In this document: positions 1-64,000 of the stretch, one piece after another
Numbering within the stretch: the stretch's first letter is position 1
How the letters are laid out: each line of letters starts with the position of its first letter
DNA from: Magnolia sinica
Taxonomy: Eukaryota > Streptophyta > Magnoliopsida > Magnoliales > Magnoliaceae
DNA: 64,000 nt
NCBI RefSeq assembly: GCF_029962835.1
Contig: NC_080582.1
Location: forward strand, 75,202,177-75,266,176
Direction of reading: 5' to 3'
The notes under the pieces: generated by a model
Seen by the model: the letters and a program-made list of their open reading frames with translations, nothing else
The model's database searches: none
What the model was told of the DNA's origin: nothing
Position numbers and translations under genes: made by a program

Positions 1-136
1 GAAGAGGAGCTACTGCTGCGGCTGTTTCTGGTGCTTCTTCCTCTTGCGGGCCTTCTCGCCGGGCAATGGCCGAGAGATAAGCATCTTCAACAAGCAATGG
101 AAATGGAAGCCATATCAAGAGAGACCGGAGTGGAAA

Positions 137-152
137 AGGGAGATCGAGAGAC

Positions 153-195
<43 letters not shown>

Positions 196-355
196 TCAGT
201 CGGTTGGTGGACTAAAAGAGGGAGATCGAGAGACGTTGGAGAGAGAGAGAGACTTTCAGTCGGTTGGTGGACTAAAAGAGGGAGATCGAGAGACGTTGGA
301 GAGAGAGAGAGAGAGAGAGAGACTTTCAGTCGGTTATTGTGGACTAAAAGAGGCG
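137..355. repeat. 60-bp GA-rich tandem repeat
   Basis: Positions 181-240 and 241-300 are identical 60-bp units, with partial units before (from about 138) and after (to about 350). Each unit is a GA dinucleotide tract, a core with ctttcagtcggttggtgg, and a link with gagatcgagagacgtt. Both forward frames stay open through it, which follows from the low-complexity sequence and is not evidence of a gene. Confidence 0.9.
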
Positions 356-1705
356 CGATTTGGGAGAGGAGGGAAGAAGGGTTTTAGGAGAGAAATGGCG
401 CGCGCGATCGATTTGGGGATGGGGCGATTTGGGGAAGTGGGGGAAAAAGCCCTCTTTTTTTTAATTTCAGAATTCAGCGGCGCTGGCTTTTCTATACACT
501 GGCGGCCACGTAAAAACGCCACTGATTTTACATGTACACTGGCGGTTTGTTGTAGCCGCCACTGGTCAAGTCTCCAAAGAGAAAATGTTCACATAACTTT
601 CACATATGAGGGCGTGGAAAAAGGCAGGCAATACCATGAAGTTCACCTTGGAATGAAAATTTTGGAAAAACCCACCCATCAGGTGGGCCACACACATATA
701 CTAAATCAAACCATTAGCCGCCCACAGCGTGTCCCAGCTGATGAATAGACCATCCTGGCTTTCAACCCATGTAATCTTTTATGATGCGGCCCATGTTTCT
801 CTTGCAGGGCTTGCATGTTTCAGTAAAGTGATTCCACCATTTTAAGTCCATGCATAAGGGTCCATTTGGGTAGGGAATCCCACATAATCAAGATTAAGTC
901 TAATCCCGATTTGTGCGGGGCCCATGCCCTCCTTTCAAATTCGCAAAGTTAAAGTGGTGCTTTCCTCTGCATAAATGTAGAAGTCCAGTAATTTCATCCA
1001 TGCGGAGGAAAGCGCCAATTTAGGGTGGCAAAATCTGACTTGGAGGGTGTAGGGCCTACCAAGATGAAGGTTAGGCTTACTCATCAATTTAGTAGCATCG
1101 CCTACCCAAACAGACCCAAAATTTCTTTGCATTTTGTCAACTACAAGAGGAAATTAGCAAGAATTTAACTAAAAAAATCACAGTTAAGCATCATATCATT
1201 CATATGGCCCAGAAAGAACGTCTAAGAGATCTATAAAACAGGAGATGAAATAAATGACTATTGACCACAACATTCATAAGGTCCACTAAAGAATATTGTT
1301 ACATTAGGAACAGTTTGAAACTAAATGAATACACGGCTGGAATTGTTAACCATATACGATAATAATTTGAGATTGAAGGACAAGGGTTTTACCTCGAGGC
1401 TTATATCAGGACATCTCAAGATCTTGCGTCCCAAAATGAAGCTTGCAACCGGACAACATGAGTTTCATGGTAAATGATCAAGGAGGTTGAATCAAGGCCT
1501 TTCATCAATGGGGATTGGTCAGTCAAGTCATCAGCGTTAGAGAAAGCAAGCGATCTACGTCTTCAATGCAGATTAACATAGTAACACAACCAGATGAAAC
1601 CCGGACGTCTGTAAGCCTCTGTGTCATGCTTTCTGGCAACATGTTGTGAAGATGTAAATCCATGCTTCAGCTTTTCAACAAACTGTCATAAGACAATGTC
1701 GTTTT
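356..1705. other. Intergenic DNA, no gene recognised
   Basis: I see no convincing coding sequence. At about 478-565 the motif actggcggc and its complement gccgccact recur within 90 bp. Such subterminal repeats occur in plant CACTA transposons, so this may be a scrap of one, with low confidence. The rest is AT-rich unique-looking sequence. Confidence 0.5.
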
Positions 1706-1937
1706 GGGTGTGTTTGGATGCTCAGTTAGCCTGAATAGCAAATGTAACTAAATATAGAGTAAATAGCCAAAATCGAAGTGGGGCCATTTTAATTTAAAAT
1801 GGTGAATAACTTGGTATTTTTCAAGTAGGAATTGGAACAATCTCAATTGCTTACAAGTAGAGAGGACCTAACCTTGTTTAGCTCATTCCCACCTTATTAA
1901 ATTGAATTTCCACAATTCGATTCCCATCCAAACGCGA
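1706..1937. mobile_element. MITE with tgtttggatg terminal repeats
   Basis: The left end reads gggtgtgtttggatg (about 1706-1720). The right end reads catccaaacgcgaac (about 1924-1938), its imperfect reverse complement. About 230 bp of AT-rich non-coding sequence lies between them. Terminal repeats of this kind are usual in small non-autonomous DNA transposons, probably hAT- or PIF-type. I could not fix a target-site duplication. Confidence 0.55.
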
Positions 1938-2089
1938 ACTTTTGTTTCAAACTCCAGCCTCTTTCACTCTTCAAAATGCTTAACCATGGTGTCTATGACC
2001 CTACGGTCATGACAGGTCTCCATGCTTTCATACCCGACACCGTTCCTTTTCCATGATTTTATCATAGGATCATCATGAAATCCTCTAGA

Positions 2090-2520
2090 TTACATTTCAT
2101 TGTAGCATTCCCTATCTGTATCAAGCCATCCATTCAACTGGCACGATGTCATGTTTGGAGTCGGAAGCAATATCATGCTTCCTCATTTCAGTCCACATTT
2201 CCAACACACTTTCAGGGAGGCCCCAAAACAATGATTTTTATCAAGAATTGCAAGAAAAGCAGATCTGCCGAGGCCATACCCAACTTCCCTCATCCTGTTA
2301 ATCAAATTCAAAATTCTGCCCATATTTCCCACCTCAGCAAACGCATGGTAGATACATATAGTTGGATCGAGCTGCTTCTCCAACGTTTCATCCAACATAA
2401 TCTGAGCCGGCTCCGGTTTTAAGCAGCCACATCAGGACATAAACCATCATCATCTAAGCCTCATCCCAAGTAATTCTGATCAGCTACGCGAATTCCTTTC
2501 AGCCATTCCACTCTGTCAAC
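2090..2520 (-). pseudogene. Decayed PPR gene fragment
   Basis: A minus-strand open stretch at 2183-2398 reads like one and a half P-class PPR motifs: it contains ICIYHAFAEVGNMGR, then LINRMREVGYG, then LAILDKN. Continuing past its stop, other frames still resemble a helix of the type KMRKHDIASDS. No full gene can be read because frames shift and stops interrupt. It lies just downstream of the MEF11 stop on the same strand but is not part of that protein, which ends properly in DYW. It is most likely the remnant of an independent PPR gene of the nuclear PPR family. Confidence 0.5.
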
Positions 2521-2695
2521 AACCATATCTTGACAATCTGACATTTCAAGCATGCTAGGGCATTTCCTCTAGGTAACCCAAGTACCTTTTTTTCCAAGGA
2601 ATCGACATAATCAATGTCACCTCTTATAAATTCCTTCCACAAATCTATCTTCACCCACATATCTTATATAAATGTATGAACAAGATTAAGAATCG

Positions 2696-5600
2696 TCACC
2701 AGTAATCTCTACAAGAACATTGGTTATCCTTGAAATGATGAAACCTGTTATTGTCCCTCACAATGATCTCCCTGTGAACGATGCCTGAGATGAACTTGAA
2801 GGCACTATGGCAATCTCCGCACACCCTAAGGTTCTTGGTGATCCTTATTGGGACACCACAAGGGATGGATATCAGTCCAAAGGCCAACGCTAACTTCTCG
2901 CTATGGTAGAACACCTCCGTCTCTTTCTCTTCCTCCTCTAGATCATAGAGGGCGAAATTGGTGTCAGGGATGTACCCAGCCGCCTTCATCTCTCTCCTCA
3001 ATCTTGCCAACATGGCCTGTATCTCGGCATTCCTCATGTGGGTAGTGTCCTTCGCCTGAAAAACGTGGACCATGTTTTTCACGGTGATCCAGCTGCATCC
3101 TGGACCTTTCTTGATCCCCACTTCATTCATCTCCTTCCTTACATCTGTGGCTTCTTCCCACCTAGTGTAATTTCTCAGCATGTAAGTTAACTAAAATATG
3201 ATAATCAAATGTATGACTACCCAATGCCAACTATAAGGAAATAGTATCATAGCCTATATATAAGTTTTGAGTCAGCCCTATCTAAAAGCTAAGCCCTGTT
3301 TGGTAGACGCCTAAAAAATGGCTTCATCTCATTTTAGTTAGAAATGATTATGTATTAGAGATCTTGTGTTTATGTTAACAGGAATTATGTATTGGAGCTC
3401 AAGATCTCTAATACATAATTACTGTTAACTAAAACTAGATCAATTCACTTTTAGGCGTTTGCCAGATGGGGCCTAGGGACACAGGCACAAGCCCAATCAA
3501 CACCCATAGTGTTTGTTTCTGCGGATCTGATCAGGCTTGATTGGCTAACCTTGTCAGGTCATCAGGCACATTTAGGCCCGATCCTGGTACAATGCTTAGA
3601 AAATCTGAAGATAATGAGGTCCCATCACAAAGAAACGCTTGTACTCAGCCCAGGTCTGGCCTAAAATAAGCCCATCCTGAAAATCCATCCAGCTGGTGGG
3701 GCCCATTTGCACCCTTACCATCTTCATACAGAAGAAGCCTTTTGATCCTAGGAGAATGACTGGATACATTCGAACACATGGTGATGGTAATTATCATATA
3801 TTCGATGTGCGTGGAGTCCACCATTATGTGTGAGTTCCATCCAACATGTCCATCAGATTCAGCCGTCAATATTAGGCCTAGATCCCAAGATCTAGCTTGA
3901 TCAATCACTCAAGTGGGTCACACCAAAGGGAACAATGGGAGACTGGAGAGGGTACAGACTACCATAGAAACTTCCATAATTCAGATGGCATGTGATTTCA
4001 TGTATGTATTACCCAACCCGGTCATCAAGTGCATCCTGCTAGGATTAAGGGACACACCTAGACTCAAGACATTCCAAAACTTAGGTGGGTCGCCGCAATT
4101 GACTACATAGGCCGTAGGAATGATTGTACTTGCTCCTTGTGGTGTGTCCCACCTGAATTTTTTGAGAGGGGTGATTCTGGAGATGTACAATTCCCATGAG
4201 GAGTCCCACCAGATGCACAGTTTGGATTCTACATACATCACAGTAGTCCCCACACAGATCAAACGTATGGGTTCAAATGCATATAATCATTCTCCTTGAT
4301 CCTAAAACATTAGGTTAAATCAACCCAGTAACTGCATAATCCAACTGTAATATCTTACCTGCCAGCAGCAGCAAACATGTTCGAAAGCAGGACATGGTTG
4401 CCGGAGTCGTGTGGGTCGAGTTCGAATAACTTCTCAGCTGCAACCTGCCCCAACTCAGGTTTCCCATGTACCCTGCAAGCTCCTAGTAGCGCACCCCAGA
4501 CCGATACTGTTGGCCGTATTGGCATATCCTTTATAAACTTATATGCACGATCAACCATCCCGGCTCGCCCTAGCAAGTCCACCACACATGCATAATGCTC
4601 AGCCCGTGGCTCGATCCCATACTTCCTTTCCATTGACTCAAAAATCTCAATCCCTACCTCAACTGATCCAGAGCGACTACATGCAGACAGCACGCACACC
4701 AATGTCACATAATTAGGCAGCACGGTGCAAGTGCTGCCGCTGCCACCACATATCATCTCCTGGAATGTTGTAAGAGCCAAATCAGCATGCCCATGGTGTG
4801 CATACCCACCAATCATTGCATTCCAAGTGATCAAATTTCTCTCAGGCACTTCATCGAACGCTTTCTCAGAATCTTTGATGCAGCCACATTTACCATACAT
4901 GTCAACAAGTGCACTCCCCACATATAAGTTCCCATCAACACATGCCTTAACAGCGAGCCCATGCACGGACTTCCCAAGCTCCAGCCCGGCAAGCCCAGCA
5001 CAGGCACTGAGAATGCTCGAAAGCATGAAATCCGTTGGTTCAAGACCCTCCTTTCGTGCTCGCAAGAATGTCAATAAAGCTTTCTCATCCTCATCATTCT
5101 GCACATACACAACAACCATTGAGCACCAAGAAACGTCATTGCGCTTCAGAATCCCATCAAACACTGCCGCTGCTGAGTCAACCTGGCGGCACTTCCCATA
5201 GAAATCAACAAGCCCATTTGCAACCGACACATCCGCTTCAGACCCATTACGGATTATGAACCCATGAAGCTGACATCCAAGCCGCAAATTCGATGTGTCC
5301 GAGCACGCATTCAGAAATGCACAGAACGTGATCGAATTCGGCTCACCACTGGAGAGCCGTCGGAAGCTGATAAAAGCGCCAACAGCCACAAAGGGGTGGC
5401 CATCGAGGACAGCATTCGTTATATACGCGTTCCACGTCGCCACATTCCGTTCAGGCATTTCGTCGAACAGCTTCCGTGCGTCCTCCCTCAAGCCAGTTTT
5501 AGAGTACATATCAAAGGCGCTGCAGGCAACAAAGACATCAGATATCTGCCCCGCCTTAACAGCGAGCGCGTGAAGCTGCTTCCCCATTACGGGGAAGCGA

Positions 5601-5965
5601 AGAGCAGCGGAGGCCTTGAAGACGCAAGGGAAGGTGAAGTCGTTGGGTTGTATGGAGGAGAGGCGCATATTAGAGAAGAGCAGGAGTGCCAAGTTGAACC
5701 GGCCATTCTGGACGGAACCGGATATGAGGGCGGTCCAGGAGACGACGGAGGGGTTGGGGTGGAGAGAGAGGAGGGAGAGGGCCGAGGACGGGAGGTCGAG
5801 TTTGGAGTAGAAGTTGATGAGGTGGTTGGAGAGGAACGATGGGAGAGGAGCGTGGAGGGTCTTGACGATTCGGGCGTGGGTGGCTCGGCCGAGTCGGAGG
5901 GAGTGAGTTGAAATGGCTGACTCGATGACGGAGGCGAGGGCGTTGGGAGAGAGGGAGGTGGGCAT
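2696..5965 (-). CDS. MEF11: PLS-class PPR-DYW mitochondrial RNA-editing factor (MEF11/LOI1-like)
   Basis: Two exons, 5965-4359 and 3161-2696, are joined through a GT-AG intron of 1197 bp (donor ag|gtaaga, acceptor ctag|gtggg). The split codon gives AAAGR-WEEATD, and the product is 690 residues. PLS-type PPR motifs run from about residue 40 to 500, followed by E motifs, a PG box at 553-561 (KKGPGCSWI) and a complete DYW deaminase domain. The domain keeps the zinc and catalytic set HSE at 622-624 and CGDC at 650-653, and ends CSCRDYW at 684-690. From memory the whole chain aligns with Arabidopsis MEF11/LOI1 (At4g14850, 684 residues), which edits sites in cox3, nad4 and ccmB transcripts in mitochondria. 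The family binds single-stranded RNA through its PPRs and deaminates C to U. The start at 5965 matches the N-terminus of that protein. The gene looks functional. Its first exon end is copied many times upstream. Confidence 0.93.
3291..3476. mobile_element. MITE inside the MEF11 intron
   Basis: The left end agccctgtttggtagacgcc and the right end ggcgtttgccagatggggcc are imperfect inverted repeats. Inside them a second inverted pair (gtattagagatctt / aagatctctaatac) forms a near-complete hairpin. At about 186 bp, fully palindromic and non-coding, it fits a small MITE. It lies wholly within the intron and leaves both splice sites intact. Confidence 0.7.
3645..4350. other. Remainder of the MEF11 intron
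   Basis: The rest of the intron is non-coding. It contains stretches such as gtggggcccatttgcaccc that resemble ends of the GTGGGCCC-rich transposons seen throughout the window. I recognise no gene. Confidence 0.5.
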
Positions 5966-6039
5966 GATGGGTGGTGGAGAATGTTCATGGCTGGAGATGA
6001 TGATGGTGGTGGTGGTGGGGCATGGACGTGGGTTTGGTT

Positions 6040-6130
6040 ATCGAGGCCCACTGCTCGAGTAACGTGGGACGTGAATTTCCTGCAAACGGTTGTAAGGAGT
6101 CCATGCAACGAAAAGCTCTGTGTGGCCCAC
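6040..6130 (-). promoter_or_regulatory. MEF11 promoter with two site II (TGGGCY) motifs
   Basis: Read on the minus strand, tgggcct lies at 6050-6044 and tgggcc at 6129-6124, that is 79 and 159 bp upstream of the MEF11 start codon. TGGGCY site II elements bind TCP factors and are common in promoters of plant genes for mitochondrial and ribosomal proteins, which suits this gene. No clear TATA box is visible. The same two motifs are carried in the array copies of this region. Confidence 0.5.
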
Positions 6131-6197
6131 CGTCATGTACGGGTCACATCCCCTTCGTCCATCGTCCTGCCGCCTCATGGCATGAGTCAGTTATACG

Positions 6198-6726
6198 AGA
6201 ATGGATTGGCTACTCCCCCTGCCACCAGTGGCTGGTGGTTGGTGATCTGTGGGCTTCACCGATGTATGTGTTTCATCCGTTCCGTTCATCCATTTTTACG
6301 ATCATTTTAGGGCTTGATCCCAAAAATGATAAGGATATAAGTCTCGGTGGACCACACGCAGAAAATAATAGCGAATGGATATCCACCATTAAAACCCTCC
6401 TAAGGCCCACTGTACTGTTTATTTGACATCCAATCTGTTGATTAGGTCATACAGACTCAGATTAAGGGAAAAAAAAAGAAATATCAGCTTGATCCACAAC
6501 TTCTATGGCCTCTAAAAAGTTTTTAATGGTCGACATGCATTCAACACTTCTTTTCTATAATGTGGTTCACCTGAGATCAAGATATACCTTATTTTTGTCT
6601 CATATTATAAAATGATCTAGAAAAATAGATGGACGGCGTAGATGAAACAAATACATCATGGTGGGGTCCACAGAACACCACCACCAGCCATTGGCTGGTG
6701 GCAGGAGGAGTAGCCAATCCGTTTCA
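6198..6726. mobile_element. Mutator-like MITE in the MEF11 promoter (alpha copy 1)
   Basis: About 530 bp with long terminal inverted repeats: ggattggctactccccctgc at the left and its complement ending gtagccaatccg at the right. The left flank is agttatacg (6189-6197). Copy 2 shows that this 9-mer is one half of a target-site duplication, and the right half here was lost in a small deletion. A 9-bp duplication with long TIRs points to the Mutator superfamily. It sits about 232 bp upstream of the MEF11 start codon. Confidence 0.8.
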
Positions 6727-7577
6727 AAGTAAAACAGCCAAGATAACCTCTTGGTACAGCCAAACATACCAAAAGCATATATTCCAATAGAGTTCGAATC
6801 CTCTGTTTCCTAGTTGCAAGAAAAAAAAGATAAAAATGCCCTTGCTTTGGATCCATCAGCATTGGTATGACCTTTTATGCCGGAGAGAAGCTACCTTTTA
6901 TGTTGGAGAGAAGCTACGTCGTATTCATTTGGAGAGAGTGTGGACGGCTCTCCACTTCAAATATCGAGGTCCGACTCGCTTCAACGTTTCGAGCCTGCAC
7001 ACTAACAAGCAAAGGAGACCCTGGTTAAGCCGGGGGACCTTCCGATGCCTAAGTCAGGTCAAGGGAATCTGAGTCTAAGTTGAGGAACCAAGGGAGAGTG
7101 TAAGATGTTGCGTATCTGTAGCAATGGGGTTTCCCTTGTATTTATGCCTGATCATTGGACGGACTGGGTCCGTCAATCTCGACACAATTTGTTCCATCAA
7201 CGGGATTTTGCGAATCATGGAGGTTTTTATCTCTTGAGTGCCCTGTACGTCTCTCCTTCGAGCTTCGAGGCGGACGATGGACTGTCTTGTTGAATCCTTC
7301 CTCAACAGGGGTTCTGCTTGAGTCATTCAAGTCAGACGTCAGTGGGACAGTCTGATAGGATTCTAATCCGACTGTCAGTCTTGGATCGGGAGAGTAACTG
7401 TGATCAAGTCGAGAAGCTCTCTTCAACTGCACTTGTCATCTCAAACTGTCCTTTTGCATATCCGATCGGATTAAGAGGGTGTCGATCCTCGAAATTGCAA
7501 GGGTTCGGATCTTCCCATAACAAGTGTTATTGTAATTAGTTGTTTTAATCAATTTTAATTGATTCTTATAACATTAG
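6727..7577. repeat. Array unit 1 spacer: gamma and delta modules
   Basis: 6727-6812 is the site next to the MITE. The gamma module runs about 6813-6946. The delta module runs about 6950-7540; it has ggagaccctgg, gggaccttccgatgcctaag and an end at cttcccataaca, which look like the start, leader and end of an LTR. No gene is recognised here; the open frames are short and shared with the other spacers. Confidence 0.65.
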
Positions 7578-7965
7578 TTTGGAGTAGAAGTTGATGAGGT
7601 GGTTGGAGAGGAACGATGGGAGAGGAGCGTGGAGGGTCTTGACGATTCGGGCGTGGGTGGCTCGGCCGAGTCGGAGGGAGTGAGTTGAAATGGCTGACTC
7701 GATGACGGAGGCGAGGGCGTTGGGAGAGAGGGAGGTGGGCATGATGGGTGGTGGAGAATGTTCATGGCTGGAGATGATGATGGTGGTGGTGGTGGGGCAT
7801 GGACGTGGGTTTGGTTATCGAGGCCCACTGCTCGAGTAACGTGGGACGTGAATTTCCTGCAAACGGTTGTAAGGAGTCCATGCAACGAAAAGCTCTGTGT
7901 GGCCCACCGTCATGTACGGGTCACATCCCCTTCACCCATCGTCCTGCCGCCTCATGGCATGAGTC
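7578..7965 (-). pseudogene. MEF11 5' fragment, copy c1
   Basis: Nearly identical to the parent gene from its upstream region through the start codon (7742-7740) and the first 55 codons, and then it stops abruptly at 7578. It carries the two site II motifs and the start codon, so it could be transcribed leftwards, but it encodes only the N-terminus. It shares ttcacccatcg with copy c3, where the parent has ttcgtccatcg, so c1 and c3 form one lineage. Confidence 0.9.
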
Positions 7966-7974
7966 AGTTATACG

Positions 7975-8510
7975 AGAATGGATTGGCTACTCCCCCTGCC
8001 ACCAGCACCGTGGCTGGTGTTCGGTGATCTGTGGGCTTCACCGATGTATGTGTTTCATCCATTCCGTTCATCCATTTTTACAGATCATTTTAGGACTTGA
8101 TCCCAAAAATGATAAGAATATAAGTCTCAGGAGGACCACACCACAGGAAAACAATAGCGAATGGATATCCACCATTAAAACCCTCCTAAGGCCCACTGTA
8201 CTGTTTATTTGACATCCAATCTGTTGATTAGGTCATACAGACTCAGATTAAGGGAAAAAAAAAGAAATATCAGCTTGATCCACAACTTCTATGGCCTCTA
8301 AAAAGTTTTTAATGGTCGACATGCATTCAATACGGTTTCCTTTAAGTGGTTCACTTGAGATTAGGATATATCTCATTTTTTGTCTCATATCATAAAATGA
8401 TCTAGAAAAATAGATGGACGGCATGGATGAAACAAATACATCATGGTGGGGTCCACAGAGCACCGACCACCAGCTATTGGGTGGTGGCAGGAGTAGCCAA
8501 TCCGTTTCCA
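7975..8510. mobile_element. Mutator-like MITE, alpha copy 2 (reference copy)
   Basis: The full 536-bp element lies between two perfect 9-bp direct repeats, agttatacg at 7966-7974 and 8511-8519. The inverted ends are agaatggattggctac and gtagccaatccgtttcca, with extended TIRs carrying the GTGGGG-CCAC and catgatgtatttgtttcatc motifs. It has no coding capacity. The intact 9-bp duplication is the best evidence for Mutator-type insertion. Confidence 0.85.
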
Positions 8511-8519
8511 AGTTATACG

Positions 8520-9456
8520 CGGGGATTTTGACCAGGATAACCTCTTGGTACAGCCAAACATACCAAAAGCATATATTCCAATAGAGTTCGGATCTCCTGG
8601 AGTAAGAGATTGGCTGACTCCATAAATCTCATTGGTCCGGCTTGATAGACTGCCACGTGACGGTGAGGTCAGTGTTTGACGGTGCTTCGCCAAAAATGTT
8701 GAGGACAAAATCTAGACGACTCCCCGCTTCGACTCGCGAGCTTCGAATCGCTTCAGCCCCTTGAACTTACTCACTCGCAATGAGCAAAGGAGACCCTGGC
8801 TAAGCCGGGGGACCCTCCGATGCCCAAGTCAGGTCAAGGGAATCTGGGTCTAAGTTAGGGAGTAGAGGGAGAGTGCAAGATGTTACGTCCCTTAGCAATG
8901 GGGTCTTCACTGTATTTATACCTGATCATCGGGCGGACTGGGTCCGTTAATCTCGGCACGATTTGCTCAATCAGTGGGATTTTTGGATCGTGGAGATATT
9001 GTACGCAATCCAAGAATCGTGTAGTGTATCGTGCGTATCTGTGGGCGAGGTAATCGGTCATATATGCTTAAGGTAGTTTCTTGTTTTAGTGCTTGAAGCG
9101 TCTGCTTCAGCCTCGGCTCGGGACATTCAGCGAGAGGCCCTAACTAATGTGGACACATGCCTTTACTGTTGGTTTGAGCTGAGAAGCTCTCTTTAACAGT
9201 ATTGTCATCTCAAACTATCCTTTTGCATATCCACTCGGATTAAGAGGAGGTCGATCCTTGGAATTGCAAGGGCTCAGATCTTCCCATAAAAGAAGCCCCC
9301 TACTCTTCGAGTTCAGATACAGGCTCGGAGAGTAAATATGTACAGAAGATTAATTGTTTCCTCTGTCGTGTCCTCCACGCATGCCGTTGTCATCATAGTT
9401 TCAGCATTTAAAGTGTCGCGTCCTCGGGGCTTTCTGTCCACAGGCCGGCCTTCAGT
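8520..9456. repeat. Array unit 2 spacer: beta end, delta and epsilon modules
   Basis: The left tip of the beta fold-back element (about 8585-8695) is followed by a delta LTR-like module (about 8697-9295, with gagaccctggctaagccggg) and an epsilon module (about 9305-9455). The gamma module is missing from this unit. The delta module ends cttcccataaaagaagcccc, a variant also found near 16180. Confidence 0.65.
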
Positions 9457-9777
9457 CGTGGGTGGCTCGGCCGAGTCGGAGGGAGTGAGTTGAAATGGCT
9501 GACTCGATGACGGAGGCGAGGGCGTTGGGAGAAAGGGAGGTGGGCATGATGGGTGGTGGAGAATGTTCATGGCGGGAGATGATGATGGTGGTGGTGGTGG
9601 GGCATGGACGTGGGTTTGGTTATCGAGGCCCACTGCTCGAGTAACGTGGGACGTGAATTTCCTGCAAACGGTTGTAAGGAGTCCATGCAACGAAAAGCTC
9701 TGTGTGGCCCACCGTCATGTACGGGTCACATCCCCTTCGTCCATCGTCCTGCCGCCTCATGGCATGAGTCAGTTATA
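9457..9777 (-). pseudogene. MEF11 5' fragment, copy c2
   Basis: Contains the MEF11 leader, the start codon (9547-9545) and about 30 codons, and joins epsilon sequence at cgtgggtgg. It carries the variants gggagaaagg and catggcggg and a deletion at the MITE border (agttatactcccc), all shared with copies c5 and c5', which defines a second lineage. It is not a functional gene. Confidence 0.88.
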
Positions 9778-10203
9778 CTCCCCCTGCCACCAGCACCGTG
9801 GCTGGTGGTCGGTGATCTGTGGGCTTCACCGATGTATGTGTTTCATCCATTCCGTTCATCCATTTTTACAGATCATTTTAGGGCTTGATCCCAAAAATGA
9901 TAAGGATATAAGTCTCAGTAGGACCACACCACAGGAAAACAATAGCGAATGGATATCCACCATTAAAACCCTCCTAAGGCCCACTGTACTGTTTATTTGA
10001 CATCCAATCTGTTGATTAGGTCATACAGACATAGATGAAGGGAAAAAAACAAAGATCAGCTTGATCTAAAACTTTTATGGCGCCCAAAATTTTTTTATCG
10101 GTCAACATTTAATCAATACTATTTTCTATAATGTGGTCCACTTGAGATTGAGATATATATAATTTTTAGGTTCATACCATATGTTGAGGTCAAAAAATGG
10201 ACG
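9778..10203. mobile_element. Alpha MITE copy 3, internally switched
   Basis: The left half matches the other alpha copies except that the outermost bases are deleted. From about 10030 the sequence shifts to a related subfamily and ends without a right TIR, running into beta sequence at about 10204. The left half and the right part therefore come from different family members. Confidence 0.7.
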
Positions 10204-11235
10204 GCTCTGAAATACAGAAGATATATTTTTTTTAAAAATAATAATAAAAACTGCTTACGTGGCAGTCTGTCAAGCTGGACTAATGAGATTCCTAGAGTCA
10301 GCGACTCTTTGACTCCAGGAAACAGAGGATCCAGACTCATTCCAATAATATTTTTTATATAACCCTCTAAATGAGAAGTTGCAAGAAAAAAAAGATAAAA
10401 ATGCCCTTGCTTTGGATCCATCAGCATTGGTATGACCTTTTATGCCGGAGAGAAGCTACCTTTTATGTTGGAGAGAAGCTACGTCGTATTCATTTGGAGA
10501 GAGTGATGTGGATGGCTCTCCACTTCAACTCTCGAGGTTCGACTTGCTTTAACGTCTCGAGTCTGCACACTAACAAGCAAAGAGACCCTGGATAAGCCGG
10601 GGGACCCTCTGATGCCTAAGTCAGGTCAAGGGAATCTGGGTCTAAGTTGAAGAGTAAAGGGAGAGTGCAAGATGTTGTGTACCTGTAGCAATAGGGTTTC
10701 CCTTGTATTTATACTTGACCATTGGACGGATTGGGTCCGTTAATCTCGGCACGATTCGTTCAATCAATGGAATTTTTGGATCGTGGAGATATCGTTCACA
10801 ATCCAAGGCGGACGATGGACTGTCTTGTTGAATCCTTCCTCAACGAGGGGTTCTGGTTGAGTCATTCAAGTCAGACGTCAGTGGGATGGTCTGATAAGAT
10901 TTTAATCTGACTGTTAGTCTTGGATCAGGAGAGTAATTGTGATCGAGTCGAGAAGCTCTCTTCAACTGCACTTGTCATCTCAAACTGTCCTTTTGCATAT
11001 CCGATCGGATTAAGAGGGTGTCGATCCTCGAAATTGCAAGGGTTCGGATCTTCCCATAACAAGTGTTATTGTAATTAGTTGTTTTACGGACTTAGAGAGT
11101 AAACTCGTGCGAAAGATCAACAGCTCCCACTATCGTATCCTCCACACATGCTGTCGCAATTATGATTTCTATATTTGAAGAGATATATCCTCGGGGTTTT
11201 CGTCCGCAGGTTAACCTTCAGCGGACGCGTGGCGA
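10204..11235. repeat. Array unit 3 spacer: beta, gamma, delta, epsilon
   Basis: Right end of the beta element at about 10204-10345 (with ctggactaatgagattcc), gamma at about 10370-10515, delta at about 10520-11085 and epsilon at 11086-11235. This unit shows the full module order. No independent gene is seen. Confidence 0.7.
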
Positions 11236-11320
11236 CGGCTCGGCCGAGTCGGAGGGAGTGAGTTGAAATGGCTGACTCGATGACGGAGGCGAGGGCGTTG
11301 GGAGAGAGGGAGGTGGGCAT
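11117..11320 (-). pseudogene. Chimeric open frame: MEF11 N-terminus fused to epsilon repeat
   Basis: An ATG-started 67-codon frame begins at the copied MEF11 start codon (11320). It keeps MPTSLSPNALASV and on to LRLGRA, then switches at about 11236 into repeat-encoded sequence starting VATRPLKVNLRTKT. A similar fusion exists in the next unit (12843-13061, 72 codons). Because the copied promoter is upstream, a short chimeric transcript is possible. A function is not implied; the frame is probably a by-product of the rearrangement. Confidence 0.6.
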
Positions 11321-11552
11321 GATGGGTGGTGGAGAATGTTCATGGCTGGAGATGATGATGGTGGTGGTGGTGGGGCATGGACGTGGGTTTGGTTATCGAG
11401 GCCCACTGCTCGAGTAACGTGGGACGTGAATTTCCTGCAAACGGTTGTAAGGAGTCCATGCAACGAAAAGCTCTGTGTGGCCCACCGTCATGTACGGGTC
11501 ACATCCCCTTCACCCATCGTCCTGCCGCCTCATGGCATGAGTCAGTTATACG
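11236..11552 (-). pseudogene. MEF11 5' fragment, copy c3
   Basis: Holds the leader, the promoter motifs, the start codon (11320-11318) and 28 codons of MEF11. The join to epsilon lies at gcgacggctcgg. Relative to c4 it lacks 15 bp of MEF11 next to that junction, so it looks like a later deletion of a c4-type junction. It shares the ttcacccatcg variant with c1. Confidence 0.88.
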
Positions 11553-11667
11553 AGAATGGATTGGCTACTCCCCCTGCCACCAGCACCGTGGCTGGTGTTC
11601 GGTGATCTGTGGGCTTCACCGATGTATGTGTTTCATCCATTCCGTTCATCCATTTTTACAGATCATT
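11553..11667. mobile_element. Alpha MITE copy 4, left TIR only
   Basis: Only the first 115 bp of the alpha element remain. The sequence then passes directly into the interior of the beta fold-back element (gcaggcagcctgtcgtg). An internal deletion between alpha and beta explains this. Confidence 0.75.
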
Positions 11668-12959
11668 GCAGGCAGCCTGTCGTGAATTGAATGAATAAAA
11701 ATGGGCAAGAGAGATTGAGGAAGGAGGGGCCTCCAATAGTCAAAAGAAAAAAGAGGTTTTTTCTTCCAGCGGCAGCTTTGATCGAATCCATCTGTAAAGT
11801 AGGAAGGAATTTCAAATTAGATTCCACAAATTTTGACAAGAGAAGAAATTTCTGAAAAAAATTCAGATTGGAGAACAAAAATGGAAAGCACCGTCAAACA
11901 CTACCATCGCCGTTAAGAAATACAGAAGATATATTTTTTTTAAAAATAATAATAATAACTGCTTACGTGGCAGTCTGTCAAGCTGGACTAATGAGATTCC
12001 TAGAGTCAGCGACTCTTTGACTCCAGGAAACAGAGGATCCAGACTCATACCAAAAATATTTTTTCTATAACCCTCTAAATGAGAAGTTGCAAGAAAAAAA
12101 GATAAAAATGCCCTTGCTTTGGATCCATCAGCATTGGTATGACCTTTTATGCCGGAGAGAAGCTACCTTTTATGTTGGAGAGAAGCTACGTCGTATTCAT
12201 TTGGAGAGAGTGATGTGGATGGGATTTGTCATTGGATCTACTAGAAAGTAGATCTAATCCGTTCATCCTTTCGGAAGACGATAACCTTACTAAGATATGA
12301 GACCCTTCGATGCCTAAGTCAAGTTAGAGAATCTGAGTCTTAGTTAAATGTAGAGAGAAAGTGTGAAATATTGCGTCTATGTAGCAATGAGGTTCCCTTG
12401 TACTTATACCTACGTATTGGATGGTCTATGTCCATTAATCTCGGCACGATTCGCTCAATCAGGGGGATCTGCGAATCGTGAGGATATTGTACGCAATCCA
12501 AGGATTGTGTGGTGTGTCATGCGTATCTGCGAGCGAAATATCCGGTCATGTCCTCTTATGGTAGTTTCCCATTTTAGCACGAGATATCCACGTTCCACCC
12601 CTGCCTCGGCTCGGGTTTGGCTCGGGACTCCTGTCGGAAGAGGCCCTAACTGGTGCAAGCACGGGCCTTGTCGAGAAGCTCTCTTCAACTGCACTTGTCA
12701 TCTCAAACTGTCCTTTTGCATATCCGATCGGATTAAGAGGGTGTCGATCCTCGAAATTGCAAGGGTTCGGATCTTCCCATAACAAGTGTTATTGTAATTA
12801 GTTGTTTTAATCAAGACTCAGAGAGTAAACTCGTGCGAAAGATCAACAGCTCCCACTATCGTATCCTCCACGCATGCTGTCGCAATTATGATTTCTATAT
12901 TTGAAGAGATACATCCTCGAGGTTTTCGTCCGCAGGTTAACCTTCAGCGGACGCGTGGC
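11668..12959. repeat. Array unit 4 spacer: half beta element, gamma, delta, epsilon
   Basis: 11668-12052 is nearly the whole right arm of the beta fold-back element. Gamma follows at about 12078-12285 and extends to the gtcattggatctact stretch. Delta at about 12290-12800 is a rearranged version, and epsilon covers about 12815-12960. Confidence 0.7.
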
Positions 12960-13275
12960 GACGATTCGGGCGTGGGTGGCTCGGCCGAGTCGGAGGGAGT
13001 GAGTTGAAATGGCTGACTCGATGACGGAGGCGAGGGCGTTGGGAGAAAGGGAGGTGGGCATGATGGGTGGTGGAGAATGTTCATGGCGGGAGATGATGAT
13101 GGTGGTGGTGGTGGGGCATGGACGTGGGTTTGGTTATCGAGGCCCACTGCTCGAGTAACGTGGGACGTGAATTTCCTGCAAACGGTTGTAAGGAGTCCAT
13201 GCAACGAAAAGCTCTGTGTGGCCCACCGTCATGTACGGGTCACATCCCCTTCGTCCATCGTCCTGCCGCCTCATC
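12960..13275 (-). pseudogene. MEF11 5' fragment, copy c4, with chimeric frame 12843-13061
   Basis: Contains the leader, start codon (13061-13059) and 34 codons. The reading frame continues into epsilon sequence to make a 72-codon chimera (after HARIV it reads ATRPLKVNLRTKTSRM). The junction with epsilon has the 4-base overlap gacg present in both partners. It shares gggagaaagg and catggcggg with c2 and c5. Confidence 0.88.
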
Positions 13276-13288
13276 CTGGACAGAAGAC

Positions 13289-13819
13289 GAGAACGGATTG
13301 GTTACTCCCCACCATCAGCCCCGTGGGTGGTGGTCGGTGATCTGTGGCCCCACCCGATGTATGTTTTTCATCCATTCCGTTCATCCATTTTTACAAATCA
13401 TTTTAGGGCTTTTATCCCAAAAATGAGAAGGATATAAGTCTCGGGTGGACCACACCGTAGGAAAACAATAGCGAATGGATATCCACCATTAAAACCCTCC
13501 TAAGGCCTACTGTATCTTTTGTTTATTTGACATCCAATCATTGATTAGGTCATACAGACTCGATTAAGGGAAAAAGAAATATCAGCTTGATCACAACTTT
13601 TATGGCCCCAAAAGGTTTTTAATGGTCGACATGCATTCAACATTGTTTTATATAATGTGGTCCTTGAGATTAGGATATATCTCATTTTTTGTCTCATATC
13701 ATAAAATGATCTAGAAAAATAGATGGACGGCATGGATGAAACAAATACATCATGGTGGGGTCCACAGAGCACCGATCACCAGCCATTGGCTGGTGGCAGG
13801 AGTAGCCAATCCGTATCCA
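13289..13819. mobile_element. Alpha MITE copy 5
   Basis: Both TIRs are present (gagaacggattgg left, ccaatccgtatcca right). The right flank keeps the 9-mer agttatacg (13820-13828), but the left flank reads cctggacagaagac instead of the duplicated 9-mer. The left part is slightly diverged from copies 1-4, as if replaced by a different family member. Confidence 0.75.
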
Positions 13820-13828
13820 AGTTATACG

Positions 13829-14983
13829 CGGGGATTTTGACCAGAATAACCTCTTTGTACTGCCAAACATAGAGGATCCAGACTCATTCCAATAATATTT
13901 TTTATATAACCCTCTAAATGAGAAGTTGCAAGAAAAAAAAGATAAAAATGCCCTTGCTTTGGATCCATCAGCATTGGTATGACCTTTTATGCCGGAGAGA
14001 AGCTACCTTTTATGTTGGAGAGAAGCTACGTCGTATTCATTTGGAGAGAGTGATGTGGATGGGATTTGTCATTGGATCTACTGGAAAGTAGATCTAATCC
14101 GTTCATCCTTTCGGAAGACGATAACCTTATGCTGATATGAGTTCTCTGTGGCCCACAGAAGAGGCCCTGACTGGTGCAAGCACGGGCCTTTGCTGTTAAA
14201 CGCTGACGGTGTTATGAGTCCAAGCTGAGCTACGGTATGGAAGGGACGTGACTTGGTTTTTATCTCTTGAGTGCCCCATATGTCTCTCCTTCAAGCTCCA
14301 AGGCGGACGATGGACTGTCTTGTTGAATCCTTCCTCAACGAGGGGTTCTGGTTGAGTCATTCAAGTCAGACGTCAGTGGGATGGTCTGATAAGATTTTAA
14401 TCTGACTGTTAGTCTTGGATCAGGAGAGTAATTGTGATCGAGTCGAGAAGCTCTCTTCAACTGCACTTGTCATCTCAAACTGTCCTTTTGCATATCCGAT
14501 CGGATTAAGAGGGTGTCGATCCTCGAAATTGCAAGGGTTCGGATCTTCCCATAACAAGTGTTATTGTAATTAGTTGGCACGGACTCAGAGAGTAAACTCG
14601 TGCGAAAGATCAACAGCTCCCACTATCGTATCCTCCACGCATGCTGTCGCAATTATGATTTCTATATTTGAAGAGATACATCCTCGAGGTTTTCGTCCGC
14701 AGGTTAACCTTCAGCGGACGCGTGGCGACAGTTAAGATCTCGAACTGTCGCAGGACCTATGGTGGACAGCCACATGGGTCACGGGAGACGTCCGAACGAT
14801 GCTTCCTCTGCTCGATAGGGTGGTACTCGTGGTGCATGTCTCGTATCCTAAAACTCAGGCTAACCAACTCAACATGCGAGCCACACAAGCAAGTTGTCTC
14901 AAACCGTCCATTTTCTTACGCGTTTAGCTCCCCTGATATACGGGCACTGTGAGGCCCATCCTATGAATGCCCCGTCACAAATA
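13829..14983. repeat. Array unit 5 spacer, without a MEF11 fragment
   Basis: Beta tip at about 13868-13890, gamma at about 13915-14160, delta at about 14160-14575 and epsilon at about 14577-14730. In place of a MEF11 fragment, epsilon continues as agttaagatctcgaactgtc and about 250 bp of unrelated non-coding sequence up to the next alpha end. A diverged form of the same continuation follows epsilon near 16370, so this is probably the original neighbour of epsilon. Confidence 0.65.
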
Positions 14984-15342
14984 TGAGAACGGATTGGCTA
15001 CTCCCCCTGCCACTAGCCAATGGCTAGTAGTCGGTACTCTGTGGGCCCTACATGATTTATGTGTTTCATTCATGTTCGTCCGTCTATTTTTCTGGATCAT
15101 TTTACAGTGTGAGACTAAAAATGAGGCATATCCCATTCTCAAGTGGTACCACATCACAGGAATCAGTGTTGATTGAATGTAGACCATTAAAAACTTTTTG
15201 AGGGCCATAAAAGTTTTGGATTAAGCTGATCTTTGTTTTTTCCCTTCATTCAGGTCTATATGACCTAATCAACAGATTGATGTCAAATAAACAGTACAGT
15301 GGGCCTTGGGAGGATTTTAGCGGTGGATATCCAATCACTATT
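14984..15342. mobile_element. Alpha-related MITE copy 6, diverged
   Basis: It starts with gagaacggattggctactcc, as the other copies do, but the internal part belongs to a related subfamily: it reads like the complement of the copy 3 middle, including catatagacc-type sequence in reverse. It ends where beta right-arm sequence (attcagattggagaac) begins. The right TIR is missing. Confidence 0.6.
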
Positions 15343-16435
15343 AATTCAGATTGGAGAACGAAAATGGAAAGCACCGTCAAACGCTGCCGTCGCTGTTAAG
15401 AAATACAGAAGATATATTTTTTTTAAAAATAATAATAAAAACTGCTTACGTGGCAGTCTGTCAAGCTGGACTAATGAGATTCCTAGAGTCAGCGACTCTT
15501 TGACTCCAGGAAACAGAGGATCCAGACTCATACCAAAAATATTTTTTCTATAACCCTCTAAATGAGAAGTTGCAAGAAAAAAAGATAAAAATGCCCTTGC
15601 TTTGGATCCATCAGCATTGGTATGACCTTTTATGCCGGAGAGAAGCTACCTTTTATGTTGGAGAGAAGCTACGTCGTATTCATTTGGAGAGAGTGATGTG
15701 GATGGGATTTGTCATTGGATCTACTAGAAAGTAGATCTAATCCGTTCATCCTTTGGGAAGACGATAACCTTATGCTGATATGAGTTCTCTGTGGCCCACA
15801 AGACCTGAGATATGAGAATAATGGTTGTTCATTACTAACCATTTTCATGTGATGTGGTCCATATAATCGGACGGAATGTGACTTGACTCTTTTTGTTGAG
15901 TGCCCTGCAGGTCTCTTCTTCGAGCTCCAAGACGGACGATGGACCTGTCTTGCTAAGTCCTCCTTTAACGTGGGATTGTAGTTGAGTCATTCCGGTCAGG
16001 CGTCAGTGGGGTGGTCTGAGCTTGATTATGATCCGACTATCAGCCTCGGATCGGGAGAGTAATTGTAATTGAGCTGAGAAGCTCTCTTTAACAGTATTGT
16101 CATCTCAAACTATCCTTTTGCATATCCACTCGGATTAAGAGGAGGTCGATCCTTGGAATTGCAAGGGCTCAGATCTTCCCATAAAAGAAGCCCCCTACTC
16201 TTCGAGGTCAAATGCGGACTCGGAGAGTAATGATATTTGGAAGATCAACCATTTCCTCTACCACACTCTTCACATGCACCGTTGAAATCATAACCTCCAC
16301 ATCTGAAGCGTCGCATCTTCGGGATTTTTCGCTCACGGACTAGTCTTTAGTGGACACGTGGCGACGGTTAAGATTTTGAATCCTTGTTTACTAATGGTTG
16401 ACTGCCACGTATGCTCTGTGAGGCATTCGGGCGAT
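15343..16435. repeat. Array unit 6 spacer: beta, gamma, delta, epsilon
   Basis: Beta right end at about 15343-15530, gamma at about 15560-15800, a short stretch with gacctgagatatgagaat, delta at about 15840-16200 and a diverged epsilon at about 16208-16370. After epsilon, 16371-16435 carries its native continuation before the MEF11 join. Confidence 0.65.
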
Positions 16436-16710
16436 GGGAGAAAGGGAGGTGGGCATGATGGGTGGTGGAGAATGTTCATGGCGGGAGATGATGATGGTGG
16501 TGGTGGTGGGGCATGGACGTGGGTTTGGTTATCGAGGCCCACTGCTCGAGTAACGTGGGACGTGAATTTCCTGCAAACGGTTGTAAGGAGTCCATGCAAC
16601 GAAAAGCTCTGTGTGGCCCACCGTCATGTACGGGTCACATCCCCTTCGTCCATCGTCCTGCCGCCTCATGGCATGAGTCAGTTATACTCCCCCTGCCACC
16701 AGCACCGTGG
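16436..16710 (-). pseudogene. MEF11 5' fragment, copy c5 (left arm of inverted repeat)
   Basis: Keeps only seven codons (start codon 16456-16454) plus the full MEF11 leader and promoter region, then the truncated alpha left end. It is the exact reverse complement of 16801-17075, so the two form a hairpin with a 90-bp spacer. Confidence 0.92.
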
Positions 16711-16800
16711 CTGGTGGTCGGTGATCTGTGGGCTTCACCGATGTATGTGTTTCATCCATTCCGTTCATCCATTTTTACAGATCATTTTAGGGCTTTATCC
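16687..16800. mobile_element. Alpha MITE copy 7, left TIR fragment
   Basis: The outer border is deleted in the same way as in copy 3. It runs to agggctttatcc and there meets the inverted copy. Positions 16711-16800 form the spacer of the inverted repeat. Confidence 0.75.
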
Positions 16801-17301
16801 CCACGGTGCTGGTGGCAGGGGGAGTATAACTGACTCATGCCATGAGGCGGCAGGACGATGGACGAAGGGGATGTGACCCGTACATGACGGTGGGCCACAC
16901 AGAGCTTTTCGTTGCATGGACTCCTTACAACCGTTTGCAGGAAATTCACGTCCCACGTTACTCGAGCAGTGGGCCTCGATAACCAAACCCACGTCCATGC
17001 CCCACCACCACCACCATCATCATCTCCCGCCATGAACATTCTCCACCACCCATCATGCCCACCTCCCTTTCTCCCAACGCCCTCGCCTCCGTCATCGAGT
17101 CAGCCATTTCAACTCACTCCCTCCGACTCGGCCGAGCCACCCACGCCCGAATCGTCAAGACCCTCCACGCTCCTCTCCCATCCTTCCTCTCCAACCACCT
17201 CATCAACTTCTACTCCAAACTCGACCTCCCGTCCTCGGCCCTCTCCCTCCTCTCTCTCCACCCCAACCCCTCCGTCGTCTCCTGGACCGCCCTCATATCG
17301 C
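16801..17301 (+). pseudogene. Inverted MEF11 5' fragment, copy c5', longest copy
   Basis: The leader and 82 codons of MEF11 lie in plus orientation with the start codon at 17055-17057. The frame matches the parent through VVSWTALIS, leaves it at 17301 and stops after ten foreign codons. It contains more coding sequence than any other copy, so it cannot be a simple flip of c5, yet its first 275 bp match c5 without a difference that I could find. It ends where the non-coding element at 17302 begins. Confidence 0.92.
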
Positions 17302-18031
17302 GGTCCTCTCGATCGAATTTCGGCAACCCTTGACCCGTATCCGACGTTTGCACACGATCCTAAGCTGGGTCCCGCATATTAGAGTTGACTCAACTCGAAA
17401 CTTGTACCCTAGCGACCGCGCTGTTGCCGCGGTTCCAACGCTGTGACTCGCACATCGATCCGATACCCAAGCTAGAAGATGTAGGCCCGCATTTATTTCG
17501 AGAAAAATGCCGTGCGTTGCGAATCTCGAGAAAATCTCTACAACGTGTTCCATCAATCAATCAATCAACCAAGTCAAGTATACTCCATACTTAAAGTACC
17601 AACACCCATTCCTCTTCCTCCACAAAGTCAACTCTCTCTCCCCTACCCATCCCTCTTTTACAAAAGTTTCAAACAAGACCTTACCTCCCTATTGCCTTCC
17701 TTACAACACCCATCCATATCATCCCATCACCTCTCTCTCTCTCATTTCTATCTTTACTCTCCAATTCCATGAGAGCTCCAATATCTAAGCTCTCTTCCAA
17801 ATACTAAGTGTGGCCCACCTTCTCATCTCCCATCTCAACCTTCCAATCACCATCAACCTCCATCAAAAGTAAAGGCAAGGAGCATAAGAGTCCAAGGAGC
17901 TAAAGAAAGAGGCCGATAGGTGGGTGTTCTACCGTCGAGTTGCATTTGAGGGTCCACTTGTAGGTGGGACCCATTATGATGTATATGTTGTAATCATGAG
18001 GGACCCATAGTGGCGGGGTCCCTCCATCACC

Positions 18032-18032
<1 letters not shown>

Positions 18033-18070
<38 letters not shown>
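18033..18070. repeat. CT microsatellite
   Basis: An uninterrupted run of about 18 CT dinucleotides inside element A. Confidence 0.95.
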
Positions 18071-18073
<3 letters not shown>

Positions 18074-18190
18074 ATCCGTTTTGATGAAGTGGGCCCCACC
18101 AATTTGTGTTTCATTTGCACCATCCATCATGAATGGTGGGACTCCACCATGAAGTGCACCTATATCCGGGCTATCCAGGGTCTGGATATA

Positions 18191-18325
18191 CCCATATCCA
18201 TAGCTCAACTGGTAGACTGAGTGGAGATACCTCGTTTCAACACTTGGGGTCTTGGTATCGATCCCTAATGGGGGTGGCTAACATGAAGTACGTGTACTGA
18301 CGTGGGTGTATACTAACAAGCTAAC
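18191..18325 (+). mobile_element. tRNA-derived SINE
   Basis: Contains an RNA polymerase III box A-like tagctcaactggtagac and a box B-like ggtatcgatccc about 50 bp later, then ggggtggctaacatgaag and an end at tactaacaagctaac. The same sequence, about 80% alike, lies in minus orientation at 46476-46630, where target duplications prove insertion. Length and promoter layout fit a plant SINE. No clear duplication is visible here. Confidence 0.75.
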
Positions 18326-19479
18326 CTGGTGGGTCCCACACATGTGGACCCACCTCATGTGTACATTGAATCTGAACCGTCCATCAGTTTGACGTCCAGC
18401 AGCATGTAGATGCTGGACCGTCAGCTAGATCTGTGGGCCCCACCACATGATGTATGTGTTGCATCACAACCATCCAAATATGTGGGACCCACCATCAGCC
18501 GTCCATCCAGGCGCTGATAACGCTGGCACTTCACTCCCTCTCACACACACGTGTGTGTGTATATATATATATATTATATTATATTATATTTCAGTATATA
18601 GCATATAATATACTAATATTATATTATTAATATATGTAATATGGTGGGCCACTTCCACATGGGACCCACCTTTAATAGGTAAATCAGCACCGTCCAGATT
18701 TTCTGGGCAGCCTTCTGCCGTTTTATTTTATTTATGTAAATATAATATATAATATTGTATAATATATTATATTATATTTAAATAAATGTTATGGTGGGCC
18801 ACACTCACGTGGACCCACCTGATGATCGGATTGGATGGCGTACCTCACACAGCGCTGCTGCTGTGAAGTTGATGTCAGCAAGTTCTGGTGGGATCCACCG
18901 TGATTGTATGTGTTTCATCTGGACAGTGCCACGTACGCCCCACTATGATAGATGTTTTCCATCCAGCCGTCCATCCATCTGTCTCGCTGGCCACTGGCCA
19001 CGCTCGTGGACCCCACCTGCATATATGTGCTTCGTCTGCTTCGCCCGTTTGGACGGTGCCAGGCGCGGCCCCATCATGATGTATGTACTATATGCATGTG
19101 CTGCATCATACCATCCATCAATGGACCCCATGACACCAGCAATTCTATGGGGCCCGCTGGTGTATATGATATATCTAAACCGTCCATCCACTTGGCAGAC
19201 TCGTCTTAAGGCTTAAGACTGAAAATAAGACAGATCTAATATCATGTGGACCACACTACAGAAAACAGTAGGTTTGGACGTCTACCATTGAAACCCTTTG
19301 GGTACAGAAGTTTTGGACCAATATGATACTTGTTTATCCTCTTAATACTTGGTCTTTGTGAACTTATAAATAGACTGGATGGAAATTAAATGCTATGGTA
19401 GGGCCCACTGGAATTTAAAGGTGGAAATCTTTATTACCACTATTATTTGTGGTATGGTCCAAATGATCCTTAAAATATA

Positions 19480-20045
19480 ATTTTCAGCCTAATTGACTTG
19501 GCCCATTTGAGTCCCATTTGAGTCGGCCCATTTATATCAGCTTATTTGATTTGACCCATTGACTTGGCCTATTTGAGTCGGCCCATTGACTCGGTCCATT
19601 TGTATCGGCCCATTTGATCGGCCCATTTGAGTCGGCCCATTGACTCGACTCATTTGTATCAGCCCATTTGATCAACCCAATTGACTTAGCCAATTTTAGT
19701 TAGCCCATTTTAGTCGGCTCATTTGTATCGGCCCATTTGAGTGGACCCATTGACTCGGCCCATTTGTATCGGCCCATTAGAATCGGCCCATCTCTATGAA
19801 ATTTTCTAATAGTGAAAATCACTATTTTCACTGCTATTTATGATGTGGTCCAAATGATATTTTGATCATTGACTCGGCTCATTTGTATCGGCCCATTTGA
19901 TCGGCCCAATTGACTTAGCTCATTTGAGTCGACTCATTGACTCGGCCCATTTGTATCAGCCCATTTAATCGGCCCAATTGATTTGACCCCTTTGTACCGG
20001 CCCATTTGATTTGGTCTATTTGATTCGACCCGTTGATACGGCCTG
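19480..20045. repeat. Degenerate ggcccatttg minisatellite
   Basis: Dozens of variants of cggcccattgactcgg and cggcccatttgtatc follow each other, with a basic unit of about 14-15 bp organised in longer pairs. Further on (20410-20590) a second motif, aggccgattccgattgtcg, repeats. Both are internal to element A and have counterparts at about 36400-37850 in element C. Confidence 0.8.
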
Positions 20046-22477
20046 ATGTTATGTACACTGGCCCATGAGTGAGGCCTAATGTGAAGCGTATATGCGATGT
20101 AATTGAGGCCCATGATTATGTATATTAGGCCCTTATATGAGACCGTGGGCCCATTATACGATTGGACCTATGAGCGTCATTCCTTGGGAGCAATGTTGGT
20201 TAAAGGTCCACATTGATGGACAATGATGGTTACACATCCACATTGTGACCTTCCCAAAGCCTTGTTAGGCCCATTTTCATTATTCTTTTAGTGGGTTAAC
20301 CCTAATCGGTGGGCCCCATTCGATATTAGACGGATGGTTTCGCGCTATCGGGTTTGATATAACCACGGCCGAGGGCCGATCTTTATTTTATGGTTCGATC
20401 GGCTATTCATATATGGACCCCACCTTGTTTAGCCGATTATCGATGTTGATTATCGCGCCGATTATCGAGGCCGATTCCGATTGTCGAGGCCGATCTCGAT
20501 TATTATTGAGGTCGATTCGATTATTAAGGCCGATTCCGATTGTCGAGGATGGAAATCGAGGCCGATTGTCGAGGACCATTGTGATGTATATGTGGCCCAT
20601 ATTTGAGGCCCATTCGATGAGCATTCGACCTCGGCTTGATGCATTTAAGGCCTATGTAATGTATGTGTCCTATGTGATGAGGGCCATTATGATGCATTTG
20701 AGGGTCAGCGATGAGGCCCATGGTGTTGTATATTAGGCCCTTGTGGGAGGCCATAAGTCCACTATATGTTAGCTCTATGTGGGCCATTCCTTGAGGCAAT
20801 ATTGGTTAAATGTCCACATGTTGAGGCCAATTGTCGATGCCGTTTTCGAAACCGATTATAAGTATGTGACAACAGAAAAAGATCATAATACATGCCATAC
20901 GCATCATCGCATATTTGTTATGAGATGTAGTTGACCATTGCATATTTCATTGGGCAAGTTGTTATGAGACTCCGATAGTGGAGGTTATCTCACATGAGCG
21001 CACGGTATAGGATTGATGCATGACTGGTTGTATAACTCATGTATCTTGCATTGTGTGTTGTGATTATCGTATACCCTAGCGACATCAGTGGCCGTAGCCT
21101 CCACAAGCATGTCGTGGATAACTAGATGGGATACCAAAATGTTTAGTTTGAGCATCCGGGCACTTTGGATGTCCATGGGTGAAAGTCCCTAAACCTGTGG
21201 CCGGAGATGCCCCAATGTCGAGACCAAATGGATACATGAGCGCCTAAGTGCAGAATACCGGGAGGCCTCGTCTCTCACTGTGTTGTGGTTAGTTAGGAGG
21301 GGGTATGGCCTTACCCGCCCGTGGGTAGGGGCCATAGCTAGGCTAAGTTTGACCAGCTCATGAATGGGTCCGCTATTGACATGGGATAGGTATTGGTGGG
21401 TCCGCTATCGGTGAGGTCTCTTCCACTTGCATGGTCGTGCGTCAGTGAGCGGCGATTGCATGTAGAGTATACTAGACCTTGGTGATGATCCCAGAGATGT
21501 ACAATACTGATTTGTAGAGCAGGAATTGCATACTCATTCATTCCTTTATTCACTATCCACTCGGGCTGGTGGTGTGCAACTATTTGTTACATGTACCTTC
21601 GCAATGGCGAGGATTTTGGTTGGGGTTCACGACTAACTTGAGATTAGGAGTTTACCACAATGAGTCTGACTATCCAAATTAGGTATGAGACCGGTTTGGA
21701 TAGAAGTCCCTTATAATAGACCTCATAGCCTGTGATACTACATACTATCATCCTAGCTTCACACTCCAGCTTGGTCATTTTATTCGCATCGCATATTGCA
21801 TTACATCCGCGGCATATGGCATTTTGGATTATTGTGTTTCTGCATTTATATTGTCTACGTATGGCGAACGCTATACGTGAACTCATCGGGAGTTATATAT
21901 TGCATTGCATCATCGACATCTGATATTTAGCTCTTTATGACTCCTTATTTGCATATTTGATCTGTATCGTGTATTCTGATATTGATTGACTCATTTCCGC
22001 TTACTCTGATATCGTATGATTCATGAACTTACCAATATTTTCGATATTGTATGATTACGGCGTTGTATCTATGTGCTTGGTACTTATCTTGTGCACACAT
22101 TTTCACCACCCTCTAAGCTTTTTATAAGCTTATGCACAATAGATGCCCGTAGGTGGCATCAGGTTGCAGCAGCGTTAAGCTTGGAGCATGTAGCGGACCT
22201 CTAGAGCTTTGGTTTTGTCATATGTATTTCCCTTTTAGCACTGTATTCAAATGTTTATATTAGTGGATATGTGATGATGATGTTGCCTTTGTGATTTAGG
22301 TAAACTTGTGGTTATGCTTCCTATGAGATAAATGTACGTTGGAAAATCCTCCTTGTAGGATCCCAAGATCGGAACGTAATGTCGCTGGGAGGCGAGAATG
22401 GAGTACTACGGAGGTTGTTGGCACTGGATTCGGCGATCGAGATTTGTGAATCCGATTTTCGGGTTTGGGGCGTGACA

Positions 22478-22874
22478 AAAATGAGATGGATATAAATCTC
22501 GGTGGACCACACCACAGAAAACAATAGCGATTGGATATCCACCATTAAAATCCTACCAAGGCCCATTGTACCGTTTATTTGACATCCAATCATTGATTAG
22601 GTCATACAGACTCGATGAAGAAAAAAATGAAATATTAGCTTGATTCACAACTTTTATGGCCCAAAAAGCTTTTAATGGTCGACATGCATTCAACATCGTT
22701 TCTGTAATGTGGTTCACTTGAGATTAGAATATACCTTATTTTTGGTCTCTATGTTAAAATGTTCTAGAAAAATAGATGGATGGCATGGATGAAACAAATA
22801 CATCATGGTGAGGGTCCACAGAGCAGACCACCCACCATTGGCCGGTGGCGGGAGGAGTAGCCAATCCGTTTCCA
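22478..22874. mobile_element. Alpha MITE copy 8, right part
   Basis: Starts abruptly after gggcgtgaca of element A at aaaatgagatgg, and continues to the right TIR gtagccaatccgtttcca. The left portion is missing. It is followed by a full beta element in the module order of the array, so it is probably a displaced array unit. Confidence 0.75.
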
Positions 22875-22925
22875 AGACAAAAACATCGTGTTGGCCGCAA
22901 AATACCAAAAGCATATTTTCAAAAA

Positions 22926-24187
22926 GAGTCCGAATCCTCTGTTTCCGGGAGTCAGAGACTTGCTGACTCCAAGAGTCTCATTAGTCCAGCCTGATAGACT
23001 GCCACATAGCCAGTTTTTATTATTAAAAAAAAAAATCTTTTGTATTTCCTAACGGTGATGGCAATGTTCGACGGTGCTTTCCATTTTCATTATCCAATTT
23101 GAATTTTTTTCAAAAATTTCTTCTCCTGTTAAAATCTTTGGAATCTAATTTGAAATTCCATCCTATTTTATAGATGGATTCGATCAAAGCTACCGCTGGA
23201 AGAAAAAACCTCTTTTTTCTTTTGACTATTGGAGGCCCCTCCTTCCTCAATCTCTCTTGCCCATTTTTATTCATTCAATTCACGACAGGCTGCCTGCCGA
23301 TAGTCGATTTCAGCCCATTGAAGTCTATTTCATCCATTCATCCATCGAAGATTCACCCCATTTCACAGGTATTTATTTATTTTATAGTTATGATATGCTT
23401 TTGAGGTTTGAGTTCGGGGAGGATTATAGGTTACTGACAGTGGTGGAAATGTTACTATTTTGTAGCTAAAGTTAAGGCCAAATTTGAGGTTATTAATTTT
23501 TAATTCCAACTGCTAATTACTTTATAATGGCCAAATAATATGTAAAAATAACATTGGTGGAGATGTAAAAGATGGAATGTAGCATCCTTGAAGTAAAAAA
23601 TGTACCATTTGTAAATCACTAAAACGCATTCAAAATGAGAACCTATTTGGTGCTAGAAAAATGAATTCAACTCATGTTTTTCCGAGAGCTGCTACTATAG
23701 TTGCTCGCTTTGTTGATAATGGTCATGAGCAATAGTAATCTATAATCCTCTCCAAACTCAAACTTCAAAAGCATAATATCATAAATATAAAATAAATAAA
23801 TATTTGTGAAATGGGGTGAATCTTCAATGGACAAATGGATGAAATAGATTTCAATAGGACAAAATCGGCTATCGGCAGACAGCCTGTCGTAAATCGAATG
23901 AAGAAAAATGGGTGAGAGAGATTGAGAGAGATTGAGGAAGGAGGGCCACCAATGTAATCGTCAAAAGAAAAAAAGGGTTTTTTCTTCCAGCAACAACTTT
24001 GATCAAATCCATAAGGAATTTGAAATTAGAATCCACAGACAGGAGAAGAAATCTCTTGTAAAAATCTCTGGAGAATGAAAATGGAAAGCACCGTTAGAAA
24101 GCTCAGACGGAAATTTTATTTATTTTTTAAAATAAAAACTACCTACATGGCAGTCTGTACAAGTGGGCCAATGAGGTTGGATTTCCA
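22926..24187. mobile_element. Beta fold-back transposon with arms of about 450 bp
   Basis: The left end gagtccgaatcctctgtttc begins an arm that recurs in reverse complement at about 23730-24180, for example ctattggaggcccctcc left against ggagggccaccaat right. About 290 bp lies between the arms. An open frame of 76 codons from 23174 lies wholly in the left arm and is not a recognisable protein. Parts of the right arm occur in several array spacers. Long inverted arms without coding sequence fit a fold-back or Mutator-like non-autonomous element. The outermost right end is lost at 24187. Confidence 0.75.
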
Positions 24188-24189
24188 AA

Positions 24190-27100
24190 AATCCTTGAAT
24201 TTTTTAATGTAATTAACTTATATTATCATTTACTGACCATTAGCACTCAGTGTTAGTTTATACATGGGTGGTACCAGTAAAGAATTGTACAAGTCGATTA
24301 ATCAACCGTAGGAAGCTAACAAATCCGCCCGATCACTTAAACACCGAATTTAGCCACATGAGTTACTCACACAGAGCCTAAATTTAACCGACCTACCACT
24401 GATTAATTAAGACAATCGTAACTAAATTAAAAGATCTACTGAAGCCAAGTTAAATAAGGCACGAATCTTGACTAATGGACCAAATCAACCTCGTCACTCT
24501 TTTAGCCTAAAACCGATGATTTAGAGTAATTATGACAAAATCTCCACTTTCACTAGTTATAAATAGGCCACACTATGAACATGGTTAATCCAAACCCTAA
24601 TCATTGCCCACAAGAAATTTCAATACCTAATTCATTCCAGAAATGCCCCGATTTTCCAAACAAGCTCTAGGCCACTCATTAGTGGGCCATTAGTTCCAAA
24701 ACTATAAAATAATGTCCGTCTTACTGGGCTCGACGTCCACGGTGGGAGTTGGACCTGGATAGTGTCCAGAACCGCTCAACTTGAGCCAAGGGACGAGTGC
24801 ATGAGAAGTGCAATTATCCTGAAGGAATAAGCTGAAACTTAAGTGAATTGGGTCGTCCACTCTTACGCAAAGTTAAAAATTTCGGACCGTCGGTTTACAA
24901 CCAAACTTCACACGTGGAGTATGGATATTTTTCAGCTAATATCTGTATAGTCGTAGTCCCGATCGACCATCGGTGATCGTTGAACAGGCCGATCATATCC
25001 ATACGTAGATCATCATTAGGGCTAACTATCCTATGGTGTATATCAATATGTACGCCCCATAGTGGGCCCTAGAGGTTAGAAAGACCCTCCCATAGGGCTA
25101 GTATAGTAAAAACCTAGCCCTTGGGGCCATTTACACCAAATCTGGCACTACATAAGAGTTTCATTTGGGCACCCCTCTCCTCATACGAATTTACCCTAGA
25201 AGGAAGAAAGGAAAAAAGGGAGAAGAGAAAGAGGAGAAAAGAGGAGAAAGAGAGAGGAAGAGCTTAGAAGCATGAGGGTCTGTGCACCTTCACCCTCTCA
25301 TCTCCTCTATAACAACATTGTCCTTCATTGGTGTCAATTCGGCGACGATTGAAGGTAGGTATTGAGTTATATTTGTAGGTTTAGGTCTTGTGTTTAATTC
25401 CTTCTAATTCTTACAAGCTTGTATGCTTATTTAGGCATTTCAACGAGAGTTCGGTAACCCTAGGTCGATTCCTCTAGCTCTCAACGATCTATAGGTGCGG
25501 ACCATTATCCTTAGGTGGCCAAGTACCAATTTTAGGCTAAATTTAATGATTTTAGATGCTAGATTGATGAACATACGAATTCTAAGGAAAAACCCTAAAT
25601 TAGGAATCCATATGATGAGTACACCCAACATGCATGAAATGATAAATGGATTGTTTGATCGTTATTCTCAAATTATTTGGGCATGAGATTCGTGTTGTGT
25701 ATACATTTTTACATATAACATCTTTGTACATTCTTCCATGTTATATGTTTGATTGTAATTTCCCGTACTATGGATAATGTGTGATCTTTGCTTCTTAGGT
25801 AGTTCAACACCACCCGCACACATATCTAATTTATGCTATTAAGAGTAGTCACATGCATGTTAATATCCTAAAATCTTATGCTTAGATGTGTTGTACGTTT
25901 TATTCCTTCTGCACTTGAAGATAAACTCTTGACTGCTTAGAATATTATTAAATATAGCCCACCCTCTAGGTTGGTCAGGAATCTGAGATTTGTAAGGGTA
26001 GTCCCGTTAGTTGGGCCGCCCTGTGACTAGACTGACTGGTGCGGGCGGACGCGAATGGGCGACAGTGGTAGGACTACATGGGTTGCTTGCACCCAATGTC
26101 GTGCGTTACGTGTTCGCCTGAATTTGGGCGGTCTAGTCCACTGACTGACCAACCATGCTTGTTAACCATGTTTGCTCACGCCTATCTGGAACCTGGAACA
26201 CCCCCCACCCACTGACGTCAATGACAACAACTAAAAACTGATCCACAGCCTCCTGAGCTGGGTATGGTGGAATGGGACACTATGTCCGAGCTGTCGGCCT
26301 ACGCTAGGGTGACGAGCCTCCCCGTAGTGACCGCGAGCGATCCCGCTTCCCAGTACTCCCCACGTGCTTGCAATCGGGGATGGGGATTCCAATAGGATCA
26401 AGGATCGCGGGGTTTTAGCCTCGTACGTTGAGGGGTCTTGGCCTCATAAATGGATGAGGGCATTGATATCGTCAGGATGTACCAGTTTCTCCAACCTGTT
26501 GGATGAACGGAATTAACTAAATACTCGGCTAACATTATTCATGAATCTCATTAGCTAGATTTGGCGACTCAACAGTTGAGGTCGCAATGAGGGAGTGTTG
26601 GTCATGCACGACCGTGAGACGAAGTCGCTCGTGGGAGTGTTGTGGGTAAGGTCATGCATCATACATAACTCATGCATACGTATTAACAAAGACTAGTTAG
26701 TGATTTATGAATTTATACTTTTCATTAAATTCATCATGGAATTGTTATTTGATGTAACTTATGGCTAATGACACCCACTGAGTTAGCTACTCACTCCCAC
26801 TCTAGGATGGTGTTTTAAAACACCAATCAGACACGTCATTAGATACAAGTGAGGAGGAGCTTGACGTGCTAAGCGGGATGAGTATGGATGAGGAAGAGGA
26901 GCTTCCCTGCTTCCACACTTTCGGCAGATCCTTCTAGTCTGAGTTCGGGCTACCGCGGGGTATGGGTCAGGGCTCTAGTCACTTTGGGTCATGTATGGGT
27001 GTGACTAGTTCCCTATTCAGATGATTTTGGATTTGTGGTTTGGATATTTTTATATTTAGTGGCACTTGATACTGCTTTATGACTTACTTATGTTTCATGC

Positions 27101-27232
27101 CTTGCTAAACTCTTCATTGTTTATGAGATCATCCAAATATAATTAAAATCTGAAGCCCATTAGAGCACCTGTGACACTTGGGAATTCGAGAGCCGAGTTC
27201 CTACACGGCCCCTAAAAACCCGGAGTGTTACA
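24190..27232 (+). mobile_element. Probable solo LTR of a gypsy-type retrotransposon
   Basis: About 3 kb, non-coding, ending cccggagtgttaca. It has a TATA-like tataaatag at about 24560, a purine-rich leader at about 25200-25270 and a start-like segment after it. This is the plan of very long LTRs of Tekay/Del-like gypsy elements. The exact left end and the target-site duplication could not be fixed. It follows the truncated beta element, so it probably entered the displaced array unit. A relic, with no internal genes. Confidence 0.5.
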
Positions 27233-27357
27233 ATAAGTTTATCAACCTAAGCTGGGGTGTCCACACAAACATCATTACTTTGATGGTCCATATTTCGATA
27301 GCCTTGCATGCTGCGTCATTCTCCATTAGAACACTTCCACCATTATAGACTTGTAGA

Positions 27358-29392
27358 AATCGAACCAAGTCTCACGCCCCGGACTCGATGACTATAGGAC
27401 TCATAAGGAACCCGATGGCCGGTTCGGGCATAACAACCTCCGTAGTACCCTATTCTCGGCTCCTGAGGTAGGTTCCGATCCTGGGATCCTACAAGGAGGA
27501 TTTTCATAATAGTATAATCATTTCCAAAACGAGCATACCCAAGACCACAGCAAGTACATCTGAGAATAACAAAGGCACACATCACAAAATCCACTAAAAA
27601 TTTGAACTTTTACATCATCCATAAGGTCCAAAAGGACATACATGAGAATAAAAGGAAAAGAGAGAAATCAGCAACACTGGAATCCTCACTGCTCAACCCT
27701 ACTCCACGCTCTGCTACTACGGCGCCTACCTAGAGTCTCCTACACGCATCAATCGTGCATAAGCTTATAGAAGCTTAGAGGGTGGTGTAAGTGTGTGAAT
27801 AAGAGGGAATCCAAAAATGTAGCCCACCATCATCAAAATAATTTATGAATTTCAGTTTACAACAGTCTACATTGCTAGACTGTATAGCACAAAATCAGGC
27901 TGACCACCCCTCTTGGCCCACCCTTTTAGATAACCAAATGGAGTCGTTTGGGGCTGAAATTTAGCATAATTGTAGGTAGGGTCCACACCTTTAAGAAACA
28001 TATATTACATGGGACCAAACACCCCTCTAAATGCCCAAAAATCTGGCCTCAAGATGACCCAAAAATCTGTCCAGACAGATTTGGACAGCAACATGTTGCT
28101 GTCCAAACCACTCCAAAAGATAATTAAAAGGGAGATAAATCACCATTTCCTTAGGGTGGGGTCCACCTAGATGGGTCACACAACTCTTAGACCCAGGCCC
28201 CTTTCAAGATCATCCATAAAATCAAGCCCAAAGGCTGCCCAAAACATGCCAAAAATATGGGGCAATAAGGTGGGCCTGGACGTCTAATCACTTAAGCCTA
28301 GTTGCATGACACATCAAGTGGGCTACATATACATCAGATTTACTATAAAGACAGGAAAGAAAAGATGGAGAAGAAACACAATCCGGCCATGGGGTAGGGC
28401 CCCGCCACTAATGGGCCCTCCCAAGAATGAATCATACCCATACAACTACATTGATTGTACATGCAACATAAAATCACTACATGCATGATCTATAATTGCT
28501 ATGGATGGTTGGGATGCCATCCCAACATGATCCTTAGGGTCTAGATGACCTTAAGATGGAGTGGATCATTAAATACATCATGATGGGGTCCATGGAGAAT
28601 GGCCCCATCATGGATCATGACATGCATGTAGGATGGGCCAAAGGGCCACATCCATGGGATCAAATGGGATCCCCACCATGGATTGGTGGGTCCCACATGA
28701 TCCATCTAGGAAGAAAAATAAGATCAAAGGGTAGAAAATAAGATCAGAAATTTTAATCACCCACCTTAATGGATCCCACTCCAAAGTTACATCAATCTTC
28801 TCTTCATGCTCCAAGGGACATGTTTCAATGGGTGAGATGGATTGTTGAAGGTTAGATGGGAGGGAATTTGAGGGAGAAGGGGCTGGAGAATAAGGAAACT
28901 GGGGCTGAATTTTTTTGTAAAAGAGAAAGAAAGAGAGAAGAGAGTAGAGAGAAATGAGAGGGAGAGTATAGAAATTTGCTAGAAAAGAGAGAGAGGGAAA
29001 GTAATCATTAATCTCTCTCCTACATAAGAGAAAAATCATCATAGCCTTTGGTGATATAAACTATATTACTAGGCTAGAGTAGGGATGGGTAGTGTGTGGG
29101 TGGTGGGCGGTGTAGGATATGGGGGGTTTAGGTAGTGTATGAGTAGTGTGTGTTGAAATTTGCACAAAGGAGGGTGGCCACCTTGAAAAATGTGCCCTCT
29201 ACACTAGGTGAGCCACATTATCATGCTCAAAGGCTACAAATGAGATGCACACAACTTATGATCCACACATCGGATGGACACACAAGACGCGTCGTTGGAA
29301 CCGCGGTGACGATGCGGTCACAATGGCATAGGTCTCAACTTGATCCGAGTCAGGTCTTCACGACTGGGCTCACGGATGATCGCAAACACTAT
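27358..29392 (-). mobile_element. Non-coding LTR-type element B (same family as A and C)
   Basis: The left end tctcacgccccggac is the complement of the 3' end of element A. It then matches A's 3' region (acctccgtagtaccc, gatcctacaaggagga) and, at its right end near 29300, the ccgcggt-containing 5' landmark. The middle is shortened to about 2 kb. A CT/GA-rich stretch at 28915-29000 corresponds to the leader-like part of A. Fossil, non-coding. Confidence 0.55.
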
Positions 29393-29738
29393 CCAGACTC
29401 ATACCAAAAATATTTTTTCTATAACCCTCTAAATGAGAAGTTGCAAGAAAAAAAGATAAAAATGCCCTTGCTTTGGATCCATCAGCATTGGTATGACCTT
29501 TTATGCCGGAGAGAAGCTACCTTTTATGTTGGAGAGAAGCTACGTCGTATTCATTTGGAGAGAGTGATGTGGATGGGATTTGTCATTGGATCTACTGGAA
29601 AGTAGATCTAATCCGTTCATCCTTTCGGAAGACGATAACCTTATGCTGATATGAGTTCTCTGTGGCCCACAAAACCTGAGATATGAGAATAATGGTTGTT
29701 CATTACTAACCATTTTCATGTGATGTGGTCCATATAAT
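29393..29738. repeat. Array gamma module, displaced
   Basis: Resumes at tccagactcataccaaaaa, just after the position at which beta was cut off near 24187, and carries the complete gamma module and the following gagatatgagaataatgg segment as in 15540-15865. It marks the right-hand limit of recognisable array sequence. Confidence 0.8.
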
Positions 29739-30300
29739 CAGTGAATATGGGTTTGTCTTTGGAGCATGGCCTTTCGTCAAATTCTGACTTCAATAGGCAG
29801 AATGGATTTGAGACATACTCCACGGTGGGCCCCAAAGACGTAGTCTAAAGAACCTTTAGGTAGGGTTGGAGGCCATTTGAGGATCCATTGTTGTTTTTCT
29901 AGGATTGTTTTTCTTCCTTTTCGAACATTTCTTTTAAGGACGCACCACCACCTATTTCGATTACATTTTTCGATGTACGGTCACTGCTGTTTATTTCTTT
30001 AGTGTATGGGCACTATTAATAACTTTTACAAACAAGTGTTGTTTTTGTTCCAACGATCACATTTCTTATATATGGAAGCCACTAATACATGGAAGATATT
30101 TTGAATGAATTTTTCATTTTATTTTTTGTAGAATATCATTTACTTAGAGACGGAATCCACTTTTAGTTATGGATAGAGAGGGATGAGCGTGGTTATTTTT
30201 GTGAAGAGAAGTGATTGTCAAAAGGGATTTGTGGTGGAGAGGGATATTTGTGGTTGTCATGTGGAAGACAATGACGAAGATAGAATCTAAATTTTGTAAT
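29739..30300. other. Intergenic DNA, nothing recognised
   Basis: AT-rich, no open frame of note and no clear repeat. Confidence 0.5.
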
Positions 30301-30304
30301 GTCT

Positions 30305-31990
30305 TACCTTAATTAAATAGTTATGTCAACCTCAACCTTAACACATGTCAACTAGAGTCAAGGTTTCCATGTGTTAAGGGTCTAGGTAATCATGTACATG
30401 TGTTAAGAGTTTGGGTTATGATTGTCATGCGTTAATGGTCTAAATTGTTATGTGTTAAGGGTTTGGGTCATGGTTGTCATGTGTTAAGGGTCTAAGTCAT
30501 GGTTATGATATGTTAAGGGTCGAGGTTGACACACGACAACCTAGACCCTTAACACATGAGAACCATGAGAGGTTGTCATATGTTAAGGGTCTAGGTTATT
30601 ATGTGCTAAGTAGAGTTGAGCATGTCTAATTCGATCCGGTGGATCTGACCAGATCCGACCTGATTTGAGCCGAACCGATGGCCTAGATTGGTTAGGTTCG
30701 AGCAAGATCAAGCAGATCTGACCGTTAGTTCTGTCAGGTTCGGGTCAATGTTAATTCGAACTGCACCGATCAAAAATCTGATCCGATCTAATTCGGACCA
30801 GACCAGATGTATTACCTATATATATAATTAGAGCTGGGCATCGGACCCTCCTTTTAAAATATTCGAAGGGTCTAAATCTTAGTTTTCCCTCCATTCTTTT
30901 TTCTTTTCTTTTCTTTGAAAAAAATCAATTTCTGTATCTAATCCAAACATCTGAACAGTCCTCTTGCTTGAATAATCAGATTCCCTCTTAGTTAGCTGGT
31001 GCGCAAGCAACCTCGCGGACGGGGTCGCCCTTGTTCGTGAAACACATCAATCAGGGAAAGCTCTTAAGATGCTTGATTCGTGGGTACATCTCTCCAACGT
31101 AAGTGAAACCGTTCATTGGATAAAATCTTTTCGATTTTCAAATCGCATTGAAGCCCCATTGATGTCATAAATTCTTTGTTCTTTTTGTATTTCCACTATG
31201 ATCATTGTAGAAGCTAAAGGAGGAAGTAACTGCTGGAGTCGCTTGAATTTCAATCGTATGATTTTAAAGAAGAATCAAAAGACGGCTAGTTGGAGATCGG
31301 TATGCCTATAAAAGCAATCAGATTTTTGACATTGATATTTACACCATGAATAATGCTTGCATTGAAGCAAATTAAGGATTATTTAATTAAAAAAATTTAA
31401 AAAAAAACAAAAAGAAGAAAAAGAAAAAGAAGATGAGTCGAAAAACAACCTGATTTTTTTCCTGACCATCCATTGAAAATATTCGAAGGGTCTATGTGGC
31501 CTGGATTGCCTATACTCAACACGATGGTTCCCCTCACCCCAACAAAAATCAAGGGTGGACATCCCTCTCCAATTCGAACCTAGCCCAATCCGATTCGACT
31601 CGGTTTTCCTGACCGAGTCGGACTCGGATCGATTTAGGCCAGCATGGGTTAGGATCGGCTCGAGTCAGATGACTCGGACTCAGTCCTGGAACAGACCGAG
31701 TTCGGGTCAGGCCATGTAGAACTCGGACCAAGTCAAGTTGGACCCAATCCGATCCGACTCAGTCCGATGCCTAGCTCTAGTGTTAAGGATCGAGGTTGTC
31801 ATCATGTGTTCATGTGTTAAGGATCGAGGTTGTCACGTGTTCATGGTCTGGGTCGTGGTCGTCATGTGTTAAGGGTCTAGGTTACCAGGGTCAAGGTTAT
31901 CATGTATTAAGGGTTTAGGTTGTCAAGGTCGCAGTTGTCATGTGTTAAGGGTCGAGGTTGTCATGTGTTAAGGGTTGTGGGGCTTTGAAC
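30305..31990. repeat. Minisatellite (about 30-bp unit), split by a transposon
   Basis: Variants of aagggtctaggttgtcatgt repeat from about 30320 to 30602 and again from 31780 to about 31985, including occasional inverted units. The two blocks share phase and unit, and the hAT element between them is flanked by a duplicated piece of the unit itself. Confidence 0.85.
30611..31779. mobile_element. Non-autonomous hAT-like transposon
   Basis: The ends are tagagttgagcatg and gatgcctagctcta, imperfect inverted repeats starting with the hAT-type TAGAG. The flanks gtgctaag (30603-30610) and gtgttaag (31780-31787) are an 8-bp duplication with one mismatch. Subterminal sequence is packed with gatccgac / gactcggat variants. 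A second TIR-like tagagctgggcatcgg at 30831 and a repeated ttcgaagggtct at about 30863 and 31483 suggest a nested copy. The interior has no transposase. Confidence 0.75.
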
Positions 31991-33002
31991 ACCATATGTA
32001 GGGCCTACCATGGAGTATGTTTTTTAAGCAATAGATGGAATTGTTATGATTACCTAACAAGAATGATTCTTTGTAATCCTAATCAATCCATAATGGACCT
32101 GAAAAATTGATGGATTGAATTGTTGATTGGATGATAAATAATCTTGACCATCCAAATTAAAGGTCATCGATTAAATGGTTAATAATTTTTAATCTTGACT
32201 TGATTTTTGCATGATAGCCTATGAATTGTTCCTTGGATATAATGAGTGGTCTAAATCAATGGGATGGAATGTGTATGTGTTTCCATACAATTAGGAGCCT
32301 TATAATTTTCTGGTGCCCCAAGAGCACCGGTGTATTTCTCTAACTAGGAGCTTGTAAATGGAGATAAATGAAAAGTTGAATTAAAGGTACATAAATTGGA
32401 AGTAAATGGCTTACTCGTTGAGAAGGGAGTAACCGGAGGAATTGGAATGCATTAAAATTATTCAATATATTCAGAACAACATATATGATATCTCAAATCA
32501 ACTTTAATATCACAAATTAACGTAAATGTGTGACATTTAACAAATTAATTGTAAGAAGCATGTTAAAATATATACTTCAACCAAAATTTAGGAAATTTTA
32601 AGCCTCATGTGGGCCACAAGCATAAAGATTACAGCTAAGTAACTTGCCAATTATTTTTAACCATCCTTTTAGATGATCAACTTTTGCACGGTTTGAACAT
32701 TCTACTGGTGTGATTTTAGTAATGTAGTTGATAATTGAATTGTTTTGAAGTATCATTAGTATGTTTCATGTGTATGATCGATATTTATATTGCTGCACCT
32801 TTGTTTACTTATTTGACTTTTCAAGGGAGTTTAAAAAGTCATTTCACCTCGTTTACCAAATGCCATTTACCTCAATTTACACCCAATTCCCCGTTTACTC
32901 CCATCCAAAGGGCCTTAATTTAAATTGAACCATCCAAATCTTGGGTCCCCAATTAGATGGCTCATAAATTATTTGATTTCCTAAATGTTCCTGTATGAGG
33001 AA
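31990..33002. other. Intergenic DNA, no gene recognised
   Basis: AT-rich. A stretch with gtgccccaagagcaccgg at about 32310 and the pair tactcgttgagaagggag / tttactcccatccaaag may be transposon scraps. I see no coding evidence. Confidence 0.4.
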
Positions 33003-34593
33003 TGTTGATGCAAGAATCGATAATGTTCCAACTGTTGAGATGTGGAGCCACATCCTGGACGGGCTACTTGGCCGCGAGTGGCCCACTCGACCCGAGGGCT
33101 GCCTTGACTCAAAGTTTAGCGGCGGTAATTTTTTGGAGTGCGAGGTGCTCGGCCGAGGCTCGTGCTCGACGATCGAGGTTATGCAGGTTCGTTTCTGGAT
33201 TTTGCACGGACTGTGTAATTTTGAGGCGGTTTTCGCAGAGGTGCGAAAGGAAAGTTGCATAAACTATAAATAGGGGTCCCTAGGGCTTTTCTAGGGTTAT
33301 GAGAATTATTCTAAGGTGTATGAAAATGGTTTTTTCTATACATCCAAGGGGAAAAGGTTAGTATATTACTTGTAATCTCGTTTTCTTCATAGTGGAAGTT
33401 TGCACCCGTAGTTTTTTACCCTTGTTTGGAGTTTTTCCACGTATACTCTATCTTGTGGTTTGTTTGGTATGCTTTGATTCTACTTCTAGATTATATTTCT
33501 TCTTGTTTATCATTTGTGGGTGAGACCAGAGATTGGATCTCGGTTCACTAGCGTTGTTGACATGCTACACAACAACTGATATCAGAGCTATTGGTTTAGT
33601 TCAAATGGGAGCGATGACGGAAGAAGGGAAGACTAGAATTGAGAAGTTTGATGGTTCAAACTTTACCTTCTGGAAGATGCAGGTGGAGGATTATCTATAT
33701 CAGAAGGACCTATATATTCCTCTAGGAGGAAAAGAGAAGAAACCAGACAAGATGATAGATGATGAATGGTTTTTATTGGATCGGAAGGCTTTAGGAATGA
33801 TCCGACTCTCTTTGTCTAAGAGTATCGCCTTCAATATATCCAAGGTAAGACCACAAAAGAATTAATGGATGCCCTAGCTACGATGTATGAAAAACCCTCA
33901 ACATCCAACAAGGTTTATCTTATGAAACAGCTATTCAACTTGAAGATATCAGATGGTGGGAGCATGGCTAAACATCTAAACGAGTTCAATACAGTCATGA
34001 GCCAGTTGGAATCCGTTGGCATTGTTTTTGAGGACGAGGTCAGGGCGTTATTGATCTTGCCCAGTTTGCCAGACAGTTGGGATGGTTTGGTGATTGTTGT
34101 GAACAATTCTTCAGGGTCGACAAAGCTGAAATTTGATGATGTGGCCAATCTAATTCTTAGCAAAGAATCTAGAAGAAAGGCATCAGGAGTTTTAGGGGAT
34201 TCAGGGAATGCTCTAAACGTTGAAGGAAGAGAAAGATCGCTGAACAAAGGAGGTAATAAATATGGACGTTCTAAGTCGAGGAAGAAGTCTAAGGGACCGA
34301 AAGATAAAGACGGGTGTTGGCACTGCGACAAGAAGAGGCACATGAAATGTGATTGCAAGGCACTTAAGAAACAAGAAAGAAGCTCTCAAGGCGGGAAGGA
34401 TTCAGTAAATCTATCTAAGGGGAGTGATACAGAGGCATTGATCTTATCTCTTGATACGAGGAATGAGTCTTGGGTCATAGATTCAGGTGCTTCGTTTCAT
34501 GCCACTTCGTGTAAGGAAGTTCTGCGTGATTATGTGTCAGGTGACTTTGGGAGAGTATACTTTGGTGATGTTAAGTCATGCAGTATTGTTGGA
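33003..34593 (+). mobile_element. Ty1/copia retrotransposon, 5' part (LTR, gag, protease start)
   Basis: A candidate 5' LTR runs about 33003-33575, starting tgttgatgcaagaatc and containing tataaatag. It is followed by a primer-binding site like tgatatcagagct (initiator tRNA-Met type). The gag region (33533-34590) contains EKFDGSNFTFWKMQ, a zinc knuckle CWHCDKKRHMKCDC and a protease-type DSGASFHAT. This is a fossil of the copia superfamily, broken at several places. At about 34593 it meets the non-coding element C, and copia sequence resumes beyond 40620. Confidence 0.85.
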
Positions 34594-37500
34594 CGCCTCC
34601 GTAGTACCCCATTCTCGAGTCCTGGCTCAGAGAATTAGATCCTGGGATCCTACAAGGAGGATTTTTTTGTATATACATTTAACTCGTAATAAGCATAACC
34701 ACAAGATTACCCAATTGACAAAGGCAACATCATCATCACATATCCACTAATATAATCATTTGAGTACAATCTTGAAAGGAAAATACATATATCGAAATCA
34801 AAGCTCCAGAATACAACTGCACGCTCCAAGCTCAACGCCGCTGCAACCTAATAACACCTGCACGCATCTATCGTGCATAAGCTTATAGAAAGCTTAGGAG
34901 GTGGTGTAAGTGTGTGCACAAGGTAAGTGCCAAGTATTCAATACAATGTCATTATCATAAAAACTGGAATACTGGTAATCCATAAATCGCATAATATCGG
35001 AATAAGCAAAGATACTATATAAGATCATGAATTATCCGAGTAAGCGAAATACCGACAAGAGCAGAATTATCGAGTAAAGAAATACTCACAAGATCATAGA
35101 TCATACGATAACAGTAAGCGGAAATACGAGCAAGTCCATGAGCCAATCAATATCGGAATACGCAATATAGAACAGCTCTGCAAACGAGGAGTCATAAAGA
35201 GCCAAATATCAAATGCCGAGAATGCAATGGGGTATATAATTCCTTATTTGTTCACAAATACGTCATCCATATCTAGACCATATAAATGCAGAAGCACAGG
35301 AACCCAAGATGTCGTATGTCGCGGATGTAATGCAATATGCGGTGCGAATGGAATGACCATCTGGAGTGTGAAGTCGGGATGGTAGTGCGTAGTATCACGG
35401 CTATGGGGTCTATCACAAGGACTTCTATCCAAACCAGGTCCCATACCTAAATTTGGATAGTCGATTCAATGTGGTAAACTCCCGATCTCAGGTTAGTCGC
35501 GCGCCCCAACCGAAATCCTGGCCATTGCGAAGGCACACGTAACAACTAGTTGCATACCACCAACCCGAGTAGATAGTGAATGAATGAATGCATGAATGAG
35601 TATGCAACTCCCGCTCACTAAATCCACATATCAAGACGGTTCATCTCTGGGATCATCACCGGGTTTAGTACACTCCAAATGGCACCGCCGCTCTCCCACC
35701 CGCAACCCAAGTGAGCATAAGAAACCTCACTATCCGCCTTGCCAATAGTCGCCAATACCTATCCGAGCACGTCGATAGCGGACCCATTCACGAGCTGGTC
35801 AAACTCGGCCTAGTATTGCCCCCTACCCTCGGGCGAGTAAGGCCACACCCTCCCAACCGACCACGACACGGTGGGAGACGCGGCCTCCGGTATTTGGCAC
35901 TCGGGCGCTCATGTATCCACTCGGTCTCGACGTTGGGCGTCTCCGGCCACGGAGGTTTAGGGATTTTCACCCGGGGACATCTATGGCGCCCGTATGCTAG
36001 AACCAAACATTTCCGGTGTCCTATTTGGCCATCCACGATATGCCTGTGGAGGCTACGACCCTGATGTCGCTAGGGCGTATAGTAATCATAATGCGAGATG
36101 CATGAGTCATACAATCCAGTCATGCATCAGTCCTGCACATACCGTGTGCTCATGTGAGATAACCTCCACCTACCAGGGAGTCTCATAACAACATGCTCAA
36201 TGACATATGCAATGATCAACCACCTCTCATAACAAACATGCAGATGATGCATATGGGCATGTATCATGATGTTATCTGCTGTCACATACTCATAATTGGT
36301 ATCCACAACCAGCATCGATAATCGACCTCGACCATGTGGACACTTAACCAACATTGCCCCCAAGGAATGGCCTACATAGAGTCAAACATATAATGGGCCC
36401 ACGGCCTCACACAAGGGCCTAATATACAACACAATGAGTCTTACTCAAAGGCCACATATACACAACAGGTGGACCCTGCTCATGGGTCTAATACATATCA
36501 CAATGGGCCTTGCCCATGGGCCATGAATACATCACAATGGGCCTTGCCCATGTGCCTCAAATACAGACATGTGGGCCCTACACATGGGTCTTGAATTCAT
36601 TAAATGGACCATGCATCATAGGCTTAATACATATCACAATGGCCCTCAACTACGGGTCACATATACATCATGCAGGTCTCGACAATCGGCCATGGCAATC
36701 GAATTCGATACTCAGAATCGGCCTCGACAATCGGAACCGGCCAATACAATCGACCTCGACAAATCAACACCGATAATCTACATCGATAATTAGCACCAAC
36801 AATCAGCTTCGATAATCAACACCGACGACCGGTCACATAGACAAGACTGGGTCCATAGATGAACATCTGATCAATCATAATATAAAGATCACCCTCGACC
36901 ATGGTTTTATCAAATCTGGTAGCATGGAGCCATCCGTCCATGGTAAATGGGGCCCACTTATTTGGGTTAACCCACTAAGAGAATGATGAGAATGGGCCCG
37001 ATAAGGCCTAAAGAAGGGTCACAATGTGGACATCCAACCATCACTGCCTAGCAATGTGGACATTTAACCAACATTGCTCCCAAGGAGTGGTCCACATAGA
37101 GTCAAACATAAGATGGGCCCAAATATCCAACAAGTGGGCCTCAAATAGTCATCACAGTGGGCCTTACACATACAACACGTGGACCTACACATCACGGTGG
37201 GTCGATACATTGGGCCGCACGCCACACCAATGGGCCTCAATTCAACAAGTGGGCCGCATCAATGAGCCGAAATACATCTCAATGGGCCTCATCACAAGAG
37301 TAAGAATATTTCACAATGGCCTCACTAAATGGGTCGGAAACACATCTCAATGGGCCACGACGTATGGGCCGAGTATATATCACAATGGGCCACGACCCAT
37401 GGCCGCAACCCGTGGGCCGCACATACAAGTGGGCCACCTAATGGGGCCCATATATCAACCTCGGGTGGGCCCTGCGCATGGGCGGCAACGACATAATATG

Positions 37501-38432
37501 TGGGCCCTACCCATGGGTCTTATACGCTTCAAATGGGTCACGCGTCATGGGCCCAATACATGTCACAATAGGCCTTGCATCAATGGGCCGCACTAATGGG
37601 CCTCGTACACATCAAGTGGGTTGTATCAAATAGGCAGCACTAATGGGCCTCGACCCTTGAGCCCTGATATATATCATAATGGGGTGCCTACCCTGGATGG
37701 CGTGGATAAAAATACATCAAAGTGGGCACTGACAAATGGGTCACAACATACATCAAAGTAGGCCTCATAACATCGTCATACATACATCAAATGGGCCACA
37801 CCAATGGGCCCCATATATATCAAATGGGCCACACTCAAATATAAGTGGTGATAATGATTTTCACTACTAAAATTTTCAAGGCCCGCCATAACATTTATTT
37901 CCCATCTAATCTAATCATAAGGTCTCAAGATTTCAAAGATAGCCGTTCAATCCTCACCGTGCACTATGGTCCACTTGATAAATAAATCTGTATTATTTTC
38001 ATCCTAAACCTTAAAATCATTTTTCCAAAAATGGTTGGACGGTTGGATGAAACACATGCATCGTGGTGCGTCCCATTGGGATGGAAGGCATAGATAAGTC
38101 ACATATCCCGCTATGGAGGTCCACAATTGTGGACACAACACATGCATAAATGGGTCTTAAGTAAGACCCACCAAAATGTTTATTTTCCACCCATCCTAGG
38201 GCCCAACATACTGTCCATCCAAACTGGGGCCAACATGATGTTTATTTTCCATCCAAACTAATCTGGTGATAGGGTCACATGGGCCTAGGGCCCGCTATAA
38301 TATTTATTTGCATCCAACCTAGGCCACTGTAATATTTATTTGCATCCAACCTAGGCCACTGTAATATTTATTTGCATCCAACCTGTTAATAAGGTCATAT
38401 AGACCTGGGGCCCACTACAATATTTATTTATT

Positions 38433-38465
<33 letters not shown>

Positions 38466-40620
38466 TTAACCTGTTGATAGGGTCACACGACATTGGACCC
38501 ACTACAACATTTACTTGCATCCAATCTGTTGATAAAGTCACATGGGCCAAGGGCCCACCGCAATGTTTACTTGCCATACAACCTCTTTATAAAGTCACGT
38601 GGACTAAGCCACTGTAATATTTATTTGTCCACCAAACTTTTGGTACGATTATGTGATCTTGGGGTCCACCATGATGTAGTTCACAAATCCAACCCATTCA
38701 TTGTGTGTGTCCCACCAATTTAAGGGTCCAAACAGAGTTTCAGGTGGATCCAAGCTGCATGTGGACCCCAACAGTTGATTCCATGTGGCTTGACATACCA
38801 CCGCATGAAAGATGATGGTGTGGGCCATACGAGAACGTTTTATAACTGATTTTTAGAACCAACGTATCAAATAAAGGGACCTATCAAATGAATGGCGTGG
38901 ATGTAGAACATACATCATGGTAGGGTCCACCATTGGGGCCAATGGGATCCTCCCTACTTAACGTTGGACGTCCAGAGAGTCTGGACGTCAATGTACATGC
39001 ATGCATATATATTTATATTTTTTTTTAATCCTAGGTGGGACCCACATTAACCAGATCTACTCCGTCCATTATATCTGTCCCATAAAGTTAGGGGTCCAAA
39101 CCAAGTTTCAATCACATCCAAAACTCAAGGAGGCCCCACCAGATGATTTTATATTTTTAGGCATGTTATCACACAATTTTAGATGGTGTGGCCCACCTGA
39201 GTTCTGTATACGGCTGATTTTTAGGATGGACGGGTGGTCCATGGGGACCCATCAAATGCACGGTTTCGATGTTCAAAATGCATCACGTGGGGCCCACGGC
39301 TGGAGCCGTGAGGTCCAGCCAAGCCGTCCGCCCGCCCATCAATCTTCTGACAGCAGCAGCATTGCTGCCTTATGATTCTGTGTTTTTTTTTTTTTCTAAA
39401 TCCAATTTTTCTAGGGAATTTCTTAGGTGGGGCCCTCATCAGGAAAATCTATCCTGACCATTGCATCTCACGGCTCAATATTGACCAAACAAGACCAATA
39501 TTGAGTATTTTTCAACATGTAGAATCGTTGGGTGAGTTTTCAACGGTAAAAATTTCCATTTCCTACAGTATGGCCCGCTTGATTGTCAGATTAGCCTCAT
39601 CTTTTGGCTCAACGCCTAAAATGAGATGAGAAGTGAAATGGGCGGCGTGGATTTTATACATACATCAAGGTGGGGCCTGCATGAGCAGCCCACCTCCAAA
39701 TACTATTCTTCTTCCTCTCCTTTGCTTATTAGTACACCACCATTTCAGTGCACGCACACCACTTTAGCCACTCTCTGTCCAGCGTCCCTTGGACGTTGGA
39801 CAGCATAGGTATAACACAATCATCATAGTGGGTCCTACGTGTAGGTGGTCCACGTGTCACCAAGGTGGGTCCCACATGAACGTGGCCCACCATATTTAAA
39901 TCAACTTGATATTTGTGTGTTTCCATCACTATAAAGTAGGGTCCACATGACTTGTACGGTTGGGATAAAACATACCTCAAGATGGGATTCATCCAAGTGG
40001 GCCACACATCACAAAATAATGAGAGGAAAAGAAAGGAGCCCCCACCTCGAAATCTCTTCTTCCTTCTTCCGCCAATGCATGATAGAGCCCCAAAGAAACA
40101 ATTTCAATGGTGGAGATGATCATTGGATGGTGGAGATGGGAGATAGGGAGGTGGGCCACACTAGCTCTCTCATGGGAGCCATGGACGTGGGTTGCTCCAT
40201 GGAGGGATTGCTTGGAATGGAGAGAAGTGAAAGAGAGAAATGATGTAAGGGAGTGATGGGAGAAGAGGGATGGTGAGGTAATGGGAATTAATGAGTTGAC
40301 TTATGGGGAAAAGGGAAGGTAAGGTGGTATGGTAGGGTGATGTCACCCCTAGGGTGACATCATAGTAATTAATGTTTTTAGGGAAGTACAACAATAGGGA
40401 TAGGTGGGTCCCACAATCAAGCGATCAACGGCCTAGATAATGCACGGGCCGGATCTTATAATCTGAGCATCGTATTGACGCACAAGACGCATCGTCGGAA
40501 CCGCGGCGACGGCACGGTCAAAATGACATAGGTCTCATTTTGAGTCGGCTCGGGTTTACAGGATGTGACTCAAGAGCATGCGCCAATGCTATCTACTCGT
40601 CCCGGGTCGCAACTCGACTA
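34594..40620 (-). mobile_element. Large non-coding LTR-type element C
   Basis: About 6 kb in minus orientation. It begins at the left with cctccgtagtacc and gatcctacaaggagga (the 3' region of the A family), runs through ggcctc/ggccca repeat tracts at about 36400-37850, an ATT-rich tract at about 38420-38465 and a leader-like region at about 40050-40330, and ends near the ccgcggcgacg landmark at 40500. No retroelement protein is encoded. It lies between two copia pieces. It is decayed, and its terminal bases at the 3' side are missing relative to A and B. Confidence 0.55.
36510..37850. repeat. Degenerate gggcc/cacaatgggcc repeat tract
   Basis: Repeated variants of tcacaatgggccttgcc, atgggccgcac and catcaagtggg fill this part of element C. 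They keep long frames open in some places but have no protein-like composition. They are the counterpart of the 19480-20045 tract in element A. Confidence 0.75.
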
Positions 40621-43572
40621 GAGGGAACCGTAGAAGTTTATGGATTATGTGCCAGGTAACTTCGGGAGAGTCTGCTTGGGTGATGATGAGCCATGTAGTA
40701 TTGTTGAAAAGGGAGACGTTCATATAAATTAAAAAGATAGAACGGTTTTGAAATTGAGGGATGTCAGACATGTACCGAGTTTGAAATGAAACTTGATTTT
40801 AGTGGGACAATTGGCCGATATCGGATATGTGACGACCTTCACTAGTGATTCCTGGAAGATCACAAAAGGTGCCTTGGTGATATCTCGAGGCAAGAAGGAA
40901 GGTATTTTGTACGTGATTTTAAGATCATATAGTTTACTCGGAGTCGCATCAACTGGAGTGAATGGACAATTATGGCATCAGAGGTTGGGACATATGAGTG
41001 AGAAATGGATGAAAGTGTTATTATCAGAAGGGAAGCTACCAAGGCTAAACTCTATTAACTTGAAATTCTGCGAGGACTGCATGTATGACAAGCAAAAGAG
41101 GGTAAGTTTCAAAAAAAAAGACGCGCTCCAAAGACGCATCTGTTGGAGCTTGTATACACTAATGTGTGGGGACCGGCACAAGTATCATCTCTTGATGGCT
41201 CACGTTATTTTGTTTCTTTTATTGATGATGCTAGCAGAAAAATGTGGGTCTATTTCTTAAAGCGTAAATCTGATGTATTTGATGTATTTAAAAAGTGAAA
41301 AGTAACGGTAGAAAACGAGACAGGTAAAACAGTAAAATGTCTCAGATCAAATAATGGGGGAAAGTACTGTGATAAAATGTTTGAAGAGTATTGTGCAGCA
41401 AATGGAATCAAACATTAGAAAATGATTTCAGGGACACTGCAGCAAAATCGTGTAGATGAGCGCATTAACAGGACTATCCTTAAGCGCGTCAGGAGCATGA
41501 TGTTACATGCAGGGTTGCCCAAGATATTTTGGGCAGATGCTATGAATACTGTCGTATATCTCATCAATAAAAGTCCCTCGGCATCATTGAATGGTAGACT
41601 ATTAGAAGAAACGTGGACTGGGAAAAAAGTGAACCTTGCACATCTCAAAGTGTTCGGTTGCACTTTATATATTCACATTCATGCAGAGCACAGAAACAAG
41701 AAGGATGCGAAGTCTAAGAAGTACACATTTATAGGCTACAGGCAGCATGATTTTGGCTACCGGTTTTAGGATTCAGAGAACAAAAAAATCATCAGAAGTA
41801 AAGACGTAGTATTTAATGAAAAAGTGATGTATAAGGACAGTGTGCAGCAAAATAAGGCCGATGAGAAAGAATTCGTAGAGTTGGAAGAGTTACCGGGCAC
41901 AGGTGTTACAGCGCCACAGGATGAGCAAGCACAGGAGCATAATGAGGCAAAGCCGCAGACATCGGTTGTGAGAAGGTCTACTCGGGAGATGAGACCCAAG
42001 GTCCAATACTTACCCTCCTTATATTATCTACTGCTGATAGATAATGGTGAACCAGAGTGTTTTAAAGAGGCATTACAGTTAGATACACGGGTTAAGTGGG
42101 AGCAGGCCATGGATGATGAGATGGATTCTCTTGAGTCCAATCGTATGTGGGAATTAGTCACTCTACTTAAGGGTAAGAAAGCTCTTCATAACAAGTGGGT
42201 TTACAGACTGAAAGAGGAGCACGATAGTTCGAAACGGTACAAAGCTAGATTAGTTATGAAATGGTTCCAACAAAAGGCAGGTATTGACTTCATCGAAATA
42301 TTTTCACCAGTGGTGAAAATGTCTACGATTCGTGAGTATAGTAGCTACAGAGGACTTACATTTAGAGCAGCTAGATGTGAGACAGCCTTTCTTCATGGGG
42401 ACCTTGAAGAAGAGATATATATGCATCAGCCGACAGGATACATGGCACCAGGAAAGGAGAACAAGGTATGTATATTGAAGAAGAGTCTATATGACCTGAA
42501 GCAGGCCCAGAGACAGTGGTGAAGTTCGACAGTTTCATATTGAGAAACGGGTTTTAGGAGATGTCATGTAAACCACTATTGCTATTTAAAGAAGTTTGAT
42601 ACGTCGTACATCATCCTTCTTCGTACGTTGATGAGATGCTTGTGGTCGGTTCAATCATGAAGGACATCTCGGATCTCAAAAGACAACTGTCAGAGAATTT
42701 GTCATGAAGGATTTAAGAGTTACAAAATAAATCCTAGGCATAAGAATAAAGCATAATAGGAAAAATAAGAAACTAGTTTTGTCATAAGCGAGTACATAGC
42801 CAAGATACTTGATCGATTTAATATGGGAGGTGCTAAGTCAGTTAGCACTCCATTAGCCAACCACTTCAAGCTTTATAAGGAGCAAGGTGCAAAGACGTAA
42901 GAGGAACGAGACTACATGGCTAAAGTCCCATACACATCTCCTATTGGGAGTCTCATGTATGCTATGATGAGCATGAGGGCCAGACATTGCTCAAGCGGTG
43001 GGAGTTGTTAGCAGAGTTTCATGAACAACCCCGAGAAGGAACATTGGGAAGTTGTGAAGTGGATCCTTTGATACCTGGTAGTACTGTGGATGTAGGGTTG
43101 TGTTATGAATTGGATCGGAAATTAAGCTACAAGGCTACGTAGATTTAGATTTAGCAAGAGATATCGATAAGAAGAAGCACCGCAGTCATGTCTTTACTCC
43201 GGGTAGTCTGCGGTCGCTAGGTCTCTCGATTACAAAAGATAGTATTTATCAATACGATGGAAGCAGAGATACAGAAGCGTACAAGGAGATGGTGTGGATG
43301 CAAGATTTCATAAGAGTTGGGTAAGAAGTAAGCAAATTGCAAGTTGTACAGTGACAGTCAAAGTACAATACACATGGCTAAGAATTCAGTCTTTCATTCA
43401 AGGACCAAGCATATTGCCATCAGATATCACTTCATACGTTCGTTACTGTAAGATGGATCAATTACTCTGGAGAAGATTCATACAAGTGAGAATCCTGTGG
43501 ATATGCTGACCAAGGCGGTCATACGGGAGAAGCTGAATCTTTGTTCAGCTTTGATTGGTCTTCAGGCTTGAA
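40621..43572 (+). mobile_element. Ty1/copia retrotransposon, 3' part (integrase, RT, RNase H)
   Basis: Contains pre-integrase and integrase segments (GQLWHQRLGHMSE near 40970), an integrase C-terminal part (41422-41769), reverse transcriptase (41824-42522, with KARLVMKW and the [10 protein letters not shown] motif) and an RNase H tail ending near 43570, followed by the polypurine-like aaaacgggggag. This is a fossil with roughly half a dozen or more breaks. Its first 75 bp or so repeat, at about 80% identity, the last 75 bp of the 5' part at 34517-34592, so the two parts need not come from one copy. Confidence 0.85.
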
Positions 43573-44129
43573 AACGGGGGAGTGGTGCACTTCGGATGTA
43601 AAAGACGAAAGTTTATGGTGATGTGTCTCCAAGTGGGATATTCATCGAATATATAACCGTACAGGTGACTTAACTGATATGCATGTTCAGATTGTGAGGA
43701 GTGGGATACAATTACCAAGGATGCATGGCTGTATCTACTAAGAGAAGCTGCGCGATCTTGAGGCTCAAGTTTATATGCATTTTACTATTTCTCAATGTTA
43801 AATTGTGTAATTTTCGTATTTGTTAGCACAGAGACATTAGTTTGTATAAGTCATTTGGGTGGCTGCTCGGATAATTTGAATGTATATGCAATTTCATTTA
43901 TATTTAATTTGTTCATATTCCTCCTAAATGCTCGCTTTGAAAAAGAAAATAAGAAAAAAATATATACGTGGAATTTGGTTATATTTAAAGGTTAACACTT
44001 GGGTTTTTAGAAATCGAGTCATATACTCGAGTTACAAAAACCTGGGGCGTTGCAAAACAATATATCAAAGCTCAAAATTTAGTTTATTTCAACACGTTGA
44101 TCATTTAACTCTTTTGCCCTTAATGTTAC
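43573..44129. other. Non-coding, possible LTR remnant of the copia element
   Basis: It begins right after the polypurine-like tract, where a 3' LTR would start, but it does not resemble the candidate LTR at 33003. It contains cctggggcgttgca at about 44041, which looks like an LTR end of another family. No gene. Confidence 0.4.
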
Positions 44130-44813
44130 TGTTGATGCAAGAATCTGGACCACCCTCTACAAACCTCTGAGCACCTGCACAAGAGAAGAACAAAGGAGAC
44201 CCTAACTAGAGCAGGGGACCCTCCGATACCAAAGTCAGGCTAGGAATCTGTGTCTGGTAGTATAGAAGGGTTTAGGGAGAGAGATTCTGCGTACCTTTTC
44301 ATATAGATGGTCCTCTTATTTATAGTGTTTGTAGGATGAGGTGGTCTACAATTTTAGGCATGATCTTAGCCGTTGGGCGAGATGTGTGTGAGTAGTAAAT
44401 GTGGGCAATTACCCTGGAATTATGCAGTGGACGGTTATGCAAGTAATGGGCATCAACGGTTACTATGGAGCCCTGGCAGCCTGGATAAGGCCAATCTGAA
44501 TTGAGTTGAGCCGAACTTGTTGATCAACTGGGATTAGGCCAAGTGCCGCACTGAGTCGAGATGAACTCAACAGTTAGTCAGCCAGAGATTGTACTAAGGA
44601 GCTTGGGAGTTCTGCATTGGTCAAGCCGAGCTGAAGATTGGACTTATCTTCTCGTCGGTCATATCTGCCATCAACGAGCTCTTCCTCAACTTCACCTCCT
44701 CGGCCTGTCCTTTGGGAAGTGAGCTCTAGTATTTTTGGGTGAGAGGGCACGGGGGTGCACGCTGGTCGGCCCGAGCTGACCCTGAGTACGGTCAGTCCAT
44801 CTTTCCCATAACA
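44130..44813 (+). mobile_element. Candidate solo LTR related to the array delta module
   Basis: It starts tgttgatgcaagaatc and ends cttcccataaca. It contains ggggaccctccgatacc and a TATA-like tatttatag. The delta modules in the array share the ggggaccctccgatgcc block and the same cttcccataaca end, so delta is probably an LTR of this family. No target-site duplication is clear. A relic without coding sequence. Confidence 0.5.
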
Positions 44814-45930
44814 AGGAACATAAAGTGTTGGAATTCAACAAAGAAATGCTTATGTATGTATGGTGGACCAATTCAACAAAGTGTACAGTTAAATATAAAT
44901 CAATGTGTTCAATTTCCCAGGAGTCCAGTCTTAAAAACCAATCCGTACAATTGATCCAGGCAAAGTGAACTTGGGGATGACCAAAAATGTCCCGAGCCGA
45001 AGATCCTACCAATCAAATATTAATCTTTTATTTTGAATCGTTGCTTTACTTTTTCAATGGCAGGGTCAATCCTCACTATTTTATGTGGTGTGGTTCACTT
45101 TAGCCCTGGATCTGCTTATCCTTGGCTCATGCCTGAAATGAGGGGGCAAAATGGATGAACGGCCTGGATAAAACACATACATCATGGTGGGCCCACGTAG
45201 CATTGGCACAAACGATCTGGCTGGTGTTGCTCACCAGCCAAACCGCGTCCACTCTCCATGCACATTCAAAGTGGGCCCCATTCCATCCATGCATAGAGAT
45301 TCCTGCCCCCACCAATAAACGGGCCATTCCAATTACGTTCTGTTTCCGACCGTTACTTTCCCTCGAAAAAAGAAAATAAAGTTAAATGGTTATTTGATAA
45401 TCCGGAGGTGTTCGATGCCATACGCATGCACACAAAAAGATAGACTTGAAACGGTTCAAATAACGTTAATCATTATAGATTGATGATCTGTCCAAAATCA
45501 AATCGATTAGACGATGCTGACCTCTGATTGATGGATATTTATTTTTCAGTTAAATATAGACCATTGATTACTTACCAGTTTTACATCCATTAGGTGTCCA
45601 TAAATATAGACCGTTTATTTTATACGTTAAATATAGAACATTGGAATCGATTTGTGGTGATTCCCAAGATTAGGACGGTTTAGTTTGAGTAAAATGCGGT
45701 ACAATTTCTGCGTGCGTGAGTATGGATGATAATAGTCCCACAGAGTAAAAAATCTATTCTGAAAAAACCGGAGAAGACAAGAAAGGAAAAAAGCCCCTGC
45801 CATGTTTGCCAATCACTAGCTTCGGCAATCCGAAGCAATACCCGAACCTGACATCCGAACCTCCCCTGCAACGGCTACTTTCAGCTTTCTACGGATTTAA
45901 AAACAACAGAGAAACCCCTGAAGGCTCACC
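44814..45930. other. Region upstream of ENODL, no gene
   Basis: 45127-45260 holds a transposon end of the aaacacatacatcatggtgg type (the complement of the TIR motif common in this genome). The rest up to the CT tract is unique-looking and presumably includes the ENODL promoter. A TATA-like gatttaaaaac lies at about 45894-45904. Confidence 0.4.
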
Positions 45931-45937
45931 ACTTCAG

Positions 45938-45938
<1 letters not shown>

Positions 45939-45970
<32 letters not shown>
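45939..45970. repeat. CT microsatellite in the ENODL 5' leader
   Basis: About fifteen CT repeats end roughly 55 bp upstream of the ENODL start codon. Such pyrimidine-rich leaders are frequent in plant 5' untranslated regions. Confidence 0.85.
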
Positions 45971-45973
<3 letters not shown>

Positions 45974-46022
45974 AAGAAAAGAGAGGAAATTTCATTTCAA
46001 GCTCTTGGAATCCCATCCATCA

Positions 46023-47256
46023 ATGGCTTCTTCGAGAACTCTATATTGTTATTCTCTCATCATCATTTCTGTTCTTTTCACCCTTTCGGAAGCTACAGAT
46101 TTCTTAGTTGGAGGAAAGATCAATGCATGGGAAATCCCATCCTCTCCTTCAGACTCTCTGAATGGATGGGCTGAAGAGAATCGCTTCCAAATCGGCGATT
46201 CACTTGGTAAATTTCGACATCTGGGATTGTTCCAAAATCCATACTTCAATTTCAGCCATTTCCCCCATCTGACTCTCCTTTCAAACATCAATTTCAGTCT
46301 TTTTTCCATCTGAGTCTTCTTCCAAACAGAAATTTCAGCATTTTCCCATCTGGGTTTTCTTCCAAACTTAATTATAATGCCTTTTTCCCATCTGGGTGTT
46401 CTTCCAAACATCATTTTTAGTCATTTTTCGATATCCAACTTGTTCCGAACTTACATTTCAGCCTTTTTCACATCTTTTTATTTTTATTTTTTGTTAGCTT
46501 GTTAGTACACCGACTGTCAGATCACACTTCACTGTTAGCCACCCCCACTAGGGAATCGATGCCAAGACCTCGGTGTAGAAACGAGGTATCTTTCACTCAG
46601 TCCACCACTTGAGCTATGGATCTGGGTGTAGCCTTTTTCACATCTGGGTCTTCTTCCAAATTCTATTTTTAGTCCTTTTCCTCAACTCCATTTCCAGTCC
46701 TTTTTCTCCATCTCTATCTTCATCAAACATCATTTTATGCAGTCTTTCTTACATTTAGTTTCAATTGCAGATTGGAAATTCCAAAAGTTTCTTCTTCTTA
46801 ATTCCATTTTTCCAAGTCCTTTTCCATTTTCGACTTCTTCTTCTTGTTCTTCTTTTCTTCTTCTGACATAGCATGTTTGTGTATTCTGTTTCAGTTTGGA
46901 AATTCGATGGTGCAAAAGATTCAGTCCTGCAAGTGAGCAGAGATGATTACCTGAGCTGCAACACATCCAATCCGATTGCTGCCCACAAGGGTGGGGACGT
47001 CACGGTGAAGCTCGAAGAGTCAGGTCCATTTTATTTCATCAGTGGAGCGAAAGGTCATTGCGGGAATGGGCAGAAGCTGATTGTCGTCGTGTTATCGAAA
47101 GGGAGGAGGCATTTCTATGGGATTTCTCCAGCACCTTCTCCGATGGAATTCGAGGGTCCAGCAATCGCTCCGACAAGTGGCGCTTCTGGTTTGGTGGTTT
47201 TGAGGAGTGGGTTCTCGGGTGCTCTGATTGTTTTCTTGGTGGGGATGGTTTTGTGA
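46023..47256 (+). CDS. Early nodulin-like protein (phytocyanin domain, GPI-anchored)
   Basis: Two exons, 46023-46206 and 46895-47256, with a GT-AG intron (cttg|gtaaat, ttcag|tttgg) that joins GDSL to VWKFDG; the product is 181 residues. A signal peptide covers about 1-24 (SLIIISVLFTL). The phytocyanin domain covers about 25-128, with Cys83 and Cys117 for the conserved disulphide. Of the four copper ligands of true phytocyanins, the first His position is Asp70 and the Cys position is Ser111, while His116 and Gln121 remain. It therefore should not bind copper, as usual for the ENODL subfamily. The linker SPAPSP and APTSG is arabinogalactan-like, and the C-terminus ends in a hydrophobic GPI signal (GALIVFLVGMVL). 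Family members act at the plasma membrane and cell wall. A TTG-initiated extension upstream is not needed; the first ATG fits. Confidence 0.93.
46210..46760. repeat. Intronic minisatellite in ENODL, unit about 45-50 bp
   Basis: Variants of the chain catctgggtcttcttccaaa, then catttttagtc or atttcagcc, then tttttccc recur about nine times through the intron, starting just after the 5' splice site (gacatctgggattgttccaa at 46218). A SINE at 46476-46630 splits one unit. The repeat fills most of the 688-bp intron. Confidence 0.8.
46476..46630 (-). mobile_element. SINE inserted in the ENODL intron
   Basis: Flanked by perfect 15-bp direct repeats gcctttttcacatct at 46461-46475 and 46631-46645. On the minus strand it shows a box A-like tagctcaagtggtggac, a box B-like gcatcgattccc and a 3' T/A-rich tail (ttttatttttatttttt on the plus strand). 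Same family as 18191-18325. The perfect duplication suggests a fairly recent insertion. Confidence 0.92.
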
Positions 47257-48580
47257 GGGATGTAGAGATGGAAATTTTTGGTTTTCATGGTGGGGGATGG
47301 TTTGTGAGGGATACAGAGAAGGAATTTGTGGGATTCTACATTGATTAGTACTATTCTTTTCTATCAGCAGTAATATTTTTTCAAGTTGAAAGTTCTAAAG
47401 ATTTTTAATACCATTTATTATTTATTTTTCAGACAAATGATACTTGTTTCCTACTCACAGCTTCTTCTTTTCTCTCTTTTTTTTTTTTTTTTTGGATAAA
47501 TAATCAATTGTTTTGGATCAACGACCCATTATTTGGATGGCTAGGCTTTTTCCACTGAAGGGATCCAATAATCAAGTTGGAATGTCAGACCAATCAATCA
47601 TCACATGGGCCACACGAAAGCTCCTAAGGAGGGATGTCCATTGTATCGACTCCATCATCACATGGAGTGGCCCATTCTGGGTTGGCATGGATTTTGGTTC
47701 ATCCAATAGAACATACCCCACCCAATGCACGGTTCGGATATCTAACATGCTCAAGTGAAAAACATGTTTGGGCCATCACAGCCACACGTTAGATGAGCCA
47801 ATCGATTTCCTCAAATCAGAGCCACACGGAAGCTCTAAAATGTTTGCGGGGCTGATCCAGGTTGTTGTGTTTCCTCAGGGTAGATGGGGACGGCCATAAG
47901 AAGCTCCAAATTTTATGTTGGCCTATTGTAATGTTTTCATGGAATCTAATCCGTTCAAATGGTGCAAAGCATAAAAAATGAGACGCCCTAATTAGACCAA
48001 TACAAGACAATACTGCATTTCTATTGGACGTTCAATAACATGACACATCACGGCGGCACCTAGGTCTTTTCTTCCCTTCAAACCTCTCAAGGGTTGAAAA
48101 TCGGCATGTCAGGATATCAACACTTGACAGGAAAAAAAAAAAGATTAATAGAAAGAAAAAGAAATTGAGGCGTCCAATAAAAAACCATGTAGGGGCATTT
48201 GATTAATGCATGGCAAAAACACTCTTGGGCCCAAGCTTTTTTATTCCTTTCGAACCTGGCGGAAGACCCAGTGTAAAAAATCAGCATGTTAGGGCATCAC
48301 ATCATCCAGTCCTAAATAAATATTCCAAGTACCACAGAAACCCTCACAAAACATGGCAATAAACATTGTTAAAATATGCCTTTGAAAGTAATAAAATTAT
48401 TATGATCTAATATATGTGTGTCCCCATTGGTATCAATCAATACTAGTAGTATCATGCACAATGCTACTTGAGAACCTTAGAGACATTTCTTGTGGCAGTG
48501 CTGTCTTTCATGGTTTTCCGGTGTCACAACATACAAATGAGACACCCTAAATCCTAGGCAAATATAGCCATTAAGTGAGG
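47257..48580. other. ENODL 3' side and intergenic DNA
   Basis: The first 150 bp should contain the 3' untranslated region, with AT-rich taccatttattatttattt at about 47410. A T17 run lies at about 47478. No further gene is recognised. Confidence 0.45.
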
Positions 48581-48588
48581 CATGTAAC

Positions 48589-49475
48589 TAGAGGTGTACA
48601 TGAGTCGAGTTAGCTCATTAGCTCGCTTGAATCGACCGGGAAAAGCTCGACTCGATTCTGATCGAAACTGTGTTCGAGCCGAGTCAAGCCAGTTTTATTG
48701 AGCTCAAAACATTTCGAATCGAGTCCGAGCTGGACCGAGCTCGACTCGATCTTGAGGTCAAACCCGACTCGGTTTGGCTCGGATCAGCTCGAATTGATTT
48801 TTTGACCCAGTCGCCCAAAACATGGTTTTTTTTTTTAAAAAAAACCTAACCCCAGCGCCCACTGTCGGCCGTTCGCCCAACACTAAAAACTCTAACCCCA
48901 CTCATCTCTCTCTTGCCGTTCTTCAACGCTCGAATGGCGACCGACGACCACTCTCCTCTCCTCTCTTTCTTGCCGTTCTCCAGCACCCGACCGATGACTA
49001 CTCTCCCTCTCATCTCTCTCCATTCTCCAGCGTCTGTTCAGACGATCAGCAACTGAAAGGTACTCTCCTCTACTCCTCTCCTCATCTCATCACACTGCCT
49101 CCGGCTGGGGTGTGGCGAGCGGCGAGCTGCGAGCAGTGTCTGTTCGATTAGCGGACCCCACCTGACCATTGGCCTGGTGGCTATGGCCCAATCAGACAGT
49201 AAGACCCCACCTGAGCACTGGCCATGTGGCTCTGGTCCACTCGGACGATCGGACGCCACCCGTGACCCTACCACTGGTCGAACTCGACTCGAAAACTCGA
49301 ACTCAAACTCGGCTCGAACTCAGCTCGAACTGGTCCAAGTTGCTGACTGAGCCAGCCAAGCTACCAATCCAGTCTCGATGACCGAGCCGAGCCGAGTTCG
49401 AGCTGAGGACTCTTGCCGGCCGAGTTGAGCCGAGCTAGGCAAAGATCGGCTCGGATCGACTCGTGTACACCTCTA
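48589..49475. mobile_element. Non-autonomous hAT-like transposon
   Basis: The ends tagaggtgtacatgagtcga and cgactcgtgtacacctcta are inverted repeats. The flanks catgtaac (48581-48588) and cctgtaac (49476-49483) match in 7 of 8 positions, as expected for hAT. Subterminal regions are dense in gagctcgactcga variants. The interior (about 48830-49270) is CT-rich, with three similar segments of the type ctctctcttgccgttctcca, and looks like a foreign, possibly captured, leader sequence. No transposase. Confidence 0.75.
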
Positions 49476-49739
49476 CCTGTAACTTGTTTCCTGTAATGGC
49501 ACATTTCTTTGGTGTGGTCCACTTGAGTTTGGCCTAATTTTTGGGCATCCAATAATCATGCCGAGAGGCTCACCTATTGCATGGTTTGAATAACAAAAAC
49601 ATATCACTGGGCCAAGCACTTTTCTTCCTTTCAAACCTTACTCAAGATCTAGGGTTTAAATGAGTATGTCAGGGTAATCCATGATCATTACTTGATAGAT
49701 ACTACAAATTGTGCAATTTGTTGGGCACAAATGAACAAC

Positions 49740-50910
<1,171 letters not shown>

Positions 50911-52379
50911 ATAGCCTCTCGAGCTCTCTAAGGCTTGCCCTAGACTTGCATGACCACACTGGATGGAGACAATCCTTGATCTAGGATCACTCTGCCACCA
51001 AACGCACTTATCCTCTCATCGAGTTTGAATCACAAATCCTTTTGCAAACATTCCTCAAAGTTTTTTCAAAATAAGTTATTTACATACATATAATTTTATA
51101 AAAATAGTTTACAAATCATCATCCCACAAACTCGATAATGCCACAACAAATAAGTCTCAAAGTGCGTAATCATGGTCTTAGGAATCTGGTGTCGCTGCCA
51201 AGGTGTTTTTCTTAGGCAATTATGTGATTCAGAATCAACCAAGCCGCTTTCCTACCAATACATCTCAGGTCGAATCAATCACGACCATCGTCTAAAGTAG
51301 CGACATTCAATCTCATCATCCTATATGCAAAGGTGGGTAGCTGATGGCATAATGGTCACTTACAAGACTAGCTTGCTTGCACAATGCACTGACTAGATTG
51401 GATCAACCACCAGTAGGTAAATCGATCCTGAAGTAGAGTCTGACTCAATGATCCAAGCATGTGCTAACTCATTCACACCGCAAAGTAGACATTACTAGGC
51501 ATATGTTGGGTCTATAATGCGTAGGTCATGCCTAAAGTGTGTGAGTTCACGTTGAGCAACTTCTAACCTCAAGTAGATATCCCGCTTAAAGCGCGTGAGT
51601 GATGGCTTGTTAACTCCTAACCCGGTTCCATACATGACATGACATCATCATGAAACAAATGTCTTGACTAAAGCGCGTGAGTACTGACTTAGCAACTCTT
51701 AACCTTGCTGCCACTATGAATGTCACTGGAGAATCGGCCCATGAAAGTTGTGGTTTTCCGACAGAGCAAATTTGACTCCCAAAGTCTCATATCCAGTCAC
51801 TCAAAGCCATCCACTGTGTGGTGGCACAAGCTAATAAGCACGAACACGCACGAAAATATATTTGAACATGTCCTACATATTAAGAATCCAAATTGTGTAT
51901 ATATAATTGTGACTGGAGGCGATCACGCCTTAACTCACGCTTCCTCATCTTTTATATTGCCATAGAAGGTAGTTGCACCTCAACATGCTTGCTCATCCTG
52001 AACATGCCTCCTAAGCGCATGTCGGGGGGTCAATTCCCATGAGAGTAGGGAAGACTAGCCTGTCGACAAAAAAATAAATAAATGAAAACATATGGTCCGC
52101 TATTAATGATCTCAAAGCCTAAAAGAATTGATTGCACATAAATATTTAATTGATGTGAGGAATATAAAAGGTGCATTCAAAATATATGACATTAATAACT
52201 TACATCACCCAGCTCGAGAGTACATGAGACTCTATTCCAACACTTAAGTGCAAGTCTTAAATACTATATAATGGAATTTATACCATTACAACTAGTGGGG
52301 AATGCAATTTAAAAAATTTACATAAAATTACAACAGTCTCACTCTCATAAAATACATCAAACTCTCATCAGTCTCATCT
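50911..52379. other. Non-coding stretch between LTR segments and copia coding part
   Basis: No gene or clear repeat apart from a weak recurring phrase aagcgcgtgag (51531-51690, three times: aagtgtgtgagttcacg, aagcgcgtgagtgatgg, aagcgcgtgagtactga). It may be unrecognised retroelement sequence. Confidence 0.4.
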
Positions 52380-55300
52380 ACCTTACATGTATTTAAAACA
52401 TATATCTCTAGCAATTGGTTTTATCATGGGATCAACTAACATTTCTCTAGTGGGAATATACTCAAGTATAATTTGCCCATCTCTTACCGAATCTCTAACG
52501 TAGTAATACTTCATATCAATGTGCTTGGATTTCTCATGGTGCTTCGGATATTTTACAAGGTCAATGGTTGATGTATTATCCATCTTTACTAAGAGAGGGC
52601 TTTTAGCAATAGGAACACCTAAGGTTCTCAAAATTTTCATAATCTACATGCCTTCTTGGATTGTTGTGCAACGTGCAATATATATTCGGCTTCCATAGTT
52701 AAAAGTGAGGTCAAAAATTATTTCTTACTGCTCCATGCAAGAACTCCTCCATTCAGTATAATACATATTCAGAAGAGACTTGCTTTTATCTTGATCATCT
52801 CCCCAAGATGCATCAAAATAGGCTTGCACTTTTAGCTTAGTGCCTTGGTAACATAACATATAATCCTTTGTTCCTCGAAGATAATGAAAAATCTTCTTGA
52901 TTGCTTGCCAATGTGCTTATCCCGGATTACTTTAATATCTACTCATAAGACTTACAATGTAACAAACGTCTGGCCTAGTACAAAGCATGGTATACATAAG
53001 ACTACTTGTGGTACTAACATACGGTACAAATGACAGTCTGCTTTAAAAAAAAAAAAATCAGATTGAGGACACGTGCTTCTACTTAATTTAGAATATTTAT
53101 CCATTGGAGTTTCAACTGGCCTTGATTTATGCATCTTGAATCGTTTTAAGATCTTCTCGATCTAAGATGCTTGTGATAAGCCTAAAAATTTCTTCAAACG
53201 ATCTTTTATGATTTTCACGCCTAATATAAAGTTTGCTTTGCCAAGGTCTTTTATTTCAAAATTTGAAGATAGTCGTTCCTTGGTCGAGAGAAGCATTTAT
53301 ATATTATTGCTAGCTAGTAAAATATTATCAACATATAAAGATAATATTAGTAAATGTTTTCCAGATCGCTTTATGTATACATAGTGATCTTCTTCACACA
53401 TAAAGAATACAAAAGAAGTAATGACTTCATGGAATTTTATATACCATTGCCTAGATGATTGCTTTAGCCCATAGATAGATTTTAAAAGTTTACAGAGCTT
53501 GTTTGCATGACCTTTTTCGACATATCCTGCAGGTTGTTGCATATAAATATCTTCTTGTAAGTCCCCATTCAAAAATGCCATCTTCACATTCATTTGGTAT
53601 AATTTTAAATATATGTACGCCACCATAGTCAAAATTATGTGAATTGATGTACACCTAGCTACTGGGGAGAAAGTTTCTTCATAATTGCTACCTTTTACTT
53701 GTGTGAAGTCTTTTGCTATCAGACAAGCTTTGTATTTGTCAATCTAACCATTTGCTTTTCTTTTGATTTTGAATACTCGCTTATTTACAATTGTTGTATG
53801 ACCTGCTAAAAGATCAACTAGCTTCGAAACATACATTTTCAACATTGAATCAATTTCCTTATCCATTGCATGAATCCAATTTTTGAAATCTAGGGATGCT
53901 AGTGTAGCTTGATATGAATCATGCCTATCTTCATCTGCTGCGATGCAAGAGTACAATTCTCCTTTTATGTCAAAATATCTTTTAGGAATTCTTCCTTGCA
54001 AACTGCGTCGTAACTCCAGAACACTAGCCGATGTGCTCCCATTGACTTCATGAATCGTAAAAAAGCCTTGATTGTCATTGTTTAGATTACCGTTCACACT
54101 TTCTTGAATTGTATCTAATGTCTCATAAAGTTCTATTTGTATTATGATTTCTAATAGGATACCTATCTTCTACAAATGTTACATCTTGGGACTCGACTTC
54201 AATCCATCTACCTTGATTTTCATATACCATCATATACCCTTCCAAGTGGATAGGACATCGGATAAATGTGCACTCTATTCTTCTTCTGTCTAAATTACTT
54301 CTATTTGGAGTGGGAAGTAAAACATGACCTAATGAACCCCATGGATGTAAATAATCTAATGATAGTTTCTTACCAATCCATAAATCAAAAGGTGTCTTGA
54401 GAATTGATTTCGAATGAACTAAATTTAATGTATAGGTGGTTGTAAGCGATGTATCTCCCAAAAAATTAATAGGTCCAATCTGTATTTTTAAAAGCAATCA
54501 AGTGCTTCTGATTTTTGAGAGATCAAATACGTCATTCTGGATCGGGAGTTGTCATCAATGAAAGTTATAAAATATTGACACCTATTTCGAGTTCGAAAGT
54601 TCAAAGGACCATATATCACCATGTATGATTTGCAAATGATTAAAAAAAAAAAAATTGTTTACATCTATCTACTTTAGAAACATATTTTCTAGTTGCCTTC
54701 CTTGACGCACAATACTCACAAAATGATAAATATATCTTTATCAGTTTTCCTAATAATCCGTCTCATCTTAATTAATCATACAATTATTTCCTATGTGTCC
54801 TAGTATGTTATGCCACTTAATAGATTCAGATACAATATTAGTATTGGTTAAACTAATAAAAGATGAAGAACTACTTGGCATTGATGAAAATGTATTTACA
54901 ACATCTAATTTGAAAAGATCTCCTCATAATTCTCTCCAGGTAAGTATTACATTATTCTTTCTCCATGGGATTCTCTTTAGAAAATCCTGCTCAAAATTTT
55001 CTTGCACTAAACTAATAATAGACACTAAATTTCTTCTCATTCCAGGAACAAAAACAGTGTTTTTGAATAGAACAGACTATCACATCTTTAACTCAAGGCG
55101 GTATGTACCAACACTGACGACATTCTTTGATGCATTATTTTTCATGTATAACTTGTGAGTTCTGAGTAGGATAGTCTAAAAGTCTACAAAGTCATCTCTC
55201 TATTTTGTTATATGCCTAGTTGCCTTTGAATCCACGGTCCATTTATTAACATTTAAATCAGCTATCAATACTTGTGTACAAACACAACCAATGAATGGAA

Positions 55301-55420
55301 GGAATATTACTATTTTTCGGCCAGGGAAAGTCATAATAACCCAATGCCCTTGCTTTTTGCATACGAAACATGAGCCATCACCTTATTCCTTGGCTCTCTC
55401 TCTTGTGGCCTAGGTGGATA
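52380..55420 (-). mobile_element. Ty1/copia retrotransposon relic
   Basis: In minus-strand order from the right: a gag-type zinc knuckle (CFVCKKQGHW near 55370), pre-integrase and integrase parts, an integrase C-terminus (54123-54497, with TPFDLWIGKKLSLDYL), reverse transcriptase (about 53300-54100, with MAFLNGDLQEDIYMQQP and YGLKQSSRQWY) and RNase H (52383-52640, with NTSTIDLVKYPKHHEKSKHI). Copia superfamily; clearly broken, with about ten or more breaks, so probably an old insertion. Confidence 0.88.
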
Positions 55421-55880
55421 TGGTTGATTTTGAGGTGGGTATGACTAAGGTCAAGGTCATTTTGACAATGAGTTGAGATTGGAGGAAAACGAAGAAAAAT
55501 GGGTGGACAATAAAATGGATTGAATTGGCTAGTTGGAGCATATTGTCTACCTAATTTCCTAAATCTTTTATTTGATCACTCAAATTTCTTTCGACTTTAT
55601 ACAGTAAAAACAACATTGCTGCTACACTAAACATCCCTATATTCAACCTCATGCTCTAAGCGATTTGCTAAATACTTAATAAGATGTAATGGATTTACAT
55701 ATAAAGTTGGGTCTAGCCGGGCTGGGTTAGTACGAGTCAGGATAAAATGACTTGAGCACAAGCCCGGCTCAAAATTGAAGGACCATGCATGCTCGGCCCG
55801 GACCGGCCCACAGCCCGGCCTATTGCCATCCTTCATATAATCCCTTGTCCGAGCTGCCTTCAAAACCCATAACAAAGAAA

Positions 55881-56969
55881 ATGAGATCAATCGCCTTCTC
55901 CTCCTTTCTTCGCTCCAAAACCCTCTCTCCTCTCTCCTTATTCTCTTCTCCCGCCCGTCTCTTCACCTCCCAAAACCCTAACCCTAACCCTCGCACCCGA
56001 ACCCCTCTCGAGAAGCAATTCGACTCTTGGACCGCCCGCCTCAGGCCCGGCTTCACCCCATCCGACGTAATCTCCGCCCTCCGTTCCCAGACCGACCCCG
56101 ATCTGGCCGTCGATATCTTCCGATGGACCGCCCTCCAGCGCGGCTACCGCCACAGCCCCGCCGTGTACCACACCATCTTCGACATCACTGCCTCGGCCCG
56201 CCGATCGTCCCACGCTGAAGCCCTCATTGACGAGGTCCTAGCCGGCGCATGCTCGCCGGACCCCGATCTCTACAATTCTATGATCCGCTTCTGCTGCCGC
56301 CACCGCCACCTCTTCAACCGGTCCTTTGATGTGTTCAAGAAGATGCAGCGATCTGATGGATGTAAGCCCTCACTCGAAACGTATTCAATGCTCTTGAATT
56401 CGCTCCTCCGCAGGTTTAATCGGTTGAATGTCTCTTATGTCTATTTGCATGCTGTTCGATCCCTGCTCAAACAGATGAAAGCGTCGGGTGTGATTCCTGA
56501 CACTTTCACTTTGAATCTGATTGTGAAAGCTTACTCTAAGTGTTTGGAAATGGACGAGGCGATTCGGGTTTTCCGCGAGATGGGTCTTTATGGATGCACG
56601 CCGGATGGGTATACGTACAGTTACTTAACGAAAGGATTGTGCGAGAAGGAGCGGGTTGCTCATGGTTTTGGGTTCTACCAAGAGATGAGAGGGAAGGGTT
56701 TTGTGCCAACCAGTAGTACTTACATGATTTTGATATGTAGCCTTTCGATGGAGCGGAGATTTGAAGATGGGATTGATGTTCTGTTTGATATGTTGGATAA
56801 TTCGATGGTTCCAGATGTTTTGACGTATCGGACACTGTTGGAAGGGTTGTGTAGAGAAGGGAGGGAAAATGATGCATTCGGGCTTCTCGAAGAATTGAGG
56901 AAGAAAGAAGGTTCAATGGGGGAAAGGGTTTACAGTAGTTTGTTGGATGGATTGCATTTGCTTCGATGA
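55881..56969 (+). CDS. P-class pentatricopeptide repeat protein, probably mitochondrial (At3g25210-like)
   Basis: Single exon, 362 residues. The ATG at 55881 is chosen because the following MRSIAFSSFLRSKTLSPLSL is a typical Arg/Ser-rich organelle-targeting start; the frame is open further upstream to 55785, but that part lies in transposon-like gcccggc sequence. After LEKQFDSWTARLRPGFTPSD come P-class PPR motifs from about residue 75 to 355, including VIPDTFTLNLIVKAYSKC and CTPDGYTYSYLTKGLCE. There are no E or DYW domains, so a role in organelle RNA stability, splicing or translation is expected and not editing. Length and motifs recall Arabidopsis At3g25210 (from memory). The coding start is GC-rich and falls in GC content along the gene. 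Its last 120 bp are repeated downstream. Confidence 0.9.
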   Translation: MRSIAFSSFLRSKTLSPLSLFSSPARLFTSQNPNPNPRTRTPLEKQFDSWTARLRPGFTPSDVISALRSQTDPDLAVDIFRWTALQRGYRHSPAVYHTIFDITASARRSSHAEALIDEVLAGACSPDPDLYNSMIRFCCRHRHLFNRSFDVFKKMQRSDGCKPSLETYSMLLNSLLRRFNRLNVSYVYLHAVRSLLKQMKASGVIPDTFTLNLIVKAYSKCLEMDEAIRVFREMGLYGCTPDGYTYSYLTKGLCEKERVAHGFGFYQEMRGKGFVPTSSTYMILICSLSMERRFEDGIDVLFDMLDNSMVPDVLTYRTLLEGLCREGRENDAFGLLEELRKKEGSMGERVYSSLLDGLHLLR

Positions 56970-57004
56970 GGATAGACACGCTGAATTGGGTTGCAATGTC
57001 ATGC

Positions 57005-57190
57005 TTAAATTCCAAGCCCTTTTCTGTACCTTCAGCGGGGAAAGCAGGTGGTACAGTCATTTATACTTCTTCCTGAAGTTCTCCATTACAGAGAGCACTC
57101 GTCTTTGCAGGCACTGAAAGAATCACTCTCATTGAGTTGAACTTGGCTACCAGAGCAAATGTTTCCAGGTAGTCGATCCCAGAAATTTTA
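57005..57190 (-). mobile_element. Small copia reverse-transcriptase remnant
   Basis: On the minus strand this stretch reads [20 protein letters not shown] and on towards NGELQEEVY, matching the copia RT region around the first catalytic block. Only about 60 codons remain. It sits between the PPR stop codon and the first downstream copy of the PPR 3' end. Fossil fragment. Confidence 0.75.
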
Positions 57191-57480
57191 ATGAATTTGA
57201 AAGAAATTGTATTTAGTCATTTGTATGGAACTTGTGACGCATTCACTTGCGTCAGGGGTCCTAGATACGCAACTGCTCTTGATATCATCCCACCACCTTT
57301 TGTGGAGATGGTTGATACTCCACAGCATATAGCTAGCCCGACAGGACCAATTGATTTGTGTATTGAATTACAAATTGAGAGGGATTGTGGTTATTGTATG
57401 AAAATCCCAAATAACTATCAAGATGGAGGTTATCCTATAGATCCATTTCCTTCATAGGAATCTGATGCTTTTTGCAGTTG
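57191..57480. other. Unrecognised segment with an 88-codon open frame
   Basis: A plus-strand ATG frame runs 57191-57457 (contains [20 protein letters not shown]). I cannot match it to a family, it has no visible promoter context, and it lies between two repeat-derived pieces. It could be chance or a fragment of an unknown gene. Confidence 0.25.
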
Positions 57481-58200
57481 TTGTCTCAGGTAAGGGAGGG
57501 AAAATGGGGCATTTGTTCTCCTCGAGGAATTGAGGAAGAAGGAAGGTTCAATGGGGAAAAAGACTTGCACTAGTTTGTTGGATGGAGTGCATTTGCTTGG
57601 TCAATGGTAGACATGCTGAATTGGCTTGCATTTTTGTGCTTAAATTTAAATGTTATCCCCTTCGCAGGAATTCAACTCTTGTTGCAGTTGTCTTGGGGAA
57701 GGGAGGGAAAATGATGCATTTTTTGCTGCTCAAAGAATTGATGAAGGTTCAATGGGGAAAAGAGTCTACTAGTTTGTTGGATGGATTGCTTAGTTGGGGG
57801 TAGGCAAAACTAAGTGGGTTGTATTTTTATATTTAAATTCAAACTTTATTCCCTTTGCGGTTGTCTCGGGAAAAGGAAGGAAAATTATATTTTTGGAGTG
57901 CTTGGGGAGTTGAGGAAGGAGTTTTTTGAGGGGTAAAAGACATGCATGACTGTGGTGGATGGAGTGCGATTTGTTTAGTCATGGAAGATGCTTACTCGGG
58001 TTATGTTCTCCTGCTTTGATTTCTTTGTGGGATTGTGATGCTGTTGGAACTTTGAAGGGGATAGGGAGAAACAGAAAATGAGTTTGTTATGCTTGAAGAA
58101 TTGTGGGACTGGATGAAGGAGAACATTTACACAATTGTGTCAGGCGGATTGTACTTGCTATGTGGGAGATTATGGATGAATTGAATTGATTATTCATGCT
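57481..58200 (+). pseudogene. Four tandem decayed copies of the PPR gene 3' end
   Basis: The motif gggagggaaaatg, which marks codons near the end of the PPR gene (56859), recurs at 57495 and 57700, and in weaker form at about 57875 and 58063. Each is followed by gaggaattgaggaag-, ggttcaatggggaaa-, tagtttgttggatgg- and gctgaattgg-like blocks. Spacing is about 175-205 bp. Similarity to the gene falls from copy to copy. These are partial gene duplicates covering about the last 35-40 codons and 3' flank, with frames disrupted. Confidence 0.85.
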
Positions 58201-58324
58201 TTCCATTGAAATGTTATTCTTGTTGCTGCAACAAGAATAACATTTCAATGGAAAGCATGAATAATCAATTCATCCCGAATTCCATCCTGCAACAAGAATA
58301 ACATTTCAATGGAAAGCATGAATT
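58183..58324. repeat. Palindrome with 44-bp perfect arms plus a third arm
   Basis: 58183-58226 and 58228-58271 are exact reverse complements separated by one base. A further copy of the right arm starts at 58289 and, with gaps, its complementarity reaches back to the tacttgctatgtggga block of the fourth PPR-tail copy (58151-58167 against about 58340-58360). The arm is the tail of the duplicated PPR unit turned around. Confidence 0.93.
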
Positions 58325-58360
58325 ACCAAATCATCCCTATATCCCACATAGCAAGTACAA

Positions 58361-58980
58361 TCCCTAATTTCCATTTATTTTATCAAGAAGCATGGAAATG
58401 GAAGGTATTGTGCAATGGCCATTTCAGTAGCTCTATGGAGGAAGAACCATAAGCCTCAGGCGAATCTTGCTTTGCTTTGTTGTGTTTATTCAAGGTAATG
58501 TGTAATTGATTGGAAAATATGCCCGTATTGGTGTTTGCATACAATTAAAACTAAATATGAAATGTATTTTATCAAGAATTCTGAAACAATAGTATGCCCA
58601 CATTATTGATGCAGGACAGGACCCTTGGATAGTCATGATTAGCCTGCAATCTCAATATCAATTCTTCAAGAATATAAATATTTTTTTCAAACTGTAATTC
58701 TTCAAGAATATGTAAGGGCAATAAATTTAAAAATAAATGACTAGATTTGAACATTTATCTCTCCTCATTCAACGTGGATAGCATCATAACATCCAATAAT
58801 GATACGGGAAGTGAGACACCATGTATGTCCACAACATCACACTGTGCTTATATTGAGAATCACACCCTAACCCAATTGGTTTTGAGGAATAAAGTAAGAA
58901 AATCTTTTTATGCATGCCATTCCAGAAAAAGGTCTCTCGATGCATAAAAACTTCAATTTACTTCTTTTTCTTCTTCTTCC
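58361..58980. other. Intergenic DNA, nothing recognised
   Basis: AT-rich, with no credible open frame. Weak short repeats ttcttcaagaatat at 58664 and 58699. Confidence 0.45.
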
Positions 58981-60058
58981 ATTCAACTATTCATAGAAGA
59001 GTCTTCACAAGTTCATGTTTTTTTCTTAAAAAAGAAAAAAAGAAAAAGAAAAAGAAAGAAACCCTAAAATAAGATTGACCATTCTTACAAATATTTAAAA
59101 TACTTTTCAATTCCATCAATGCGGTGCGAGTTGAGAGATCAAGAGAGGAGGGCTCAAGCTCTAGTGGCTTCTGTTCTTCAGAATATTTAATTCCTGCCAT
59201 CGATCAACCCATTAATTGGCCACCCACATCATCATCCAATTCACTGGTATGTTCCTCCTTTTGATCTATTAGCAAATCCTGTGCGTTCATTGGTTCTTGA
59301 AGTTCATTTTCTGAAGGCTTTCCTGATCTCCTCCAGCATGGGTTTCATTATGAACTTTTTTCTGTCCTTAATGAATGTGTAATTGTTCTCCTCATGAGTG
59401 TTGTCTTTCTACTTCTATATGAATATTGGTATCAGGGCCCATAATGAGAAGAAAAAAAAATGAAGTATTGTCTTCTTTTCCCCATCTTACAATTTTCCCT
59501 AACAAGACTAGAGATGTATTGACAGCAGGACTGGACTGTGTATGGTTGATCAATTGCTGGCCCCTTTGCCTTTGTTATGCTTCTCTCCAGAGAGGTGTCG
59601 TTTGCATTGCAGCCATGCATCTACATGTGCCAAGCACAAAGCACCCCATGTGTAAGATATCAAGGGTGTTCATTATATCAAGAAGCTGTTTGTCAAGTCT
59701 GCACTTGTTGTTTGGAATAAGCTGTGCAGGTCACGTCGTCTTGGGCTAGCTGTTCAATTACTCATTTGTCAAGCACTTGTTGTTTGGAATAAGCTATGCA
59801 GGTCATGTCGTCTTGGGCTAGCTGTTCAATTACTCATTTGTCAAGCATTTAAGAACAGGAAATAGAATAACACGTGAAGAGCTAAAGATGGATGGTGACA
59901 CATATAGCATTTATAGTGCATATATACACCGACACATGGCATATGTGAGGCGCTTGAAGATTGACAATGGCACAGTAGTACATGCAGGTTCGTGAACATG
60001 AATAGTGGTACATGAGGCGCTTGAAGATTGACAGTGGCACAGTAGTACATGCAGGTTT
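58981..60058. repeat. Segmental direct repeat, copy 1
   Basis: Starts attcaactattcatagaaga and matches 62942-64000 with a few per cent difference and small indels (the second copy lacks 18 bp around 59607-59624). Inside are a tandem pair of about 77 bp (ttgtcaagcacttgttgttt, near 59690-59850) and a tandem pair of about 67 bp (gaggcgcttgaagattgac, near 59945-60080). A primer-binding-like tggtatcagggcc at 59429 suggests that part derives from an LTR retrotransposon leader. Confidence 0.92.
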
Positions 60059-62941
60059 GTGAACATGAATAGTGGTACATGCGGATCATTACACATGTGA
60101 TGCATGTTTACGTACAAAATTATGTTTTTACATGCACTGTACTAAAGATAAGCTTTCTTCGGGCTAACAGAGAAATTTTAAATGCATGGTGTACTTATTT
60201 TCCTTGATTCATGTGGTAAAAGGGATTTTAAAAAATCATGCATACAGTATCTCTCCAGAATGACTAGTGCAACACGCACCCTGACTCCGGCCGAAGGAAG
60301 GCTCAACATTCCTCACCAGCTGTGTGACTGAAGGAGTGAGATCTGCTCTCTGCATAATAGTCCAAGTTCTGCCGTCCATTCCATCACCCACTGGACAAAT
60401 TTTGAAAAGAAGGAAAGGCCTGAATTATGGAGCTGAAGGTCATTGAGCCCTGCAAACATGCTAGTGTGGACCTTATGCAAGATCCCGCTTGCTCATCAGG
60501 TGGTGGGCCCAACATGAATGTGCCATAGTTCGAACATCAGTCTGTACGTTAAACAGGTCAACGACATGTGTATGCAGATACGTTACCCATGTATTGATCT
60601 TGTGCCCGATTTACATAACAGTGAGGACCAGCCGTTTGACGGCCAAAATTTGTAGAATCATTGCATTGGCCCACTTGTACATTTTTTGGACGACCAAAAC
60701 ATTAGCCAACCATTTTATTTTCCCCCCTTTTTCAATAGACAGATCAGGAATTTCTAGTTTGGAAATATTTTTACTGGCAATCACCCACAAGCTGTCCACC
60801 CAAAAAAAAAAAAAAAACACGGGACTGCAGTATCGGATAATTTGATCTGGGCCATTTGTGGGTCATGGTCAATCCATGGCATTGCTCTAAAGATCAATGG
60901 TCTTGTTAATAAGGTTTGGGCCCTGTCAAATGGTCCAGAAACAAAGATGGATAGTAAAAAAAAAGAGAAGAAGCGAAAATTGAGGACTTTTTCTCATGAT
61001 AGAATGTTTTAGTGTTTGGATGGTAAAGAAATATTGTATTTCAAAAAGCAATCATTGCACAATCATTACAGTTAAAAATTCACATGCACAAGATATAAGG
61101 CAACCAATGTGAGATCATTAGTTGATTTCCATCCAAACAAAACCACAGAATGAAATTTATGGGAATCCATGTCTCATGCAAATCTTGAGTTTCATTACAG
61201 TTTGAGTTTCTTCTTTTTCTTTTTCCAACTATCTCGACAGGGCTCAATATCAGGCATTCCATGGAAATCAATGGAAAAGGAAAAGATTTCCTTTAATGTG
61301 ACAGTTTGGGATGTTTGAATAATAAGGAAAAAAAGGTTGGATTCTATAAAGCAATTATTAGACTTTCCATAATTAGGATCCTTTGCACAAGAAACTAGGT
61401 GACTCTTATCTTGTGTTGTGTTCGGATAATTAGCCAATCATTATTTACATGAGTGCGACTGAAAATTGAATTTCAATTTTAGAGAGTTCCTATATGGAAA
61501 GCAAGTGGAACTCTCAAATCTACAGGGGGGCATGTTTAGATTGGCTATAAACTAGAAGAAGGCAATGGAAAGCAAAATTGTGACATAAGTGGATGGTGAA
61601 ATGACATGCAAATTGTCGAATAAGCATAAGCATTAGAGGAAGGAAAATCTGTATACTCATTTGTTTTGTTAAGGCTTTATTGGATTCATGGAAAGCATGG
61701 GAAAGTAAATTATGGTTCCAGGAAAACCTTATTTCTAGGAAATTATGAGAAAGAAAATAAGGTTTTTCTAGTTTATTTTTAACAAGGTTTTTCTTAAAAA
61801 ATGACTTATTTTCAAATGTGTTGTTTGGAAAAATAAAAAATAAAATTCCTACGAAAAATTTATTGGTAGTCATTAGCACATGCCAGATTAGCACGTGGAA
61901 TGCTTGAAGATGGATGGTAGCATATGTGGACGCTTGAAGCAGAGTTGTGGTAGCTATGGTACATGTGAGGTGCTTTAAGATATATAATGGCATATGTGGT
62001 AGAAGATATGCATTGGCATATTTGACACGTGACACTTGAAGCTAGATAGAAGTACTTGTGCACATTGGCACCATTGGCACATCTCACAAGGATGATAGCA
62101 AATGTGGCACATTAGTGCAAGTGTTTTCCACATGGGGTTCAAGAGAAGATGAATGGCGTTACATGTGGCATATTACCACATGTGGGATGCTTTACACATT
62201 TCATATGCAAGAGAAGATGGATGGTGACATGTGGCACATTCACACGTGGCATAGTAACACGTGTGAGGCATAATGGATGATAGACAATGATTTATTTGGC
62301 ACATAGACACATGTGGGCCATTTGAGGTGATTGAAGATGGATGATGGCTTATTTAGGCTTAACCCTTGAGAAATCCATTTTCCTTCCACAATAAGAGAAT
62401 GCCTTTTTTGAATTTATTTATTTTTTTTGTAATAAGGATAGAAAGTGGGGAAATGGTATTTCTCACAAATCCCCACAATGGCTTGGGAAACAATGGAAAG
62501 TGAGTTTCATGGAAATCAATGTTTTCTTTCATTTCCTTTTCATGGATCCAAATAGGCCGTTGAAAAAAAAAAAAAAAAAAAAAAAGATCTTGAAAAATGC
62601 TTTTTCTTTGCATTTGAAAGTATTTGGGCTGCAATCCACAAGGGAAAATCTCTTTCCCTGCTACTCTCATTTAAAATGTCAAAAGGTAAACTCTTTTCTC
62701 ACCATTATATATATATATATAAAAGAAAAGGTTTACTCCCGTGTTGAGGTGCGAAAGGCAAAGGAAAATGGTTTAGCACAATGTCCTCTGCTTCCTACGT
62801 GCAAATGTTTTGTCAATTAACTAAATGATTCTCCTAATTTACCCTCAATCCAAAAACATCACAAAGAAATGAAGAATACAAAGAGTCCAACAGGCGTTCA
62901 AACACTAACAATAGGTTAAGAACTTTCGCCCAAGTATCGCT
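60059..62941. other. DNA between the two segmental repeats, no gene recognised
   Basis: Holds a possible MITE with tgtttggatgg ends at about 61010-61140, several A-runs (60800, 60957, 62565), a TA tract at about 62706, and from about 61885 to 62350 loosely repeated phrases such as acatgtggcac and gaagatggatg. The open frames here are short and low in complexity. Confidence 0.5.
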
Positions 62942-64000
62942 ATTCAACTATTCATAGAAGAGTCTTCACAAGTTCATGTTTTTTTCTTAAAAAAGAAAAA
63001 AAGAAAAAGAAAAAAGAAACCTCTAAAATAAGATTGACCATTCTTACAAATATTTAAAATACTTTTCAATTCCATCAATGCGGTGCAAGTTGAGAGATCA
63101 AGAGAGGAGGGCTCAAGCTCTAGTGGCTTCTGTTCTTCAGAATATTTAATTCCTGCCATCGATCAACCCATTAATTGGCCACCCACATCATCATCCAATT
63201 CACTGGTATGTTCCTCCTTTTGATCTATTAGCAAATCCTGTGCGTTCATTGGTTCTTGAAGTCCATTTTCTGAAGGCTTTCCTGATCTCCTCCAGCATGG
63301 GTTTCATTATGAACTTTTTTCTGTCCTTAATGAATGTGTAATTGTTCTTCTCATCAGTGTTGTCTTTCTACTTCTATATGAATATTGGTATCAGGGCCCA
63401 TAATGAGAAGAAAAAAAAATGAAGTATTGTCTTCTTTTCCCCATCTTACAATTTTCCCTAGCAAGACTAGAGATGTATTGACAGCAGGACTGGACTGTGT
63501 ATGGTTGATCAATTGCTGGCCCCTTTGCCTTTGTTATGCTTCTCTCCGGAGAGGTGTCGTTCTACATGCACCAAGCACAAAGCACCCCATGTGTAAGATA
63601 TCAAGGGTGTTCATTATATCAAGGAGCTGTTTGTCAAGTCCGCACTTGTTGTTTGGAATAAGCTATGCAGGTCACGTCGTCTTGGGCTAGCTGTTCAATT
63701 ACTCATTTGTCAAGCACTTGTTGTTTGGAATAAGCTGTGCAGGTCATGTCATCTTGGGCTAGCTGTTCAATTACTCATTTGTCAAGCACTTAAGAACAGG
63801 AAATAGAATAACACGTGAAGTGTTAAAGATGGATGGTGACACATGTAGCATTTATAGTGCATATATACACCGACGCATGGCATATGTGAGGCGCTTGAAG
63901 ATTGACAATGGCACAGCAGTACATGCAGGTTGGTGAACATGAATAGTGGTACATGAGGCGCTTGAAGATTGACAATGGCACAGCAGTACATGCAGGTTGG
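62942..64000. repeat. Segmental direct repeat, copy 2 (runs off the window)
   Basis: Second copy of 58981-60058, offset by 3961 bp at its start. It continues past the window end, so its right limit is unknown. The same internal tandem pairs and the tggtatcagggcc site (63388) are present. Confidence 0.92.

Follow-up and report, generated by a model that had tools for sequence, protein, structure and literature searches.

A near-identical head-to-head pair of gene-start copies terminating a mosaic tandem array beside a DYW-type PPR gene in Magnolia sinica

The stretch of Magnolia sinica DNA analysed here (the window, 64 kb in length) carries a DYW-type PPR gene on its minus strand (2699..5965). 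Exon 1 spans 5965 to about 4360 and the second exon about 3161 to 2699, with splice sites placed by eye. Translation of 5965–4355 on the minus strand gives 536 aa of PPR repeats that run into the E motif and end at a likely GT donor, and the exon at about 3161–2699 supplies the remainder of the E motif and the DYW deaminase domain. The name MEF11 is that of the first-pass annotation and presumably reflects orthology; the present analysis identifies the gene as a DYW-type PPR gene. Its reading frame is open and, with the DYW exon, reads as intact. Genome-wide, it was the only close copy found among the 81 of 1469 candidates that were scored, where the next best-scoring match to the protein was 42% identical and the top identity elsewhere (51%) was partial. 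A second PPR ORF of 394 aa is present at 55785–56969 on the plus strand.

The 5′ end of MEF11 occurs seven times in the window, counting the gene itself, and all seven lie between 5.7 and 17.3 kb. The parent and five truncated copies (U1–U4 and L) have the same orientation; only the last, R, is inverted. The copies end at different codons of the gene. U1 (7576..7973, minus strand) extends to about codon 55, U2 (9451..9801, minus strand) to about codon 30, U3 (11237..11551, minus strand) to about codon 28 and U4 (12960..13274, minus strand) to about codon 34, while L stops at about codon 7–9 and R at about codon 82. Between the copies are a MITE-like block and pieces of arm from a dispersed foldback element. 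The MITE-like block (block B) has inverted ends, occupies 6198..6727 upstream of MEF11 (bounds by eye), and is repeated in whole or in part upstream of the copies. The foldback fragments are exemplified by block C (15400..15529), whose relatives form inverted pairs elsewhere in the genome.

A genome search with one arm of the inverted pair returned at least 39 matches; only the best candidates were scored, and the repeat counts are lower bounds. The seven strong matches are all in the window, and the other 32 listed are partial, at 72–83% identity. The idea of a lone inverted duplication was dropped when the seven copies were found. A mobile MITE or foldback unit was also rejected as a description of the L/R pair, as the whole unit is not dispersed among the matches listed. 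Between 5880 and 16800 identity among the units is a patchwork ranging from 74 to 100%, in which blocks of 97–100% lie beside blocks of 74–90% between the same units. Repeated recombination or conversion would be expected to leave such a pattern. Other repeats are seen outside the array. A lone 349-bp copy of array block 15520–15868, 99.1% identical to it, is found at 29391–29739, some 12 kb beyond the right end of the array. The regions 20146–22414 and 34596–37121 share a long inverted similarity (75–81%, about 12–17 kb apart), and 59020–59919 and 62979–63860 are direct repeats about 3.95 kb apart, with two matched 300-nt blocks that are 94% and 96% identical.

The two copies at the far end of the array are arranged head-to-head. 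The left arm, L (16429..16710, minus strand, in the orientation of the parent), carries MEF11 codons 1–7 (to about codon 9 with one mismatch), the leader and the proximal upstream region. The paired part of the right arm, R (16801..17082, plus strand), is its inverted copy. The 282-nt arms are identical at 281 positions, the sole mismatch being 16434/17077, and are separated by a 90-nt loop (16711..16800) that is the start of the block B element found upstream of MEF11 and its copies. The first-pass annotation had placed mismatch-free arms at 16436–16710 and 16801–17075, 90 bp apart, and these are indeed identical at 275 of 275 positions, the true extent being slightly greater. It had also stated that the arms span the first seven codons; 16436–16456 matches these exactly, with the complement of the ATG at 16454–16456. 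R continues to about codon 82 (17083..17299, plus strand) in a tail that has no partner in L and would be unpaired in a hairpin. An open frame in R (17055–17333) encodes 92 aa, made up of the first 82 MEF11 residues and 10 foreign ones.

Folded as RNA, the 654-nt pair forms one near-perfect stem at −659.1 kcal/mol, compared with −244.8 ± 5.6 for 20 shuffled versions, and a chance origin of the pair is ruled out because its fold energy is far below that of the shuffles. The pair is a real, well-defined structure of a known kind, and forms part of a larger array. The first-pass annotation made no mention of the five further copies, of the extension of R to about codon 82, of the 17 bp that both arms lack relative to the gene, or of the head-to-head arrangement. 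Compared with Rfam at gathering scores, the window gave no hit, and a known RNA family, microRNA families included, was dropped as a reading; a new family would not be listed there.

The history of the pair is partly recorded in shared differences from the parent. Parent positions 5951 and 5992 are A and G in U2, U4, L and R, but G and T in the parent, U1 and U3. A 17-bp deletion relative to the parent upstream region is common to U2, L and R only, which groups these three; U4 diverges at the same site, yet retains a version of the 17 bp. U2 is the closest copy to L and R, and is identical to R over 345 of 345 positions, while U4 matches R over 315 of 315 and then shows an abrupt drop in identity. 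R and the parent are 99.2% identical over 481 positions. At 17183 R has a G; in the parent and U1, no other copy extending to this position, the base is C (parent strand). The combination seen in R, of a U2-type upstream region and 82 codons, occurs nowhere else in the window, so R was not copied from another stretch of it. Since L and U2 end short of codon 82, none of the present units can have given R by simple copying, a point that weighs against the reading favoured below.

These features bear on whether the pair could have arisen during assembly, from a read folded back on itself, from two haplotypes wrongly joined, or from copies being equalised in polishing. The published assembly drew on noisy nanopore reads, merged two drafts and was polished with short reads, at a heterozygosity of about 1.21% (PMC10999834), and short reads are not uniquely placeable in these copies. 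An artefact is nevertheless very unlikely. R has its own base at 17183 and a combination unseen elsewhere in the window, the outer junctions of L and R differ, and two sequence groups persist among the copies, so polishing did not wholly equalise them.

The rearrangement that gave the pair, at the array's far end, is probably young. The identity of the arms bounds its age only loosely, as conversion or polishing could reset it. CpG observed/expected is 0.75 in the arms against 0.64 for the window, a value that gives no sign of long methylation and so tells against siRNA production from the pair, though youth would explain it equally well. At the join between loop and R there are about 2 bp of common sequence, which, judged by eye, adjoin a small palindrome in the transposon end at the inner edge of the arm.

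To see how frequent such structures are, sequences were searched against themselves by BLAST, keeping inverted pairs with arms of 60 nt or more, loops shorter than 1 kb and E-values no higher than 1e-10. The window contains two by this search, the L/R pair and an 83% pair at 23174/24012. The latter belongs to a relative (22914–24012) of a 954-bp foldback element (L025), with arms at 23174–23435 and 23734–24012 that are 83% identical. A separate repeat search adds a 77% inverted pair inside a (TA)n run at 50 kb. The same BLAST self-search found none in five random 10-kb regions, nor in the one region taken at the right end of the window. The single control region picked for its transposon ends (L027) did have one, at L027 2884–6371 on contig C13, with a 1664-bp repeat at 94% identity and a loop of 168 nt. 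Foldback elements of this genome thus do contain long inverted pairs with short loops; as a control, the regions are too few for a rate.

The regions of MEF11 represented in the arms determine what an RNA from the pair could match. The parent leader and upstream sequence corresponding to the arms lies at 5938..6235 (minus strand), and 204 of the 262 arm 21-mers are found exactly in 4358–6330. A TATA-like motif, recognised by the plant TATA consensus, is present at 6195–6191 on the minus strand, about 225–230 bp upstream of the MEF11 ATG. If this motif is used, the mRNA would include approximately four fifths of the length of each arm. The first-pass annotation had favoured transcriptional silencing on the ground that the arms are mostly promoter; with this motif in use the premise fails, and mRNA cleavage would be at least as likely.

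Transcription through the pair is harder to account for. The MEF11 upstream regions in both arms face outward, so RNA initiated within them is expected to be sense and to leave the loop untranscribed. A hairpin RNA would thus need transcription from outside, because the arm upstream regions point away from the loop. The first-pass annotation had supposed that read-through would supply dsRNA, but no flanking gene that could drive the pair was found in the ORFs scanned, either among 9 of the 10 ATG-initiated ORFs in the window that reach 150 aa or among 20 of the 48 stop-to-stop frames (90 aa and longer) that lie within 6.3–16.4 and 16.9–33.8 kb. Apart from MEF11, the scanned ORFs yielded copia remains (clear from 33.9 kb and weak at 33.5 kb) and the PPR ORF at 55.8 kb. 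The scan could miss genes with short exons or those in the unscanned ORFs. A bacterial promoter and terminator scan of 15800–18400 was set aside as uninformative for a plant.

Several inverted gene duplications with known effects provide a comparison. In Arabidopsis Cvi-0, the VIM4-VIM2 pair is described as head-to-head with a 50-bp unpaired middle, produces siRNAs from its stem and lowers VIM1 in trans (PMC13213937). The Magnolia pair resembles it in having a near-perfect head-to-head stem that includes gene starts (with a middle of 90 rather than 50 bp) and an intact relative elsewhere as a possible target. It differs in that the arms of the Arabidopsis pair contain whole genes (a repeat of about 6.4 kb), whereas both copies here are truncated; chimeric transcripts and siRNAs are reported for VIM4-VIM2 (PMC13213937). 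Soybean GmIRCHS, to which CHS silencing is attributed, likewise consists of close inverted copies of gene fragments (78-bp spacer) beside a related gene, but that pair is tail-to-tail, 1,087 bp long, and adjoins the promoter of a DnaJ gene (PMC13051633); the Magnolia pair is head-to-head, and no adjoining gene promoter of that kind was found.

Maize Mu killer, named as a parallel in the first-pass annotation, is similar in being a partial inverted duplication that includes an end region and the 5′ part of its target, and the model of read-through from a flanking gene is itself disputed there (PMC3440606). Mu killer originated from a transposon and its transposase gene, while the arms here are from a host PPR gene (PMC3440606). 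A place alongside Mu killer was considered and rejected, as an origin in MuDR (mudrA plus terminal repeat) does not apply to arms that represent the beginning of a PPR gene.

Loci of the VIM4-VIM2, PAI4-PAI1 and GmIRCHS type share two features with the Magnolia pair. Near-perfect inverted gene copies with a short spacer are present, as is an intact homologous gene that siRNAs could match, given its open frame and the exact 21-mers noted above. For a promoter reading through both arms, the comparison is by ORF scan, a method whose reach stops short of plant promoters. Mature MIRNA stems are short and imperfect; the pair, at 282 bp and near perfect, would be at most at the starting stage of such a locus. 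Young MIRNA loci such as MIR161, which has PPR targets, are similar in deriving from inverted duplication of protein-coding sequence, and here too the family is PPR (PMC1790633). A whole-word search of the literature for MEF11 together with the singular 'inverted repeat' found no paper linking them, which is only a weak sign that none exists, most subscription papers lying outside its scope.

In the model that follows from the first-pass annotation, a long hairpin transcript of the pair would yield siRNAs that act in trans and lower MEF11 expression appreciably. A gene-derived hairpin silencing locus is plausible in itself, with precedents that include a head-to-head one (PMC13213937), although three parts of the proposal fail as written. 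The exact 21-mers shared with the parent, the near-perfect stem and the trans effects ascribed to VIM4-VIM2 and GmIRCHS all speak for it. The outward-facing upstream regions and the lack of a flanking gene in the scanned ORFs speak against it. That MEF11 is intact and the only close copy found further argues against strong, lasting silencing. On balance we regard an appreciable trans effect as improbable.

Small-RNA mapping to the arms, put forward earlier as the means of checking, would not discriminate between sources. U2 contains 256 of the 262 arm 21-mers of L and all 262 of those of R, so U2 could be the origin of small RNAs that map to the arms. At the loop/R junction (16800/16801), by contrast, the spanning 21-mers are unique in the window (20 of 20), and this junction is diagnostic for the hairpin. 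The point at which siRNAs stop on MEF11 would tell apart the hairpin, the direct copies and a transcript of R.

The pair may also be an inert by-product of ectopic recombination in a transposon-rich tandem array, an inverted copy from which neither transcripts nor small RNAs arise. The patchwork of identities (74–100%) points to repeated recombination or conversion, foldback-element fragments are found within the array, and no gene is nearby in the ORFs scanned. Long near-perfect stems are, on the other hand, good Dicer substrates. In Arabidopsis about 486 of the 634 inverted repeats that lie no more than 3 kb from a gene give 24-nt siRNAs, according to a review citing Arce 2023 (PMC12595863); the L/R pair, 10.5 kb from the MEF11 start codon, is outside the 3-kb scope of that figure, which counts against applying it here. 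Inertness seems to us unlikely, if only somewhat so.

The reading we favour, tentatively and a little short of an even chance, combines a mosaic array having an inverted end with siRNAs that act mainly on the array itself. The 5′ end of MEF11 and upstream transposon fragments would have been copied several times in the orientation of the gene, producing a tandem array, mosaic in structure and about 11 kb long, and the last copy would then have been joined head-to-head to an inverted one at its far end. This join may reflect a recent fold-back or template switch at the small palindrome in the transposon end; alternatively, the arms may have been evened out later by gene conversion. Tandem direct copies of a promoter can draw RNA-directed methylation. 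Pair and array together would be a source of small RNAs, mainly 24-nt siRNAs methylating the array copies; the near-perfect stem, the share of Arabidopsis inverted repeats that give siRNAs and the VIM4-VIM2 precedent favour this. Any trans effect on MEF11 would be at most partial, because the copied upstream regions point outward and no outside promoter was found.

A bolder possibility, which from the sequence we consider quite improbable, is that array and inverted end together form a newly born silencing locus tuning a single-copy organelle RNA-editing factor, a head-to-head hairpin at the siRNA stage that precedes a microRNA, in a magnoliid tree. If that were true, siRNAs from copied gene starts would dampen the gene that donated them. 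Even if inert, the locus illustrates how naive small-RNA mapping fails, as a direct copy contains the short words of the arms too and the junction alone discriminates. If siRNAs are made, it would add a further head-to-head pair of gene starts like VIM4-VIM2, and, because parent, direct copies and inverted copy lie together within 11 kb, it would let the successive stages between duplication and silencing be followed.
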